Assembly (NCBI GenBank): GCA_938010045.1
Contig: CALLFZ010000025.1
Span: forward strand, 1-43,946
Reading direction: 5' to 3'
Length of the DNA stretch: 43,946 nucleotides
Source: an uncultured bacterium
GTDB taxonomy: Bacteria > Verrucomicrobiota > Kiritimatiellia > PWTM01
Below are positions 1 to 43,946 of this stretch, piece after piece (the first letter of the stretch is position 1; each line of letters starts with the position of its first letter). The notes beneath the pieces are model-generated. The model was not told the DNA's origin and did no database searches. It saw nothing but the letters and a program-made list of their open reading frames with translations. Position numbers and translations under genes: made by a program.

Positions 1-1
1 G

Positions 2-637
2 CCGGAGGGCGTGGTGGCGGAGGGGGGGCGGGTGCGATTCGAGTGGCGTGCCACGCGGTTCGAACTGCCGTTGGTGGGCGCGCACAACGCGCTCAATGCG
101 GCGCTCGCAGCGGCGGCCGCCGCGGAGATTGGCGTGCCGCCGGCGGCGTCGGCGGGGGCGTTGCAGACGTTTCGCGGAATCGAGCGGCGGCTCGAGCGGG
201 TGGGTGAGGTGGGCGGTGCCGTGGTGCTCGACGACTACGCGCACAATCCCGCGAAGATCCGCGCCGCCTGGTCGGCGGCGCGGGAGGTCGGCCGGCCGGT
301 GCTGGGCGTGTGGCGGCCCCACGGCTTTGGCCCGCTCGAGCGCATGATGGAGGACCTCGTGGCGGCCTGGTCGGCCGCGATGTGGCCGGGCGACCGACTG
401 TGGTTGCTGCCGGTGTATTATGCGGGCGGCACGGCGGGTGGGCGCGCGACCTCGGAGGATCTGGCGCGGCGGCTTCGGGCGGCCGGCGTCACGGCGGGGA
501 CGGTGGCGGGCATGAGCGAACTCGCAGCGGAGATTCGCGGTGCGGCGCGGCCCGGCGCGGCGGTGCTGCTGATGGGCGCGCGAGATCCGGCGCTGCCGGC
601 GTTCGCTCGGCGGCTGTGCACTGGCATAGCGGGGTGA
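2..637 (+). CDS. Mur ligase family protein (MurC/Mpl-like), C-terminal part
   Basis: The reading frame is open from the left edge, so the N-terminal ATP-binding part lies outside the window. What remains is about 211 residues covering the end of the central domain and the C-terminal domain. The stretch VGAHNALNAALAAAA matches the conserved G.HN..N...A segment of Mur ligases. It is followed by FRGIERRLERVG and DDYAHNPAKI, the MurC/Mpl form of the C-terminal substrate-binding domain, and by a VWRPHGFGPLE segment where MurC has a QPH motif. MurC adds L-Ala to UDP-MurNAc, whereas Mpl reattaches recycled tripeptide. GARDP replaces the usual GAGD near the end, and overall the fragment looks slightly closer to Mpl or an atypical MurC than to canonical MurC. 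The missing N-terminus prevents a firm choice. Confidence 0.75.
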   Translation, partial: PEGVVAEGGRVRFEWRATRFELPLVGAHNALNAALAAAAAAEIGVPPAASAGALQTFRGIERRLERVGEVGGAVVLDDYAHNPAKIRAAWSAAREVGRPVLGVWRPHGFGPLERMMEDLVAAWSAAMWPGDRLWLLPVYYAGGTAGGRATSEDLARRLRAAGVTAGTVAGMSELAAEIRGAARPGAAVLLMGARDPALPAFARRLCTGIAG

Positions 638-652
638 GCGGTACGATGGGCG

Positions 653-681
653 TTGACCCGATGGCGCGGCGACGTTACTCT
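653..681 (+). promoter_or_regulatory. Putative sigma-70 promoter for tRNA-Gln/prs
   Basis: TTGACC (653-658) and TACTCT (676-681) are separated by 17 nt. They lie between the stop of the Mur ligase and the tRNA gene, about 90 nt upstream of the tRNA 5' end. The spacing is ideal and the -35 box is close to consensus, but the -10 box is a weaker match. Confidence 0.4.
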
Positions 682-770
682 AGCCGTTCCGTCCCGGCCC
701 GGTCGGCGAGGCGGATCCAGGCCGTCCGAGGGCCGCGAGCCGGGCGGAGCGGGGCGTGGAGAGGTTCCAC

Positions 771-844
771 TGCCCGATGGTGTAATGGCAGCACACGGCC
801 CTTTGGAGGCCAGAGTCCAGGTTCGACTCCTGGTCGGGCAACCA
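771..844 (+). tRNA. tRNA-Gln (anticodon TTG)
   Basis: The sequence folds as a complete 74-nt tRNA. The acceptor stem pairs TGCCCGA with TCGGGCA, the D arm is GTGT/GCAC, and the T arm is CCAGG-TTCGACT-CCTGG. The anticodon loop CTTTGGA gives anticodon TTG, which reads CAA (Gln). Discriminator A841 and an encoded CCA (842-844) complete the 3' end. The outermost anticodon-stem pair is a C-A mismatch, and the other four are G-C. The tRNA ends 19 nt before the prs start codon, so the two may share a transcript. Confidence 0.93.
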
Positions 845-863
845 GCCGGGACGCGGCGGTCGA

Positions 864-1790
864 ATGAAACTGTTGTCGGGCACGGCACACAGACAGTTGG
901 CAGAGCGGATCGCCGCGTTTCTCGGCGAGCCGCTGGTCGGCGTCGAGATCGGTCGGTTTCCGGACGGTGAGCACCGGATCAAGATCATGGACAACATCCG
1001 GGGACACGACGTCTACATCATCCAGCCGACGTGTCCACCGGTGAACGACAATCTCCTGGAGCTGCTGATCATGATGGACGCGGCGCGGCGGGCGTCGGCG
1101 TCGCGGATCACGGCGGTGCTGCCGTACTTCGGCTATGCGCGGCAGGACCGCAAGGACCAGCCGCGGGTGCCGATCACGGCGAAGCTGGTCGCAAACCTGC
1201 TGGTGGCGGCGGGCGCCAACCGTGTGCTGGCGCTCGATCTGCACTCGCATCAGATCCAAGGATTTTTCGATATCCCTGTGGATCACCTGACGGCTGCGCC
1301 GGTGCTGGTGAAGGCGATCCGGGCGCGGAATTTGAGCGACGCGGTGGTCGTGGCGCCAGACACGGGCGGCGTGAAGGCGGCCTACGCATTCGCGCAGATG
1401 ATCGGGGCCGGGTTCGCGATCGCGGCGAAGCAGCGCAAAAGCGCGGTGGAAGTCGAGACGATCGACATGGTCGGTAACGTCACGGGGCGCAACGTGGTGC
1501 TCGTGGACGATCTCATTACGACCGCCAGCACGCTGTGCGGCGCCGCGGAGCTCTTGAAGCAGCGCGGGGCGGGCAGCGTGCGCGCGGTGGTCACCCACGC
1601 GCTGATCACGCCGAAGGGCATTGCGGCGCTGAAGGCCTCGTCGATCGAGGAGATCATCGTCACCGATACGGTGCCGGTGCGCGACTGGCAGGGGTTCCCG
1701 GTCAGCGTGCAGTCGGTCGCTGAACTGCTGGGCGAAGCGATCCTGCGAATTCACAACAACCAGTCCGTGACCTCGCTGTTCCAGGTGTGA
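864..1790 (+). CDS. prs: Ribose-phosphate pyrophosphokinase
   Basis: This enzyme makes PRPP from ribose 5-phosphate and ATP, feeding purine, pyrimidine, His, Trp and NAD synthesis in the cytosol. The 308-residue length is normal for the family. Diagnostic segments are GRFPDGE near residue 33, PYFGYARQDRK near 93, DLHSHQIQGFFDIP near 126, the catalytic flexible-loop region (AKQRK), and the PRPP-binding loop VLVDDLITTASTL near residue 215. It starts with ATG just after tRNA-Gln and is followed 28 nt later by rplY. The gene appears intact and ordinary. Confidence 0.97.
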   Translation: MKLLSGTAHRQLAERIAAFLGEPLVGVEIGRFPDGEHRIKIMDNIRGHDVYIIQPTCPPVNDNLLELLIMMDAARRASASRITAVLPYFGYARQDRKDQPRVPITAKLVANLLVAAGANRVLALDLHSHQIQGFFDIPVDHLTAAPVLVKAIRARNLSDAVVVAPDTGGVKAAYAFAQMIGAGFAIAAKQRKSAVEVETIDMVGNVTGRNVVLVDDLITTASTLCGAAELLKQRGAGSVRAVVTHALITPKGIAALKASSIEEIIVTDTVPVRDWQGFPVSVQSVAELLGEAILRIHNNQSVTSLFQV

Positions 1791-1818
1791 GGTCGGACGC
1801 AGATCGAGGGCAGTACGT

Positions 1819-2571
1819 ATGAGGGAAACGATTGTGGTGCGGGCGGAGCGGCGCACGGCGGGCGGCAGCGCGGCGGCGCGTCGTCTGCGGCGCGCGGGGA
1901 AGATTCCGGCGATCGTCTACAGCGAGGGTCGGCCGGGCGAGCCCGTGTGGCTCAACGAGCATGATTTCGGGCTGATGCTGCAGCATCACCGTGGCGAGCA
2001 CATGCTGGTGAGCCTTGAGCTCGACGGGGCGCGCCGCTCGGTGTTGCTGAAGGAGGTCCAGCACCATCCGCTAACGAGCTCGGTGCTGCACGTGGATTTG
2101 TACGAGGTTTCGATGACCCGGCGCATTCGGGTGGAGATCCCGCTGCGGCTCGTCGGCGATCCGGTGGGCGTGACGCAGCAGGGCGGGATTCTGGACCATC
2201 TGCTGCGCTCGATTGAGATCGAGTGTCTGCCCGGCGATATCCCGGAAGACATCCCGGTGGATGTGTCGTCGCTGGCCGTGGGCCGACACATGAGCGTGGG
2301 CGATATTCGGCTCGATCCGGCGCGATATCGGATTGTGACGGCGGCGGACATCGCGATTGCGGCGGTCTCGATGCCGAAGGCGGAGGAGGCCCCGGCGGCC
2401 GCGGCGGCGCCGGAGGGGGGCGCGGCGGAGCCAGAGGTGTTGACGGCTCGCAAGGCCGAGGAGGGCGAGGAGGGTGCGGAGAAGGGCGAGGCAAAGGCCG
2501 CGCCGGCCGCGGCGAAGGAAGCGAAGGAGAGCGCGGCGAAAGGTGCCAAAGAGAGGGGAGCGAAGGGCTGA
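1819..2571 (+). CDS. rplY: 50S ribosomal protein L25, general stress protein Ctc type
   Basis: This is a 5S rRNA-binding protein of the large ribosomal subunit. Residues 1-95 form the L25 domain (RRLRRAGKIPAIVYS, then LKEVQHHPLTSSVLHVDLYEV). Residues 100-190 form the TL5/Ctc C-terminal beta domain (GILDHLLRSIEIECLPGDIPE). The last 60 residues are a low-complexity Ala/Glu/Lys tail, making the protein 250 residues long, somewhat longer than typical Ctc proteins of about 200. It precedes pth, a ctc-pth pairing that is common across bacteria. Confidence 0.95.
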   Translation: MRETIVVRAERRTAGGSAAARRLRRAGKIPAIVYSEGRPGEPVWLNEHDFGLMLQHHRGEHMLVSLELDGARRSVLLKEVQHHPLTSSVLHVDLYEVSMTRRIRVEIPLRLVGDPVGVTQQGGILDHLLRSIEIECLPGDIPEDIPVDVSSLAVGRHMSVGDIRLDPARYRIVTAADIAIAAVSMPKAEEAPAAAAAPEGGAAEPEVLTARKAEEGEEGAEKGEAKAAPAAAKEAKESAAKGAKERGAKG

Positions 2572-2607
2572 TCTGCGCCTGGATCGGCTCGCGCGCGCGC
2601 GTGCGGG

Positions 2608-3198
2608 ATGAAAATGGTGGTCGGATTGGGCAACCCGGGCGAGGAATATGTGAGCACGCGGCACAACGCGGGGTTCGAAGTCGTCGAGCGGCTCGCCCGG
2701 CGCGCAGGGGTCTCATGGCGCCGCAGCCGGCAGGCCGTGGCTCTGTGCGCGGCCGCCGACCTGCCGGGTGCGGGCCGGGTGTTGCTCGTGAAGCCGCTGA
2801 CCTATATGAACGCGAGCGGCGAAGCGGTGGCGGCGCTCGCGCGCTGGCACCGGCTGCGCCCGGCCGACATCACCGTCGTGTACGACGACGTGGACCTGCC
2901 GCTCGGCGCGGTGCGAGTGCGGGCGCGGGGCGGTTCCGGCGGACACCGCGGCATGGCCTCGGTGATCGAGCACCTGGGCGATGAGGGCATTCCGCGCGTC
3001 CGCGTTGGTATCGGCCGGGGGCGCGGCGACCGCGACACGGTGGCGCATGTGCTGTCGCGGTTCGAGGACGACGAGCGCCCGGTGGCCGAGGCGGCAATGG
3101 ATCGAGCCGCCGCAGCGGTGACCGCACTGCTGACGCAGGGGGTGGAGCGGGCGATGAACGAGTTCAACACGGAACCGAAGGAGACACAACGACCGTGA
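2608..3198 (+). CDS. pth: Peptidyl-tRNA hydrolase
   Basis: The enzyme releases peptides from prematurely dropped peptidyl-tRNA so that the tRNA can be recycled. The 196-residue protein has the full family pattern: VVGLGNPGEEYVSTRHNAGF at residues 4-23, including the Asn and the catalytic His of TRHNAGF, then KPLTYMNASGEAV near 65 and VVYDDVDLPLG near 92, followed by GGSGGHRGM. The ATG start is used. The stop overlaps the GTG start of rpsF by 4 nt (GTGA), which suggests translational coupling. Confidence 0.96.
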   Translation: MKMVVGLGNPGEEYVSTRHNAGFEVVERLARRAGVSWRRSRQAVALCAAADLPGAGRVLLVKPLTYMNASGEAVAALARWHRLRPADITVVYDDVDLPLGAVRVRARGGSGGHRGMASVIEHLGDEGIPRVRVGIGRGRGDRDTVAHVLSRFEDDERPVAEAAMDRAAAAVTALLTQGVERAMNEFNTEPKETQRP

Positions 3199-3527
3199 AA
3201 CGATACGAGGGCATGTTCATTTTCCCGGAGCGCATGAAGGAGGAGCCCCTGGAGGCCGCGATCAAGGCGGTGAACAACGAGATCGAAAAGGCGGGCGGCA
3301 CCGTCACCGCCACGACCCGGCTCGGCCGGCGCGGGTTCGCCCGGCGGCTGAAGCGCGAAACGGCCGGCCACTACGTCGTGATCACGTTCGAACTCGATCC
3401 GGCGAAGCTGCAGCCGCTCAGCGAGCGGTGGCGCCTGATGTCGGATCTGTTCCGATTCCAGGTGGTTCGCGCGCAGGTGCCGGTTGCGGCGGCGGAGGAG
3501 GCGGCGGGCCATGGCGTCGCTCAATAA
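3195..3527 (+). CDS. rpsF: 30S ribosomal protein S6
   Basis: S6 is a small-subunit protein that binds 16S rRNA together with S18. The 110-residue sequence begins MKRYEGMFIFPERM and contains the family segments GGTVTATTRLGRRGFARRLKRETAGHY and FRFQVVRAQVPV. The GTG start overlaps the pth stop. The 3' end overlaps the ssb start by 17 nt in another frame. The order rpsF-ssb-rpsR-rplI matches the widely conserved bacterial cluster. Confidence 0.95.
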   Translation: MKRYEGMFIFPERMKEEPLEAAIKAVNNEIEKAGGTVTATTRLGRRGFARRLKRETAGHYVVITFELDPAKLQPLSERWRLMSDLFRFQVVRAQVPVAAAEEAAGHGVAQ

Positions 3528-4026
3528 AGTGTTTCTGCTGGGGAACCTCACGAAGGATCCCGTTGTCCGCAAAATGCCCAGCGGCGAGGACGTCGCGGAC
3601 TTGCGGCTGGCGGTGAACCGAAAGTTCCGAGACCGGAGCGGGAAGGACCGCGAAGAGACGCTCTTCATCAACGTCGTGGTCTTCGGAAGCCGCGCCGCGG
3701 TCGTCGGCAAGTACCTGCGCAGCGGCTCACCGGTGCTGATTGAAGGCCGCCTGAAGTACGAAGAGTGGACCGACCGCGAGGGCAAGCGGCAGAATCGCAT
3801 CAGTGTGGTGGCCGAGAATTTTGAGTTTGTCGGCGGAGGCGGCGGGTCGGCATCGGCCCGCGGCGGGGCAGCGGAGGCCGAGGCCGACGCCCCGGCGGAC
3901 GCCGAACCGGAACCGGCGAACGCAGCCGAGGGCGGCGGCCGGGGCAGTCCGGATGAGCGGACGACGCCCTGGCGCGGTGGGGCCGGGCCCGACGAGTCGC
4001 GCGAGGATCGCGATCTGCCGTTCTGA
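3511..4026 (+). CDS. ssb: Single-stranded DNA-binding protein
   Basis: SSB coats ssDNA during replication and repair and recruits partners through its C-terminal tip. The chosen ATG gives MASLNKVFLLGNLTKDPVVR, the canonical SSB beginning. Any start further upstream would add an Arg-rich stretch that is out-of-frame rpsF coding. Residues 1-110 form the OB fold (DVADLRLAVNRKF, SGKDREETLFINVVVFG, LIEGRLKYEEWTDREGKR). A Gly/Ala/Glu-rich linker of about 50 residues leads to the acidic tip EDRDLPF, matching the SSB-Ct protein-docking motif (DDxxPF). The protein is 171 residues and overlaps the end of rpsF by 17 nt. Confidence 0.95.
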   Translation: MASLNKVFLLGNLTKDPVVRKMPSGEDVADLRLAVNRKFRDRSGKDREETLFINVVVFGSRAAVVGKYLRSGSPVLIEGRLKYEEWTDREGKRQNRISVVAENFEFVGGGGGSASARGGAAEAEADAPADAEPEPANAAEGGGRGSPDERTTPWRGGAGPDESREDRDLPF

Positions 4027-4071
4027 AGCGTCGCCGGCCGCGCAGCACACACGGAGGCATGGGAACCGAAC

Positions 4072-4287
4072 ATGGCGAAACGAACCAAGAAGGCGCAGCC
4101 CAAGCGGGGCACGCGATATCTGCAGGGTGTCACGCAGATCGACTACAAGGACTGTGAACTGCTGAAGAAGTTCATGACTGAGCGCGGCAAAATCATGCCG
4201 CGACGGCTATCCGGCACGACCGCGAAGCAGCAGCGGGCAATCCGGCGGGCGATTGGTCGCGCGCGTGTGCTGGGCCTGCTACCCTGA
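4072..4287 (+). CDS. rpsR: 30S ribosomal protein S18
   Basis: S18 is a small rRNA-binding protein that partners S6 on the 30S platform. The 71-residue sequence contains [19 protein letters not shown] and the hallmark [23 protein letters not shown]. It lies 45 nt after ssb and 21 nt before rplI. Cys-47 of the zinc-binding variants is absent, with only one Cys present. Confidence 0.95.
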
Positions 4288-4308
4288 CGCGCGGCGGGAG
4301 ACGCGACG

Positions 4309-4755
4309 ATGGATGTAATCCTCATGAAGCCCGTGGAAGGGCTGGGTGCCGAAGGTGACGTCGTGCGGGTCGCCGACGGTTATGCACGCAACTTTCTCAT
4401 CCCGAAGGGATTCGCAGAGGCGCTGACGCCGGCGGCGAAGCGGCGCGCGGAGCGGCTCAAGGCGGCGCGGGCCGCTGAGCAGGCCGAGCGCGAGACGGCG
4501 GCGCGTGAGCTGGCCCAGCGGATCGAGGGAACCTCAGTGACGATCGCCGCGCGGGCGGGCGAGGGCGGAAAGCTGTTTGGCGCGGTGACGAACGCGCAGA
4601 TTGCCGAAGCGCTGAGGCGGCAGGGCATCGAGGTGGACCGCCATCTGATTGAGCTGGAGCGGCCAATTCACGAGCTCGGCACGTGGCGCGCGACGGTGCG
4701 GCCGGCGCCGGGCGTCGAGGCGACGCTGAAGGTCTGGGTCGTCGAGGAGAAGTAA
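4309..4755 (+). CDS. rplI: 50S ribosomal protein L9
   Basis: L9 binds 23S rRNA near the L1 stalk. The 148-residue length is typical. The N-terminal RNA-binding domain carries MDVILMKPVEGLGAEGD and VADGYARNFLIPKGFA. A long charged helix (residues 45-75) links to the C-terminal domain GEGGKLFGAVTNAQIAEAL. The gene sits 21 nt after rpsR, and dnaB starts 4 nt after its stop. Confidence 0.95.
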   Translation: MDVILMKPVEGLGAEGDVVRVADGYARNFLIPKGFAEALTPAAKRRAERLKAARAAEQAERETAARELAQRIEGTSVTIAARAGEGGKLFGAVTNAQIAEALRRQGIEVDRHLIELERPIHELGTWRATVRPAPGVEATLKVWVVEEK

Positions 4756-4759
4756 CTTC

Positions 4760-6247
4760 GTGGTCCGCTCCCCCCGGCGCACCCGCGCGGCGCCCGCCGC
4801 CGAGGCGGCCGTCGGGGCACCGCCGCACAGCGAGCCGGCCGAGATCGGCTTGCTGGGTAGTATCCTTGTGGATGGCGAGCGCGTGATGGACCTGTGCGCG
4901 AGCCGGCGGGTCCATTCGGATTGCTTCTACAATCCGCTCCACCGCAGCGTGTTCGAGGCCGCGGTCGCCCTTCATCACGAGGGCCGGCCCGTGGATCTTC
5001 TCACGGTGAGCGCCCGATTGCGGGATCTCGGCCGATTCGAGGCCGTAGGAGGCGACGCGTTCCTGCAAAGCCTCGTGGACGCGACCCCGACGTCCGCGCA
5101 CGCCGGCTACTACATCGAGGTGCTGCTGCAGAAGCGCATTCTGCGCGAGCTGCTGGCCCGCGCCCGCGAGATTGAAAGCGCCTGCGCCTCCGCCGGGGAT
5201 GTGGACGCGACTTCTGTCTTGGCGAATGCCGAGCAACTGGTGCTCGGTATCCGCGACCTCGACCTGGGCAGCGCGCCGGACTGGGCAAAGACAGTCGAGC
5301 AGGTCTCGACGGACATCGGCGAGCTGCTGAAGGCGCGCGGCGCCCGCTTGACGGGCATCAGCACGGGTTTCCGAAACCTCGACAAGGTTTTGCTCGGTCT
5401 TCAGCCGTCGGAGATGATCGTGCTGGCGGCGCGCCCCTCGGTGGGCAAGACTTCGCTGGCGATGAACATCGTCGAGAATGTCGCCACCGGCTACAACCCC
5501 CACAGCGGCTATCCGCAGACTGGCCGCACACCGCGGGCGGTGGCGGTGTTCACGCTTGAAATGTCGGCCGAGGCGATCGTGCGCCGTCTGATCTGTTCGC
5601 GTGCGCGGGTGTCGTGGCGCCGGATCGTGGAGGGGGTGTGCAGCGCCGAGGAGCAGCGGCGATTGGCGACGGTCGCCACCGAGATGAAGTCGATCGAGAT
5701 TCTGATCGACGAAACCAGCGGTATGGACATCAACGAGCTGCGCGCGCGCGCGCGGCGACTCAAGGCGCGGAAGAACGTCGCGCTGATCGTGGTGGACTAC
5801 CTGCAGCTGCTGCGGTGTCCGGATCCCCAGCCCGCCTCCCGTCAGGAGCAGATCGCGCTGGTGTCCGCGGGGCTCAAAGCGATGGCGAAGGAACTGAAGG
5901 TGCCGGTGCTGGTCATCAGCCAGCTCAACCGCGATCCGGAGAAGAGCGACCGCAGCGGGGTGCCGAAGATGGCGGACCTGCGCGACTCGGGTACGATCGA
6001 GCAGGACGCCGACGTGATCCTGTTGCTGCGCCGCCCGATCCAAAACCCGCGGGATCCGCGTTTCAAGGACGGACAGGCGAATCCGGGGCTGACCATCGTG
6101 GATGTCGCAAAACAGCGCAACGGCATGACGGGCGAAGTTGACCTCCACTTCGACCGGGACTACACGCTGTTTTCAGATCTCAAGCGGGAGGGGGCCACGG
6201 ACGGCGATGTGCCGATCCGAGCCAGCGAGGCGGGAGACGATACGTGA
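4760..6247 (+). CDS. dnaB: Replicative DNA helicase DnaB
   Basis: DnaB is the hexameric 5'-3' helicase at the replication fork. The 495-residue protein has an N-terminal domain (residues 25-170; EIGLLGSILVDGERV, FYNPLHRSVFEA) and a RecA-like C-terminal domain. Walker A is AARPSVGKTSLAMNI (about 223-237), followed by FTLEMSAEAIVRRL. Walker B is VALIVVDYLQLL, and ISQLNRDPEKS leads into the DLRDSGTIEQDADVILLL motif. An insertion of roughly 15 residues (GYNPHSGYPQTGRTPRA) sits between the Walker A helix and the LEMS strand. The GTG start has rplI directly upstream. The stop overlaps the bamA GTG by 4 nt. Confidence 0.95.
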   Translation: MVRSPRRTRAAPAAEAAVGAPPHSEPAEIGLLGSILVDGERVMDLCASRRVHSDCFYNPLHRSVFEAAVALHHEGRPVDLLTVSARLRDLGRFEAVGGDAFLQSLVDATPTSAHAGYYIEVLLQKRILRELLARAREIESACASAGDVDATSVLANAEQLVLGIRDLDLGSAPDWAKTVEQVSTDIGELLKARGARLTGISTGFRNLDKVLLGLQPSEMIVLAARPSVGKTSLAMNIVENVATGYNPHSGYPQTGRTPRAVAVFTLEMSAEAIVRRLICSRARVSWRRIVEGVCSAEEQRRLATVATEMKSIEILIDETSGMDINELRARARRLKARKNVALIVVDYLQLLRCPDPQPASRQEQIALVSAGLKAMAKELKVPVLVISQLNRDPEKSDRSGVPKMADLRDSGTIEQDADVILLLRRPIQNPRDPRFKDGQANPGLTIVDVAKQRNGMTGEVDLHFDRDYTLFSDLKREGATDGDVPIRASEAGDDT

Positions 6248-8541
6248 AGGATCCTCGCGCGTGGCGGTGGCTGGTGTTCGCGGTGTGGGCGGCGGCGAGC
6301 GCGGCATCCGCCCAGATCGTGGAGCGTGTCCGGGTGGAGAGCGCGGGCCCGATTGCGGCGGACGCAGGGCTGGTCCTGTCGGCCGTGGAAACGCGGGAGG
6401 GGCAGCGCTACGACCTGACGCGCGCCATGCGCGACGCGAAGGCGCTGGAGCGCACCGGACGGTTCAGTTCAGTGCGGGTGTTCGCGGAGCCCGGCTCACG
6501 GCCGGACACCGTGGGCGTGGTGTTCCAGGTCGCGGTGCGACCGGTCATCGAACATCTCGAGATTCGCGGGGGCGAGGAGGTCGGCAACCGCAAGATTCGC
6601 GAGTGGCTTGGGTTGGGGGTGGGGGATCCGGTGGACGATGCGCGGATGGCGGCCGGCGCGCGGCGCGTGCAGGAGGAGTACGCGAAGCGGTTCTATCCGA
6701 ACGCCCGCGTAAGCTGGCGTATCGAGCCGGGCCGGGACGCCGGCGCCGCGCGGGTCATGGTGACGGTGGACGAGGGCGCGCGCGCGAGGGTGTCCGCGAT
6801 TGAGTTCTATGGGCCGACCGCGATCGAGCCCGGCGCGTTGCGGGAGCGGCTCAAGGTGCGCGCGTTTCGCTGGTGGAATCCCGCGCACTGGATCACGGGT
6901 GCGGGCCGCCTGAACGACGAGGATCTGCGGGCCGACCGTGCGGCGATTGAGGCCGCGTTTCGGGATCTCGGCTACCTCGATGTGGTCGTTCGGGGACCGG
7001 CCGTGGTGCCGGATGGGCGCGATCGCGTGCGGCTCAAGTACATTGTGGCGGAGGGAACTCGCTATCGGCTGGGATCGGTGGCGGTCGAGGGCGTCACTCG
7101 GTTCCCGACCCAGGACATCGCACGGCTGGTGCGGCTGGCGCCGGGCGAGCCGGCCGCGCAGTCGGCGCTCGACGCCGTGCGCGAGGCCATTGCGGACTAC
7201 TACGGGAACCGAGGATACGCGGGCGTCCAGGTTCGTCCACTGATCGAGGCGGATCCTGCGCGCGGCGTCGCGAACGTGCGCTATGTGGTGCGCGAGGGCG
7301 AACCCGCCCGCATTCGCGATATCCTCATCCGCGGCAATATCGTGACGCGCGAAAACGTGATCCGGCGCGAGCTGGTCGTTGCTCCGGGCGAGACGTTTCA
7401 TCGGGGGCGCCTGCGCACCAGCGAGAATCGCATCCGTAATCTCGGCTACTTTTCGCACGTCTCGCTCACACCGCAGCCGACGGAGGACCCCTCGCAGCAG
7501 GACCTGATCGTCGAGGTCGTGGAGGACCGCATGGGTACCGCGGAGGCGGGCGTCGCGTTTTCGTCGATTGACCGCGTGGTCGGGCGGGTCGAGATCGGCC
7601 ATGGCAACGTGGACATCGCGTCGTGGCCGCCGTTCGGCGGCGGCCAGAAGGCGCGCCTGGGGGCGATGTTCGGCACCCGTCGGCAGGACTACTACCTGCA
7701 GTTCGTGGAGCCCTACCTGTTCGACCGGCGATTGCGGCTGACGGTGGACCTGTACAACCGGGAGTCCCGATATTTCAGTTCGCTGTACGACGTGAGCCGT
7801 CGGGGCGGACAGACCCTGCTCGAACATCCGGTGACGTCTTTTCTGACGCTGGGCGTCGGCTACAACCTGGAGCGGATCGAGATCTCCGATGTCGGCGAAT
7901 CGGCCAGCGAGGAGATCCGAGCGGAGGAGGGGGCGCGGCTGAAGAGCAGCGGCGAGATCTCGCTCGCGTTCGACACGCGCGACCGTCTGCGCCTCACCAC
8001 GCGCGGCAACTACACCCGGATCGGCGCGGAGGTCGCGGGCGGCCCGTTCGGCGGCGACACGCAGTGGTACAAGCTTAGCCTCCGCAGTCACCAGTACTTT
8101 CCGGTCTGGCGCAATCACGTGCTGCTGCTGCGCGGCGAGCTGGGCGTGATGGACGCGCTCGGCGGCGAAGAGCGGGTGCCGCTCTTCGACCGGTTCTTTC
8201 TCGGTGGTCTGTACAACCTGCGCGCGTTCCGATACCGGCACGTCGGGCCGACGGATTCGACGGGCGAACCGATCGGCGGCCTCAGCCTCGCGTTCGCCTC
8301 GGCCGAGTACACCGTGCCGATCTATAAGATGGTGCGCGCGGCGGTCTTCGTGGACGGCGGCATGGTGTGGTCGGATCCGTTCACGTTTGATCTGGACTGG
8401 AACTCCGGCTACGGTGTAGGGCTGCGCCTCGACATTCCGATGCTGCCGCTGCGGATCGACTACGCGTGGCAGATCGAGTCGGAGGACTACAACCGCGACC
8501 GGAACGGGCGGTTTAACATCTCGTTCGGATACCCCTTCTAA
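6244..8541 (+). CDS. bamA: Outer membrane protein assembly factor BamA
   Basis: BamA is the central Omp85 protein of the BAM complex, which folds beta-barrels into the outer membrane. It has a signal peptide (WLVFAVWAAASAASA), about five POTRA domains (residues 25-420; for example HLEIRGGEEVGNRKIREWL and DILIRGNIVTRENVIRREL), then a 16-strand barrel of about 340 residues. The barrel begins near EDRMGTAEAGVAFSSID and ends in Phe (ISFGYPF), the C-terminal signature of BAM substrates. The loop-6 motif usually written VRGF/Y reads NLRAF here, keeping Arg and Phe but with Ala for Gly. The 765-residue length is normal. The GTG start overlaps dnaB, and ompH and lpxD follow as in many Gram-negatives. 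Confidence 0.95.
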   Translation: MKDPRAWRWLVFAVWAAASAASAQIVERVRVESAGPIAADAGLVLSAVETREGQRYDLTRAMRDAKALERTGRFSSVRVFAEPGSRPDTVGVVFQVAVRPVIEHLEIRGGEEVGNRKIREWLGLGVGDPVDDARMAAGARRVQEEYAKRFYPNARVSWRIEPGRDAGAARVMVTVDEGARARVSAIEFYGPTAIEPGALRERLKVRAFRWWNPAHWITGAGRLNDEDLRADRAAIEAAFRDLGYLDVVVRGPAVVPDGRDRVRLKYIVAEGTRYRLGSVAVEGVTRFPTQDIARLVRLAPGEPAAQSALDAVREAIADYYGNRGYAGVQVRPLIEADPARGVANVRYVVREGEPARIRDILIRGNIVTRENVIRRELVVAPGETFHRGRLRTSENRIRNLGYFSHVSLTPQPTEDPSQQDLIVEVVEDRMGTAEAGVAFSSIDRVVGRVEIGHGNVDIASWPPFGGGQKARLGAMFGTRRQDYYLQFVEPYLFDRRLRLTVDLYNRESRYFSSLYDVSRRGGQTLLEHPVTSFLTLGVGYNLERIEISDVGESASEEIRAEEGARLKSSGEISLAFDTRDRLRLTTRGNYTRIGAEVAGGPFGGDTQWYKLSLRSHQYFPVWRNHVLLLRGELGVMDALGGEERVPLFDRFFLGGLYNLRAFRYRHVGPTDSTGEPIGGLSLAFASAEYTVPIYKMVRAAVFVDGGMVWSDPFTFDLDWNSGYGVGLRLDIPMLPLRIDYAWQIESEDYNRDRNGRFNISFGYPF

Positions 8542-8568
8542 GGGACGAGCGGAAAGGACGCGCGAAAG

Positions 8569-9237
8569 ATGAGGACGGGCGGACGAATCGGAGTTTGGAT
8601 GGCGGCGGCGTGGCTGGCGGCGACGCTGGCGGGGGCGCAGGAACGACGCGCCGGCGTCGTCTTCGTGAACCTCGACCGGTGCTTCAACGAGTACTACAAA
8701 ACGCGCGTGGCCGACGCGCAGCTCAAGGCGCAAGCGCGCGAGTTCGAGGAGGAGCTGAAGACCATCGCGGGCGAACTCGAAAAGCTGCAGGGCGAATTCA
8801 ACGCGCTGCGGGAGGAGTCGCTCAACAGCGCGCTGAGCGACGAGGTCCGCGCCGCGAAGCGGACGGCGGCGGAGGAGAAAGTGTTGGCCATCCGAGAGCA
8901 GGAGGGGCGGGTGCAAAATTTCCGCGAGCGGCGCTCGAAACAGCTCGAGGAGCAGAGCCGCCGCATGCGTCGGGGCCTCGTGGGCGAGATCAAGGAAGTG
9001 ATTCAAAAGTACGCGCGGGACCGCGGACTGACGGCCGTGATTGACTCGTCCGGCACCACGTTCAACGGGGTCGAGGCGGTGTTGTACGTTGATGCGCGCA
9101 GCGACATCACCGACGAGATCGTGGAGGAGCTCAACAAGGGCGCCCCGGCTGAGCTGCCGCCGCTGCCGGGACCGGCGCGTGAGGGCGGGTCGGTGACCAA
9201 CCGCGCGGCGGGCTCCTCCGGCCGCTCGGCGCGCTGA
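8569..9237 (+). CDS. OmpH/Skp family periplasmic chaperone
   Basis: Skp-type chaperones hold unfolded outer membrane proteins on their way to BAM. This 222-residue protein has a signal peptide (MAAAWLAATLAGAQ), the family start VVFVNLDRCFNEYYKTRVADAQ, a long Glu/Arg-rich coiled coil (residues 50-140), and a C-terminal strand region (ARDRGLTAVIDSSG) that closes the body. A Pro/Ala/Gly-rich tail follows. It lies between bamA and lpxD, the classic bamA-skp-lpxD order, and its TGA overlaps the lpxD ATG. Confidence 0.88.
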   Translation: MRTGGRIGVWMAAAWLAATLAGAQERRAGVVFVNLDRCFNEYYKTRVADAQLKAQAREFEEELKTIAGELEKLQGEFNALREESLNSALSDEVRAAKRTAAEEKVLAIREQEGRVQNFRERRSKQLEEQSRRMRRGLVGEIKEVIQKYARDRGLTAVIDSSGTTFNGVEAVLYVDARSDITDEIVEELNKGAPAELPPLPGPAREGGSVTNRAAGSSGRSAR

Positions 9238-10301
9238 TGACCGCACCGCGGCTGACGGTGGCCGATCTGGCGGCCCGCTTGGGCGGCGAGCTCGAGGGCG
9301 ACGGACGGCCGCTCGTGCAAGGCGTGGCGGGGCTGCGCGAGGCGCGGCCGGGCGACGTGACATTCGTCGCCAATATGCGCTACGCCGGGCTCGTGGCGAA
9401 CACGCGCGCCTCGGCGGTGATCGTCGCGCGCGCGTGGGACCGCCCCTCGTCCGCGGCGCTTATCCGGGTGGATAATCCCGACGCCGCATTTGCGGCCACC
9501 TGCCAGATGTTTGCGCCGCCGCCTCCGCCAGATCCGAACGGCGTACATCCAACCGCGCTGATCTCGCCCCGCGCGCGGCTCGGGGCGGATGTCCGCGTCG
9601 GCCCGTATGTGGTTGTGGAGGATGGCGCCGAGATCGGCGACCGGACGGTGCTCATGGCGCACGCCTACGTCGGGCACGAAGTCGTGATCGGTCCGGACTG
9701 CCGCATCTATCCGCATGTTTCTATCCGCGAACGCTGCCGCCTCGGAGCGCGCGTCACCGTGCACAACGGAACCGTCATCGGAAGTGACGGCTTCGGCTAC
9801 GTTGCGGGCGAGGACGGCGTGAGGACCAAGATCCCGCAGCTCGGCATCGTCGAGATTGGGGATGACGTGGAACTGGGCGCGAACGTGACGGTGGACCGCG
9901 CGCGGTTCGGCCGTACGGTGATCGGCCGCGGGGTGAAGGTGGACAACCTTGTGCAGATCGCCCACAACGTGGTGATCGGCGACCACTCGGTGATCGTCGC
10001 CCAAGTCGGCATTGCGGGCAGTTCGGTGATCGGCTCGCGGGTGATCCTCGCCGGGCAGGTCGGCGTGGCCGGGCACCTGGAGGTGGGCGACGGCGCCGTC
10101 GTGGGCGCACAGGCCGGAGTCTCGAAGGACGTGCCGGCGGGTACGATCGTGCTCGGCTCGCCCGCGATTCCGATGGACAAGTTCAAGCGCCTCCACGCCT
10201 ACACGATGCGCCTGCCCGAGCTGCGGGCCGAGGTGGAGCAACTCGGGCGGCGTCTTGCGGCGCTGGAGGCGACCCTTAAGCCTCCGGCGCGCCCGACCTA
10301 G
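9237..10301 (+). CDS. lpxD: UDP-3-O-acylglucosamine N-acyltransferase
   Basis: LpxD adds the second acyl chain to UDP-glucosamine in lipid A synthesis. The 354-residue protein has the N-terminal uridine-binding domain (LTVADLAARLGGELEG, GDVTFVANMRYA), about ten left-handed beta-helix hexapeptide turns (residues 100-300), and a C-terminal helix. The active-site segment is VDNLVQIAHNVVIGDHSV, whose His matches the catalytic His of LpxD. Its ATG overlaps the ompH stop. The last 26 nt overlap the convergent tsaB gene. Its presence shows that the organism makes lipid A. Confidence 0.94.
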   Translation: MTAPRLTVADLAARLGGELEGDGRPLVQGVAGLREARPGDVTFVANMRYAGLVANTRASAVIVARAWDRPSSAALIRVDNPDAAFAATCQMFAPPPPPDPNGVHPTALISPRARLGADVRVGPYVVVEDGAEIGDRTVLMAHAYVGHEVVIGPDCRIYPHVSIRERCRLGARVTVHNGTVIGSDGFGYVAGEDGVRTKIPQLGIVEIGDDVELGANVTVDRARFGRTVIGRGVKVDNLVQIAHNVVIGDHSVIVAQVGIAGSSVIGSRVILAGQVGVAGHLEVGDGAVVGAQAGVSKDVPAGTIVLGSPAIPMDKFKRLHAYTMRLPELRAEVEQLGRRLAALEATLKPPARPT

Positions 10302-10986
10302 CGTCGGCGACGCCGGCCACGGGCGGTTGCAGATAGATCGGATTGGCCGGCGGCAGCGGACCGCCGTCGCGGCCGAGCATCTCGGCGCGACGAGCAAGAT
10401 GGCGTGCGCGCGGCACCAGGTCCTCCGGCCACCAGCGCCCGTCGACCGCGCTTAGGCCCGCGGCCAGCGCCAGGCGCGACCACTCCGCCGAGGCGCCGCA
10501 GCCCGCGGGCGGCACCTTCGAATCGAGCTCGCCGATTGGGCACAGACTCCACGTGCCGCACAGCTCGGCATCGCCCGCGTCGGTGCGCCGAACCCGCCCG
10601 TACCACGCCAGACCCCGGCGCGCGTCGCCGGCCACGACCGCCGCATCCACCGGCAGGCGCATGAGTAGCTCGTCGGCGATGGCCAGACCGCTGTCCACGC
10701 CGACCGTCGGCCTGGCCAGGGGCGCCGCGAACATGCGAATCGCCGCCAGCGCGATGCGAAGGCCGCTGTACGAGCCCGGTCCACGACCCACGGCCCAAAG
10801 ATCCACGCGATCGGGATGGCGGCCGTCCGAGAACAACAGCGCACGCAAATGATCGAACGCGGCGCGGTTGTCGCGCGGCGGCTGCGACCATTCCACCTCC
10901 GCGACAATCTCGCCCCGCTCCAGCCAGGCCGCGGAACCGATCGGGGCGGACAAATCGAGCGCAACGATGGTTCGCGGCGGCATCAT
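10276..10986 (-). CDS. tsaB: tRNA threonylcarbamoyladenosine biosynthesis protein TsaB
   Basis: TsaB partners TsaD and TsaE in making t6A at position 37 of ANN-decoding tRNAs. The 236-residue protein starts MMPPRTIVALDLSAPIGSAA, an ASKHA-fold beginning, and carries the signature VGRGPGSYSGLRIALAAIRMF at about residues 76-96. The start was chosen because its ATG overlaps the tsaE stop as ATGA (10986-10983). Starting further upstream would extend into tsaE. The C-terminal half is divergent, as is usual. The 3' end overlaps lpxD on the other strand by 26 nt. Confidence 0.9.
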   Translation of the reverse strand: MMPPRTIVALDLSAPIGSAAWLERGEIVAEVEWSQPPRDNRAAFDHLRALLFSDGRHPDRVDLWAVGRGPGSYSGLRIALAAIRMFAAPLARPTVGVDSGLAIADELLMRLPVDAAVVAGDARRGLAWYGRVRRTDAGDAELCGTWSLCPIGELDSKVPPAGCGASAEWSRLALAAGLSAVDGRWWPEDLVPRARHLARRAEMLGRDGGPLPPANPIYLQPPVAGVADARSGAPEA

Positions 10987-11414
10987 GATGGGTACTCCAC
11001 GCGAATGTGGCGGAGAGTCGGCTCCGGGCCGCACCGGATCTCAATGCGGATGGCATCGCCCGGGCAGAGGTGGGGGACACGGTCGGCCCATTCGATGATG
11101 CGAATCGCGTTGGAAGGCATCTCATCGAGCCCGAGCGAGGCGGCGTCGAGCGGATCGCTGCGCAGCCGGTACAGGTCCGCGTGAACGACCGGCACCAACC
11201 CGCGGTACTCATGCACCAGCGTGAAGCCCGGGCTGGCGACCGGATCGGTGACCCCCAGGGCTCGGCACAGGGCGCGCGCGAACGTGGTCTTGCCCGCGCC
11301 CAGCTCGCCGATCAGCGCGACGACATCCCCCGGGCCAAGATGAGCGGCCAGATCTGCCGCGATTCGGGCGGTGTCCGCCGGTCCATGCGAAATATGTTCG
11401 ACCATTCGGGACAT
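10983..11414 (-). CDS. tsaE: tRNA threonylcarbamoyladenosine biosynthesis ATPase TsaE
   Basis: TsaE is the P-loop ATPase of the t6A machinery. The protein shows Walker A GELGAGKTTFARALC, followed by SPGFTLVHEY and HADLYRLRSDPLD, which are the family motifs, and IIEWADRVPHLCPGDAIRIEI near the end. From ATG 11414 it is 143 residues. A second ATG at 11405 is also possible (MVEHISHG). The reading frame stays open upstream but that stretch does not resemble the family. It is translationally coupled to tsaB through ATGA. Confidence 0.92.
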   Translation of the reverse strand: MSRMVEHISHGPADTARIAADLAAHLGPGDVVALIGELGAGKTTFARALCRALGVTDPVASPGFTLVHEYRGLVPVVHADLYRLRSDPLDAASLGLDEMPSNAIRIIEWADRVPHLCPGDAIRIEIRCGPEPTLRHIRVEYPS

Positions 11415-11453
11415 TCGCGGGTCTCTTGTAGCGGGGGGGAACGCTGAAGAAAA

Positions 11454-11465
11454 GCAAAATTTTGC
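11454..11465. promoter_or_regulatory. Perfect 12-nt palindrome upstream of tsaE
   Basis: GCAAAATTTTGC is a perfect palindrome 40 nt upstream of the tsaE start, in an AT-rich patch that contrasts with the GC-rich surroundings. It could be an operator or part of the tsaE promoter. No function can be read from it alone. Confidence 0.25.
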
Positions 11466-11731
11466 CGAGCATTGACCCGTGGGCAAGCCGACTCCGCAAC
11501 GGCCACACACACTCGAGATCCATGTTTGACCCTTTGCGCGCAGAGGTTTCCCATCCTTGGACGCTTCCGAATCCATCTCGTCCAATCCTCGGACGGGCCG
11601 TCTTGTTCAGAATGACTTTTCTTCCGATCTGCGGCAGGGGCCTCGAGGTGCCTGCCGTGCCCCGGAGGTGCGAACCGCTGAGCGTCGGCTGAGCGTCGGC
11701 CACGGCGATGCAGCCGGCTCCACAGCTGTGT

Positions 11732-12323
11732 GTGCCTGTCCCCAGCAGCCGCCCCGCGACGTGCCTGTCCCCAGGGAGGCACCGAGCCGAATAAGCAATT
11801 TGCTCCGGCGAATTTTCGTTGCGGCTACCGCCGCCCCACCACCCATGTTCCCGTCACTCCCCAGAACACGTCCCACCGCTCCGCAACGCGCTCAGGAGTT
11901 TCTCGCTCGGCCGAGTGAGGACGCACCGTCGGGGGTCTTCAACTGGGGACAGGCACCCGAAAAGAAGTCACAGTAGATTGAAGGCGCGATTGTTGCGTTG
12001 GATGCGCATGTGCCTGTCCCCAATCGCCCACAGGGGTAGCCGACTGGGGACAGGCACCTGGCCACCCGGCACCTGGCCACCCACTGCGCTGACCCTTTTC
12101 CGTTTCCTGCGCCAACTGCGCTGAAAGAGGTGCCTATCCCCATTGGCGGAGGCTGACGCGAGGCGACGATCCCCGAGTGCTGGGCCGACAGTACGTGCCT
12201 CACCCGATCAGCTGTGTGTGCCTGTCCCCAGCGGCCGGCCCGCGACGTGCTTGTCCCCAGGGTTTGTCCCGAGGGCCGCGCCAGCGGCCGTCGCAGGTGC
12301 CTGTCGTAGGTGCCTGTCCCCAG
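11732..12323. repeat. GTGCCTGTCCCCAG short dispersed repeat cluster
   Basis: Forward copies are at 11732-11745, 11761-11774, 12010-12022, 12130-12142 (one mismatch), 12218-12231, 12247-12260 (one mismatch), 12297-12305 (partial) and 12310-12323. Reverse-complement copies are at 11943-11956 and 12044-12057. Spacing is irregular, from 15 to about 180 nt, so this is not a CRISPR array. Degenerate relatives occur near 15910, 15964 and 23828-24005. The motif looks like a mobile short extragenic repeat of the REP type, but no transposase is linked to it in the window. Confidence 0.8.
12053..12082. repeat. Perfect 15-nt tandem duplication
   Basis: GGCACCTGGCCACCC occurs twice head to tail (12053-12067 and 12068-12082). 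The first unit begins inside a reverse copy of the GTGCC repeat. This looks like slippage within the repeat island. Confidence 0.85.
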
Positions 12324-12467
12324 AGAGGCACCGGCGAATGGCGCGGGGTCGTTGGGGTCAACGATGTTCGCCTCCCTTCGCCGACGCCTGTATTTACCGC
12401 TCATTCCCCACAGCGCAATCGGCTCGCTGCGGCGGGGGCTGTCTGGCCAATTGGAGGCAGGTTGGAT

Positions 12468-15302
12468 ATGATAGAGAGTTTAATGGATTTCCACTGCCAA
12501 GGCCGCGAGACCAACGCGGCTGAGACGGCGCCCGCAACGGTCACGCGGCGGCTGGGCCGAACGCACTTCGGTCAACGGTCGCGCGTCGGCGGTGACCCCT
12601 CGCGCGCGTACCCGGCGCTGATTGCCGTCGCACTCTCGCTGCCGACCATCGCGCAAGCCGCATCCGCAGAAGGCACGGGCGGTGGAACTGACCTCACCTC
12701 GCGAATGATGATGTTGGCGATCCAGCTCGGCATCCTGCTGTTTGCGGCGAGGTTGGGCCGGATGTGGTTTGAGCGATGGAAGCTGCCCGGCGTCCTCGGA
12801 GAAGTCGCGATTGGGATTGCGATCGGACCCTATGCGTTGGGCGGTTGGCCTTTGCCCGCCCTCGGTTTCCCGCAGGGATTGTTTCCGGCCTTTCATGTAA
12901 CCAGCGGAGAGACGTTTGCAGTCACGCCTGAGCTCTATGGCTTCTGTACAGTGGCTTCGATCCTTTTGCTTTTCATGGTGGGCCTCGAAACGGATCTGGC
13001 GCTGTTTTTACGGTACTCACTACCGGGCGCCATGGTCGGCCTGGGCGGCGTGGCCGCTTCGTTCCTGTTGGGAGCGGGCATCGGATGTATGTGGCTTCCT
13101 CGGCTTACGGGCGAGGTGTACCGACTCACCTCTCCGCCGATCATCTTCATGGGGGTACTCTCCACGGCGACGTCGGTGGGCATCACCGCGCGCATCCTCT
13201 CGGAGGTCCGACGTCTCGATTCGCCGGAAGGGGTGACGATTTTGGCGGCGGCAGTGATTGACGATGTGCTGGGCGTGATCCTGCTGGCGACATCGCTGGG
13301 CGTGATCAGTTCCGGCGCGCGGGGCGGTCGCGCGAACTGGGCGGCCATCGGACAGCTGGTGTTGAAGACGTTTGGCATTTGGTTGGCCGCGACTACGATC
13401 GGGCTGTTGGCGTCGCGGCGGATCAGCGCGCTTTTGAAGATGTTTCGCGACCGAATGGCGATCGCGATGATGGCGTTCGGACTGGCGCTCATTGCGGCGG
13501 GGATTTTTGAAGAGGCGCATCTGGCGATGATCATCGGCGCGTATGTGACGGGGTTGTCGCTGTCCCGGACCGACATCAGCCGGATGATCGTCGAGCAGCT
13601 TCACCCGGTGCATGCGCTGCTGGTACCGGTGTTTTTCGTGGTCATGGGGATGCTGGTGGATGTGCGCGCGCTGATGTCGTGGCCGGTGCTTGGCTTTGGG
13701 GCGGTGTACACGGCAGCGGCGATATTCGCGAAGGTGGTTGGCTGTGGGATTCCGGCGTTGGGGTGCGGGTTCAACTTTCGCGGCGCGCTGCGCGTGGGGA
13801 TGGGCATGGTGCCGCGCGGCGAGGTCGCGCTGCTGATCGCCGGCATCGGCGTTTCGACCGGCTATTTGAGCCCGCAGGTGTTCGGCGTCGGAGTGCTGAT
13901 GACGATGGTGACGACGCTGGTGGCGCCGGCGGTGTTGATCCGACAGTTTCGAACATCGGCCTCGGGCACCCGCACCGCGCCCTCGGTGAACGAGCCGCCG
14001 CCGATGGTGGTGGAGTTTCCGACCGTCGAGACCGCCCGCTGGGTTGCGGCCCGCCTGCTCGAGCTCCTCGCGGGCGAGGGGTTTTTCGCCCACGAACTGG
14101 ATCCCGGCGGCGGCATTTACCAACTGCGCAAAGACGATGCGGTGATCACGTTCGAGCAGGATGGCACGCGGGTTGCGTTCCGGCATCGCCCCCGCGAAGC
14201 GGCACTGATCCACACGGCGCTTCTCGAGGTTGCCGCTGACTTCGAGCGAATGCTGGCCGAATTGCGAACACCGCTGGAATCGGCCTCGCTCTCCCGCGCC
14301 CTCGCGGGCGTGCAGGCCAATGGCCGACCGCTCTCCCTTCTGCCGACGGTGTTGCGGCCGTCGGCGATGGCTCCGCGTCTTCGGGGCGCCACCCGAGAGG
14401 ACGCGATCGCTGAGTTGGTTGAGTTGCTGGCGACGGCAGGGCTGGTGCGCGACACGGAGGAGGCGCGCCGCGTGGTGCTCGAACGCGAGGCCGTAATGTC
14501 CACGGGGCTCCAGCACGGTGTGGCGCTGCCGCACGCTCGGACGGATGCGGTGTCCGAGATTGTGTGCGCGGTGGGGCTCGCGCCGCGGGGGATCGAGTTC
14601 GGCTGCCTCGATAGTTTGCCCGCGCGCATCGTTGTGCTGACGCTCGCGCCGCGCAGCGGCCCCGTGCCCTACGTGCAGTTACTCTCCGAGTTGGGACAGC
14701 GATTGGACGCGCTAGGCCGGGTGCTGTTGCTCTCGTGCGAGACCGGCACGCAGATGTACGAGTGGCTGGTGACGCCGCCGCCGGCGGCGCCGGCGCGGCC
14801 GGACCTGCGCCCGGTCTCGAGCCCACTCGAATGGGCCCGCCGAATTCGTCGGTGGCTCCGTCCGACGCCAATCATGTTGCCGCATGTGTTTGTCACAGAG
14901 GTGGCGGGCGACACTCCGGAAGCGGCCATCCGGGACCTGATCGTTCGCGGTGCCCCTCGGCGAGCGGATTTTCCCGTCGAGGCGATCACGGAGGCGATCG
15001 TTGCCCGCGAACGAATGGCGCCGACCGGACTGGCGCGCGGTCTGGCGCTGCCGCATGCGCGTACGGAGCGGATCGCGGAGCCGTGGGTGGCGCTCGGTGT
15101 TCACCGGCAAGGGCTGGACTTTGGCGGCGAGGACCGGGTGCCCGCTCACCTCTTGCTGCTGGTGGCGCTGCCCCGTTGGCGGACGGATGCCTCGGTGCTG
15201 CGTAGCCTCGCGACCCTCGTCGCGCGAGTGGATGCGGTGGGCGTGGACCGCTGGAGAGAGGTCAAAACGCCTCGCGAAATGGCGACGTTGCTCAGCGATT
15301 GA
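12468..15302 (+). CDS. Cation/proton antiporter (CPA2) with two C-terminal PTS EIIA domains
   Basis: This is a 944-residue inner membrane protein. After an N-terminal hydrophobic, signal-like segment (ALIAVALSLPTIAQA), residues 80-490 form the Na+/H+ exchanger domain with about 12 membrane segments (PGVLGEVAIGIAIGPYALGG, VFFVVMGMLVDVRAL, MGMVPRGEVALLIAGIGVSTG). Two EIIA type-2 (fructose/Ntr-like) domains follow, each with its phosphorylatable His: GVALPHART (His about 689) and GLALPHART (His about 863). ATG 12468 is chosen because GGAGG sits 10 nt upstream. The frame stays open further upstream, but there it runs through repeats. Linking ion exchange to PTS phosphorylation is an inference. 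It stands alone between two repeat islands. Confidence 0.88.
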   Translation: MIESLMDFHCQGRETNAAETAPATVTRRLGRTHFGQRSRVGGDPSRAYPALIAVALSLPTIAQAASAEGTGGGTDLTSRMMMLAIQLGILLFAARLGRMWFERWKLPGVLGEVAIGIAIGPYALGGWPLPALGFPQGLFPAFHVTSGETFAVTPELYGFCTVASILLLFMVGLETDLALFLRYSLPGAMVGLGGVAASFLLGAGIGCMWLPRLTGEVYRLTSPPIIFMGVLSTATSVGITARILSEVRRLDSPEGVTILAAAVIDDVLGVILLATSLGVISSGARGGRANWAAIGQLVLKTFGIWLAATTIGLLASRRISALLKMFRDRMAIAMMAFGLALIAAGIFEEAHLAMIIGAYVTGLSLSRTDISRMIVEQLHPVHALLVPVFFVVMGMLVDVRALMSWPVLGFGAVYTAAAIFAKVVGCGIPALGCGFNFRGALRVGMGMVPRGEVALLIAGIGVSTGYLSPQVFGVGVLMTMVTTLVAPAVLIRQFRTSASGTRTAPSVNEPPPMVVEFPTVETARWVAARLLELLAGEGFFAHELDPGGGIYQLRKDDAVITFEQDGTRVAFRHRPREAALIHTALLEVAADFERMLAELRTPLESASLSRALAGVQANGRPLSLLPTVLRPSAMAPRLRGATREDAIAELVELLATAGLVRDTEEARRVVLEREAVMSTGLQHGVALPHARTDAVSEIVCAVGLAPRGIEFGCLDSLPARIVVLTLAPRSGPVPYVQLLSELGQRLDALGRVLLLSCETGTQMYEWLVTPPPAAPARPDLRPVSSPLEWARRIRRWLRPTPIMLPHVFVTEVAGDTPEAAIRDLIVRGAPRRADFPVEAITEAIVARERMAPTGLARGLALPHARTERIAEPWVALGVHRQGLDFGGEDRVPAHLLLLVALPRWRTDASVLRSLATLVARVDAVGVDRWREVKTPREMATLLSD

Positions 15303-15620
15303 TCCGCCCGTCGGCGTGCCCTCCTGGCGCGGAAGAGTCCGCCGGTTGGGAGCCGATTGCGCTGTGGATGGTTTTGATAGGTGAGCCGAGGAGGCTGACT
15401 GCGCGGAGGGCGAACATCTTCGTGATCGAACCGAACAGCCCCGGCTTCCGTGTCCCTCACCGGCGTCTCCGCCTCCCAAAAAGCCACTTCGAGATCGCCC
15501 TCTTTCCTCCTCAGATCGTTGTTCGTCGAGTTCCGGCCTGCGCTATACCGGGTGAGAGCTCGCGTGGCCTGCGATCGTCGAGCCGTAGGGTCGGGGTGGA
15601 AGCCGGCCCTCCAACGGCCG

Positions 15621-15649
15621 CTGTAGTTCCGCCGGTCCCCCGGCGGAAG
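15621..15649. repeat. REPIN-like half unit (single GCCGG hairpin)
   Basis: CTGTAG is followed by the hairpin TTCCGCCGG-tcc-CCCGGCGGAA. It matches the left arm of the two full units downstream but lacks the right arm. Confidence 0.7.
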
Positions 15650-15692
15650 ATCTGGGCAGTGGGCGGTGTGGCTCGCGGACGGGCCCGTCGCG

Positions 15693-15765
15693 CTGTAGTT
15701 CCGCCGGTCCCCCGGCGGAAAATTTTGGGCGAGAAAGCTCCGGCGACAGAGCGCCGGAGCTACAG
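15693..15765. repeat. REPIN-like element, copy 1 (73 nt)
   Basis: The unit is bounded by CTGTAG and its inverse CTACAG. The left arm is a TTCCGCCGG/CCGGCGGAA hairpin, then an AT-rich spacer (AATTTTGGGCGAGAA), then a second hairpin pairing GCTCCGGCG with CGCCGGAGC around ACAGAG. Two inverted hairpins with a spacer are typical of REP doublets (REPINs), which are moved by RAYT transposases encoded elsewhere. Confidence 0.8.
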
Positions 15766-15805
15766 TGCGAGAATGGGGACACGCACATGCGGGATCCAAT
15801 GGCCG

Positions 15806-15877
15806 CTGTAGTTCCGCCGGTCCTCCGGCGGAAAATTTGGGGAAGAATCCTCCGGCGGCAGAGCGCCGGAGCTACAG
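15806..15877. repeat. REPIN-like element, copy 2 (72 nt)
   Basis: This has the same layout and ends as copy 1, with a few substitutions and one length change in the AT-rich spacer. Compensating differences in the second hairpin keep it folded. A further partial right arm (CAGAGCGCCGGAGCC, about 15878-15892) follows directly. Confidence 0.8.
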
Positions 15878-16029
15878 CAGAGCGCCGGAGCCAGCTGCAA
15901 CGCGGCGACGCTGGGGACAGAGGATGGGAAGCCCACTCTTTGCCAACGCTTTGAAGTACTGCTCGTCCCCAACCGCGCAATCGGCTCTCCGGTTGGCCGT
16001 CCACAGTTGATCTTGTTAGGCTGCCGGGC

Positions 16030-18501
16030 ATGAACACACCTCTTGCGCTGCGAAACCTGGGCGGAATGACCCGGGGGGCCATCTTCGCGGCGGCGCTTGC
16101 GCTCGGCGCGGTGCTGGGGGGCTGCCATACGCCGCCGGAGGAGCCTGTCGAACGGCTAGAACCGGTGCTGTGGGTGCCGTCGCAGCTGCATTGGAGGCCA
16201 ATCGAGTCGGCGCCGGCTGCGGAAGTTACTGTCGGTGAACACGGTCCCTCGGCGCTGTTTCGATGTCCGTTCGACGCGTCGCCGGGAGTGAATAGATTCT
16301 CGTGGGATGCGGCGGTCACGCAGGACCTGTCCGGCGTCGAAACGCTCCGCATCCCGCTGCGCCTTAGGGGTTCGCCATCCGTCGCCTCCCTGTCGCTGTA
16401 CTTCCACAGCGGCCGGGGCTGGTATCACGTTGCGCTACCGCATCCAGCCTCGAGCGGACAGTGGAGCGTGGTGCGCGTGCCGCTCGATCGGGCGAGCGTA
16501 GAAGGCCGGCCGGCGGGATGGAGTCGGATCGACGCCGTGCGATTGTCGGTCTGGCGGGCCGGCACGTCGGCGGCGGAGCTGGCGATGGGACCTGTGCGGG
16601 GGGTGGGCGTCATGGGCCGGGACATATGGGTGGCGGTGGTTCGCCCTCCGCCGGATCACGCCGGATCGGAAACCGGATACGCGAGGCAGCTGGCCGAGGA
16701 GACCGTCGCAGACCTGCGGCACGCGGGCGTACGATGTGCCCTGCTGGATGGCACGGATGTGCTCGAACATTCGGTGTGGAATGCGGCGCGCGTACTGGTG
16801 GTGCCCTATTATCCGAATCCGCCGGCCGCTGTAGTTGAACGCTTGCGCGAGTTCGTCGAGCGCGGCGGTGGTCTGATCATTGCGTACAGCGTTCCGCCGC
16901 GGCTGCAGGATGTCGTCGGCGTGGAGAGCGCCAATTACCTCCGCGATGAGGCGCGCCGCCGGTTCGCCGAGATCCGGCCCTTAGCGGACGCTCTTCCCGG
17001 CGCGCCGCCCTCGTTGCGGCAGTCCTCGCACAACATCTATTCGTTCCGCCCCATCCCAGGCCGATCCGCGCCGCTGGCCGATTGGTATGACGCGGACGGA
17101 CAGCGGGCCGGTCACGCCGCGATCGTGGGCTCCGAGCGCGGGATTATCCTTAGCCACGTGCTGTTCGCCGAGGATGGCGACGCCCGAGCGCGGCTATGGC
17201 GCGCGATGGTGTTTCGTCTCGCACCCGAGGTTGGCAGGGTCACAGCGAAGACCGCGATCGAGACGCTGCCCTTGGCGGTGGGCCGGGAGGTTTGGTCCGC
17301 TGCGGTCGCCGAGATCCGCCGCAGTGCCCCGCGCTTGCGGGCGGTGCGCGAGGACCTCGCTGCGGCGGAGTCGGCTCGCGCGGAGGCGCTTCGCCTGCTT
17401 CAGCGGGGGCATCACCTCGAGGCGATGGATCGAGTGGAACAGGCGCGGCGCCGACTGATTCGCGCCGCCGCCGGCGCCCAACCGCCCACGCCGCTTCGAT
17501 TGCGCGGTTTCTGGTGCCATGACGCCTACGGTGTTCGCGGCCGGACGTGGGAAGAGGCGGTGCGGCGCCTGGCCGAGAACGGCTTCACGGCGGTTCTGCC
17601 CAATGTCAGCTGGGGCGGCGTCGCGTACTATCCGAGCGAGGTGTTGCCGGTTGCGCCCCAGGTTGCGGAGCGCGGCGATGCGTTGGCAGAGTGTGTGGCC
17701 GCCGCCCGGCGGCATGGGATCGAGGTGCACGCCTGGCGGGTGAACTGGAATCTCGGTCCCGCTCCCGCTGACGTGGTGGAACGACTACGCGCGCAGGGCC
17801 GCCTACAGCGCGGGCGTGACGGCGCCGAGCTGCGCTGGCTGTGTCCATCACATCCCGAGAACCAGCGGCTCGAGGTCGAAGCGATGCTCGAGATCGCCAC
17901 GCGATATGAGGTGGACGGCCTTCATTTCGACTACATCCGGTATCCGGACTCCGACCACTGCGTCTGCGACGGCTGCCGCGCCCGATTCGAGGCGCACATC
18001 GGCCGCGCCGTGCCGGCGTGGCCGGATGACCTGCGCCGCGACGAATGGCGGGCCGAGTGGAACGAATGGCGCCGTCGCCAGATCAGCCGCGTCGTCGAGG
18101 AGGTGCATCGCCGCGTTCGCGCGGTGCGTCCCGGCGTGAACATTTCGGCGGCGGTGTTCCCCGAATGGGAGCGCGACCGCGATTTTGTCGCCCAGGATTG
18201 GAAGATCTGGTGCGAGCGAGGTTGGCTCGATTTCGTGTGCCCGATGAACTACACCGACAGCGCCGCCCGGTTCGAGCGACTCGTGGAGCGACAGCTCGAA
18301 TGGGCGGGGGCCGTCCCGCTGTATCCCGGCATCGGCGCGAGCGCCTCCTCTTCGCGCCTTGGCGTGATGCAGGTGATCGAACAGGTGCGCATTGCGGAAC
18401 GGTTGGGTACGGCGGGGTTCGTGCTGTTCAACTACGGAGTGGCGGAATACGAGGAGCTCGTTCCGCTGCTGGGCCTCGGCATTCTCCGGCGTGGTCCGTG
18501 A
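16030..18501 (+). CDS. Lipoprotein with GHL10-like glycoside hydrolase domain
   Basis: The 823-residue protein begins with a lipoprotein signal whose lipobox LGGC puts the lipidated Cys at residue 32. Residues 50-200 look like a beta-sandwich carbohydrate-binding region. Residues 205-400 resemble a class-I glutamine-amidotransferase-like/trimerisation fold (RVLVVPYYPNPPAAVVERLREFVERGGGLIIAY). Residues 490-820 match the GHL10/family-10-like TIM barrel (LRGFWCHDAYGVRGRTWEEAV, AVLPNVSWGGVAYYPSEVLP, LHFDYIRYPD, ISAAVFPEW, FVCPMNY). The FDYIRYP strand end is the expected active-site region. The protein is probably surface- or periplasm-anchored, and its substrate is unknown. It follows the REPIN island. 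Confidence 0.78.
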   Translation: MNTPLALRNLGGMTRGAIFAAALALGAVLGGCHTPPEEPVERLEPVLWVPSQLHWRPIESAPAAEVTVGEHGPSALFRCPFDASPGVNRFSWDAAVTQDLSGVETLRIPLRLRGSPSVASLSLYFHSGRGWYHVALPHPASSGQWSVVRVPLDRASVEGRPAGWSRIDAVRLSVWRAGTSAAELAMGPVRGVGVMGRDIWVAVVRPPPDHAGSETGYARQLAEETVADLRHAGVRCALLDGTDVLEHSVWNAARVLVVPYYPNPPAAVVERLREFVERGGGLIIAYSVPPRLQDVVGVESANYLRDEARRRFAEIRPLADALPGAPPSLRQSSHNIYSFRPIPGRSAPLADWYDADGQRAGHAAIVGSERGIILSHVLFAEDGDARARLWRAMVFRLAPEVGRVTAKTAIETLPLAVGREVWSAAVAEIRRSAPRLRAVREDLAAAESARAEALRLLQRGHHLEAMDRVEQARRRLIRAAAGAQPPTPLRLRGFWCHDAYGVRGRTWEEAVRRLAENGFTAVLPNVSWGGVAYYPSEVLPVAPQVAERGDALAECVAAARRHGIEVHAWRVNWNLGPAPADVVERLRAQGRLQRGRDGAELRWLCPSHPENQRLEVEAMLEIATRYEVDGLHFDYIRYPDSDHCVCDGCRARFEAHIGRAVPAWPDDLRRDEWRAEWNEWRRRQISRVVEEVHRRVRAVRPGVNISAAVFPEWERDRDFVAQDWKIWCERGWLDFVCPMNYTDSAARFERLVERQLEWAGAVPLYPGIGASASSSRLGVMQVIEQVRIAERLGTAGFVLFNYGVAEYEELVPLLGLGILRRGP

Positions 18502-18615
18502 CGCCGTCGGCGCCACCGCTCGGACCCGGGCAGGGTGGCGGGGGCGCCGGCGCGTGGCGATCGATCAACGACCTGAACCGTTGCGAACCGCGCGCGGCTG
18601 CCGTAGCATGAGGCC

Positions 18616-18930
18616 ATGAGGTCGGATGGTGCCGGGTCGTTCCGGATCCAGAATCCGCGGTCCACTGCACGAGGTTGGATATCGCCGCGACGCCGGCGGC
18701 GGTTGTCGCGCCGGTCCAAATATCCGCCACCCGAGCCAGAGGGCAGTCGGCGCGGGCGGCGATGGCGCCCGAAGCAGCTGATCTTCCCTGTGTTGCTCCT
18801 GATCTTGACCGCCGTCCTGGGCGGTGCCCTCTGGCGGGCGTTTCGGAAGCCGGTGGCCCCCCCGGCGCCTCCGTCGCCGTTGCGGGTTTCCCCCGTCGAT
18901 CCGCTCGACTTAATTCCGCCGCAGCGCTGA
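18616..18930 (+). CDS. Small single-pass membrane protein, unknown function
   Basis: The 104-residue frame has an Arg-rich N-terminal half (RRRRRLSRRSKYPPPEPEGSRRGRRWRPK), one strong membrane segment (LIFPVLLLILTAVLGGALW, about residues 56-74) and a Pro-rich C-terminal tail. By the positive-inside rule the Arg-rich side stays in the cytosol. No family is recognised, and no clear ribosome binding site was found. It lies between the GHL10 lipoprotein and a Ser/Thr kinase. I accept it mainly because of the clean membrane helix. Confidence 0.45.
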   Translation: MRSDGAGSFRIQNPRSTARGWISPRRRRRLSRRSKYPPPEPEGSRRGRRWRPKQLIFPVLLLILTAVLGGALWRAFRKPVAPPAPPSPLRVSPVDPLDLIPPQR

Positions 18931-19021
18931 GGAGCTGAGGTGTGAAATTAGCTTGCCGCAAGAACCCCGGCGTCGCATTGCGACCCGATCCTCGCGGTTC
19001 CCGGGCGGTCGAGCAGCGGCG

Positions 19022-19050
19022 TTGTGCGTGGGGCGGTCGGGGGCTATAGT
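19022..19050 (+). promoter_or_regulatory. Weak promoter-like boxes before the kinase gene
   Basis: TTGTGC (19022-19027) and TATAGT (19045-19050) are separated by 17 nt, about 55 nt upstream of the chosen GTG. The -10 box is good and the -35 box poor. Confidence 0.3.
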
Positions 19051-19104
19051 GGCGGCTGTGCGACACCTTCTCGGTCAGCGTCCGTCGGAAGGCAAGCCGG
19101 TCCG

Positions 19105-21591
19105 GTGACGAGCGACGACATCATTCTCGAAATTGCGGAGCCGGTGGGCCGCATCGCCTGCCGCAAATGCGGGCAGACCATCGACGTCGCCGGCCTGCCG
19201 GTGTTTCAAGTCGTGATTTGCCCCGTCTGCCAGACGGGCCAGAAAGTCCCCGCGCAACTGAAACACTTCCTTCTGTTTGACGTGCTTGGGCGCGGCGGTA
19301 TGGCGGTGGTCTACCGCGCGCTCGACCGCACCTTGAACCGCCAGGTGGCGATCAAGGTGATGCGCGGATCGCTCGCGGACGATCCTCAGTACGTGGCGAA
19401 CTTCCTGCGCGAGGCTCGCGCGGCCGCGCAGCTCAACCATCCAAACATCGTCCAGATCTACATGGTGGATCAAGCCGGCGGCCATCCGTTCATTGTTATG
19501 GAGCTGCTCGACGGCGGGCGGCTCGACGAGATGATCGCGGCAGGCCGCCCACTTGCGGAGTCGCTGGTATTGCGCGTTGCGCTGCAGGTGGCCGAAGGGC
19601 TCGCGGCGGCGGCCGACCGCGGCCTGATCCACGGCGACATCAAACCGGCGAACATTCTCTTCGATCGTCAGGGTATTGCGAAGATCACTGATTTCGGTCT
19701 CGCGCGCTTTGAGCAAAAGCCGCTTTCGCAAGGTGAGATCTGGGGCACTCCCTACTACATTGCGCCGGAAAAGGTCCGCGAGCGCAGGGAGGATCTGCGG
19801 TCGGACATCTACAGCCTTGGCGCGACTCTGTTTCATGCGCTCGCGCTGACACCTCCGTTCGAAGGTGAGACCGCGACCGACGTCGTCCTGGCCCGGCTGA
19901 AGACTCCGCCGCCGCCGATCGACAATTTCCGCCAGGACCTACATCCCGCGACGAAGAGCTTGATCGCGCGCATGCTCGAGCCAGATCCGGCGGTGCGCTA
20001 TCCGAACTATGCGTCGCTCCTCAGCGACATTCAGACCGCGATTGCGTCGCTACAGACGGGACCACCGAGCGCGCGCATGGCGCCGCCGCCGAAACGCCGG
20101 CGGCGCGGATGGATCGTTGCGCTCGTCGTGATCGGTGTGGCGGGAGCGGGGGTGGCGGCTGTTCTCGCGATACGGTCGCGGCGGCCTCGGCCGACCGGTC
20201 CGCCCACTGCGGTGTCCGCTCCGCCCTCGGCGCCGGCAACGGGCCCGACCACCTCGCCGCCGCCCGCCGCCGCCACGGTGTTGCCATTGCAGCCGTTCTC
20301 GGACGTGGAAGAGAAGCGGCTGGCCGAGGTATTTGAACACTTCGCCCGCGGCGAGTTTCCGACGGGGGAACGGGCGCTGGTCGAACTTGGGCGCCAGCTT
20401 CCCTCCGGCCATGGGGGGCGGGGTTGGATCGCGTTGTTCACGGCGATTCCACCGTGGCTAAGCGGGCAGACCGCCGAGACGACGCGCCGCGTGTCGAAAC
20501 TGCTCGAGGCGAGGTTCCCGGTTCAATCGGATGGAACGCCGCATCCCTCTTCACTACCGCAGTCGCTGGCCCGTCTGCTCGTCGGCCAGCCGTACATCCC
20601 GCCCGCGGGCGCGCTTCCGCCCTGGTACGAGCCGCTGCGACGTTTCTTCGAAAGCGCGGCCGCCATTCAGAACAACAAGATGGCCGACGCGGAAGGGCAT
20701 CTGAAGGCCTATCTTGACGCGCCGGCGGCGCCGCCGGCGTGGCCGCGCGGTCTGCAGCCGCTTGCGACGGGACTGGTGGCGCGCGTCCGCGAGTGGAACG
20801 AATTCCGTTCGGCGGTGAAGGAGCGGATCGAGCGCGGCGAGGGTGAGGCGGTGCTGCGGGAGCTGCGCGAACGGCAGAACGATCCCGCCTGGGTCTGGTT
20901 TCGCGCCGCGGTTCGCGAGGAGATGTCGTCGGTCGAGCGCGCGATCGCCGAGCGCCGGAAACGTGAGGAGGCCGCCCGGCTCAAGGAGGACGAGGAGCGC
21001 CGAAAGGCCGAGGAGCAAGCGCGCCAAGCCGCGATCGAGGCTGAGCTGCAACAGGTGACCGGGCTACGCACGAACCTCCCGCCGTTGCTGGCTCAGCGGA
21101 ATTTCCGTGGGGCTGCGGCAAGGGTCCGCACGGTGAAGGAGTCGCTGAGAACCGAAGAGGCGCGGCGCGCGGTCGAGTTTTGGGAGGTGGCGGTCGCGGC
21201 GGCGGAAGAGCTTGTGCCCACGCTGGCCGAGCGGCTGAAGGGCGAACCCTTTCGCGGGGCTTCCGCGCGTCAGTTGTTTGGCGGTGACGTTGTTGCGGCC
21301 AGCGCGCAGGGCGTGCTGGTGGTGCTCGCCGGCGGAGCGGGGACGGCCGAGCGGCCGTGGAGGGCCGTGCCGCCGCGCGCATTTGCCGAACTCGCCCTGC
21401 ACGCGATGCCTTCCGAGGGCCGGCCCGAGCGCGCGCGGTATGCGCTGGGCCTTGCGATGTATGCGGCGTCCGTGCCTGAACTGGCACTGCTCGCGCAGCG
21501 CGCGGCCGCGGCGGCGATCCGCGCCGATCCGCAACTCGAGCCGAAGTTGCGCGAGCATCTGCCCGCTTTGTTGCCGAGCGCCTTGCCTTGA
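19105..21591 (+). CDS. Membrane-anchored Ser/Thr protein kinase with N-terminal zinc ribbon
   Basis: This is a Hanks-type kinase of 828 residues from GTG 19105. Residues 15-45 hold a four-Cys zinc ribbon (CRKCG...CPVCQTG). The kinase domain covers about residues 55-315: Gly loop LGRGGMAVVYRA, catalytic Lys in VAIKVM, HGDIKPANILFD near residue 175, DFGLAR and APEKV. The HRD motif reads HGD, so the Arg that usually contacts the activation loop is missing, but the catalytic Asp, Lys and DFG are intact. A membrane segment (GWIVALVVIGVAGAGVAAVLAI, about 335-356) leads to a non-cytoplasmic region of about 470 residues with a Glu/Arg-rich coiled coil (about 600-650). The upstream start at 19024 was not used because its added residues look non-coding. 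Confidence 0.88.
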   Translation: MTSDDIILEIAEPVGRIACRKCGQTIDVAGLPVFQVVICPVCQTGQKVPAQLKHFLLFDVLGRGGMAVVYRALDRTLNRQVAIKVMRGSLADDPQYVANFLREARAAAQLNHPNIVQIYMVDQAGGHPFIVMELLDGGRLDEMIAAGRPLAESLVLRVALQVAEGLAAAADRGLIHGDIKPANILFDRQGIAKITDFGLARFEQKPLSQGEIWGTPYYIAPEKVRERREDLRSDIYSLGATLFHALALTPPFEGETATDVVLARLKTPPPPIDNFRQDLHPATKSLIARMLEPDPAVRYPNYASLLSDIQTAIASLQTGPPSARMAPPPKRRRRGWIVALVVIGVAGAGVAAVLAIRSRRPRPTGPPTAVSAPPSAPATGPTTSPPPAAATVLPLQPFSDVEEKRLAEVFEHFARGEFPTGERALVELGRQLPSGHGGRGWIALFTAIPPWLSGQTAETTRRVSKLLEARFPVQSDGTPHPSSLPQSLARLLVGQPYIPPAGALPPWYEPLRRFFESAAAIQNNKMADAEGHLKAYLDAPAAPPAWPRGLQPLATGLVARVREWNEFRSAVKERIERGEGEAVLRELRERQNDPAWVWFRAAVREEMSSVERAIAERRKREEAARLKEDEERRKAEEQARQAAIEAELQQVTGLRTNLPPLLAQRNFRGAAARVRTVKESLRTEEARRAVEFWEVAVAAAEELVPTLAERLKGEPFRGASARQLFGGDVVAASAQGVLVVLAGGAGTAERPWRAVPPRAFAELALHAMPSEGRPERARYALGLAMYAASVPELALLAQRAAAAAIRADPQLEPKLREHLPALLPSALP

Positions 21592-21597
21592 GGGCGA

Positions 21598-23652
21598 TCA
21601 GCCGGTTGGGGCGCCGTTCTCCGGCCCGCCCGTCTCAAACTCTTCCACCGGACACGCCGGAATGGAAGAGAGAAACTTCCGGCCATACCACCGTTCCACG
21701 ATTCGCCGGTCGAGCACGACGACCACCCCGTAGTCCGCCGCCGTGCGGATCAGCCGGCCCACGCCCTGCCGGAACTTGATCACCGCCATGGGCAGCGAGT
21801 ATTCGCAGAATGGATCGCCGCCACGCGCCCGGATCTGCTCCATCCGCGCCTCGATCACCGGCTCATCGGGTACCGCGAACGGCAGGCGCGTGATGATCAC
21901 TTGCGTGAGCGCCTTGCCAGGGACATCCACCCCCATCCAGAACGAATCCAGCCCGAAGAGCACCATTCGGTCGCCGCCGCGAAACTGCTCGAGCAGATGG
22001 TGGCGCGACTGCCCCGCACCCTGCACCAGCAGCGTCAGGCCCGCACGTTCAAGCGCGTCGTGAACGGACTCCACCAGGTCGCGCAGAAATTTCGCGTTCG
22101 TGCACAACACGAGCGTTCCGCCGCCGTTGCGCACCGCAAGACGCTCCACGGCGCGGGCCGCCGCCGTGATGAACTTCGGAGAGGTCGGTGCGGGCATCCG
22201 CGACGGGATCAACACCTTCATCTGGCGGCCGAAGTCGAACGGTGAACCGACCGCGAGCGTATCGCACTCTGTGACGCCCAGGCGCGTGCGGATGTAGTCG
22301 AATGAGTCATCCACGGCGAGGGTGGCGCTCGTCATGACAACCGGGTGTATGCGATCGAACAACACCGCCCGAAGAGTGGCCCCGACCTCGATCGGCGCCG
22401 AGTGCAGCGCGAGCCGTCCCCGCCGCCCCTCGCGCTCGATCCAGTACACGTGCTCGGATAAGCTCTGGCTCAGGAACGCGCGCAGCGCATCGCCCAGCGC
22501 CTTCGCGCGCGTGGCGAGCTGCCGCAGCTCGCTGCGAACGTCGGCGTTGGTCTGCTGGCGCCCCAGCTGGTCCAGGCCGGCGCCCAGCTGCGCCAGCTGA
22601 TCCGGTAGCTCGGTGTGTATGGCCGGAGGTTCGCGCAGACGCCACGGTCCTGCCCCCACCTCGCCCGTCCCCGTGTCGCCAGCCGTGTAGCGTTCCAGTT
22701 CGTGAAACACGCGAGCGGTCTCGGTGGTCGCCGCACGTACCAGCTCGATCAGAGTTGCGGCCGATAAGTGCGCCAGCCACCCGCGGACGTGGTGGCGCTC
22801 CTTGACGAAGAGCCGGCGGTAGTACCGGTCGAACGAAGGCTGGCTGACCCGCAGGCCGAAATGGTCGGAGGCGACCTCCTCGACCCGGTGTGCTTCATCG
22901 AGCACGACGGCGGCGGCGTCCGGCAGTACGGCGGTCCGCGCGACGCGGCTGGCGAGATCGGTCATGAGGAGGTGGTGGTTAACGATGATCAGGTCGGCCT
23001 GTGCGAGCCGTCGCCGTGCGCGCCGATAAAAGCAGCGGTCCGCGTGCGCACACCGGCTGCCGCGGCAGGCGTCCTGCTCCGAACACACCTCTTCCCAGAC
23101 CGAGGGCGGCGGTTGGCGCGGCATTTCCTGCAACGTTCCCTCCTCCGCCTCGCCCGCCCACTGGCTCAACCATCCCAGCCAGAGGTGGTCGGCCTCGGGC
23201 AGCAGCCTCGGCGCGTTAAGCTTGGCGTAAGCCAGGCGCCGCAGGCAGAGGTAATTGCCCCGCCCGATGCCCAGCGCCCATGAGAAGTCCACGCCCAGAT
23301 GCTCGCGGAGGAAGGGCAGGTCGCGGTGGACCAGTTGCTCCTGTAGGCTGATCGTGCAGGTGGCCACGATGCCCCGCTGGCGGCGGTGGAGGCAAGCGAG
23401 AATCAGCGGAACGAGATACGCGAAACTCTTTCCGACGCCCGTACCTGCCTCCACCAGCAGATGGCGTCCCCCCGCGAGGGCGGCGGCTACCGCGTGGGCC
23501 ATCCTCCGCTGCTGCGGCCGCTCCTCGAATTGAAACGGGCCGCCCTGTTTCGCCTGCGCGAGTGCGCCCCCGGGTTCGAAGAAGGCGCGAACGGCATCGA
23601 ACCACGGTGGCGCCTCATCCGAATTTGGCAGCTCGCTCCTCGGCAAAATCAT
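21598..23652 (-). CDS. DinG/XPD-family ATP-dependent DNA helicase with Fe-S cluster
   Basis: This 684-residue superfamily-2 helicase probably unwinds DNA 5'-3' in repair or in clearing R-loops. Motif I is VEAGTGVGKSFAYL (about 67-80) and the DEAH box is VVLDEAHRVEE (about 249-259). Motif VI is in FRQGVGRLIRTAADYG. Cys136 (NYLC), Cys196, Cys201 and Cys207 match the spacing of the four DinG Fe-S ligands, and Cys190 is an extra Cys. It starts at ATG 23652. AATATA (23659-23664, TATATT on this strand) lies only 6 nt upstream, which hints at a leaderless transcript. It is convergent with the kinase gene, 6 nt apart. Confidence 0.9.
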   Translation of the reverse strand: MILPRSELPNSDEAPPWFDAVRAFFEPGGALAQAKQGGPFQFEERPQQRRMAHAVAAALAGGRHLLVEAGTGVGKSFAYLVPLILACLHRRQRGIVATCTISLQEQLVHRDLPFLREHLGVDFSWALGIGRGNYLCLRRLAYAKLNAPRLLPEADHLWLGWLSQWAGEAEEGTLQEMPRQPPPSVWEEVCSEQDACRGSRCAHADRCFYRRARRRLAQADLIIVNHHLLMTDLASRVARTAVLPDAAAVVLDEAHRVEEVASDHFGLRVSQPSFDRYYRRLFVKERHHVRGWLAHLSAATLIELVRAATTETARVFHELERYTAGDTGTGEVGAGPWRLREPPAIHTELPDQLAQLGAGLDQLGRQQTNADVRSELRQLATRAKALGDALRAFLSQSLSEHVYWIEREGRRGRLALHSAPIEVGATLRAVLFDRIHPVVMTSATLAVDDSFDYIRTRLGVTECDTLAVGSPFDFGRQMKVLIPSRMPAPTSPKFITAAARAVERLAVRNGGGTLVLCTNAKFLRDLVESVHDALERAGLTLLVQGAGQSRHHLLEQFRGGDRMVLFGLDSFWMGVDVPGKALTQVIITRLPFAVPDEPVIEARMEQIRARGGDPFCEYSLPMAVIKFRQGVGRLIRTAADYGVVVVLDRRIVERWYGRKFLSSIPACPVEEFETGGPENGAPTG

Positions 23653-23664
23653 GTGAGCAATATA

Positions 23665-24110
23665 GCGCAGGCGCCTTCGGATGGCCGATCCAGCCTCCCG
23701 TCCGCGTCCCTCACGAAGATGAGGCTACCCCGGGGGAGAATGCCACCGCGTGGGCATCCGCTTGTGCTCCTGATGGCGGCAACTTCTGCCGTCCACCTCC
23801 ATCCATCCCAACACCCGACACGACGGCCACCTCTGTCCCCAATCGCGCCAAGACCGGGGGCAACCTTCCGAGCCTTCGCGGTAACCTCTGACGTTAGCCT
23901 CTATCCCCAGTCTCCGTTGCCCAGATTCGTCCGTTGCCCTGATCCGGGCGTGGTCACAGGCGACCAGCTCCGTCCCCACGAGGAGAGTCGCAACCTCTGT
24001 CCTCAACGGGGTCTGCGACGCGGGTCCAGCGCATGTGTCGTTCATGATCAGTGGTCGAAAGGCCAGATCTCAAAGGAAATGACACCGCAGGCCAGAAAAA
24101 GTCGTGATTG
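23665..24110. other. Intergenic region with decayed CTCTGTCCCCA-type motifs
   Basis: About 450 nt between the divergent helicase and ROK genes hold no gene I can support. Related CCTCT(G/A)TCCCCA-like motifs occur near 23829, 23896 and 23993, with a CGTCCCCA at about 23971. They resemble the GTGCCTGTCCCC repeats at 11.7-12.3 kb in degenerate form. Confidence 0.5.
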
Positions 24111-24138
24111 TTGACTAATAGGTCGGATCGTATAGACT
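24111..24138 (+). promoter_or_regulatory. Putative sigma-70 promoter of the sugar cassette
   Basis: TTGACT (24111-24116) and TAGACT (24133-24138, within TATAGACT) are separated by 16 nt. They sit 23 nt upstream of the ROK gene start. The -10 box is the same hexamer as in the promoter before the PEP-CTERM gene. Confidence 0.5.
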
Positions 24139-24161
24139 GGCTCAAGAACGGGAGTATCGGC

Positions 24162-25583
24162 ATGACAGCGCTGACCGTGGAGCGACCACGAGTTTGGGCG
24201 GAGATCGAGCCGGATGTAGAGCCCGCCGCGTTGTGGCATCGCGCGTTCGATCGGGCGGCGATGGAGGAGGGCGGACCGGAGCTTCACATCGCAATCGAGC
24301 GACCGGACGGCACCTGTTTTCACCACCGCATGCGCATTCTGCGGCATCGCAGTGACACGAGCGCGCTGAACGAGCATGCGGTTGAACGAACGCTGAAGTT
24401 TCTCCTCTGGATGAAAGGCGGATCGCGCATCTACATCGCGGGTTGCCCTCCGCTCGCGGAGAGACTTGCCTCGCTCTACTCTGCGAGCGGTCCGCGAGCG
24501 TTCGACAACGATCTGATTGGGCGTCGCGCATTTCTGGAGGATCTGCGGGTGACAGCGGCCGAGCCGGATCGGCTGCCGCCGCCGCGGGAGCCGGTTGTGG
24601 CGCTCGGCCGGCATGTGGAGGGGTGCCGCATCGGCTTCGATCTGGGCGGCAGCGACCGTAAGTGCGCGGCGGTCGTGGATGGGCGGGTTGTCCACTCCGA
24701 GGAGGTCCCATGGGATCCGTACTTTCAGACGGACCCCAACTACCACCTCGAGGGCGTACGCGACTCCCTGCGGCGCGCGGCGACTCATCTGCCGAGGGTG
24801 GATGCAATCGGCGGCAGCGCGGCGGGCATCTACATCGGCAACGAGCCCCGCGTTGCCTCGCTGTTCCGCGGCGTCTCGCGCGAGGACTTCGATCGAGTGA
24901 TCCGCCCGATGTTTCACACGCTCCGGCGCGAGTGGAACAATGTGCCGTTCGAGGTGGCCAACGACGGCGAGGTCACGGCGCTGGCGGGCTCGATGGCGCT
25001 GAACGACACAGCGGTGCTCGGGATTTCGCTCGGCACGAGCGTTGCGGCCGGCTGGTGCGACGAGGGCGGGCACATCACGACCTGGTTGAACGAGCTGGCG
25101 TTCGTGCCGATTGATTACCGCGCAGACGCGCCGGCGGACGAGTGGAGCGGTGATGTCGGATGCAGTGTGCAATACCTCTCGCAGCAGGGCGTCGCGCGGC
25201 TGGCGGCGCGCGCCGGGATCGAATGGCCCCAGGCGAATCTCGGCCCGGCACAAAAGCTTGCGTTCGTGCAGGAACGCCTCGCGGCGGGTGACATGCGTGC
25301 GCGGCGTGTCTTCGAGGCCGTCGGCGTCGCGCTCGGCTATGCGCTGCTCCGTTTTGTGGATTTCTACCCCGTGCGCAACGTGCTCGTGCTTGGGCGTGTG
25401 ACCAGCGGCGAGGGCGGCTCGATCATCCTCGACCAGGCGCGGCGCGTACTCACGGCCGAGGCGCCGGCCCTCGCCGAGCGACTGCGACTCTCCATGCCCG
25501 ACGAGACCATGAAGCGGCATGGCCAGGCCGTCGCCGCCGCGAGCCTGCCGGCGCTGACGGGCACGACGTCGGGGCCACAGTGA
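24162..25583 (+). CDS. ROK-family sugar kinase/regulator-like protein
   Basis: The protein is 473 residues from ATG 24162, which has GGAG 7 nt upstream. The first 145 residues match nothing I recognise. The ROK (ASKHA) domain starts at RIGFDLGGSDRKCAAVVDG, the phosphate-1 loop, and continues with IGGSAAGIYIG, EVANDGEVTALAGSM (the catalytic-Asp region) and LGISLGTSVAAGW. The CxCGxxGC zinc motif of many ROK proteins is absent, with only GDVGCSVQYL in that area. There is no helix-turn-helix, so a sugar kinase is more likely than a repressor. It leads a sugar cassette with a nucleotidyltransferase, an anomeric kinase and a symporter. Confidence 0.75.
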   Translation: MTALTVERPRVWAEIEPDVEPAALWHRAFDRAAMEEGGPELHIAIERPDGTCFHHRMRILRHRSDTSALNEHAVERTLKFLLWMKGGSRIYIAGCPPLAERLASLYSASGPRAFDNDLIGRRAFLEDLRVTAAEPDRLPPPREPVVALGRHVEGCRIGFDLGGSDRKCAAVVDGRVVHSEEVPWDPYFQTDPNYHLEGVRDSLRRAATHLPRVDAIGGSAAGIYIGNEPRVASLFRGVSREDFDRVIRPMFHTLRREWNNVPFEVANDGEVTALAGSMALNDTAVLGISLGTSVAAGWCDEGGHITTWLNELAFVPIDYRADAPADEWSGDVGCSVQYLSQQGVARLAARAGIEWPQANLGPAQKLAFVQERLAAGDMRARRVFEAVGVALGYALLRFVDFYPVRNVLVLGRVTSGEGGSIILDQARRVLTAEAPALAERLRLSMPDETMKRHGQAVAAASLPALTGTTSGPQ

Positions 25584-25664
25584 GCCGCGGCGACGCGCGG
25601 CGGTGGCTTTCACGCGCACCGATCCTCGCCTAATCTGGGCGGCGAATGCCAGGAGACAGTGTGC

Positions 25665-26591
25665 ATGAACAAGGCCCCGAACCTCACCCTTGTGGTGCTG
25701 GCCGCCGGCATGGGTAGCCGCTACGGCGGTCTGAAGCAGCTGGACCCGGTCGGCCCGTATGGCGAGGTGCTCCTGGACTATTCGGTTTTCGACGCCATCC
25801 GCGCCGGATTCGATCGCGTCGTATTTGTGATTCAGCACGCCTTCGAATCGGCCGTTCGCGAAAAGATCCTCTCGCGCTACGCGAACCACGTCCGTGCGGA
25901 CCTCGCCTTTCAGGAACTCGACATGTTGCCGGCGGGGTTCACCGTGCCGCCGGACCGTCGCAAGCCGTGGGGCACGGCCCATGCGACCCTGTGCGCAGAG
26001 ACCGCCGTCGGGGGGACGCCCTTCGCGGTGATCAATGCGGACGATTTCTATGGGCGCGGCGCCTACCGGCGGCTTGCGGAGTTTCTGCGTACGGTGCCGG
26101 GCGGCGGCCCCGAGCGGTGCGCGCTGGTCGGCTATCGGTTGCGCAACACGCTTTCTGAGCATGGCACGGTCGCACGCGGCGTGTGTCGCGTCGGACCCGA
26201 CCATCAGTTGATCGAGGCAGAGGAGCTGACCGCAATCGCTCCGCTCCCCGGCGGCGGGGCCGAGAACACGTTTCCCGACGGCTCGAAGCGTCGCCTCAGC
26301 GGCGACGAGTTCGTCTCGATGAACATGTGGGGGTTCCGCCCCTCGATCTTTGATCACCTGCGTGCGGGATTCGAGCGGTTTCTGCGCGAGCGGGGCGACG
26401 ATCCAAAGGCCGAGTGGTACATCCCCACCGCGGTCACGGAATTCATCCGCGCCGGCGTCGCGCAATGCCAGGTGTTGCCGACCGACGAAACTTGGTTCGG
26501 TGTGACCTATCGCGACGACAAGCCGCGGGTCGAGGAGAGCCTCCGCCGACTCATCGCTGCCGGCGCCTACCCGGCGCCGCTGTGGGGATGA
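25665..26591 (+). CDS. NDP-sugar pyrophosphorylase-like nucleotidyltransferase
   Basis: The protein is 308 residues from ATG 25665 (AGGAG at 25651-25655). A GTG two codons upstream is too close to the ribosome binding site. The Rossmann-like N-terminus carries LVVLAAGMGSRYGGLKQLDP, the GxGxR nucleotide loop plus a Lys, and AVINADDFYG, the metal-binding Asp strand. This family transfers a nucleotidyl group to a sugar 1-phosphate. The following gene encodes a NahK-like kinase that would supply a sugar 1-phosphate, so the two probably act in sequence. Sugar and nucleotide specificity cannot be read from the sequence. Confidence 0.8.
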   Translation: MNKAPNLTLVVLAAGMGSRYGGLKQLDPVGPYGEVLLDYSVFDAIRAGFDRVVFVIQHAFESAVREKILSRYANHVRADLAFQELDMLPAGFTVPPDRRKPWGTAHATLCAETAVGGTPFAVINADDFYGRGAYRRLAEFLRTVPGGGPERCALVGYRLRNTLSEHGTVARGVCRVGPDHQLIEAEELTAIAPLPGGGAENTFPDGSKRRLSGDEFVSMNMWGFRPSIFDHLRAGFERFLRERGDDPKAEWYIPTAVTEFIRAGVAQCQVLPTDETWFGVTYRDDKPRVEESLRRLIAAGAYPAPLWG

Positions 26592-26597
26592 CGCCCC

Positions 26598-27740
26598 ATG
26601 GCCCGCCGTCCGACTCCACCTCCCGAGCGATTGCGCGAGCTGGCGGCCGGTTTCCGAATCCACGGCGACGTCCTCGGGGTTGAACCGTACGGCAGCGGCC
26701 ACATCAACGATACCTTCTGTGTCCGGGTTGAACAGGCCGGCGCGCCGCTTCGCTACGTCTTGCAGCGACTGAACACCGACATTTTCCGTGATCCCGCTGC
26801 GGTCATGGCGAACATCGCGCGAGTGACGGAGCACCTCGCCGCGCAGCTTCGCCGCGAAGGTGTGCGGGACGCCAGCCGCCGCGCGCTGACGCTCGTGCCG
26901 GCGCGCGACGGCGCGCTCTGGCGCAACGAACCCGACGGCGCCTGGCGCTGTTACCTCTTCATCGAGCGCGCCCGCACGTGGGACGCGATCGAATCGCCCG
27001 CCCAGGCCGCCGCCGCCGCGCGAGCGTTCGCGGAGTTTCAGCGTCGTCTCGCCGATCTGCCCCCGCCGCCGCTGGCCGACACAATCCCCGGCTTCCACGA
27101 CACGCCACGTCGGTTCTTCGCGCTGCAGGCGGCGATCCAGGCCGACCCCCACCGACGCGCCGCCGAGGCGGCGCCCGAGATCGAATTCGCACGGGCGCGC
27201 GCACAGATCGTGGACCGCTTGGAACGCGCGAGGGCGGAGGGCCGCCTCCCTCTGCGCGTCACCCACAACGACACCAAGCTCAACAACGTCATGCTCGATG
27301 ATGCCACGGGCGAGGGTGTCTGCGTGATTGATCTCGACACCGTCATGCCCGGTCTCGTGCACTACGACTTCGGCGACATGTGCCGGACCGCGACACGGCC
27401 GACGCCGGAAGACGAGACCGACCTTGCGCGCGTTCGTATGCGGCGCGATATGTACGAGGCGTTGGTGCGCGGGTATCTGGAGGGCGGCGCCGGATTTCTG
27501 ACCGACGCGGAGGTTGAGCTGCTCGCGTTCTCCGCGCGGCTCATCACGTTCGAGATCGGCATCCGTTTTTTGACCGACTTCCTCGAGGGCGACGCGTATT
27601 TCAAGACACGTCGGCCGGGACACAACCTCGACCGCTGCCGCGTGCAATTCGCGATGGTGCGGTCGTTCGAGGAGAACGAGGACTGGATGCAGCAGATGAC
27701 CCGCGAGGCGTGGGTGCGGGCACGGGAGGCGCACCGGTGA
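26598..27740 (+). CDS. APH-fold sugar kinase, N-acetylhexosamine 1-kinase (NahK)-like
   Basis: The 380-residue protein has a protein-kinase-like (APH) fold. The catalytic loop THNDTKLNNVMLDD (about residues 222-235) and the metal motif CVIDLDTVMPGLVHYDFGD (about 241-259) closely match NahK/LnpB, which phosphorylates GlcNAc/GalNAc at C1. The N-lobe contains GSGHINDTF. It lies 6 nt after the nucleotidyltransferase, and its stop overlaps the symporter GTG by 4 nt (GTGA). Its likely role is making a sugar 1-phosphate for the preceding enzyme. The exact sugar is uncertain. Confidence 0.8.
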   Translation: MARRPTPPPERLRELAAGFRIHGDVLGVEPYGSGHINDTFCVRVEQAGAPLRYVLQRLNTDIFRDPAAVMANIARVTEHLAAQLRREGVRDASRRALTLVPARDGALWRNEPDGAWRCYLFIERARTWDAIESPAQAAAAARAFAEFQRRLADLPPPPLADTIPGFHDTPRRFFALQAAIQADPHRRAAEAAPEIEFARARAQIVDRLERARAEGRLPLRVTHNDTKLNNVMLDDATGEGVCVIDLDTVMPGLVHYDFGDMCRTATRPTPEDETDLARVRMRRDMYEALVRGYLEGGAGFLTDAEVELLAFSARLITFEIGIRFLTDFLEGDAYFKTRRPGHNLDRCRVQFAMVRSFEENEDWMQQMTREAWVRAREAHR

Positions 27741-29722
27741 ACCTGTCGACGCTAGACCTCGGAATCGTGGTGGCGTTTTTGGCCTCCGTGGTGGTGATCG
27801 GCTCGCTCGCCGCGCGGCGCGCGGGCCGGAGCTCGGCCGACTTCTTCCTCTCCGGCCGTTCGATGCCCTGGTGGTTGCTCGGCGTCTCGATGGTCGCGTG
27901 CACCTTCTCCTGCGACACGCCGAACCTCGTGACCGATATCGTCCGCACTGGCGGCGTCGCGGGGAACTGGGCCTGGTGGGCGTTCTTGCTCACCGGCATG
28001 CTGACGGTCTTCGTGTACGCGAAGCTCTGGCGGCGCTCCGCGCTGGACACGGACTTGGGCTTGTACGAGATCCGCTATAGCGGTCGGCCGGCGGCGCTGC
28101 TGCGCGGATTCCGCGCGCTCTACCTCGGCGTGCTCTTTAATGTGCTCGTGATGGCGACAGTGTCGCTGGCGGCGATCAAGATCGGACAGGTGATGTTCGG
28201 CCTGCGGCCGGCCGAGACACTGTTCTGGGCGTCGGTTGGCGTTGCGATCTACGCGGTACTCGGCGGTCTCACCGGTTCGATTTGGGCCGACTTTTACCAG
28301 TACTCGATTGCGATGTTCGGCGCGATCGCGGCCGCGGTCTATGCGGTGACCTCGCCGAAATTCGGCGTCGGCAGCCTCCGTGCGCTCGTGGCGCGGCCCG
28401 AGCTGGCGGACAAGCTGTCGTTCGTGCCGCCGCCGCCGGAGGGCGGGGACGTGAGCGCGTGGGTCGGGCTGTTCGTGCTGCCATTGGCGATCCAGTGGTG
28501 GAACGTCTGGTATCCCGGCGCAGAGCCGGGCGGCGGCGGGTACGTGGCGCAGCGGATGCTGTCGGCGAAGAACGAGCGGCACGCGGTCGGCGCGACGCTG
28601 CTCTTCAACGTGCTGCATTACGCGGTGCGGCCGTGGCCGTGGATTCTCGTCGCGCTGGTCTCGCTCGTCGCGTTCGCGCCGGATCCACCCGAAGCCCGCG
28701 CGGCCGCCCGCGAGCGCCTGGCCTCGCCCGATCTTGCCGCGGCGCTCGCGACGATCGAGTCGGGTCGGGCGGCCGAAGTTCCGCCCGAGGTGCGTGCCGA
28801 GATCCGGCGCTTGCGCGCGCAGGCCGCGGGTGTCCGCCGGCTCGCCGAGGCGTTCCCGAACGTACACGAGCAATTCTTGCGGCACGACATCGCCTATCCG
28901 GCGATGATCGCGCAGCTGCCGCGCGGTCTGCTCGGATTGGTCGTCGCGTCGTTGATCGCCGCCTACATGTCCACGATCGCCACGCATCTGAACTGGGGCT
29001 CGTCGTACGTCGTGCAGGACTTCTACCACCGGTTCGTGCGCCCCGGCGCCAGCGAGCGCGAACTCGTCGCCGTGGGACGGATCGTGATGCTCGCACTGCT
29101 GCTGCTCGCCGCGCGGGTCGCGCTCTGGATGACGAACGCCAAGGCCTCCTTCGACTTGCTGCTGGCGGTCGGCGCGGGCACCGGCTTGATCTACATCCTG
29201 CGGTGGTTTTGGTGGCGGCTGAACGCCTGGAGCGAGATCAGCGCGATGGTCGTCTCGTTCGCGATCGCCGTGTTCTTCGCCGTTGGAGCGCCCCGGCTCG
29301 GCGTCGAAGAGTGGATGCGCCAGGCCGGCTGGCTGCGCTGGATGAGCTACGGCGATTGGAAGCTCGTGCTGGGTATCGCGGGCACGACGGCCGGCTGGCT
29401 CGCGGTCACGTTTCTCACTCCACCCGTCGCATCCGAAACGCTGCGCGCGTTCTACCGTCGGGTGCGTCCAGGCGGACCGGGATGGCGGAGGGTGCTCGCG
29501 GAGGCGCAGCGCGAGGGCGTGCGGCTCGACGACGGCGCCGGATGGGATGTCCCGTTGGGGCTTGTGTGCATGGCCCTCGGCTGCGTATTTGTCTGGGGCG
29601 CTCTGTTCGCAATCGGTAGCGCGCTCTACGGCCGCACAACGCAGGCGCTCGCCCTTGGCGCGGCCGCGGTCATCGCGCTCACGCTCCTCTTGCGCACCGT
29701 CCGCCGCCTCCGCTTCGAATAA
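27737..29722 (+). CDS. Sodium:solute symporter (SSS) family transporter
   Basis: This is a 661-residue inner membrane protein with about 13 hydrophobic segments. SADFFLSGRSMPWWLLGVSM is the typical SSS start (DFFLAGR..PWW), and WWNVWYPGAEPGGGGYVAQRMLSAKNE matches the conserved W...PG...YV.QR.lsaK segment. GLVVASLIAAYMSTIATHLNWGSSY is the family sodium-site region. The GTG start at 27737 is chosen because GGGAGG precedes it by 7 nt and it overlaps the kinase stop. A cytosolic loop of about 65 residues (near 320-385) rich in Ala/Arg/Glu is longer than usual. It probably imports the sugar that the cassette phosphorylates. Confidence 0.88.
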   Translation: MNLSTLDLGIVVAFLASVVVIGSLAARRAGRSSADFFLSGRSMPWWLLGVSMVACTFSCDTPNLVTDIVRTGGVAGNWAWWAFLLTGMLTVFVYAKLWRRSALDTDLGLYEIRYSGRPAALLRGFRALYLGVLFNVLVMATVSLAAIKIGQVMFGLRPAETLFWASVGVAIYAVLGGLTGSIWADFYQYSIAMFGAIAAAVYAVTSPKFGVGSLRALVARPELADKLSFVPPPPEGGDVSAWVGLFVLPLAIQWWNVWYPGAEPGGGGYVAQRMLSAKNERHAVGATLLFNVLHYAVRPWPWILVALVSLVAFAPDPPEARAAARERLASPDLAAALATIESGRAAEVPPEVRAEIRRLRAQAAGVRRLAEAFPNVHEQFLRHDIAYPAMIAQLPRGLLGLVVASLIAAYMSTIATHLNWGSSYVVQDFYHRFVRPGASERELVAVGRIVMLALLLLAARVALWMTNAKASFDLLLAVGAGTGLIYILRWFWWRLNAWSEISAMVVSFAIAVFFAVGAPRLGVEEWMRQAGWLRWMSYGDWKLVLGIAGTTAGWLAVTFLTPPVASETLRAFYRRVRPGGPGWRRVLAEAQREGVRLDDGAGWDVPLGLVCMALGCVFVWGALFAIGSALYGRTTQALALGAAAVIALTLLLRTVRRLRFE

Positions 29723-29746
29723 GCCATTCGATGTCGCATCCTGCAC

Positions 29747-29763
29747 CGCATCCGAACGATGCG
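29747..29763. terminator. Weak hairpin after the symporter gene
   Basis: CGCATC-CGAAC-GATGCG forms a 6-bp stem with a 5-nt loop 25 nt after the symporter stop. No T tract follows, so factor-independent termination is unlikely. It could mark the transcript end. Confidence 0.2.
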
Positions 29764-30001
29764 ATGCCGGCTTGAGTCAGCAACCGATGCGGGAGCGGGG
29801 CTCGCACATGCCGTCGCCCGTGGCCCCATCCGGCGCGCGGGTCGCCGGGGGGGGCTCCTCCAAGCTACGGCCGCTTATCCGGGTGGACGATTCCGAGTTG
29901 GGTCGTTCGGATGGACATCCTCCGCCGGCTCGGCCCAGTCCGAAGAGTTCCCTGCGCTTTTCCGCCCATGCCAAGGTCAAATTTTTTTGAGTGCGAACCA
30001 C

Positions 30002-30031
30002 TTGACAAACGGAAAACGAATCGAATAGACT
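30002..30031 (+). promoter_or_regulatory. Sigma-70 promoter of the PEP-CTERM gene
   Basis: TTGACA (30002-30007, perfect consensus) and TAGACT (30026-30031) are separated by 18 nt. An A/T tract (AAATTTTTTT, 29979-29988) lies just upstream, where an UP element would sit. The start codon is 28 nt downstream, with GGGAG at 30047-30051. The rest of the interval from 29764 shows no gene. Confidence 0.65.
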
Positions 30032-30058
30032 CTAAAACATGAAGTTGGGAGATGTCCA

Positions 30059-33000
30059 ATGCATGCTCGGTTGACTGCTCGGTATGTGCGGGCGCTCGTC
30101 GGAGTGGCAGGGTTGACGTGGTCCACACGCGTGGTTGGCCAGACCACGAATATTTGGGATGGCGACAGCGGCAATGGCTGGGGAGTCGCCGCGAACTGGG
30201 TCGACAACATCGCGTACGGGAGCCAGGTGGTCATCTTCTACAATCCCGGTGCCCTGAACCTCAACACACTGCTCGGCAGCGACCGCAATGCGCACAACCT
30301 CATCTTCAACGACGAGGCGGACAACAACGTCTCCATCAGCGGCGCTAATCGGTTGCGGCTCTTCGCGCCGACGGGAACCGGCTTGGTTGTCCGCGCCGGC
30401 GCCGACGGCAACCACTTCATCGGTTGCACGGCGATCGAAATCACGAACAATCAGATCTGGCATATCGAAACGGCGAATGGCAGCCTGACGGTGGGACCCG
30501 TTCGCGGCGGTCCTGCCTACACTGTCACGAAGACCGGCGCCGGCCTCCTGATCCTGAGCAACAGCGTGGTGGACCTCGGGAATTTCATCGTCTCCGAAGG
30601 AACGGTGCGCTATATCGCAGGCAACGGTTTCCACGACAATAACACGCGCGTGACGGTCCAATCCGGAGCCATTCTTGACAAGAACCACACGGGCATTGAT
30701 GCGTTCCGCGCCCTGCTTGGCAGCGGTGTGGTGAGCAACTGGACCGGCACCTTGCAATTGCGCCCACAGGATGGCGAGTCTTCGCTTTTCAGCGGGACCC
30801 TCTACCAGGGCACCAGCGCGGCGAACTTGCAGGTTACTCTTGACTCCGTCGGCGCAAGCCGGCCGGCGCTGGATGGAAGCGACAACAGCACGCAAGCTTT
30901 CGATGCGTTGGTCCCGTTTACCGGTCAGATTCAAGCCCACAATGGTATTCTCGCGCTGCAGGGGGCGAATGGCGCGGCACCGAACATCGCGGTTGTGGTG
31001 ATTGGGCAAAACAACCGCGGCACCCGGACGCCGACCCTGCTGCTGGATAGCTCGGGTGCCAATCACACGTCGCAGGACCGGCTGCCCGATACCGTTCCCG
31101 TGAGGTTTGACGGTCCCGGCCAGTTGAAGCTGGTCGGCAACTGGATCGCGGGCACCAGCGAGACCATCGGGATCATCACGCAGATCAATGGCCGCGCGAT
31201 AGTGACTTTGGACGCAGACAGTGGGGGCGCGACAACGCTGACGGCCGCACGGTGGGATTTGCCCAATACGGGACGGATTGCGCTGATTCGGGGTGACAAT
31301 CTCGGCGGTCCGGCCGGACCCGATGTGGCGCAGTTGTTGTTCACGACACCTCCGGCTCTCTCGCACATCGGCGGCGTCGGCGATCAAATCGGCATCATCC
31401 CCTTCATGGCGGGTGATACGAACATCGCCGGCGAAGGCTCCGGTTTGGTCACGTACGATGCGTCAACGGGAGTCCGGCTTCTGACGTTGGCCGAGTATGC
31501 GAGCGCCTTGACGCCCGATCGGAATGTTCGGCTGACCGGACCATCCTCCATCGCGGCGAACACGCGCATCCGGGCGCTGTACCTCGACGAGGGAGGAGTT
31601 GCCAATCTGAATGGCAATCTGCTCGTCCTCGACAGTCAGGCGATGTTTCTCGGCGGCGGCACGATCACGAACGGCAGCCTGGCGTTTGGCACGAACACCA
31701 CAGGTACGGCCTCGATCGGGCATGTGCATGCGATCTCCAACACCGTGCTCGGGGCTTCGCTGATTGGACTGCCCAACTCGTTGGGAGAGTCGAAGATTGC
31801 CTTCAGCGGCCCAGCCACTGTAACACTGGTCGCGCCAGGCACGAACTGGACGCCCTTACTGAGTGGCGGTGTTACGCTGAAGACGGCGGCGTCCGAGGTG
31901 ATCCCGGAAGGCACCATGGCCAACGATGAGGGCCATTTGTGGATCGGCGACGGTTTGCGCGAGACCACCGGTTACTTGCGCGGCTTCGGGAAGAGCCAGA
32001 TCACGATCGGCACCAATTCGATCCTCGTTATCAATCAGACGTCAACGGAGTCGTTCTATGGTCTGATCCATGGGCCCGAGTCGGCGGTGTTGGTGAAGGC
32101 GGGCGTGAACACCCTCTCCATCCGGGAAACCGCCACCAACTTCCTCGGCCGCGTTTTTGTGACCAACGGAATCTTAGAATTCATAGATTCTGCCGGGCGA
32201 ATGGCGGCGGCGTCCACGATTCAGTTTTTTGTGACGAACAGCACCCTGGAGCTCGACAACCAGCCGGGTACGGATACCCGGAACCAGAACGACCGGATCC
32301 ACAACGATTCGCCGGTGTACCTGAGCGCCGGCTCGTTTGTGCTGCGGGGCAGCCGCAATGCCAACACGGCCGAAAACATCGGGGACATGATTTTCCAGGG
32401 CGGCATGAACACCATCGTTCTGGATCGGGACAACACGTCGCCGACGCCCGACAACTCGGCGACGTTGAATCCCAATGTCTTTGTGCGCACCAACGGAGCG
32501 ACGCTCTTCATCGACGCCGAGCAGCTTGCGTTCGCGACGAATGCGGCGTGGACCCGTCTCTACAAGGACAACACGTTGCCGGCGCCGCTGCTGACCCACC
32601 CATATGTGTCGAATTCGCCGACCATCGGCATCGTACACTGGGCGTACGGTCGCGACCTGGGCAGTGCCGTCTGGGCGACGAACTGGTCCGGCGACGAGTA
32701 CGGGTTCGTGACCTACGACGACGGCGGCTCGCCCGATCTGGGATTCCGCTTCCTCCAACCCGCTGAATACAACACCAATACTCTGGCCTCGGGTGGAAAT
32801 GTCATTGTGCGGATTGCGACCAATGAGGTGGTTCTGCTGCAAAACAACTCGAAAGTTCAAGGGCTGGTGCTGAACAAGTATCTTAGCGGAACGGCGGAAG
32901 GCGGTCTCAACTTGTCCAATTTCGTGTTGCACATCGAGAGTGCGATGCTCGCCAGCGGGACCAACCAGAGTGGATCCGTGCTCACGATCCGTCGCTCCGG

Positions 33001-34147
33001 CAGCAATGGCGCGTTGATGTTCGGCAACTCGAGCAACAACTACGAAGCGGTGATTCACGCCACGCGACGTCTCGATGTCTTCGCGCCGATCATGGACAAC
33101 ATTGTGAACGACGTGACGAACTCGACGTCGCTCATCAAGAGCGGCCCGGCGGAGCTTGTGTTGCGCGTGGCGGACGGGGCCGGCGGTGCGCAGTTTTCGA
33201 CGTATTCGGGCGACACCTACGTCAATGCGGGCATTCTGCGACTCGAGGGCACCAGCACGTGGTCCTACACGAGCTTCAACGTGATCCCGACCAACACCCG
33301 GGTGTTCATCAACAGCCGCGATGCCACGCTGGAATTCTGGAATGCGGGCCAAACGATCGCGGGCCTGTATGGCTACGGCCGGGTGCACTTGAACAGCGGC
33401 GGCAACACTACGAACCGGCTCGTGATCAATTACACGGATACCAACGAAGTGGACCGGTTCGACGGATGGTTCGCCGATGGAGCGGCCAACCGTCATCTTG
33501 AGGTCGTAAAAACCGGCGCGGGCACGCTCGAGCTGACCGGCGGTAGCGCGGCGAGCACCCATCGGGGCCGTACGATCATCGCCGAGGGCGAGCTGCGCAT
33601 GAACGGACAGCACATCCGGACCGATGCGGCCGCGACGTGGATCGTTCTCTCCAACGCGACGCTAAGCGGCACGGGATTGATCCGCACCCAGGGCGGTGTG
33701 ATTGTGACCAATTTTGGCCGGATCGCTCCGGGCGCCAGCGCAGGCACCTTGACCATTGATGCCAATCTAGTGCTGTCCCAAGAATCGGTGCTTCTCTTTG
33801 AGCTCAACGGGACTGATCAGTCTGTCGGTGGCGGGGTCAACGACCTGATTGACGGAGTGAACAACCTGACGTTGGACGGCATTCTGGAGGTGACGCCGCT
33901 GGCCAGTTTTGCGGGCGCGAGCATCGGGGATTACTGGACCCTCATCCGCTATGACAACGCGCTGACGGACAACGTGCTGGATATCAGCCCGGCCACGCAG
34001 TCGCTGTTGACGGGCGGAAAATCCTTTGCGATCGACACGAGCGTGGCGAACGAGATTCGTCTGGTCATCGTGCCTGAGCCTTCCACGTTGGGGTTGTTCG
34101 GTCTAGTTGCGGTGGGCCTCCTTCTGCGCCGCCGGCTTAGGGGTTAA
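30059..34147 (+). CDS. Giant secreted PEP-CTERM protein with autotransporter-type beta-strand repeats
   Basis: The 1362-residue protein has a signal peptide (ARYVRALVGVAGLTWSTRVVG, cut near GQTTNIW). Its body is almost all Asn/Thr/Gly-rich beta-helix-like repeats. Passenger-associated-repeat units are visible as KTGAGLLILSNSVVDLGNF, IKSGPAELVLRVADGAGG and VKTGAGTLELTGG...GRTIIAEGELRMNG. It ends with VPEPSTLGLFG, a hydrophobic stretch and RRRLRG, a textbook PEP-CTERM signal cleaved by an exosortase (not in this window). There is no beta-barrel translocator, so it is not a true type V autotransporter. Its composition is less Ala/Arg-rich than its neighbours, as expected for a surface protein. 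It is probably a matrix or cell-surface component. Confidence 0.85.
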   Translation: MHARLTARYVRALVGVAGLTWSTRVVGQTTNIWDGDSGNGWGVAANWVDNIAYGSQVVIFYNPGALNLNTLLGSDRNAHNLIFNDEADNNVSISGANRLRLFAPTGTGLVVRAGADGNHFIGCTAIEITNNQIWHIETANGSLTVGPVRGGPAYTVTKTGAGLLILSNSVVDLGNFIVSEGTVRYIAGNGFHDNNTRVTVQSGAILDKNHTGIDAFRALLGSGVVSNWTGTLQLRPQDGESSLFSGTLYQGTSAANLQVTLDSVGASRPALDGSDNSTQAFDALVPFTGQIQAHNGILALQGANGAAPNIAVVVIGQNNRGTRTPTLLLDSSGANHTSQDRLPDTVPVRFDGPGQLKLVGNWIAGTSETIGIITQINGRAIVTLDADSGGATTLTAARWDLPNTGRIALIRGDNLGGPAGPDVAQLLFTTPPALSHIGGVGDQIGIIPFMAGDTNIAGEGSGLVTYDASTGVRLLTLAEYASALTPDRNVRLTGPSSIAANTRIRALYLDEGGVANLNGNLLVLDSQAMFLGGGTITNGSLAFGTNTTGTASIGHVHAISNTVLGASLIGLPNSLGESKIAFSGPATVTLVAPGTNWTPLLSGGVTLKTAASEVIPEGTMANDEGHLWIGDGLRETTGYLRGFGKSQITIGTNSILVINQTSTESFYGLIHGPESAVLVKAGVNTLSIRETATNFLGRVFVTNGILEFIDSAGRMAAASTIQFFVTNSTLELDNQPGTDTRNQNDRIHNDSPVYLSAGSFVLRGSRNANTAENIGDMIFQGGMNTIVLDRDNTSPTPDNSATLNPNVFVRTNGATLFIDAEQLAFATNAAWTRLYKDNTLPAPLLTHPYVSNSPTIGIVHWAYGRDLGSAVWATNWSGDEYGFVTYDDGGSPDLGFRFLQPAEYNTNTLASGGNVIVRIATNEVVLLQNNSKVQGLVLNKYLSGTAEGGLNLSNFVLHIESAMLASGTNQSGSVLTIRRSGSNGALMFGNSSNNYEAVIHATRRLDVFAPIMDNIVNDVTNSTSLIKSGPAELVLRVADGAGGAQFSTYSGDTYVNAGILRLEGTSTWSYTSFNVIPTNTRVFINSRDATLEFWNAGQTIAGLYGYGRVHLNSGGNTTNRLVINYTDTNEVDRFDGWFADGAANRHLEVVKTGAGTLELTGGSAASTHRGRTIIAEGELRMNGQHIRTDAAATWIVLSNATLSGTGLIRTQGGVIVTNFGRIAPGASAGTLTIDANLVLSQESVLLFELNGTDQSVGGGVNDLIDGVNNLTLDGILEVTPLASFAGASIGDYWTLIRYDNALTDNVLDISPATQSLLTGGKSFAIDTSVANEIRLVIVPEPSTLGLFGLVAVGLLLRRRLRG

Positions 34148-34285
34148 CGCGCAGCGGCGGTGCGGTCCTGGCGCGCGATCTCCCCGGCCGCCCACAATAA
34201 GGGCGCCGTTCCGTTCGTTCATCGAAACGCGGGGTGTGGATAGTTGTCGGCACCCGCCGGCGATAGCCTCGCAAGGAGTGATGCG

Positions 34286-35065
34286 ATGAGCGGAACGAGT
34301 CATTGGCTGATGGTGGCCCTGGCGGCCTTTTTGATGAATGCACCGTCGGTCTTCGCGCGCGAGGGTGCGCCGCGACCACCGGATCGGCGCCCGCCGTCTC
34401 GCCGGGAAATGGCTCGACGCCCGGCGATGCCGCCGTGGCAGAATCCAGAATGGCGGGCCCGCGTGGCGGAGCGCCTACGCTCGGCGCCGCCGGAGTGGCG
34501 CCGGGAGATGCTCCGGCGGTACATGCAGATGCACGCGCGGCGCTGGGGGACCGGCATGGGCTGGGCTCCGCCGCGCGGAATGAAGGAACCTGCCCGGCCG
34601 ATGTGGGGGCCGTGTCCCGGCAGACCGGGATGGGGCGTGGGGCGCGGTCCTGCGCCGCAATGGTACGGTCGGGGATTCTGCTCCCCGCGCGGCATGCCTC
34701 CCTATGCGGGCGGTCCGTGGGCGCAGTATCCGAAGCAGCATCCGAGGAGAGGTGCCGGGCCGCGGGACCATGCGGAGCATCCTCCACGGCATCCTGAACG
34801 GCCGCCGCAACCTCCGGCGATGAGCCGTCCGCCCGGCGGGCAATCCTCTCCGCCGTCCGAGGAAATGGCCCGCCGGATGCGCGAAATGGACGAGCGCCTC
34901 GAGGCAAAACGCCGCGAGATCGAGAAGGCTCGTGAGGAACTGCGCCGCCGCGAACAGGAACTCCGCGAACGCGTTGAACGTCGGCAGCGTGAGGCCCGCG
35001 AGCGCGCCAAGGACGAGCCGCGGCGCGATGCCGACCAAGGGCGCCGCGGACGTCCTCGCGCCTGA
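34286..35065 (+). CDS. Exported Pro/Arg-rich protein with C-terminal coiled coil, unknown function
   Basis: The start at ATG 34286 is chosen for its AAGGAG box 7 nt upstream. It gives 259 residues with a signal peptide (HWLMVALAAFLMNAPSVFA). The mature part is very rich in Pro, Arg, Gly and Trp (residues 25-195), with a helical patch WRARVAERLRSAPPEWRREMLRRYMQ that faintly recalls Spy/CpxP-type periplasmic proteins. Residues 200-255 form an unbroken Glu/Arg/Lys coiled coil (MDERLEAKRREIEKAREEL). No family is recognised. It follows the PEP-CTERM gene by 138 nt and may be co-expressed. Antisense open frames here are compositional. Confidence 0.6.
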   Translation: MSGTSHWLMVALAAFLMNAPSVFAREGAPRPPDRRPPSRREMARRPAMPPWQNPEWRARVAERLRSAPPEWRREMLRRYMQMHARRWGTGMGWAPPRGMKEPARPMWGPCPGRPGWGVGRGPAPQWYGRGFCSPRGMPPYAGGPWAQYPKQHPRRGAGPRDHAEHPPRHPERPPQPPAMSRPPGGQSSPPSEEMARRMREMDERLEAKRREIEKAREELRRREQELRERVERRQREARERAKDEPRRDADQGRRGRPRA

Positions 35066-35129
35066 ATCGCCGGGCGGCGTCGGCATCGATCGTGTGAGCC
35101 TCGCGGCGGCCAACGGCAGCGGGCGCCAC

Positions 35130-35540
35130 ACGTCGCGGGCGGCCGCTGGCGTAGATGGCGGGGATCGCCGACACCTTCCGGCGCAGCGGTTTGAGCCGGG
35201 CCACGCCTTCCTGGGCGCTCTTCAGCACGCGGCGATTGAGATGATGCACAAGGTTGTAGCTCGCCATCCCGATCGGCAGATCGCCGCCTCCGTGCCCGAG
35301 AAACTGTGCACGTTGAACTCGCGCCACCTGTCTCCTTCCTTCCGTTCCTCGATCGCGTTCTCCTCCTTGGCCCGCAAGCGGTAGATGCGCCAGATCTTTT
35401 TGGGGACCACGACCGTGTGGTTGGTCACCAGCACGCTGTAGCGATAGTCCCGGTGCTCTTCCAGGTCCCGGAATAACATCGGCGGCTTGCCGCCGGGCCG
35501 GCGGTCGGGCCTCGCGTTCAGCGCCCGCGGCGGCACCCAC
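35130..35540 (-). pseudogene. IS1380-like transposase C-terminal remnant, frameshifted
   Basis: In one frame the - strand reads LFRDLEEHRDYRYSVLVTNH, then KKIWRIYRLRAKEENAIEE and FNVHSFSGTEAAIC down to about 35278. From about 35267 it continues in another frame as GMASYNLVHHLNRRVL and LKPLRRKVSAIPAIYASGRPR. Together these follow the C-terminal half of IS1380-type DDE transposases: the YRY..VTN strand, the Y..RA..EN.IEE motif carrying the catalytic Glu, the AYNL helix and the LR.KV.AIPA segment. The N-terminal half and any terminal repeats are not recognisable. It is a dead fragment just upstream of the sigma-factor operon. Confidence 0.65.
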
Positions 35541-35734
35541 CGGTTGTCCCGCGCTGCCACGTGGCATGAGGCGGCCGTCGCCCCAGCGGTATGGTATCCG
35601 GAGTCATTCCGCTCGCGCGTCCGCGCATCCCGCCGATCGGGCCACAACCGGAGCCGGTCGGCGCCGGCCTCCTGCGGGGCCCCCACCTTGCGCAGGCTCG
35701 GCAAACGGCCGCGGTTGGCGGAATGATACTGTGA

Positions 35735-36268
35735 ATGGACCACTCGGCCGATGACCGTCAAGAAGCGTTTCTGCGTCTCTATGCGCAGCACGAGCCGGCG
35801 TTGCGCGCGTTTGTGCGTTCACAGGTGCCGATGGTCGCCGACGCGAACGACGTGATGCAGGAGATGGCCATTGTGTTGTGGCGGAAGTTTGGCGAGTACG
35901 CGACCAGCGAGGATTTCCGGCGTTGGGCATTTGGCGTGGCACGGTTCAAGGTGCTGGCGTGGCAACGAGACCGCATGCGTGACCGTCACATCTTCGGGGC
36001 AGATCTGACCGAATTGCTCGCGACTGAGTCGGAGATCGAGTCGGCGCGATTGGAGCGACAACGGGAAGTGTTGCGCGAGTGTCTAGACGAGCTGCCGACG
36101 GAACATCGTCGTTTGGTCGAGACTGCCTACGCGCCCGGCACGCGGATAGACAAGTTGGCCGAGCGCTGGGGCCAGACGGCCATGACGCTGTACAAGCGGC
36201 TGCATCGCATTCGACTCGCATTGGTGGACTGCACACGAGGCCGGCTGCGGCAGGAGGGGTGGCTGTGA
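35735..36268 (+). CDS. ECF-type RNA polymerase sigma factor
   Basis: The 177-residue protein has region 2 (FLRLYAQHEPALRAFVRSQV, ADANDVMQEMAIVLWRKF, FRRWAFGVARFKVLAWQRDR) and region 4 (ECLDELPTEHRRLVETAY, IDKLAERWGQTAMTLYKRLHRIRLAL). This matches the sigma-70 subgroup common in Rhodopirellula and Verrucomicrobium relatives. It starts at ATG 35735. Its stop overlaps the GTG of the FecR-like gene (GTGA), a standard sigma/anti-sigma arrangement. It likely drives this operon and perhaps other glycan genes. Confidence 0.92.
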   Translation: MDHSADDRQEAFLRLYAQHEPALRAFVRSQVPMVADANDVMQEMAIVLWRKFGEYATSEDFRRWAFGVARFKVLAWQRDRMRDRHIFGADLTELLATESEIESARLERQREVLRECLDELPTEHRRLVETAYAPGTRIDKLAERWGQTAMTLYKRLHRIRLALVDCTRGRLRQEGWL

Positions 36269-37896
36269 AGACGCCCGATCCGCGTTTGGAATGGATGCGG
36301 CAGTATGTCGAGGGAGTCGCCGCGGCGGAGACGGTGGCGCAACTGGAACAGGCGTTGCGAGAGGACGCCGCATTCCGGAAGTTGTTTCTTGAATATCTAA
36401 ATATCGATCTGGCCCTTTCGACCGGCGCCGCCCTTTCGCCGCCCAACGCGCGCGGCAGGGGGGGGGCGCCTGTCGCGACGCGATCGTATCGGCTCATGGC
36501 GTGGGCCGCGGTGGCCGCGGCGGTCTCGATGATGAGCGCGGCGGCGCTGTGGTGTTCGATGGAGCGCAGGGTGCGGCGCACGCCCGCGGTGCACCTCCTC
36601 GCCGGTTACGTGGCGACCTTGACGGCACAAGACGACGCCGTCTGGCAACAGTCCGGCGCCTTTCGAACCGGGCAGCGGCTTATGCCGGGACCTCTGCGGT
36701 TGGATCGCGGTCGGGCCGTGATCCGGTTCGACGCCGGAGCCCGCATGGTGGTCACGTCACCCGCCGAAGTGTGTCTGGAATCGCCGGGCTGTGTGCGGGT
36801 GATCTCCGGCCAAGTCGCGGTTCAGGCCGAGGAGGAAGCGGCGGGGTTTCGCGTGCTTACGCCGGACGGCATGGCGGTGGACCTGGGCACCGAGTTTGTC
36901 GTTGCCGTCCATCCGTCAGCCGGCACCGAGTGCCAGGTGCTGGAGGGCGAGGTGGAATGGTATTCCCGCGACGGCCGGCAACGACTGGCCACGCTCAGCC
37001 GTGGACAGGCGCGTCGGATTCGGGCTGGTGAACTCAAGGTCATCGAATCGAAGCCGGCGGAGATTGTGCGCCGGATATTGGTGCCGCCGGCCTTGCGGGC
37101 CGGCGGGGGCCGCCTGCTGGCCTACGAGTCGTTCGATTACAACGAGGGCGACGCACCGGCCGAGTCGTTGGCGGGCGGATACGGTTGGTTGGCGCCATGG
37201 CGCGGACGCTACATTCCCTCGGATGTTGTGGATGTGGACCCGCTGATGCGGGTGCGCGCTGGCGAGAGCTTGATGTTTCCCGGCATCGCCGGCGGAGAAG
37301 GTGGCCGGTTTGTCTTTCATGAGATGAAGCAGTGGCGAATGCGGCTGCTGGCGACGCCGGTGGAATTCGGGCGGGATGGCGTTTACTACCTGAGCTGGCT
37401 TGCACGGCGGCCCTCGCATCCGCCCCCGGTCAAAACGCCGTATGGTCGAATGGCGATCACGTTGCGCTGCTCGACGAACTACTGGGCGCACTCGATCAGT
37501 TTCGCAATCAGTTCGGCGAACCGACCGCTGCTGATGGCCGATGGCAACAACCGGGTGGCCGACCGGGCGTTGCCGGCCAACGCGACGTTGCTGGTCGTGG
37601 GCAAGGCGGTCACCTCGCGGCACGGCCCAGACCAATTGTTCATGAAAGTCTACGAGCCCGGGGAGACGGTTGACGTGGAGGACCCGGCCGTCTGGACCGT
37701 GGCGAGTGAGCATCTTCATTTGGACGCTGCGTTGGACATCTTGATTCTCGGCAACACGGGAGGCGCGGCATGGGAACTCGACGAGTTGCGCTACGGCGCC
37801 TCCTGGGGAGCGGTGCTGCCCGCAAACAGCCGCGACGTTACCGCGATGTCGTCATGGTCCGCATGCGATCAACCCAGACCCAGGAGAGGTTCATGA
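36265..37896 (+). CDS. FecR-like membrane protein with LamG/concanavalin-like C-terminal region
   Basis: The protein is 543 residues from GTG 36265, with AGGAGGGG just upstream. Residues 1-60 form a cytosolic helical region (EWMRQYVEGVAAAETVAQLEQAL) fit for binding sigma. A membrane segment follows (LMAWAAVAAAVSMMSAAALW, about 76-95). Residues 115-260 form the FecR domain (GQRLMPGPLRLDRGRAVIRF, FRVLTPDGMAVDLGTEFVV, VLEGEVEWY). The remaining roughly 275 residues (LLAYESFDYNEGDAPAESL onward) look like a LamG-type beta-sandwich, suggesting carbohydrate sensing outside the membrane. Its stop overlaps the next ATG. Confidence 0.85.
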   Translation: MKTPDPRLEWMRQYVEGVAAAETVAQLEQALREDAAFRKLFLEYLNIDLALSTGAALSPPNARGRGGAPVATRSYRLMAWAAVAAAVSMMSAAALWCSMERRVRRTPAVHLLAGYVATLTAQDDAVWQQSGAFRTGQRLMPGPLRLDRGRAVIRFDAGARMVVTSPAEVCLESPGCVRVISGQVAVQAEEEAAGFRVLTPDGMAVDLGTEFVVAVHPSAGTECQVLEGEVEWYSRDGRQRLATLSRGQARRIRAGELKVIESKPAEIVRRILVPPALRAGGGRLLAYESFDYNEGDAPAESLAGGYGWLAPWRGRYIPSDVVDVDPLMRVRAGESLMFPGIAGGEGGRFVFHEMKQWRMRLLATPVEFGRDGVYYLSWLARRPSHPPPVKTPYGRMAITLRCSTNYWAHSISFAISSANRPLLMADGNNRVADRALPANATLLVVGKAVTSRHGPDQLFMKVYEPGETVDVEDPAVWTVASEHLHLDAALDILILGNTGGAAWELDELRYGASWGAVLPANSRDVTAMSSWSACDQPRPRRGS

Positions 37897-38948
37897 ACAC
37901 GACCCGTTCGCAATTGAAGCCGAGCCGCCGGCAATTCCTCGGCGCCAGTTTGGCGGCCACCGCCGGGATGTTGGGGGCCGCCGCCCCGGGCGGAATGGTG
38001 CCGAATCCAAACGATGGAAACGGCGGGATCAAGGTGGGCCTGTACAGCATCACCTACCTGGGCATCTGGTATCAAGGCGAGGCGCTGACGCTGCAGCAGG
38101 TGGTGCAGCGGGCGAAGCGGTACGGCTATGATGGCGTCGAACTCGACGGCAAACGCCCCCACGCCAATCCCCTCGACTGGCCCACAGCCAAGTGCCGGGA
38201 ATTTCGGTCGTTCGCCGAGGACAACGGCATCGCCGTGTATGCCGTTGCCGCCAACAACGACTTCAGCAGCCCGATTCCGGAGCGCCGGGAGGCAGAGATC
38301 GCCTATGTGAAGGAGCTGATCCGCATGACCGCGGATTTCGGCGCGCCCGTGCTGCGCGTGTTTTTGGCATGGTCCGGAGTGACGCGGCATCCGAAACTGG
38401 CGCGGTACGACATTGCGGAAGAAATCTGGGCGTTCACTCAGAAGGGATTTACGGACTGGCAGCGGTGGGTGTGGTGCCGAGAATGTTTGACCGAAGTGGC
38501 GCGGTATGCGGCGGATCACGGCGTCACGTTGGCGCTGCAGAATCACCGGCCGGTCATTCGCGATCATCACGACGTGGTGCGGATGATCAAGGAAGTGGGC
38601 TCGCCCCATCTGAAGGCGTGTCTCGACGCGCCGAACATGCCGGACAAGACTCCGGCCAGCGTTCGCCAGGCGGCGTTCGATGTCGGCGGCGCGCTCCAGG
38701 TCCTCTCGCATTTCGGCGGGGAATACCAACGGGAGCGGGACGGCTCGATCGCGGGCGGCCATGAGATGTATCCGGCCTTCATTCGAGCGATGACGGAACT
38801 CGGCTACACAGGATACATCGGCTACGAACTCTGCCACACATTGCCGGTTGTCAATGGCCAAACGGTGGGCATCGAGTACGCGGATCAATGCGCCGAACTG
38901 GCCTGCGAATACATGCGCGGCGTTATCCGAGAGGCGCGCGCGCGTTGA
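37893..38948 (+). CDS. Tat-exported sugar phosphate isomerase/epimerase-like TIM-barrel protein
   Basis: The protein is 351 residues from ATG 37893, which overlaps the FecR stop (ATGA) and follows CAGGAGAGG. The N-terminus SRRQFLGASLAATAGMLGAA is a twin-arginine signal. The xylose-isomerase-like AP-endonuclease-2 barrel is seen in IKVGLYSITYLG, RAKRYGYDGVELDGKRP, GAPVLRVFLAW, GVTLALQNH (the metal-binding region), LKACLDAPNM and YTGYIGYELCH. The family isomerises or epimerises sugars and inositols. Export places it in the periplasm, which is common for this group in PVC bacteria. Confidence 0.82.
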   Translation: MNTTRSQLKPSRRQFLGASLAATAGMLGAAAPGGMVPNPNDGNGGIKVGLYSITYLGIWYQGEALTLQQVVQRAKRYGYDGVELDGKRPHANPLDWPTAKCREFRSFAEDNGIAVYAVAANNDFSSPIPERREAEIAYVKELIRMTADFGAPVLRVFLAWSGVTRHPKLARYDIAEEIWAFTQKGFTDWQRWVWCRECLTEVARYAADHGVTLALQNHRPVIRDHHDVVRMIKEVGSPHLKACLDAPNMPDKTPASVRQAAFDVGGALQVLSHFGGEYQRERDGSIAGGHEMYPAFIRAMTELGYTGYIGYELCHTLPVVNGQTVGIEYADQCAELACEYMRGVIREARAR

Positions 38949-38988
38949 TGTTGGCACGACGCCGCCCGATGGAAAGGAGAGGATGGCG

Positions 38989-39915
38989 ATGAAGAGGCGC
39001 GCCTTCGTGCCAACGCCGACACTGGCCGCGATGGCTTCGGTGGGATATCGCGAGGTCTTCGGGGGCCGCGCTGCCAAGCCCGACCGCATCGGCTGCACCA
39101 CGTTGTCATTCCGGATGCGGTTCCCCGCCACGCGGCGAGAGGGCGTCATCGCCACGGAGCCGGACCTGGATTGCTCGATGGGCCGGCGTTGTTCGTGGAG
39201 CGGCTCGGGATTCGCCACGTCGAGGTCTGGAGCCAGCATGTTCCGGAACCGACCGTGGCGTACGCCGAACGATGGCGCGCGGCCGCCGACCGCGCCGGCG
39301 CGCGCATCGTCAACATCCAGCAGGACGAGCCGCCGTTCGACCTGTCCAGTGCCGACGCCGATCCGCGGCGCGCGTGCATCGAGGCGACGCGGCGATGGAT
39401 GGACATCGCCGCCGCCTGCGGCGCGGCGTCGTTGCGCGCGAACGTCGGTGGGCAACCGAACGACCCGTTCGATCTCGCCATCACATCCGATTCATTTCGG
39501 CGATGCGGAATACGGGGAGAGAATCGGCGTCAAGATTCTGATCGAGAACCATGGCGGCCACAGTGAGAAGACCGACAACATCGCGGCCATCATCCAGCCA
39601 GTCAACCGTGCGTGGCGTCGATCGCTCCCGGACTTTTACAACGTGCCGGCGGAGTTCACCACTGAACAACGCGTGGCGTTCCTCGCCCCGATTCTGCCCT
39701 TCGCTCAGCTTGTCTCCGTCAAAGGCGTGGAGTTCGACGCCGATGACCGTTGTGTCAGCTACGACATCGGCGCGTGTGTGCGGGCCGCCGAGGCCGCGGG
39801 GTTCGACGGACTGTATTCGGTTGAGCTGTGGTCCCCGAACTACGTGGCTCTGGCCACGGCTCGCGCCATCCGGAGCGTTGCCGACACCATCCGGAAGTAT
39901 CTGTCACCGATGTAA
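38989..39915 (+). pseudogene. Second sugar isomerase/epimerase-like gene, broken by two compensating frameshifts
   Basis: The frame begins MKRRAFVPTPTLAAMASVGY (ATG 38989, AGGAGAGG upstream) and reads well to EPDLD near 39170. The homologous text then jumps frame: LLDGPALFVERLGIRHVEVW, AERWRAAADRAGARIVNIQQDEPP and GGQPNDPFDLAIT, to about 39480. It returns to the first frame for EYGERIGVKILIENHGGHSEKTDN, QLVSVKGVEFD and GFDGLYSVELWSPNY. The pattern fits a 1-nt loss near 39170 and a 1-nt gain near 39485. No stop interrupts the first frame, so a protein with about 105 scrambled residues could still be made. It may be a true pseudogene or two sequencing errors. Confidence 0.75.
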
Positions 39916-39930
39916 CGGAAAGGAACGACG

Positions 39931-41313
39931 TTGACAACCCGAAAGATTACACGGCGCGGATGCCTGAAATCTGCCGCCGCTGTCGGCGCGGCCTTCCACC
40001 TCGTTCCACGCCACGTGCTGGGCGGCGCGGGGCGCGTGCCGCCCAGCGAGCAGGTCAATCTGGCGGGCATCGGCGTGGGCGGCATCGGATTTAGCCAGCT
40101 CGCATCCTGCGAGCAGGCGGGCTTCCGCATCGCCGCGCTGTGCGACGTGGACGATGTCTATGCGAAAACGGCGTACGACCGCTGGCCCATGGCGCGGCGG
40201 TACCGCGATTTCCGGGAGCTGCTGGAAGCCGAAGGCGACCGAATTGACGCGGTGTATTGCGGCACCCCGGACCACACGCACGCGGTCATTGTGTTGGCTG
40301 CCCTGCGGCGGAAGAAGCACGTGTGCAGCGTCAAGCCGCTCACCCGGACCATCGAAGAGCTGGACATCGTGGTCGCCGCTGCGCGGAAGGCCGGCGTGGC
40401 CACGCAAGTCACCGTGATTCCGAACACCAGCGAGTCGGCCTGTCGCACCTGCGAACAAATCTGGGCGGGGGCCGTCGGCGCGGTGCGCGAGGTCCACATC
40501 TGGAGCAATCGTCCGATCTGGCCACAAGGCATGCCGCGCCCTCCTGGCGAGGACCCTGTGCCGGCCACGTTCGACTGGGAGTTGTGGCTCGGCCCCGCGC
40601 CGTTCCGCCCGTTCAAGAGCGAATGGGCCAGCGATGATCTGGCATTGCGGCAGATCGCGGGGATTCGCGACAAGACGCCGCACTCGACGGCGGTCTATCA
40701 TCCGTGGAACTTTCGCGGCTGGTGGGATTTTGGCACCGGCGCGCTGGGCGACATGGGGTGTCACCATCTGAACACGCCGTATCGAGCCCTCCGGTTGGAG
40801 CACCCGGTTGCGGTGGAAGCCACCACCACGCGCCGCTTCGAGGAGAGCGCGCCGCTGGCCTCCATCGTTACGTTCGAGTATGCGGCCCGCGGGGATATGC
40901 CGCCGGTGCGAGTGATCTGGTACGATGGGGGCTTGAAACCGCCTCGTCCGTCCGCGCTGAACAAGCCGCTGGCCGATGAAGGCGTGCTCTACGTCGGGGA
41001 CGAGGGAATGATGTTTTCGCCCGCGCTCCTTTCGCCGGAGCGCGCCGCGAAGTTCGCCGGCACGCCCAGAACCCTGCCTCGCCGCGGCGGCACGTGGGTG
41101 GAATGGATGGAAGCGATTCGCGGCGGCGAGAAGGCTGGTTGCCATTTCGATTGGGCGGCGCTGTTGACCGAGGCCGTGCTGCTCGGCAACATCGCCATCC
41201 GCACCGGACGGCGCATCGAGTGGAACGCCGCGGCGCGGCGCATCATCAACGACGAATCGGCGAATCTCCTCCTGGGGGCGTCCTACCGCGACGGGTGGAC
41301 GCTGCAACCGTGA
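39931..41313 (+). CDS. Tat-exported Gfo/Idh/MocA family oxidoreductase
   Basis: The 460-residue protein starts with TTG, 15 nt after the previous stop, behind AAAGGAA. The N-terminus ITRRGCLKSAAAVGAAFHL is a twin-arginine signal. The Rossmann part has VNLAGIGVGGIGFSQL and AALCDVDD. The catalytic segment usually written EKP reads SVKPLTRT, keeping the Lys but with Val for Glu. GTPDHTHAVIVLAAL and FGTGALGDMGCHHLNTPYRAL are typical of the exported Planctomycete/Verrucomicrobia subfamily. It oxidises, reduces or epimerises sugars using NAD(P). The stop overlaps the GNAT GTG (GTGA). Confidence 0.88.
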   Translation: MTTRKITRRGCLKSAAAVGAAFHLVPRHVLGGAGRVPPSEQVNLAGIGVGGIGFSQLASCEQAGFRIAALCDVDDVYAKTAYDRWPMARRYRDFRELLEAEGDRIDAVYCGTPDHTHAVIVLAALRRKKHVCSVKPLTRTIEELDIVVAAARKAGVATQVTVIPNTSESACRTCEQIWAGAVGAVREVHIWSNRPIWPQGMPRPPGEDPVPATFDWELWLGPAPFRPFKSEWASDDLALRQIAGIRDKTPHSTAVYHPWNFRGWWDFGTGALGDMGCHHLNTPYRALRLEHPVAVEATTTRRFEESAPLASIVTFEYAARGDMPPVRVIWYDGGLKPPRPSALNKPLADEGVLYVGDEGMMFSPALLSPERAAKFAGTPRTLPRRGGTWVEWMEAIRGGEKAGCHFDWAALLTEAVLLGNIAIRTGRRIEWNAAARRIINDESANLLLGASYRDGWTLQP

Positions 41314-41750
41314 ACCCGCCCCGACATCCCGACCGGCGACGACGGCGATTCGAACTGGGGGTGGCGCCGCCGTCCGACGATCTGCGGCGCCTGTTGGCCC
41401 ACACCTCGTGGGCCGCGAACCGAACGGAGGCCGACATCGCCGCGAGGATCCAATGCACTCCGCTGTTCGTCGTGGCGCGAGACGGCGCCACGACGATCGG
41501 ATTCGGACGGGCGTTGACCGACGGGACATACCGGGCGTTGCTGGACGACATTGTCGTGGCCGAAGACCGCCGGGGCCGCGGCATCGGCGCTGCCATCGTG
41601 GAATCGCTTTTGAGGGAATTGGCGGATGTGGAAGAAGTGGTTCTCAACACCGAAGAGTCGCTGCGCGGCTTCTACGAGAGACTCGGGTTCCGCCCGTTCA
41701 CAGGGCTGACGATGGTGCGGCGCAATTCAACCCCTACGGTATCCATATGA
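41310..41750 (+). CDS. GNAT family N-acetyltransferase
   Basis: The protein is 146 residues from GTG 41310, overlapping the oxidoreductase stop. The acetyl-CoA loop is VVAEDRRGRGIGAAIVESLL (R/Q-x-x-G-x-G/A), followed by EEVVLNTEESLRGFYERLGF, the strand-4/helix-5 end of the fold. The N-terminus (VNPPRHPDRRRRRFELGVAPP) is short and basic. The substrate is unknown. Its presence inside a glycan operon suggests acetylation of an amino sugar or of a toxic intermediate. The stop overlaps the next ATG (ATGA). Confidence 0.8.
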   Translation: MNPPRHPDRRRRRFELGVAPPSDDLRRLLAHTSWAANRTEADIAARIQCTPLFVVARDGATTIGFGRALTDGTYRALLDDIVVAEDRRGRGIGAAIVESLLRELADVEEVVLNTEESLRGFYERLGFRPFTGLTMVRRNSTPTVSI

Positions 41751-43000
41751 TCGAGATCACAAGGACGTCGACAGCTCTTGCCCTCACGTTTGCAGCCGGC
41801 GCGGCATCGCTGTCCGCGTCGGAGGCCCCGGTGCATCACGGCGGCCAGGCCGATGGCCTGCCGTTGTGCGTCCACGTCCGCACGGTGTTGCCGGACGACG
41901 ACTGGCGTCACATCGCGGCGCGGTATGGATTGGTCGTGACACTGTTTTCTCCCATGGATGAGAACCCGGATTTGATCAAGGAGAACGAGCGGGTGAGGTG
42001 GGTCAAATCCCTGAACCCCGATCTGAAGGTGCTCGTCTATGGCAGCGTCATCAACGCCGCCAATGTCCGTCTACCGCCGGCCGACAAGTCCGCCGGCTGG
42101 TTTCTCAAGAACGAGCACGGTGGCCCGGTGGTCCAGCATTTTTTCGGCGGCCATCATCTCGATCCCGGCAACGAGGAGTGGCGGGAGTTCATGGGGCGGG
42201 CTTATGCGGACGCCATCGCCCGTTACGGCTACGACGGGGTGTGGGTCGATCTGGTGGATTCGACGACGCAATACGTCAACTTCAAGCAACCGTCGCCGGC
42301 GGTGAATCCGAAGACGGGCATGGCATACACCGATGCGGAGTGGAAGGCGGCTACGATGGGGTTCCTGCGCGTCGTGCGACGCCACATCGGCGACCGCTGG
42401 ATGGTGATCAACGGCGCACACGGGCGGAAGTATTTCAGCACCGGCTATGCCGATTATCTCGAGGTGGCGGACGGCATGCAAAACGAAGCGTTCACCGGCT
42501 GGAAACAGAATCCGATGCAGCGGTTCCGCATGAGCGAAGAGGAATGGAAGGCCGATGTGGATGCGTTGGCCGATGTGGCCCGGCGCGGCAAGATCATGGT
42601 CGCCGTCGCGAATCTGAAAGGGCGGGAAGACTCGGAGCCGTGGGATGCGTATGAGACTCGATACCGCTTCGTCGCTGCCAGCTTTCTGCTCGGCATGGGC
42701 GAGCGGCATTTCCTGAGATTCTACGGGCAGGACCCGGGCACGCCCGGCATCTATCGGCCCGGACGCGAGATCCGCCCCATGTTCTGCGAAGCCGCGCTGG
42801 GCCGGCCGCTCGGGGCGTACCAAATGAGCGATGGGCTCTATCGGCGCGACTTCGAAAACGGCCTGGTGCTGGCGAATCCGACGGGACGCGAGATGCAAGT
42901 TCCGCTGACCGGTCAGTGGAAGACCGCTGAGGGCCAGCCGGTGGACTCGCCGCTGACGCTGCCTGGGCACACGGGCGCCATTCTGGTACGCGGGAGCTGA
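41747..43000 (+). CDS. Secreted putative glycoside hydrolase, GHL15-like
   Basis: The protein is 417 residues from ATG 41747, with a signal peptide (STALALTFAAGAASLSA). The TIM-barrel pattern fits the hypothetical glycosyl hydrolase 15 (GHL15) group: LVVTLFSPMDENPD, LKVLVYGSVINAA, HHLDPGNEEWREFMGRAYADA and YGYDGVWVDLVDS (likely acidic active-site strand), then NGAHGRKYFSTGYADYLEVADGMQNEAF. A beta-rich domain closes the protein (NGLVLANPTGREMQVPL). It probably acts in the periplasm or at the surface on the glycan that this operon serves. It is the last gene of the array. Confidence 0.7.
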   Translation: MIEITRTSTALALTFAAGAASLSASEAPVHHGGQADGLPLCVHVRTVLPDDDWRHIAARYGLVVTLFSPMDENPDLIKENERVRWVKSLNPDLKVLVYGSVINAANVRLPPADKSAGWFLKNEHGGPVVQHFFGGHHLDPGNEEWREFMGRAYADAIARYGYDGVWVDLVDSTTQYVNFKQPSPAVNPKTGMAYTDAEWKAATMGFLRVVRRHIGDRWMVINGAHGRKYFSTGYADYLEVADGMQNEAFTGWKQNPMQRFRMSEEEWKADVDALADVARRGKIMVAVANLKGREDSEPWDAYETRYRFVAASFLLGMGERHFLRFYGQDPGTPGIYRPGREIRPMFCEAALGRPLGAYQMSDGLYRRDFENGLVLANPTGREMQVPLTGQWKTAEGQPVDSPLTLPGHTGAILVRGS

Positions 43001-43067
43001 CGCCTCGGACCTTCCGGTCTCGTGGCGGGCCGGCCCGCATTGCCGTCCGTCCGCGTACCTGCCGCCA

Positions 43068-43497
43068 TCCGAACAGCGGTCGCACGTGGCGATCACCGAT
43101 GTTGGCGGCGACGCGCCGGGCAATCGGATCGCGATACCGCTCCAGCGCGTCGTGGAAGTCCCGTCCCATGTCGGCGGCGATGGGGTCGGCGACGTGGAAC
43201 AGTTGCCGCAAAGCCGGGTTGAACATCGGCTGGGTGGGGTTGTGGTCCAGGGCGGCGACTAGCGCGGCGGCATCCATCGCGGCGACGGCTTCGGGCGGCG
43301 GACGCCGCTCCCGTTGGATGCCAATGACGGCGGTGTAGGGTCGATGAGCGCGTCGAAGCGGGGTCATGCGCGGCGGTAGATTCCCTTGACGAGGCCGAGT
43401 GCCTCGCCGCCGCCGGCGGACGCCAGACCGGCGACCTCCTCGAGCCAGGTCATCCCTGCGGTCTTCACGTGCAGCCCGGCGTCGGTCTCGCGGCGCC
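43068..43497 (-). pseudogene. Tagaturonate epimerase (UxaE)-like C-terminal remnant
   Basis: On the - strand, RETDAGLHVKTAGMTWLEEV and GGGEALGLVKGIYRR read in one frame from about 43497 to an in-frame TGA (43366-43364). RFDALID then continues in the same frame. From about 43337 the text shifts to YTAVIGIQRERRPPPEAV, FNPALRQLFHVADPIAADMG and ARRVAANIGDRHVRPLFG. From memory of the family, the LHVKTAG.TWLEE segment, the LRQL.HV segment and RH..PLF match the C-terminal third of UxaE-type epimerases, which act on hexuronates. One stop and one frameshift make it a dead fragment. The call rests on pattern memory only. Confidence 0.5.
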
Positions 43498-43499
43498 CG

Positions 43500-43946
43500 G
43501 CGCAGCTCGTCCATCGCCGCTCGATCGTCCGCCGAGTCGGCCAGATTGCGCGTCTTGCACGGGTCGGCGACGAGGTCGTACAACTCCTCCGGCGGTTTCG
43601 GCTCCCAGAAGCGCCGCTGCAGATCGTTCAGCCGGTCGGCCTCGTACAGATCCGTCCAGACGCGGGTGGTGGGGGGCTCGAATAGGTAGGCGATGTGGTG
43701 CCCGTAGATCCGGTGCGGCAGAGAGTGATGGCCGTACACGTAGCGGGCGGAGCGCGCCGATCGGACCATGTCGACGTGTTCGTTCATCCGGCCGCGGAAG
43801 CCGAACTGAAAGGTTGGCGCGGCGGCGGCCCAGGGACCGAGAAACGCGCGGCCCTGCGTGCATTCCGGCGGCCGAATCCCGGCCAGGCTCAGGACGGTGG
43901 GCGCCAGGTGGACGAAGCCGACCAGCCGCTCCCACTCGCCGCCGAA
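43500..43946 (-). CDS. Sulfatase, C-terminal part (start outside window, end disrupted)
   Basis: The frame is open from the right edge. It shows VHLAPTVLSLAGIRPPE (the usual D/H..PT.L.LAGI segment), FGFRGRMNEHVDMVRSARSARYVYGHH, YGHHIAYLFEPPTTRVWTDLYEADRL, and WEPKPPEELYDLVADPCKTRNLAD, the classic sulfatase ending. Such enzymes desulfate glycans. The N-terminal half with the Cys/Ser formylglycine site is outside the window. After DELRRA the sulfatase pattern stops and a UxaE-like fragment follows in another frame, so the last few residues have been replaced. The gene may still encode a working enzyme, because the lost tail is usually short. Confidence 0.82.

Follow-up and report, generated by a model that had tools for sequence, protein, structure and literature searches.

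The run of genes from 35735 to 43000 in the window (the whole stretch of 43,946 nucleotides that was analysed) raises the question of whether a sigma factor, its membrane regulator and a set of sugar enzymes form a single pathway, and of which kind. The answer favoured here, with modest confidence, is a compact operon headed by an ECF sigma/FecR pair and dedicated to oxidoreductive (3-keto) deglycosylation outside the cytoplasm. The features on which the argument draws are as follows:

35297 to 35569, minus strand: remnant (fragment) of an IS1380-type transposase (NF033539, PF13701)
35735 to 36268, plus strand: ECF sigma factor of 177 aa, TIGR02989 Rhodopirellula/Verrucomicrobium family, with Sigma70_r2
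36265 to 37896, plus strand: FecR-type regulator (PF04773), GTGA overlap with the sigma gene, AGGAGGG ribosome site
37075 to 37893, plus strand: ectodomain of the FecR protein, a predicted lectin-like beta-sandwich (homologous domains, predicted model, Foldseek)
37893 to 38948, plus strand: isomerase 1, PF01261 / AP_endonuc_2 (PF01261 E 5e-32), with a twin-arginine signal (TIGR01409 over cut-off)
38989 to 39915, plus strand: isomerase 2, PF01261, broken; the frame changes twice and the assembly holds no intact protein
39931 to 41313, plus strand: Gfo/Idh/MocA oxidoreductase with a twin-arginine motif (NF058561 BT_2158_fam; PDB 8tdf, 8tdh)
41310 to 41750, plus strand: GNAT N-acetyltransferase (PF13508 E 2e-13), GTGA overlap
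41747 to 43000, plus strand: GHL15 putative glycoside hydrolase, predicted to be secreted (PF14885 E 4.5e-23, over cut-off)

The original prediction rested in part on how these genes are joined, and the four 4-nt overlaps it listed are all real and exactly placed: GTGA at 36265-36268 (sigma stop and FecR start), ATGA at 37893-37896 (FecR stop and isomerase 1 start), GTGA at 41310-41313 (oxidoreductase stop and GNAT start) and ATGA at 41747-41750 (GNAT stop and GHL15 start). The remaining gaps are indeed short (15-40 nt), and ribosome sites are mostly good across these tightly spaced genes. The description of nearly every gene as joined by an overlap corresponds to four of the six joins, but the overlaps were rejected as an unusual signature, given that they are common in this genome: of the 185 same-strand neighbours in ~359 kb of sequence beyond the window, 53 are able to use a 4-nt stop/start join, and as such joins are available at 29-39% of same-strand neighbour pairs, four in six is ordinary (P ~0.06-0.16 by chance). 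The overlaps have no special meaning in themselves.

At the head of the closely spaced enzyme genes, the claimed sigma and FecR pair is well founded. The sigma factor reaches 166.2 bits against TIGR02989 (curated cut-off 124.55), which places it in that subfamily, and its neighbour qualifies as a FecR-type sigma regulator through a FecR domain (PF04773, aa 177-231; 27.3 bits, cut-off 24), encoded beside the ECF sigma gene, and a transmembrane helix near aa 77-97, which follows an N-terminal cytoplasmic part; the protein ends in a C-terminal beta-sandwich ectodomain. The label "LamG-like" is supported for this ectodomain by predicted fold but not by family: the ectodomain has no Pfam match, and no LamG/Laminin_G model matches the FecR protein or its ten homologous domains (24-28% identical), whereas the predicted model (pLDDT 77, all-beta) is a lectin-like beta-sandwich, with Foldseek matches that include L-type lectin, X122, calreticulin and jelly-roll domains. 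The same type of domain also occurs in tandem within secreted proteins of the class.

No TonB-dependent transducer was found in the operon or in those window proteins that were searched with Pfam, and Fec-type cell-surface signalling, defined by a TonB-dependent receptor with a signalling domain alongside, does not describe what is present there. A sigma-factor motif upstream of 35735, proposed earlier as a check, was likewise not identified: the consensus scan for a promoter before the sigma gene gave nothing, and a comparison of the 160-bp regions preceding five sigma genes showed no ECF-like pair of boxes in common. The transposase remnant ends ~165 bp ahead of the sigma gene, and its matches (NF033539, E 1.4e-4 over profile positions 273-356 of 419; PF13701, E 8e-4) lie far below the cut-offs and are consistent with a decayed fragment.

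Among the enzymes, the oxidoreductase is a candidate glycoside 3-dehydrogenase, with predicted export by its twin-arginine motif, as had been claimed. It matches NF058561 ("glycoside 3-dehydrogenase") with E 6e-112 and 375 bits, and since this is half the equivalog cut-off of 750, the family match does not fix its exact activity. It also aligns across both domains with the solved dehydrogenases 8tdf and 8tdh (E ~1e-80), structures which we take to be linked to the broad gut pathway paper of the Withers group (Nature 2024).

Isomerase 1 is a candidate 3-keto-glycoside beta-eliminase or hydratase. Its residues Q216-N-H218, D245, H273 and E312 have a layout that is invariant in its homologues at the loci L038 and L039 (58-60% identical), and Q216/D245/H273/E312 with H218 at +2 parallels His132/Asp163/His189/Glu233 with the catalytic His134 in AtOGE (PMC10628242); the protein appears to preserve the arrangement of metal ligands and +2 histidine that 3-keto-glycoside beta-eliminases have. 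The beta-5 ligand counts against this reading, as it is Gln in isomerase 1, Glu in the CGEs and His in AtOGE. The fold matches include DgpB-C and the 3-keto-D-glucoside 4-epimerase YcjR; in the profile search against PDB, ketose 3-epimerases come first (E ~1e-10) and DgpB/C-type AP_endonuc_2 chains are weak (E ~0.002). One homologue, 60% identical and from a Verrucomicrobia MAG, is flanked by two ThuA genes (PF06283 "Trehalose utilisation").

No signal peptide and no clear ribosome site were seen for the GNAT, and the GHL15 protein belongs to PF14885 (83 bits, cut-off 27), has a Sec-type N-terminus that predicts secretion, and gave no solved relative. Directly downstream, at 43000-43946, lies a convergent partial sulfatase gene, in which the frame apparently changes too; apart from this gene, nothing was found in favour of a link to sulfated or uronic-acid glycans.

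Taking each step in its probable direction, the FecR protein would use its lectin-like ectodomain to sense a putative signal, either a glycan or the state of the cell surface, and free the sigma factor, which would then transcribe its own operon, presumably as a co-transcribed and autoregulated unit. The secreted GHL15 protein would shorten the putative substrate, a polysaccharide or glycoside, and the Tat-exported oxidoreductase would oxidise a glycosyl unit at its C3 hydroxyl. Isomerase 1, as a metal-dependent TIM barrel, would take the C2 proton and expel the leaving group, or hydrate the keto-glycal, and a reduction would finally restore the cofactor and the sugar. The export signals predicted on several enzymes support sugar chemistry outside the cytosol, but one isomerase is broken. 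This counts against the 3-keto reading, as do the lack of a second oxidoreductase, DUF1080 protein or transporter in the operon, the failure to find a promoter-like site before the sigma gene or a TonB-dependent transducer, and the single occurrence of the gene order.

The broken gene requires closer attention. Of the "two exported isomerases" proposed, the first is intact and twin-arginine motifs are found on both, but isomerase 2 is not one open gene: positions 4-86 of the profile match at 39195-39437 in one frame and positions 112-242 at 39505-39879 in another, and the codon-position GC switches frame and then back, with the middle part in the other frame. A programmed frameshift was set aside, as it would require two separate changes and there is no sign of a short alternative product. 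It is quite possible, if on the doubtful side, that the changes are assembly or sequencing errors and that the operon has two working isomerases, a variant compatible with the favoured 3-keto explanation. The two changes cancel and leave both ends in one frame, third-position GC is strong in every segment, a good ribosome site precedes the start, and the Lgd and Agrobacterium operons, which represent pathways of such a kind, use two PF01261 enzymes; on the other hand, the other 21 PF01261 / AP_endonuc_2 genes clearly over cut-off in the genome are each open in a single frame and the five oxidoreductase copies of the assembly are unbroken, which argues that errors are not frequent.

Given the break in the assembly, either isomerase 1 would act alone, or another of the ~20 genomic PF01261 proteins would be borrowed, or the pathway would be decaying. 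With isomerase 2 split and no other hydratase candidate, the operon lacks an intact second PF01261 enzyme or other keto-glycal hydratase, and the locus is therefore to be seen as working like a 3-keto deglycosylation pathway and not as a complete member of that group.

The original prediction had named a lack of conservation of the gene order in relatives as an outcome that would refute it, and the order was looked for and not found: a conserved operon was rejected after scans of 346 genomes of the class, 338 of the phylum and 85,000 species (the last reaching close relatives of isomerase 1 only), and the order is seen only once. In the 346 class and 338 phylum genomes, close relatives were found neither for isomerase 1 nor for GHL15, the latter having no other match at E<=1e-20. 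This patchy distribution suggests that the cluster may have been acquired horizontally; strong compositional evidence for transfer was not found by GC or tetranucleotide distance.

A further locus, L025, in another genome of the class, holds a sigma factor, a FecR protein, a GDSL esterase, a BT_2158-family oxidoreductase and two rhamnosidase-like hydrolases, and is, by analogy, the same plan with other cargo. Other apparent parallels were set aside: in the own-genome and same-genus loci with a sigma match near an oxidoreductase (G000 C11, G001 C17), an apparently IMP dehydrogenase-like gene and not FecR lies between, and the C11 isomerase has no real relation to isomerase 1 by BLAST; at L026 and L033, the sigma partners are not FecR proteins.

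It is fairly unlikely, in comparison, that the run is a decaying or recently assembled group of unrelated sugar genes, in which a sigma/FecR pair has passenger genes that mobile elements brought in, with no working pathway. The broken isomerase 2 beside 21 open genes of its family, the transposase remnant just upstream, the apparent frame shift in the convergent sulfatase and the lack of close relatives of isomerase 1 and GHL15 in the class and phylum samples all fit such a history, but the other genes are still closely packed and overlapping, with ribosome sites that are mostly good, isomerase 1, the oxidoreductase, the GNAT and GHL15 are all intact, and the run is only a little unusual in composition (GC 0.652 vs 0.674 +/- 0.020, and the 87th percentile for tetranucleotide distance). 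A role in the metabolism of polyols, inositol or ketoses, in which isomerase 1 would be a ketose 3-epimerase or resemble inosose dehydratase and the oxidoreductase would act on a free sugar or cyclitol, is very improbable: D-tagatose and D-psicose 3-epimerases are the nearest solved sequences to isomerase 1, which weakly matches myo-inosose dehydratase as the oxidoreductase does inositol 2-dehydrogenase, but the latter match is 320 bits behind BT_2158_fam, the export motifs are ill-suited to cytosolic ketose metabolism, and a predicted secreted glycoside hydrolase lies in the same gene run.

If the 3-keto explanation is true, the recently described oxidise-and-eliminate breakdown of glycans would be under direct ECF sigma control in a bacterial class that has been little studied, and GHL15, a hydrolase family that Pfam still names as "hypothetical", would gain a testable role. 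Its most ambitious form, a sigma/FecR-controlled, Tat-exported 3-keto system with a glycan-sensing ectodomain, GHL15 as polysaccharide cutter and isomerase 1 as founder of a Gln-ligand beta-eliminase/hydratase subfamily, is clearly unlikely.

The statement that no described pathway has this exact set is true only narrowly, as the enzyme set and the chemistry have already been described: Gfo/Idh/MocA proteins with PF01261 "isomerases" are the set of the known oxidation/beta-elimination/hydration/reduction route, and the pathway is therefore not unknown in kind. The locus resembles the periplasmic 3-keto-glycoside pathway BT2156-BT2159 of Bacteroides thetaiotaomicron, in which BT2158 is described as a periplasmic glycoside 3-dehydrogenase (PMC11300592), in its BT_2158-family oxidoreductase and predicted exported enzymes, but it lacks the second dehydrogenase and DUF1080 hydrolase, its oxidoreductase scores half the equivalog cut-off, and it adds the sigma/FecR pair, the GNAT and the GHL15 protein.

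With the levoglucosan operon LgdA/LgdB1/LgdB2/LgdC (PMC7676230), whose isomerases are assigned to PF01261 (PMC10066097), it shares a Gfo/Idh/MocA dehydrogenase and two PF01261 "sugar phosphate isomerases"; it differs in the broken isomerase, the missing LgdC partner, the export motifs, the sigma/FecR lead and the weak levoglucosan dehydrogenase match of its oxidoreductase (51 bits to NF052479, for which the cut-off is 650). The GlycDH/OGE/HYD operon of Agrobacterium tumefaciens, which includes two sugar phosphate isomerases (PMC10628242), is similar in its oxidoreductase, two PF01261-type proteins and comparable metal site with a +2 histidine, but isomerase 1 has Gln for the beta-5 His of AtOGE, and AtOGE (8BVK) is missing from the PDB hits of its profile, even with E allowed up to 10. 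Finally, FecI/FecR-type pairs and the PVC-type TIGR02989 sigma factors with FecR are matched by a sigma factor over cut-off with an adjacent one-helix FecR protein, a pair also found in L025; here, in contrast to the FecI/FecR type, no TonB-dependent transducer stands alongside, and the FecR protein itself ends in a lectin-like beta-sandwich.

The seven-gene operon at 35735-43000 is best read as encoding an exported 3-keto deglycosylation pathway, which would be placed under sigma/FecR control. Its genes and neighbours are as follows:

16030-18501, forward strand: GHL10 glycosyl hydrolase-like protein, the long N-terminal region of which is of no recognised type
30059-34147, forward strand: large protein of autotransporter-like type, bearing a passenger-associated repeat and ending in a PEP-CTERM tail
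34244-35065, forward strand: arginine/proline-rich open frame lying between the PEP-CTERM gene and the transposase remnant, unmatched in Pfam
35297-35569: IS1380-type transposase remnant
35735-36268, forward strand: sigma factor
36265-37896, forward strand: FecR protein
37893-38948, forward strand: isomerase 1
38989-39915, forward strand: isomerase 2
39931-41313, forward strand: oxidoreductase
41310-41750, forward strand: GNAT protein
41747-43000, forward strand: GHL15 protein
43000-43946, reverse strand: sulfatase-like gene represented by its C-terminal part (weak SGSH_C match), convergent with the operon, with an apparent frame change near 43480-43500

The closest family of the oxidoreductase is the glycoside 3-dehydrogenase BT_2158 family (NF058561, E 6e-112, half the equivalog cut-off), and the protein also matches the solved dehydrogenases 8tdf and 8tdh across both domains. 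The secreted hydrolase is a clear GHL15 match (PF14885), for which no solved relative was found. Two exported isomerases had been claimed, and this holds for isomerase 1, a PF01261 member with a Tat signal. Searches with its profile recover ketose 3-epimerases first and DgpB/C-type chains weakly; among the structures similar to its model are psicose epimerase, DgpB-C and YcjR, a 3-keto-glucoside epimerase. In its QNH motif, the histidine lies two residues past the beta-5 ligand, a spacing like that of His132/His134 in the Agrobacterium tumefaciens eliminase AtOGE, of which the H134A variant is inactive (PMC10628242).

The isomerase 2 gene, on the other hand, is broken between frames, with AP_endonuc_2 found by Pfam in two pieces (profile positions 4-87 share the frame of 39171-39566, positions 112-241 that of 38986-39915), which the genome-wide search saw independently at 39195-39437 and 39505-39879. 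The codon-position GC switches frame at approximately 39130-39180 and returns at approximately 39440-39510. Given that the remaining 21 PF01261 genes clearly over the cut-off in this genome and the five oxidoreductase copies each occupy one frame, the split is either a genuine break or a local assembly fault. Distant relatives (33-35% identity) in two genomes of another family are single open frames.

The sigma factor scores over the cut-off of TIGR02989, and its FecR partner has one FecR domain (Pfam), a membrane helix near residue 77 and a 270-residue ectodomain. The LamG-like character attributed to this ectodomain stands as a predicted fold but not as a family name, as no LamG match was found in it or in ten homologous domains from the class. 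The model (pLDDT 77) shows a beta-sandwich similar to those of L-type lectins, X122 and further jelly-roll folds, with low TM-scores (0.3-0.5). Several of the ten homologues stand in tandem in secreted proteins, which makes it a mobile surface domain; the family, which has no Pfam model, occurs in secreted proteins, partly in tandem, at loci L071, L062 and L082 (consensus AYEGFDYxxGxLxG...DEIRxGxxW). In two genomes of the genus (L026:1091-3225 and L033:281-2415), a TIGR02989-type sigma gene is overlapped by a 545-aa partner in FecR's place, with weak zinc-finger and squalene-cyclase-like matches.

The four claimed 4-nt joins are all exactly in place (GTGA 36265, ATGA 37893, GTGA 41310, ATGA 41747), and only short gaps separate the genes at the other two. 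FecR (AGGAGGG), isomerase 1 (AGGAGAGG), isomerase 2 (AAAGGAGAGG) and the TTG-initiated oxidoreductase (AAAGGAA) each have a good ribosome-binding sequence upstream; none was seen upstream of the GNAT and GHL15 genes, which are probably initiated by translational coupling. In 20 stretches (~359 kb) of the same genome, with genes chosen crudely by frame composition and starts tallied as available rather than proven, the downstream frame offered a start at the 4-nt position in 53/185 same-strand pairs outside the window (57/205 overall; 57/148 close pairs). The resulting probability of at least four overlaps among six joins is 0.06 to 0.16, so that the overlaps are genuine yet ordinary for this genome.

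The exact gene order was seen nowhere else among 346 class genomes, 338 phylum-drawn genomes and two MAG loci, and neither genome set holds close relatives of GHL15 or isomerase 1. Oxidoreductase homologues (56-62%) occur in two genomes (G006 and G013) where the other operon genes are absent, and isomerase 1 homologues (58-60%) in the two MAGs, alone at L038 and flanked by two ThuA genes at L039. In another family of the class, one run (L025:403-11217) comprises genes for sigma, FecR, a GDSL esterase, an oxidoreductase of the BT_2158 family and two hydrolases of rhamnosidase-like type, and the plan of sigma/FecR, keto-chemistry oxidoreductase and hydrolases thus recurs at least once with differing cargo. 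That the locus is mobile or eroding is indicated by the transposase remnant, the broken isomerase 2, the apparent sulfatase frame change and the patchy distribution, but its composition is near the genome norm.

Finally, the original prediction, confirmed in part as observation and supported in part as interpretation, knew of no described pathway with this set of a sigma factor, a FecR protein with a LamG-like ectodomain, two exported isomerases, an exported oxidoreductase, an acetyltransferase and a secreted hydrolase. While the exact order is indeed unmatched, described pathways do join these families: LgdA-B1-B2-C performs oxidation, elimination, hydration and reduction (PMC7676230), with PF01261 membership stated (PMC10066097), the Agrobacterium operon includes two "sugar phosphate isomerases" (PMC10628242), and the BT2156-2159 pathway has also been described (PMC11300592; PMC12385236). 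It is this union of families that favours exported 3-keto deglycosylation. The sequence shows which genes are present, how they are laid out, their export motifs and their homology, while chemistry, substrate, signal, autoregulation and co-transcription are inferred. The locus is a variation on known themes, namely sigma/FecR-led glycan loci and oxidoreductive deglycosylation.
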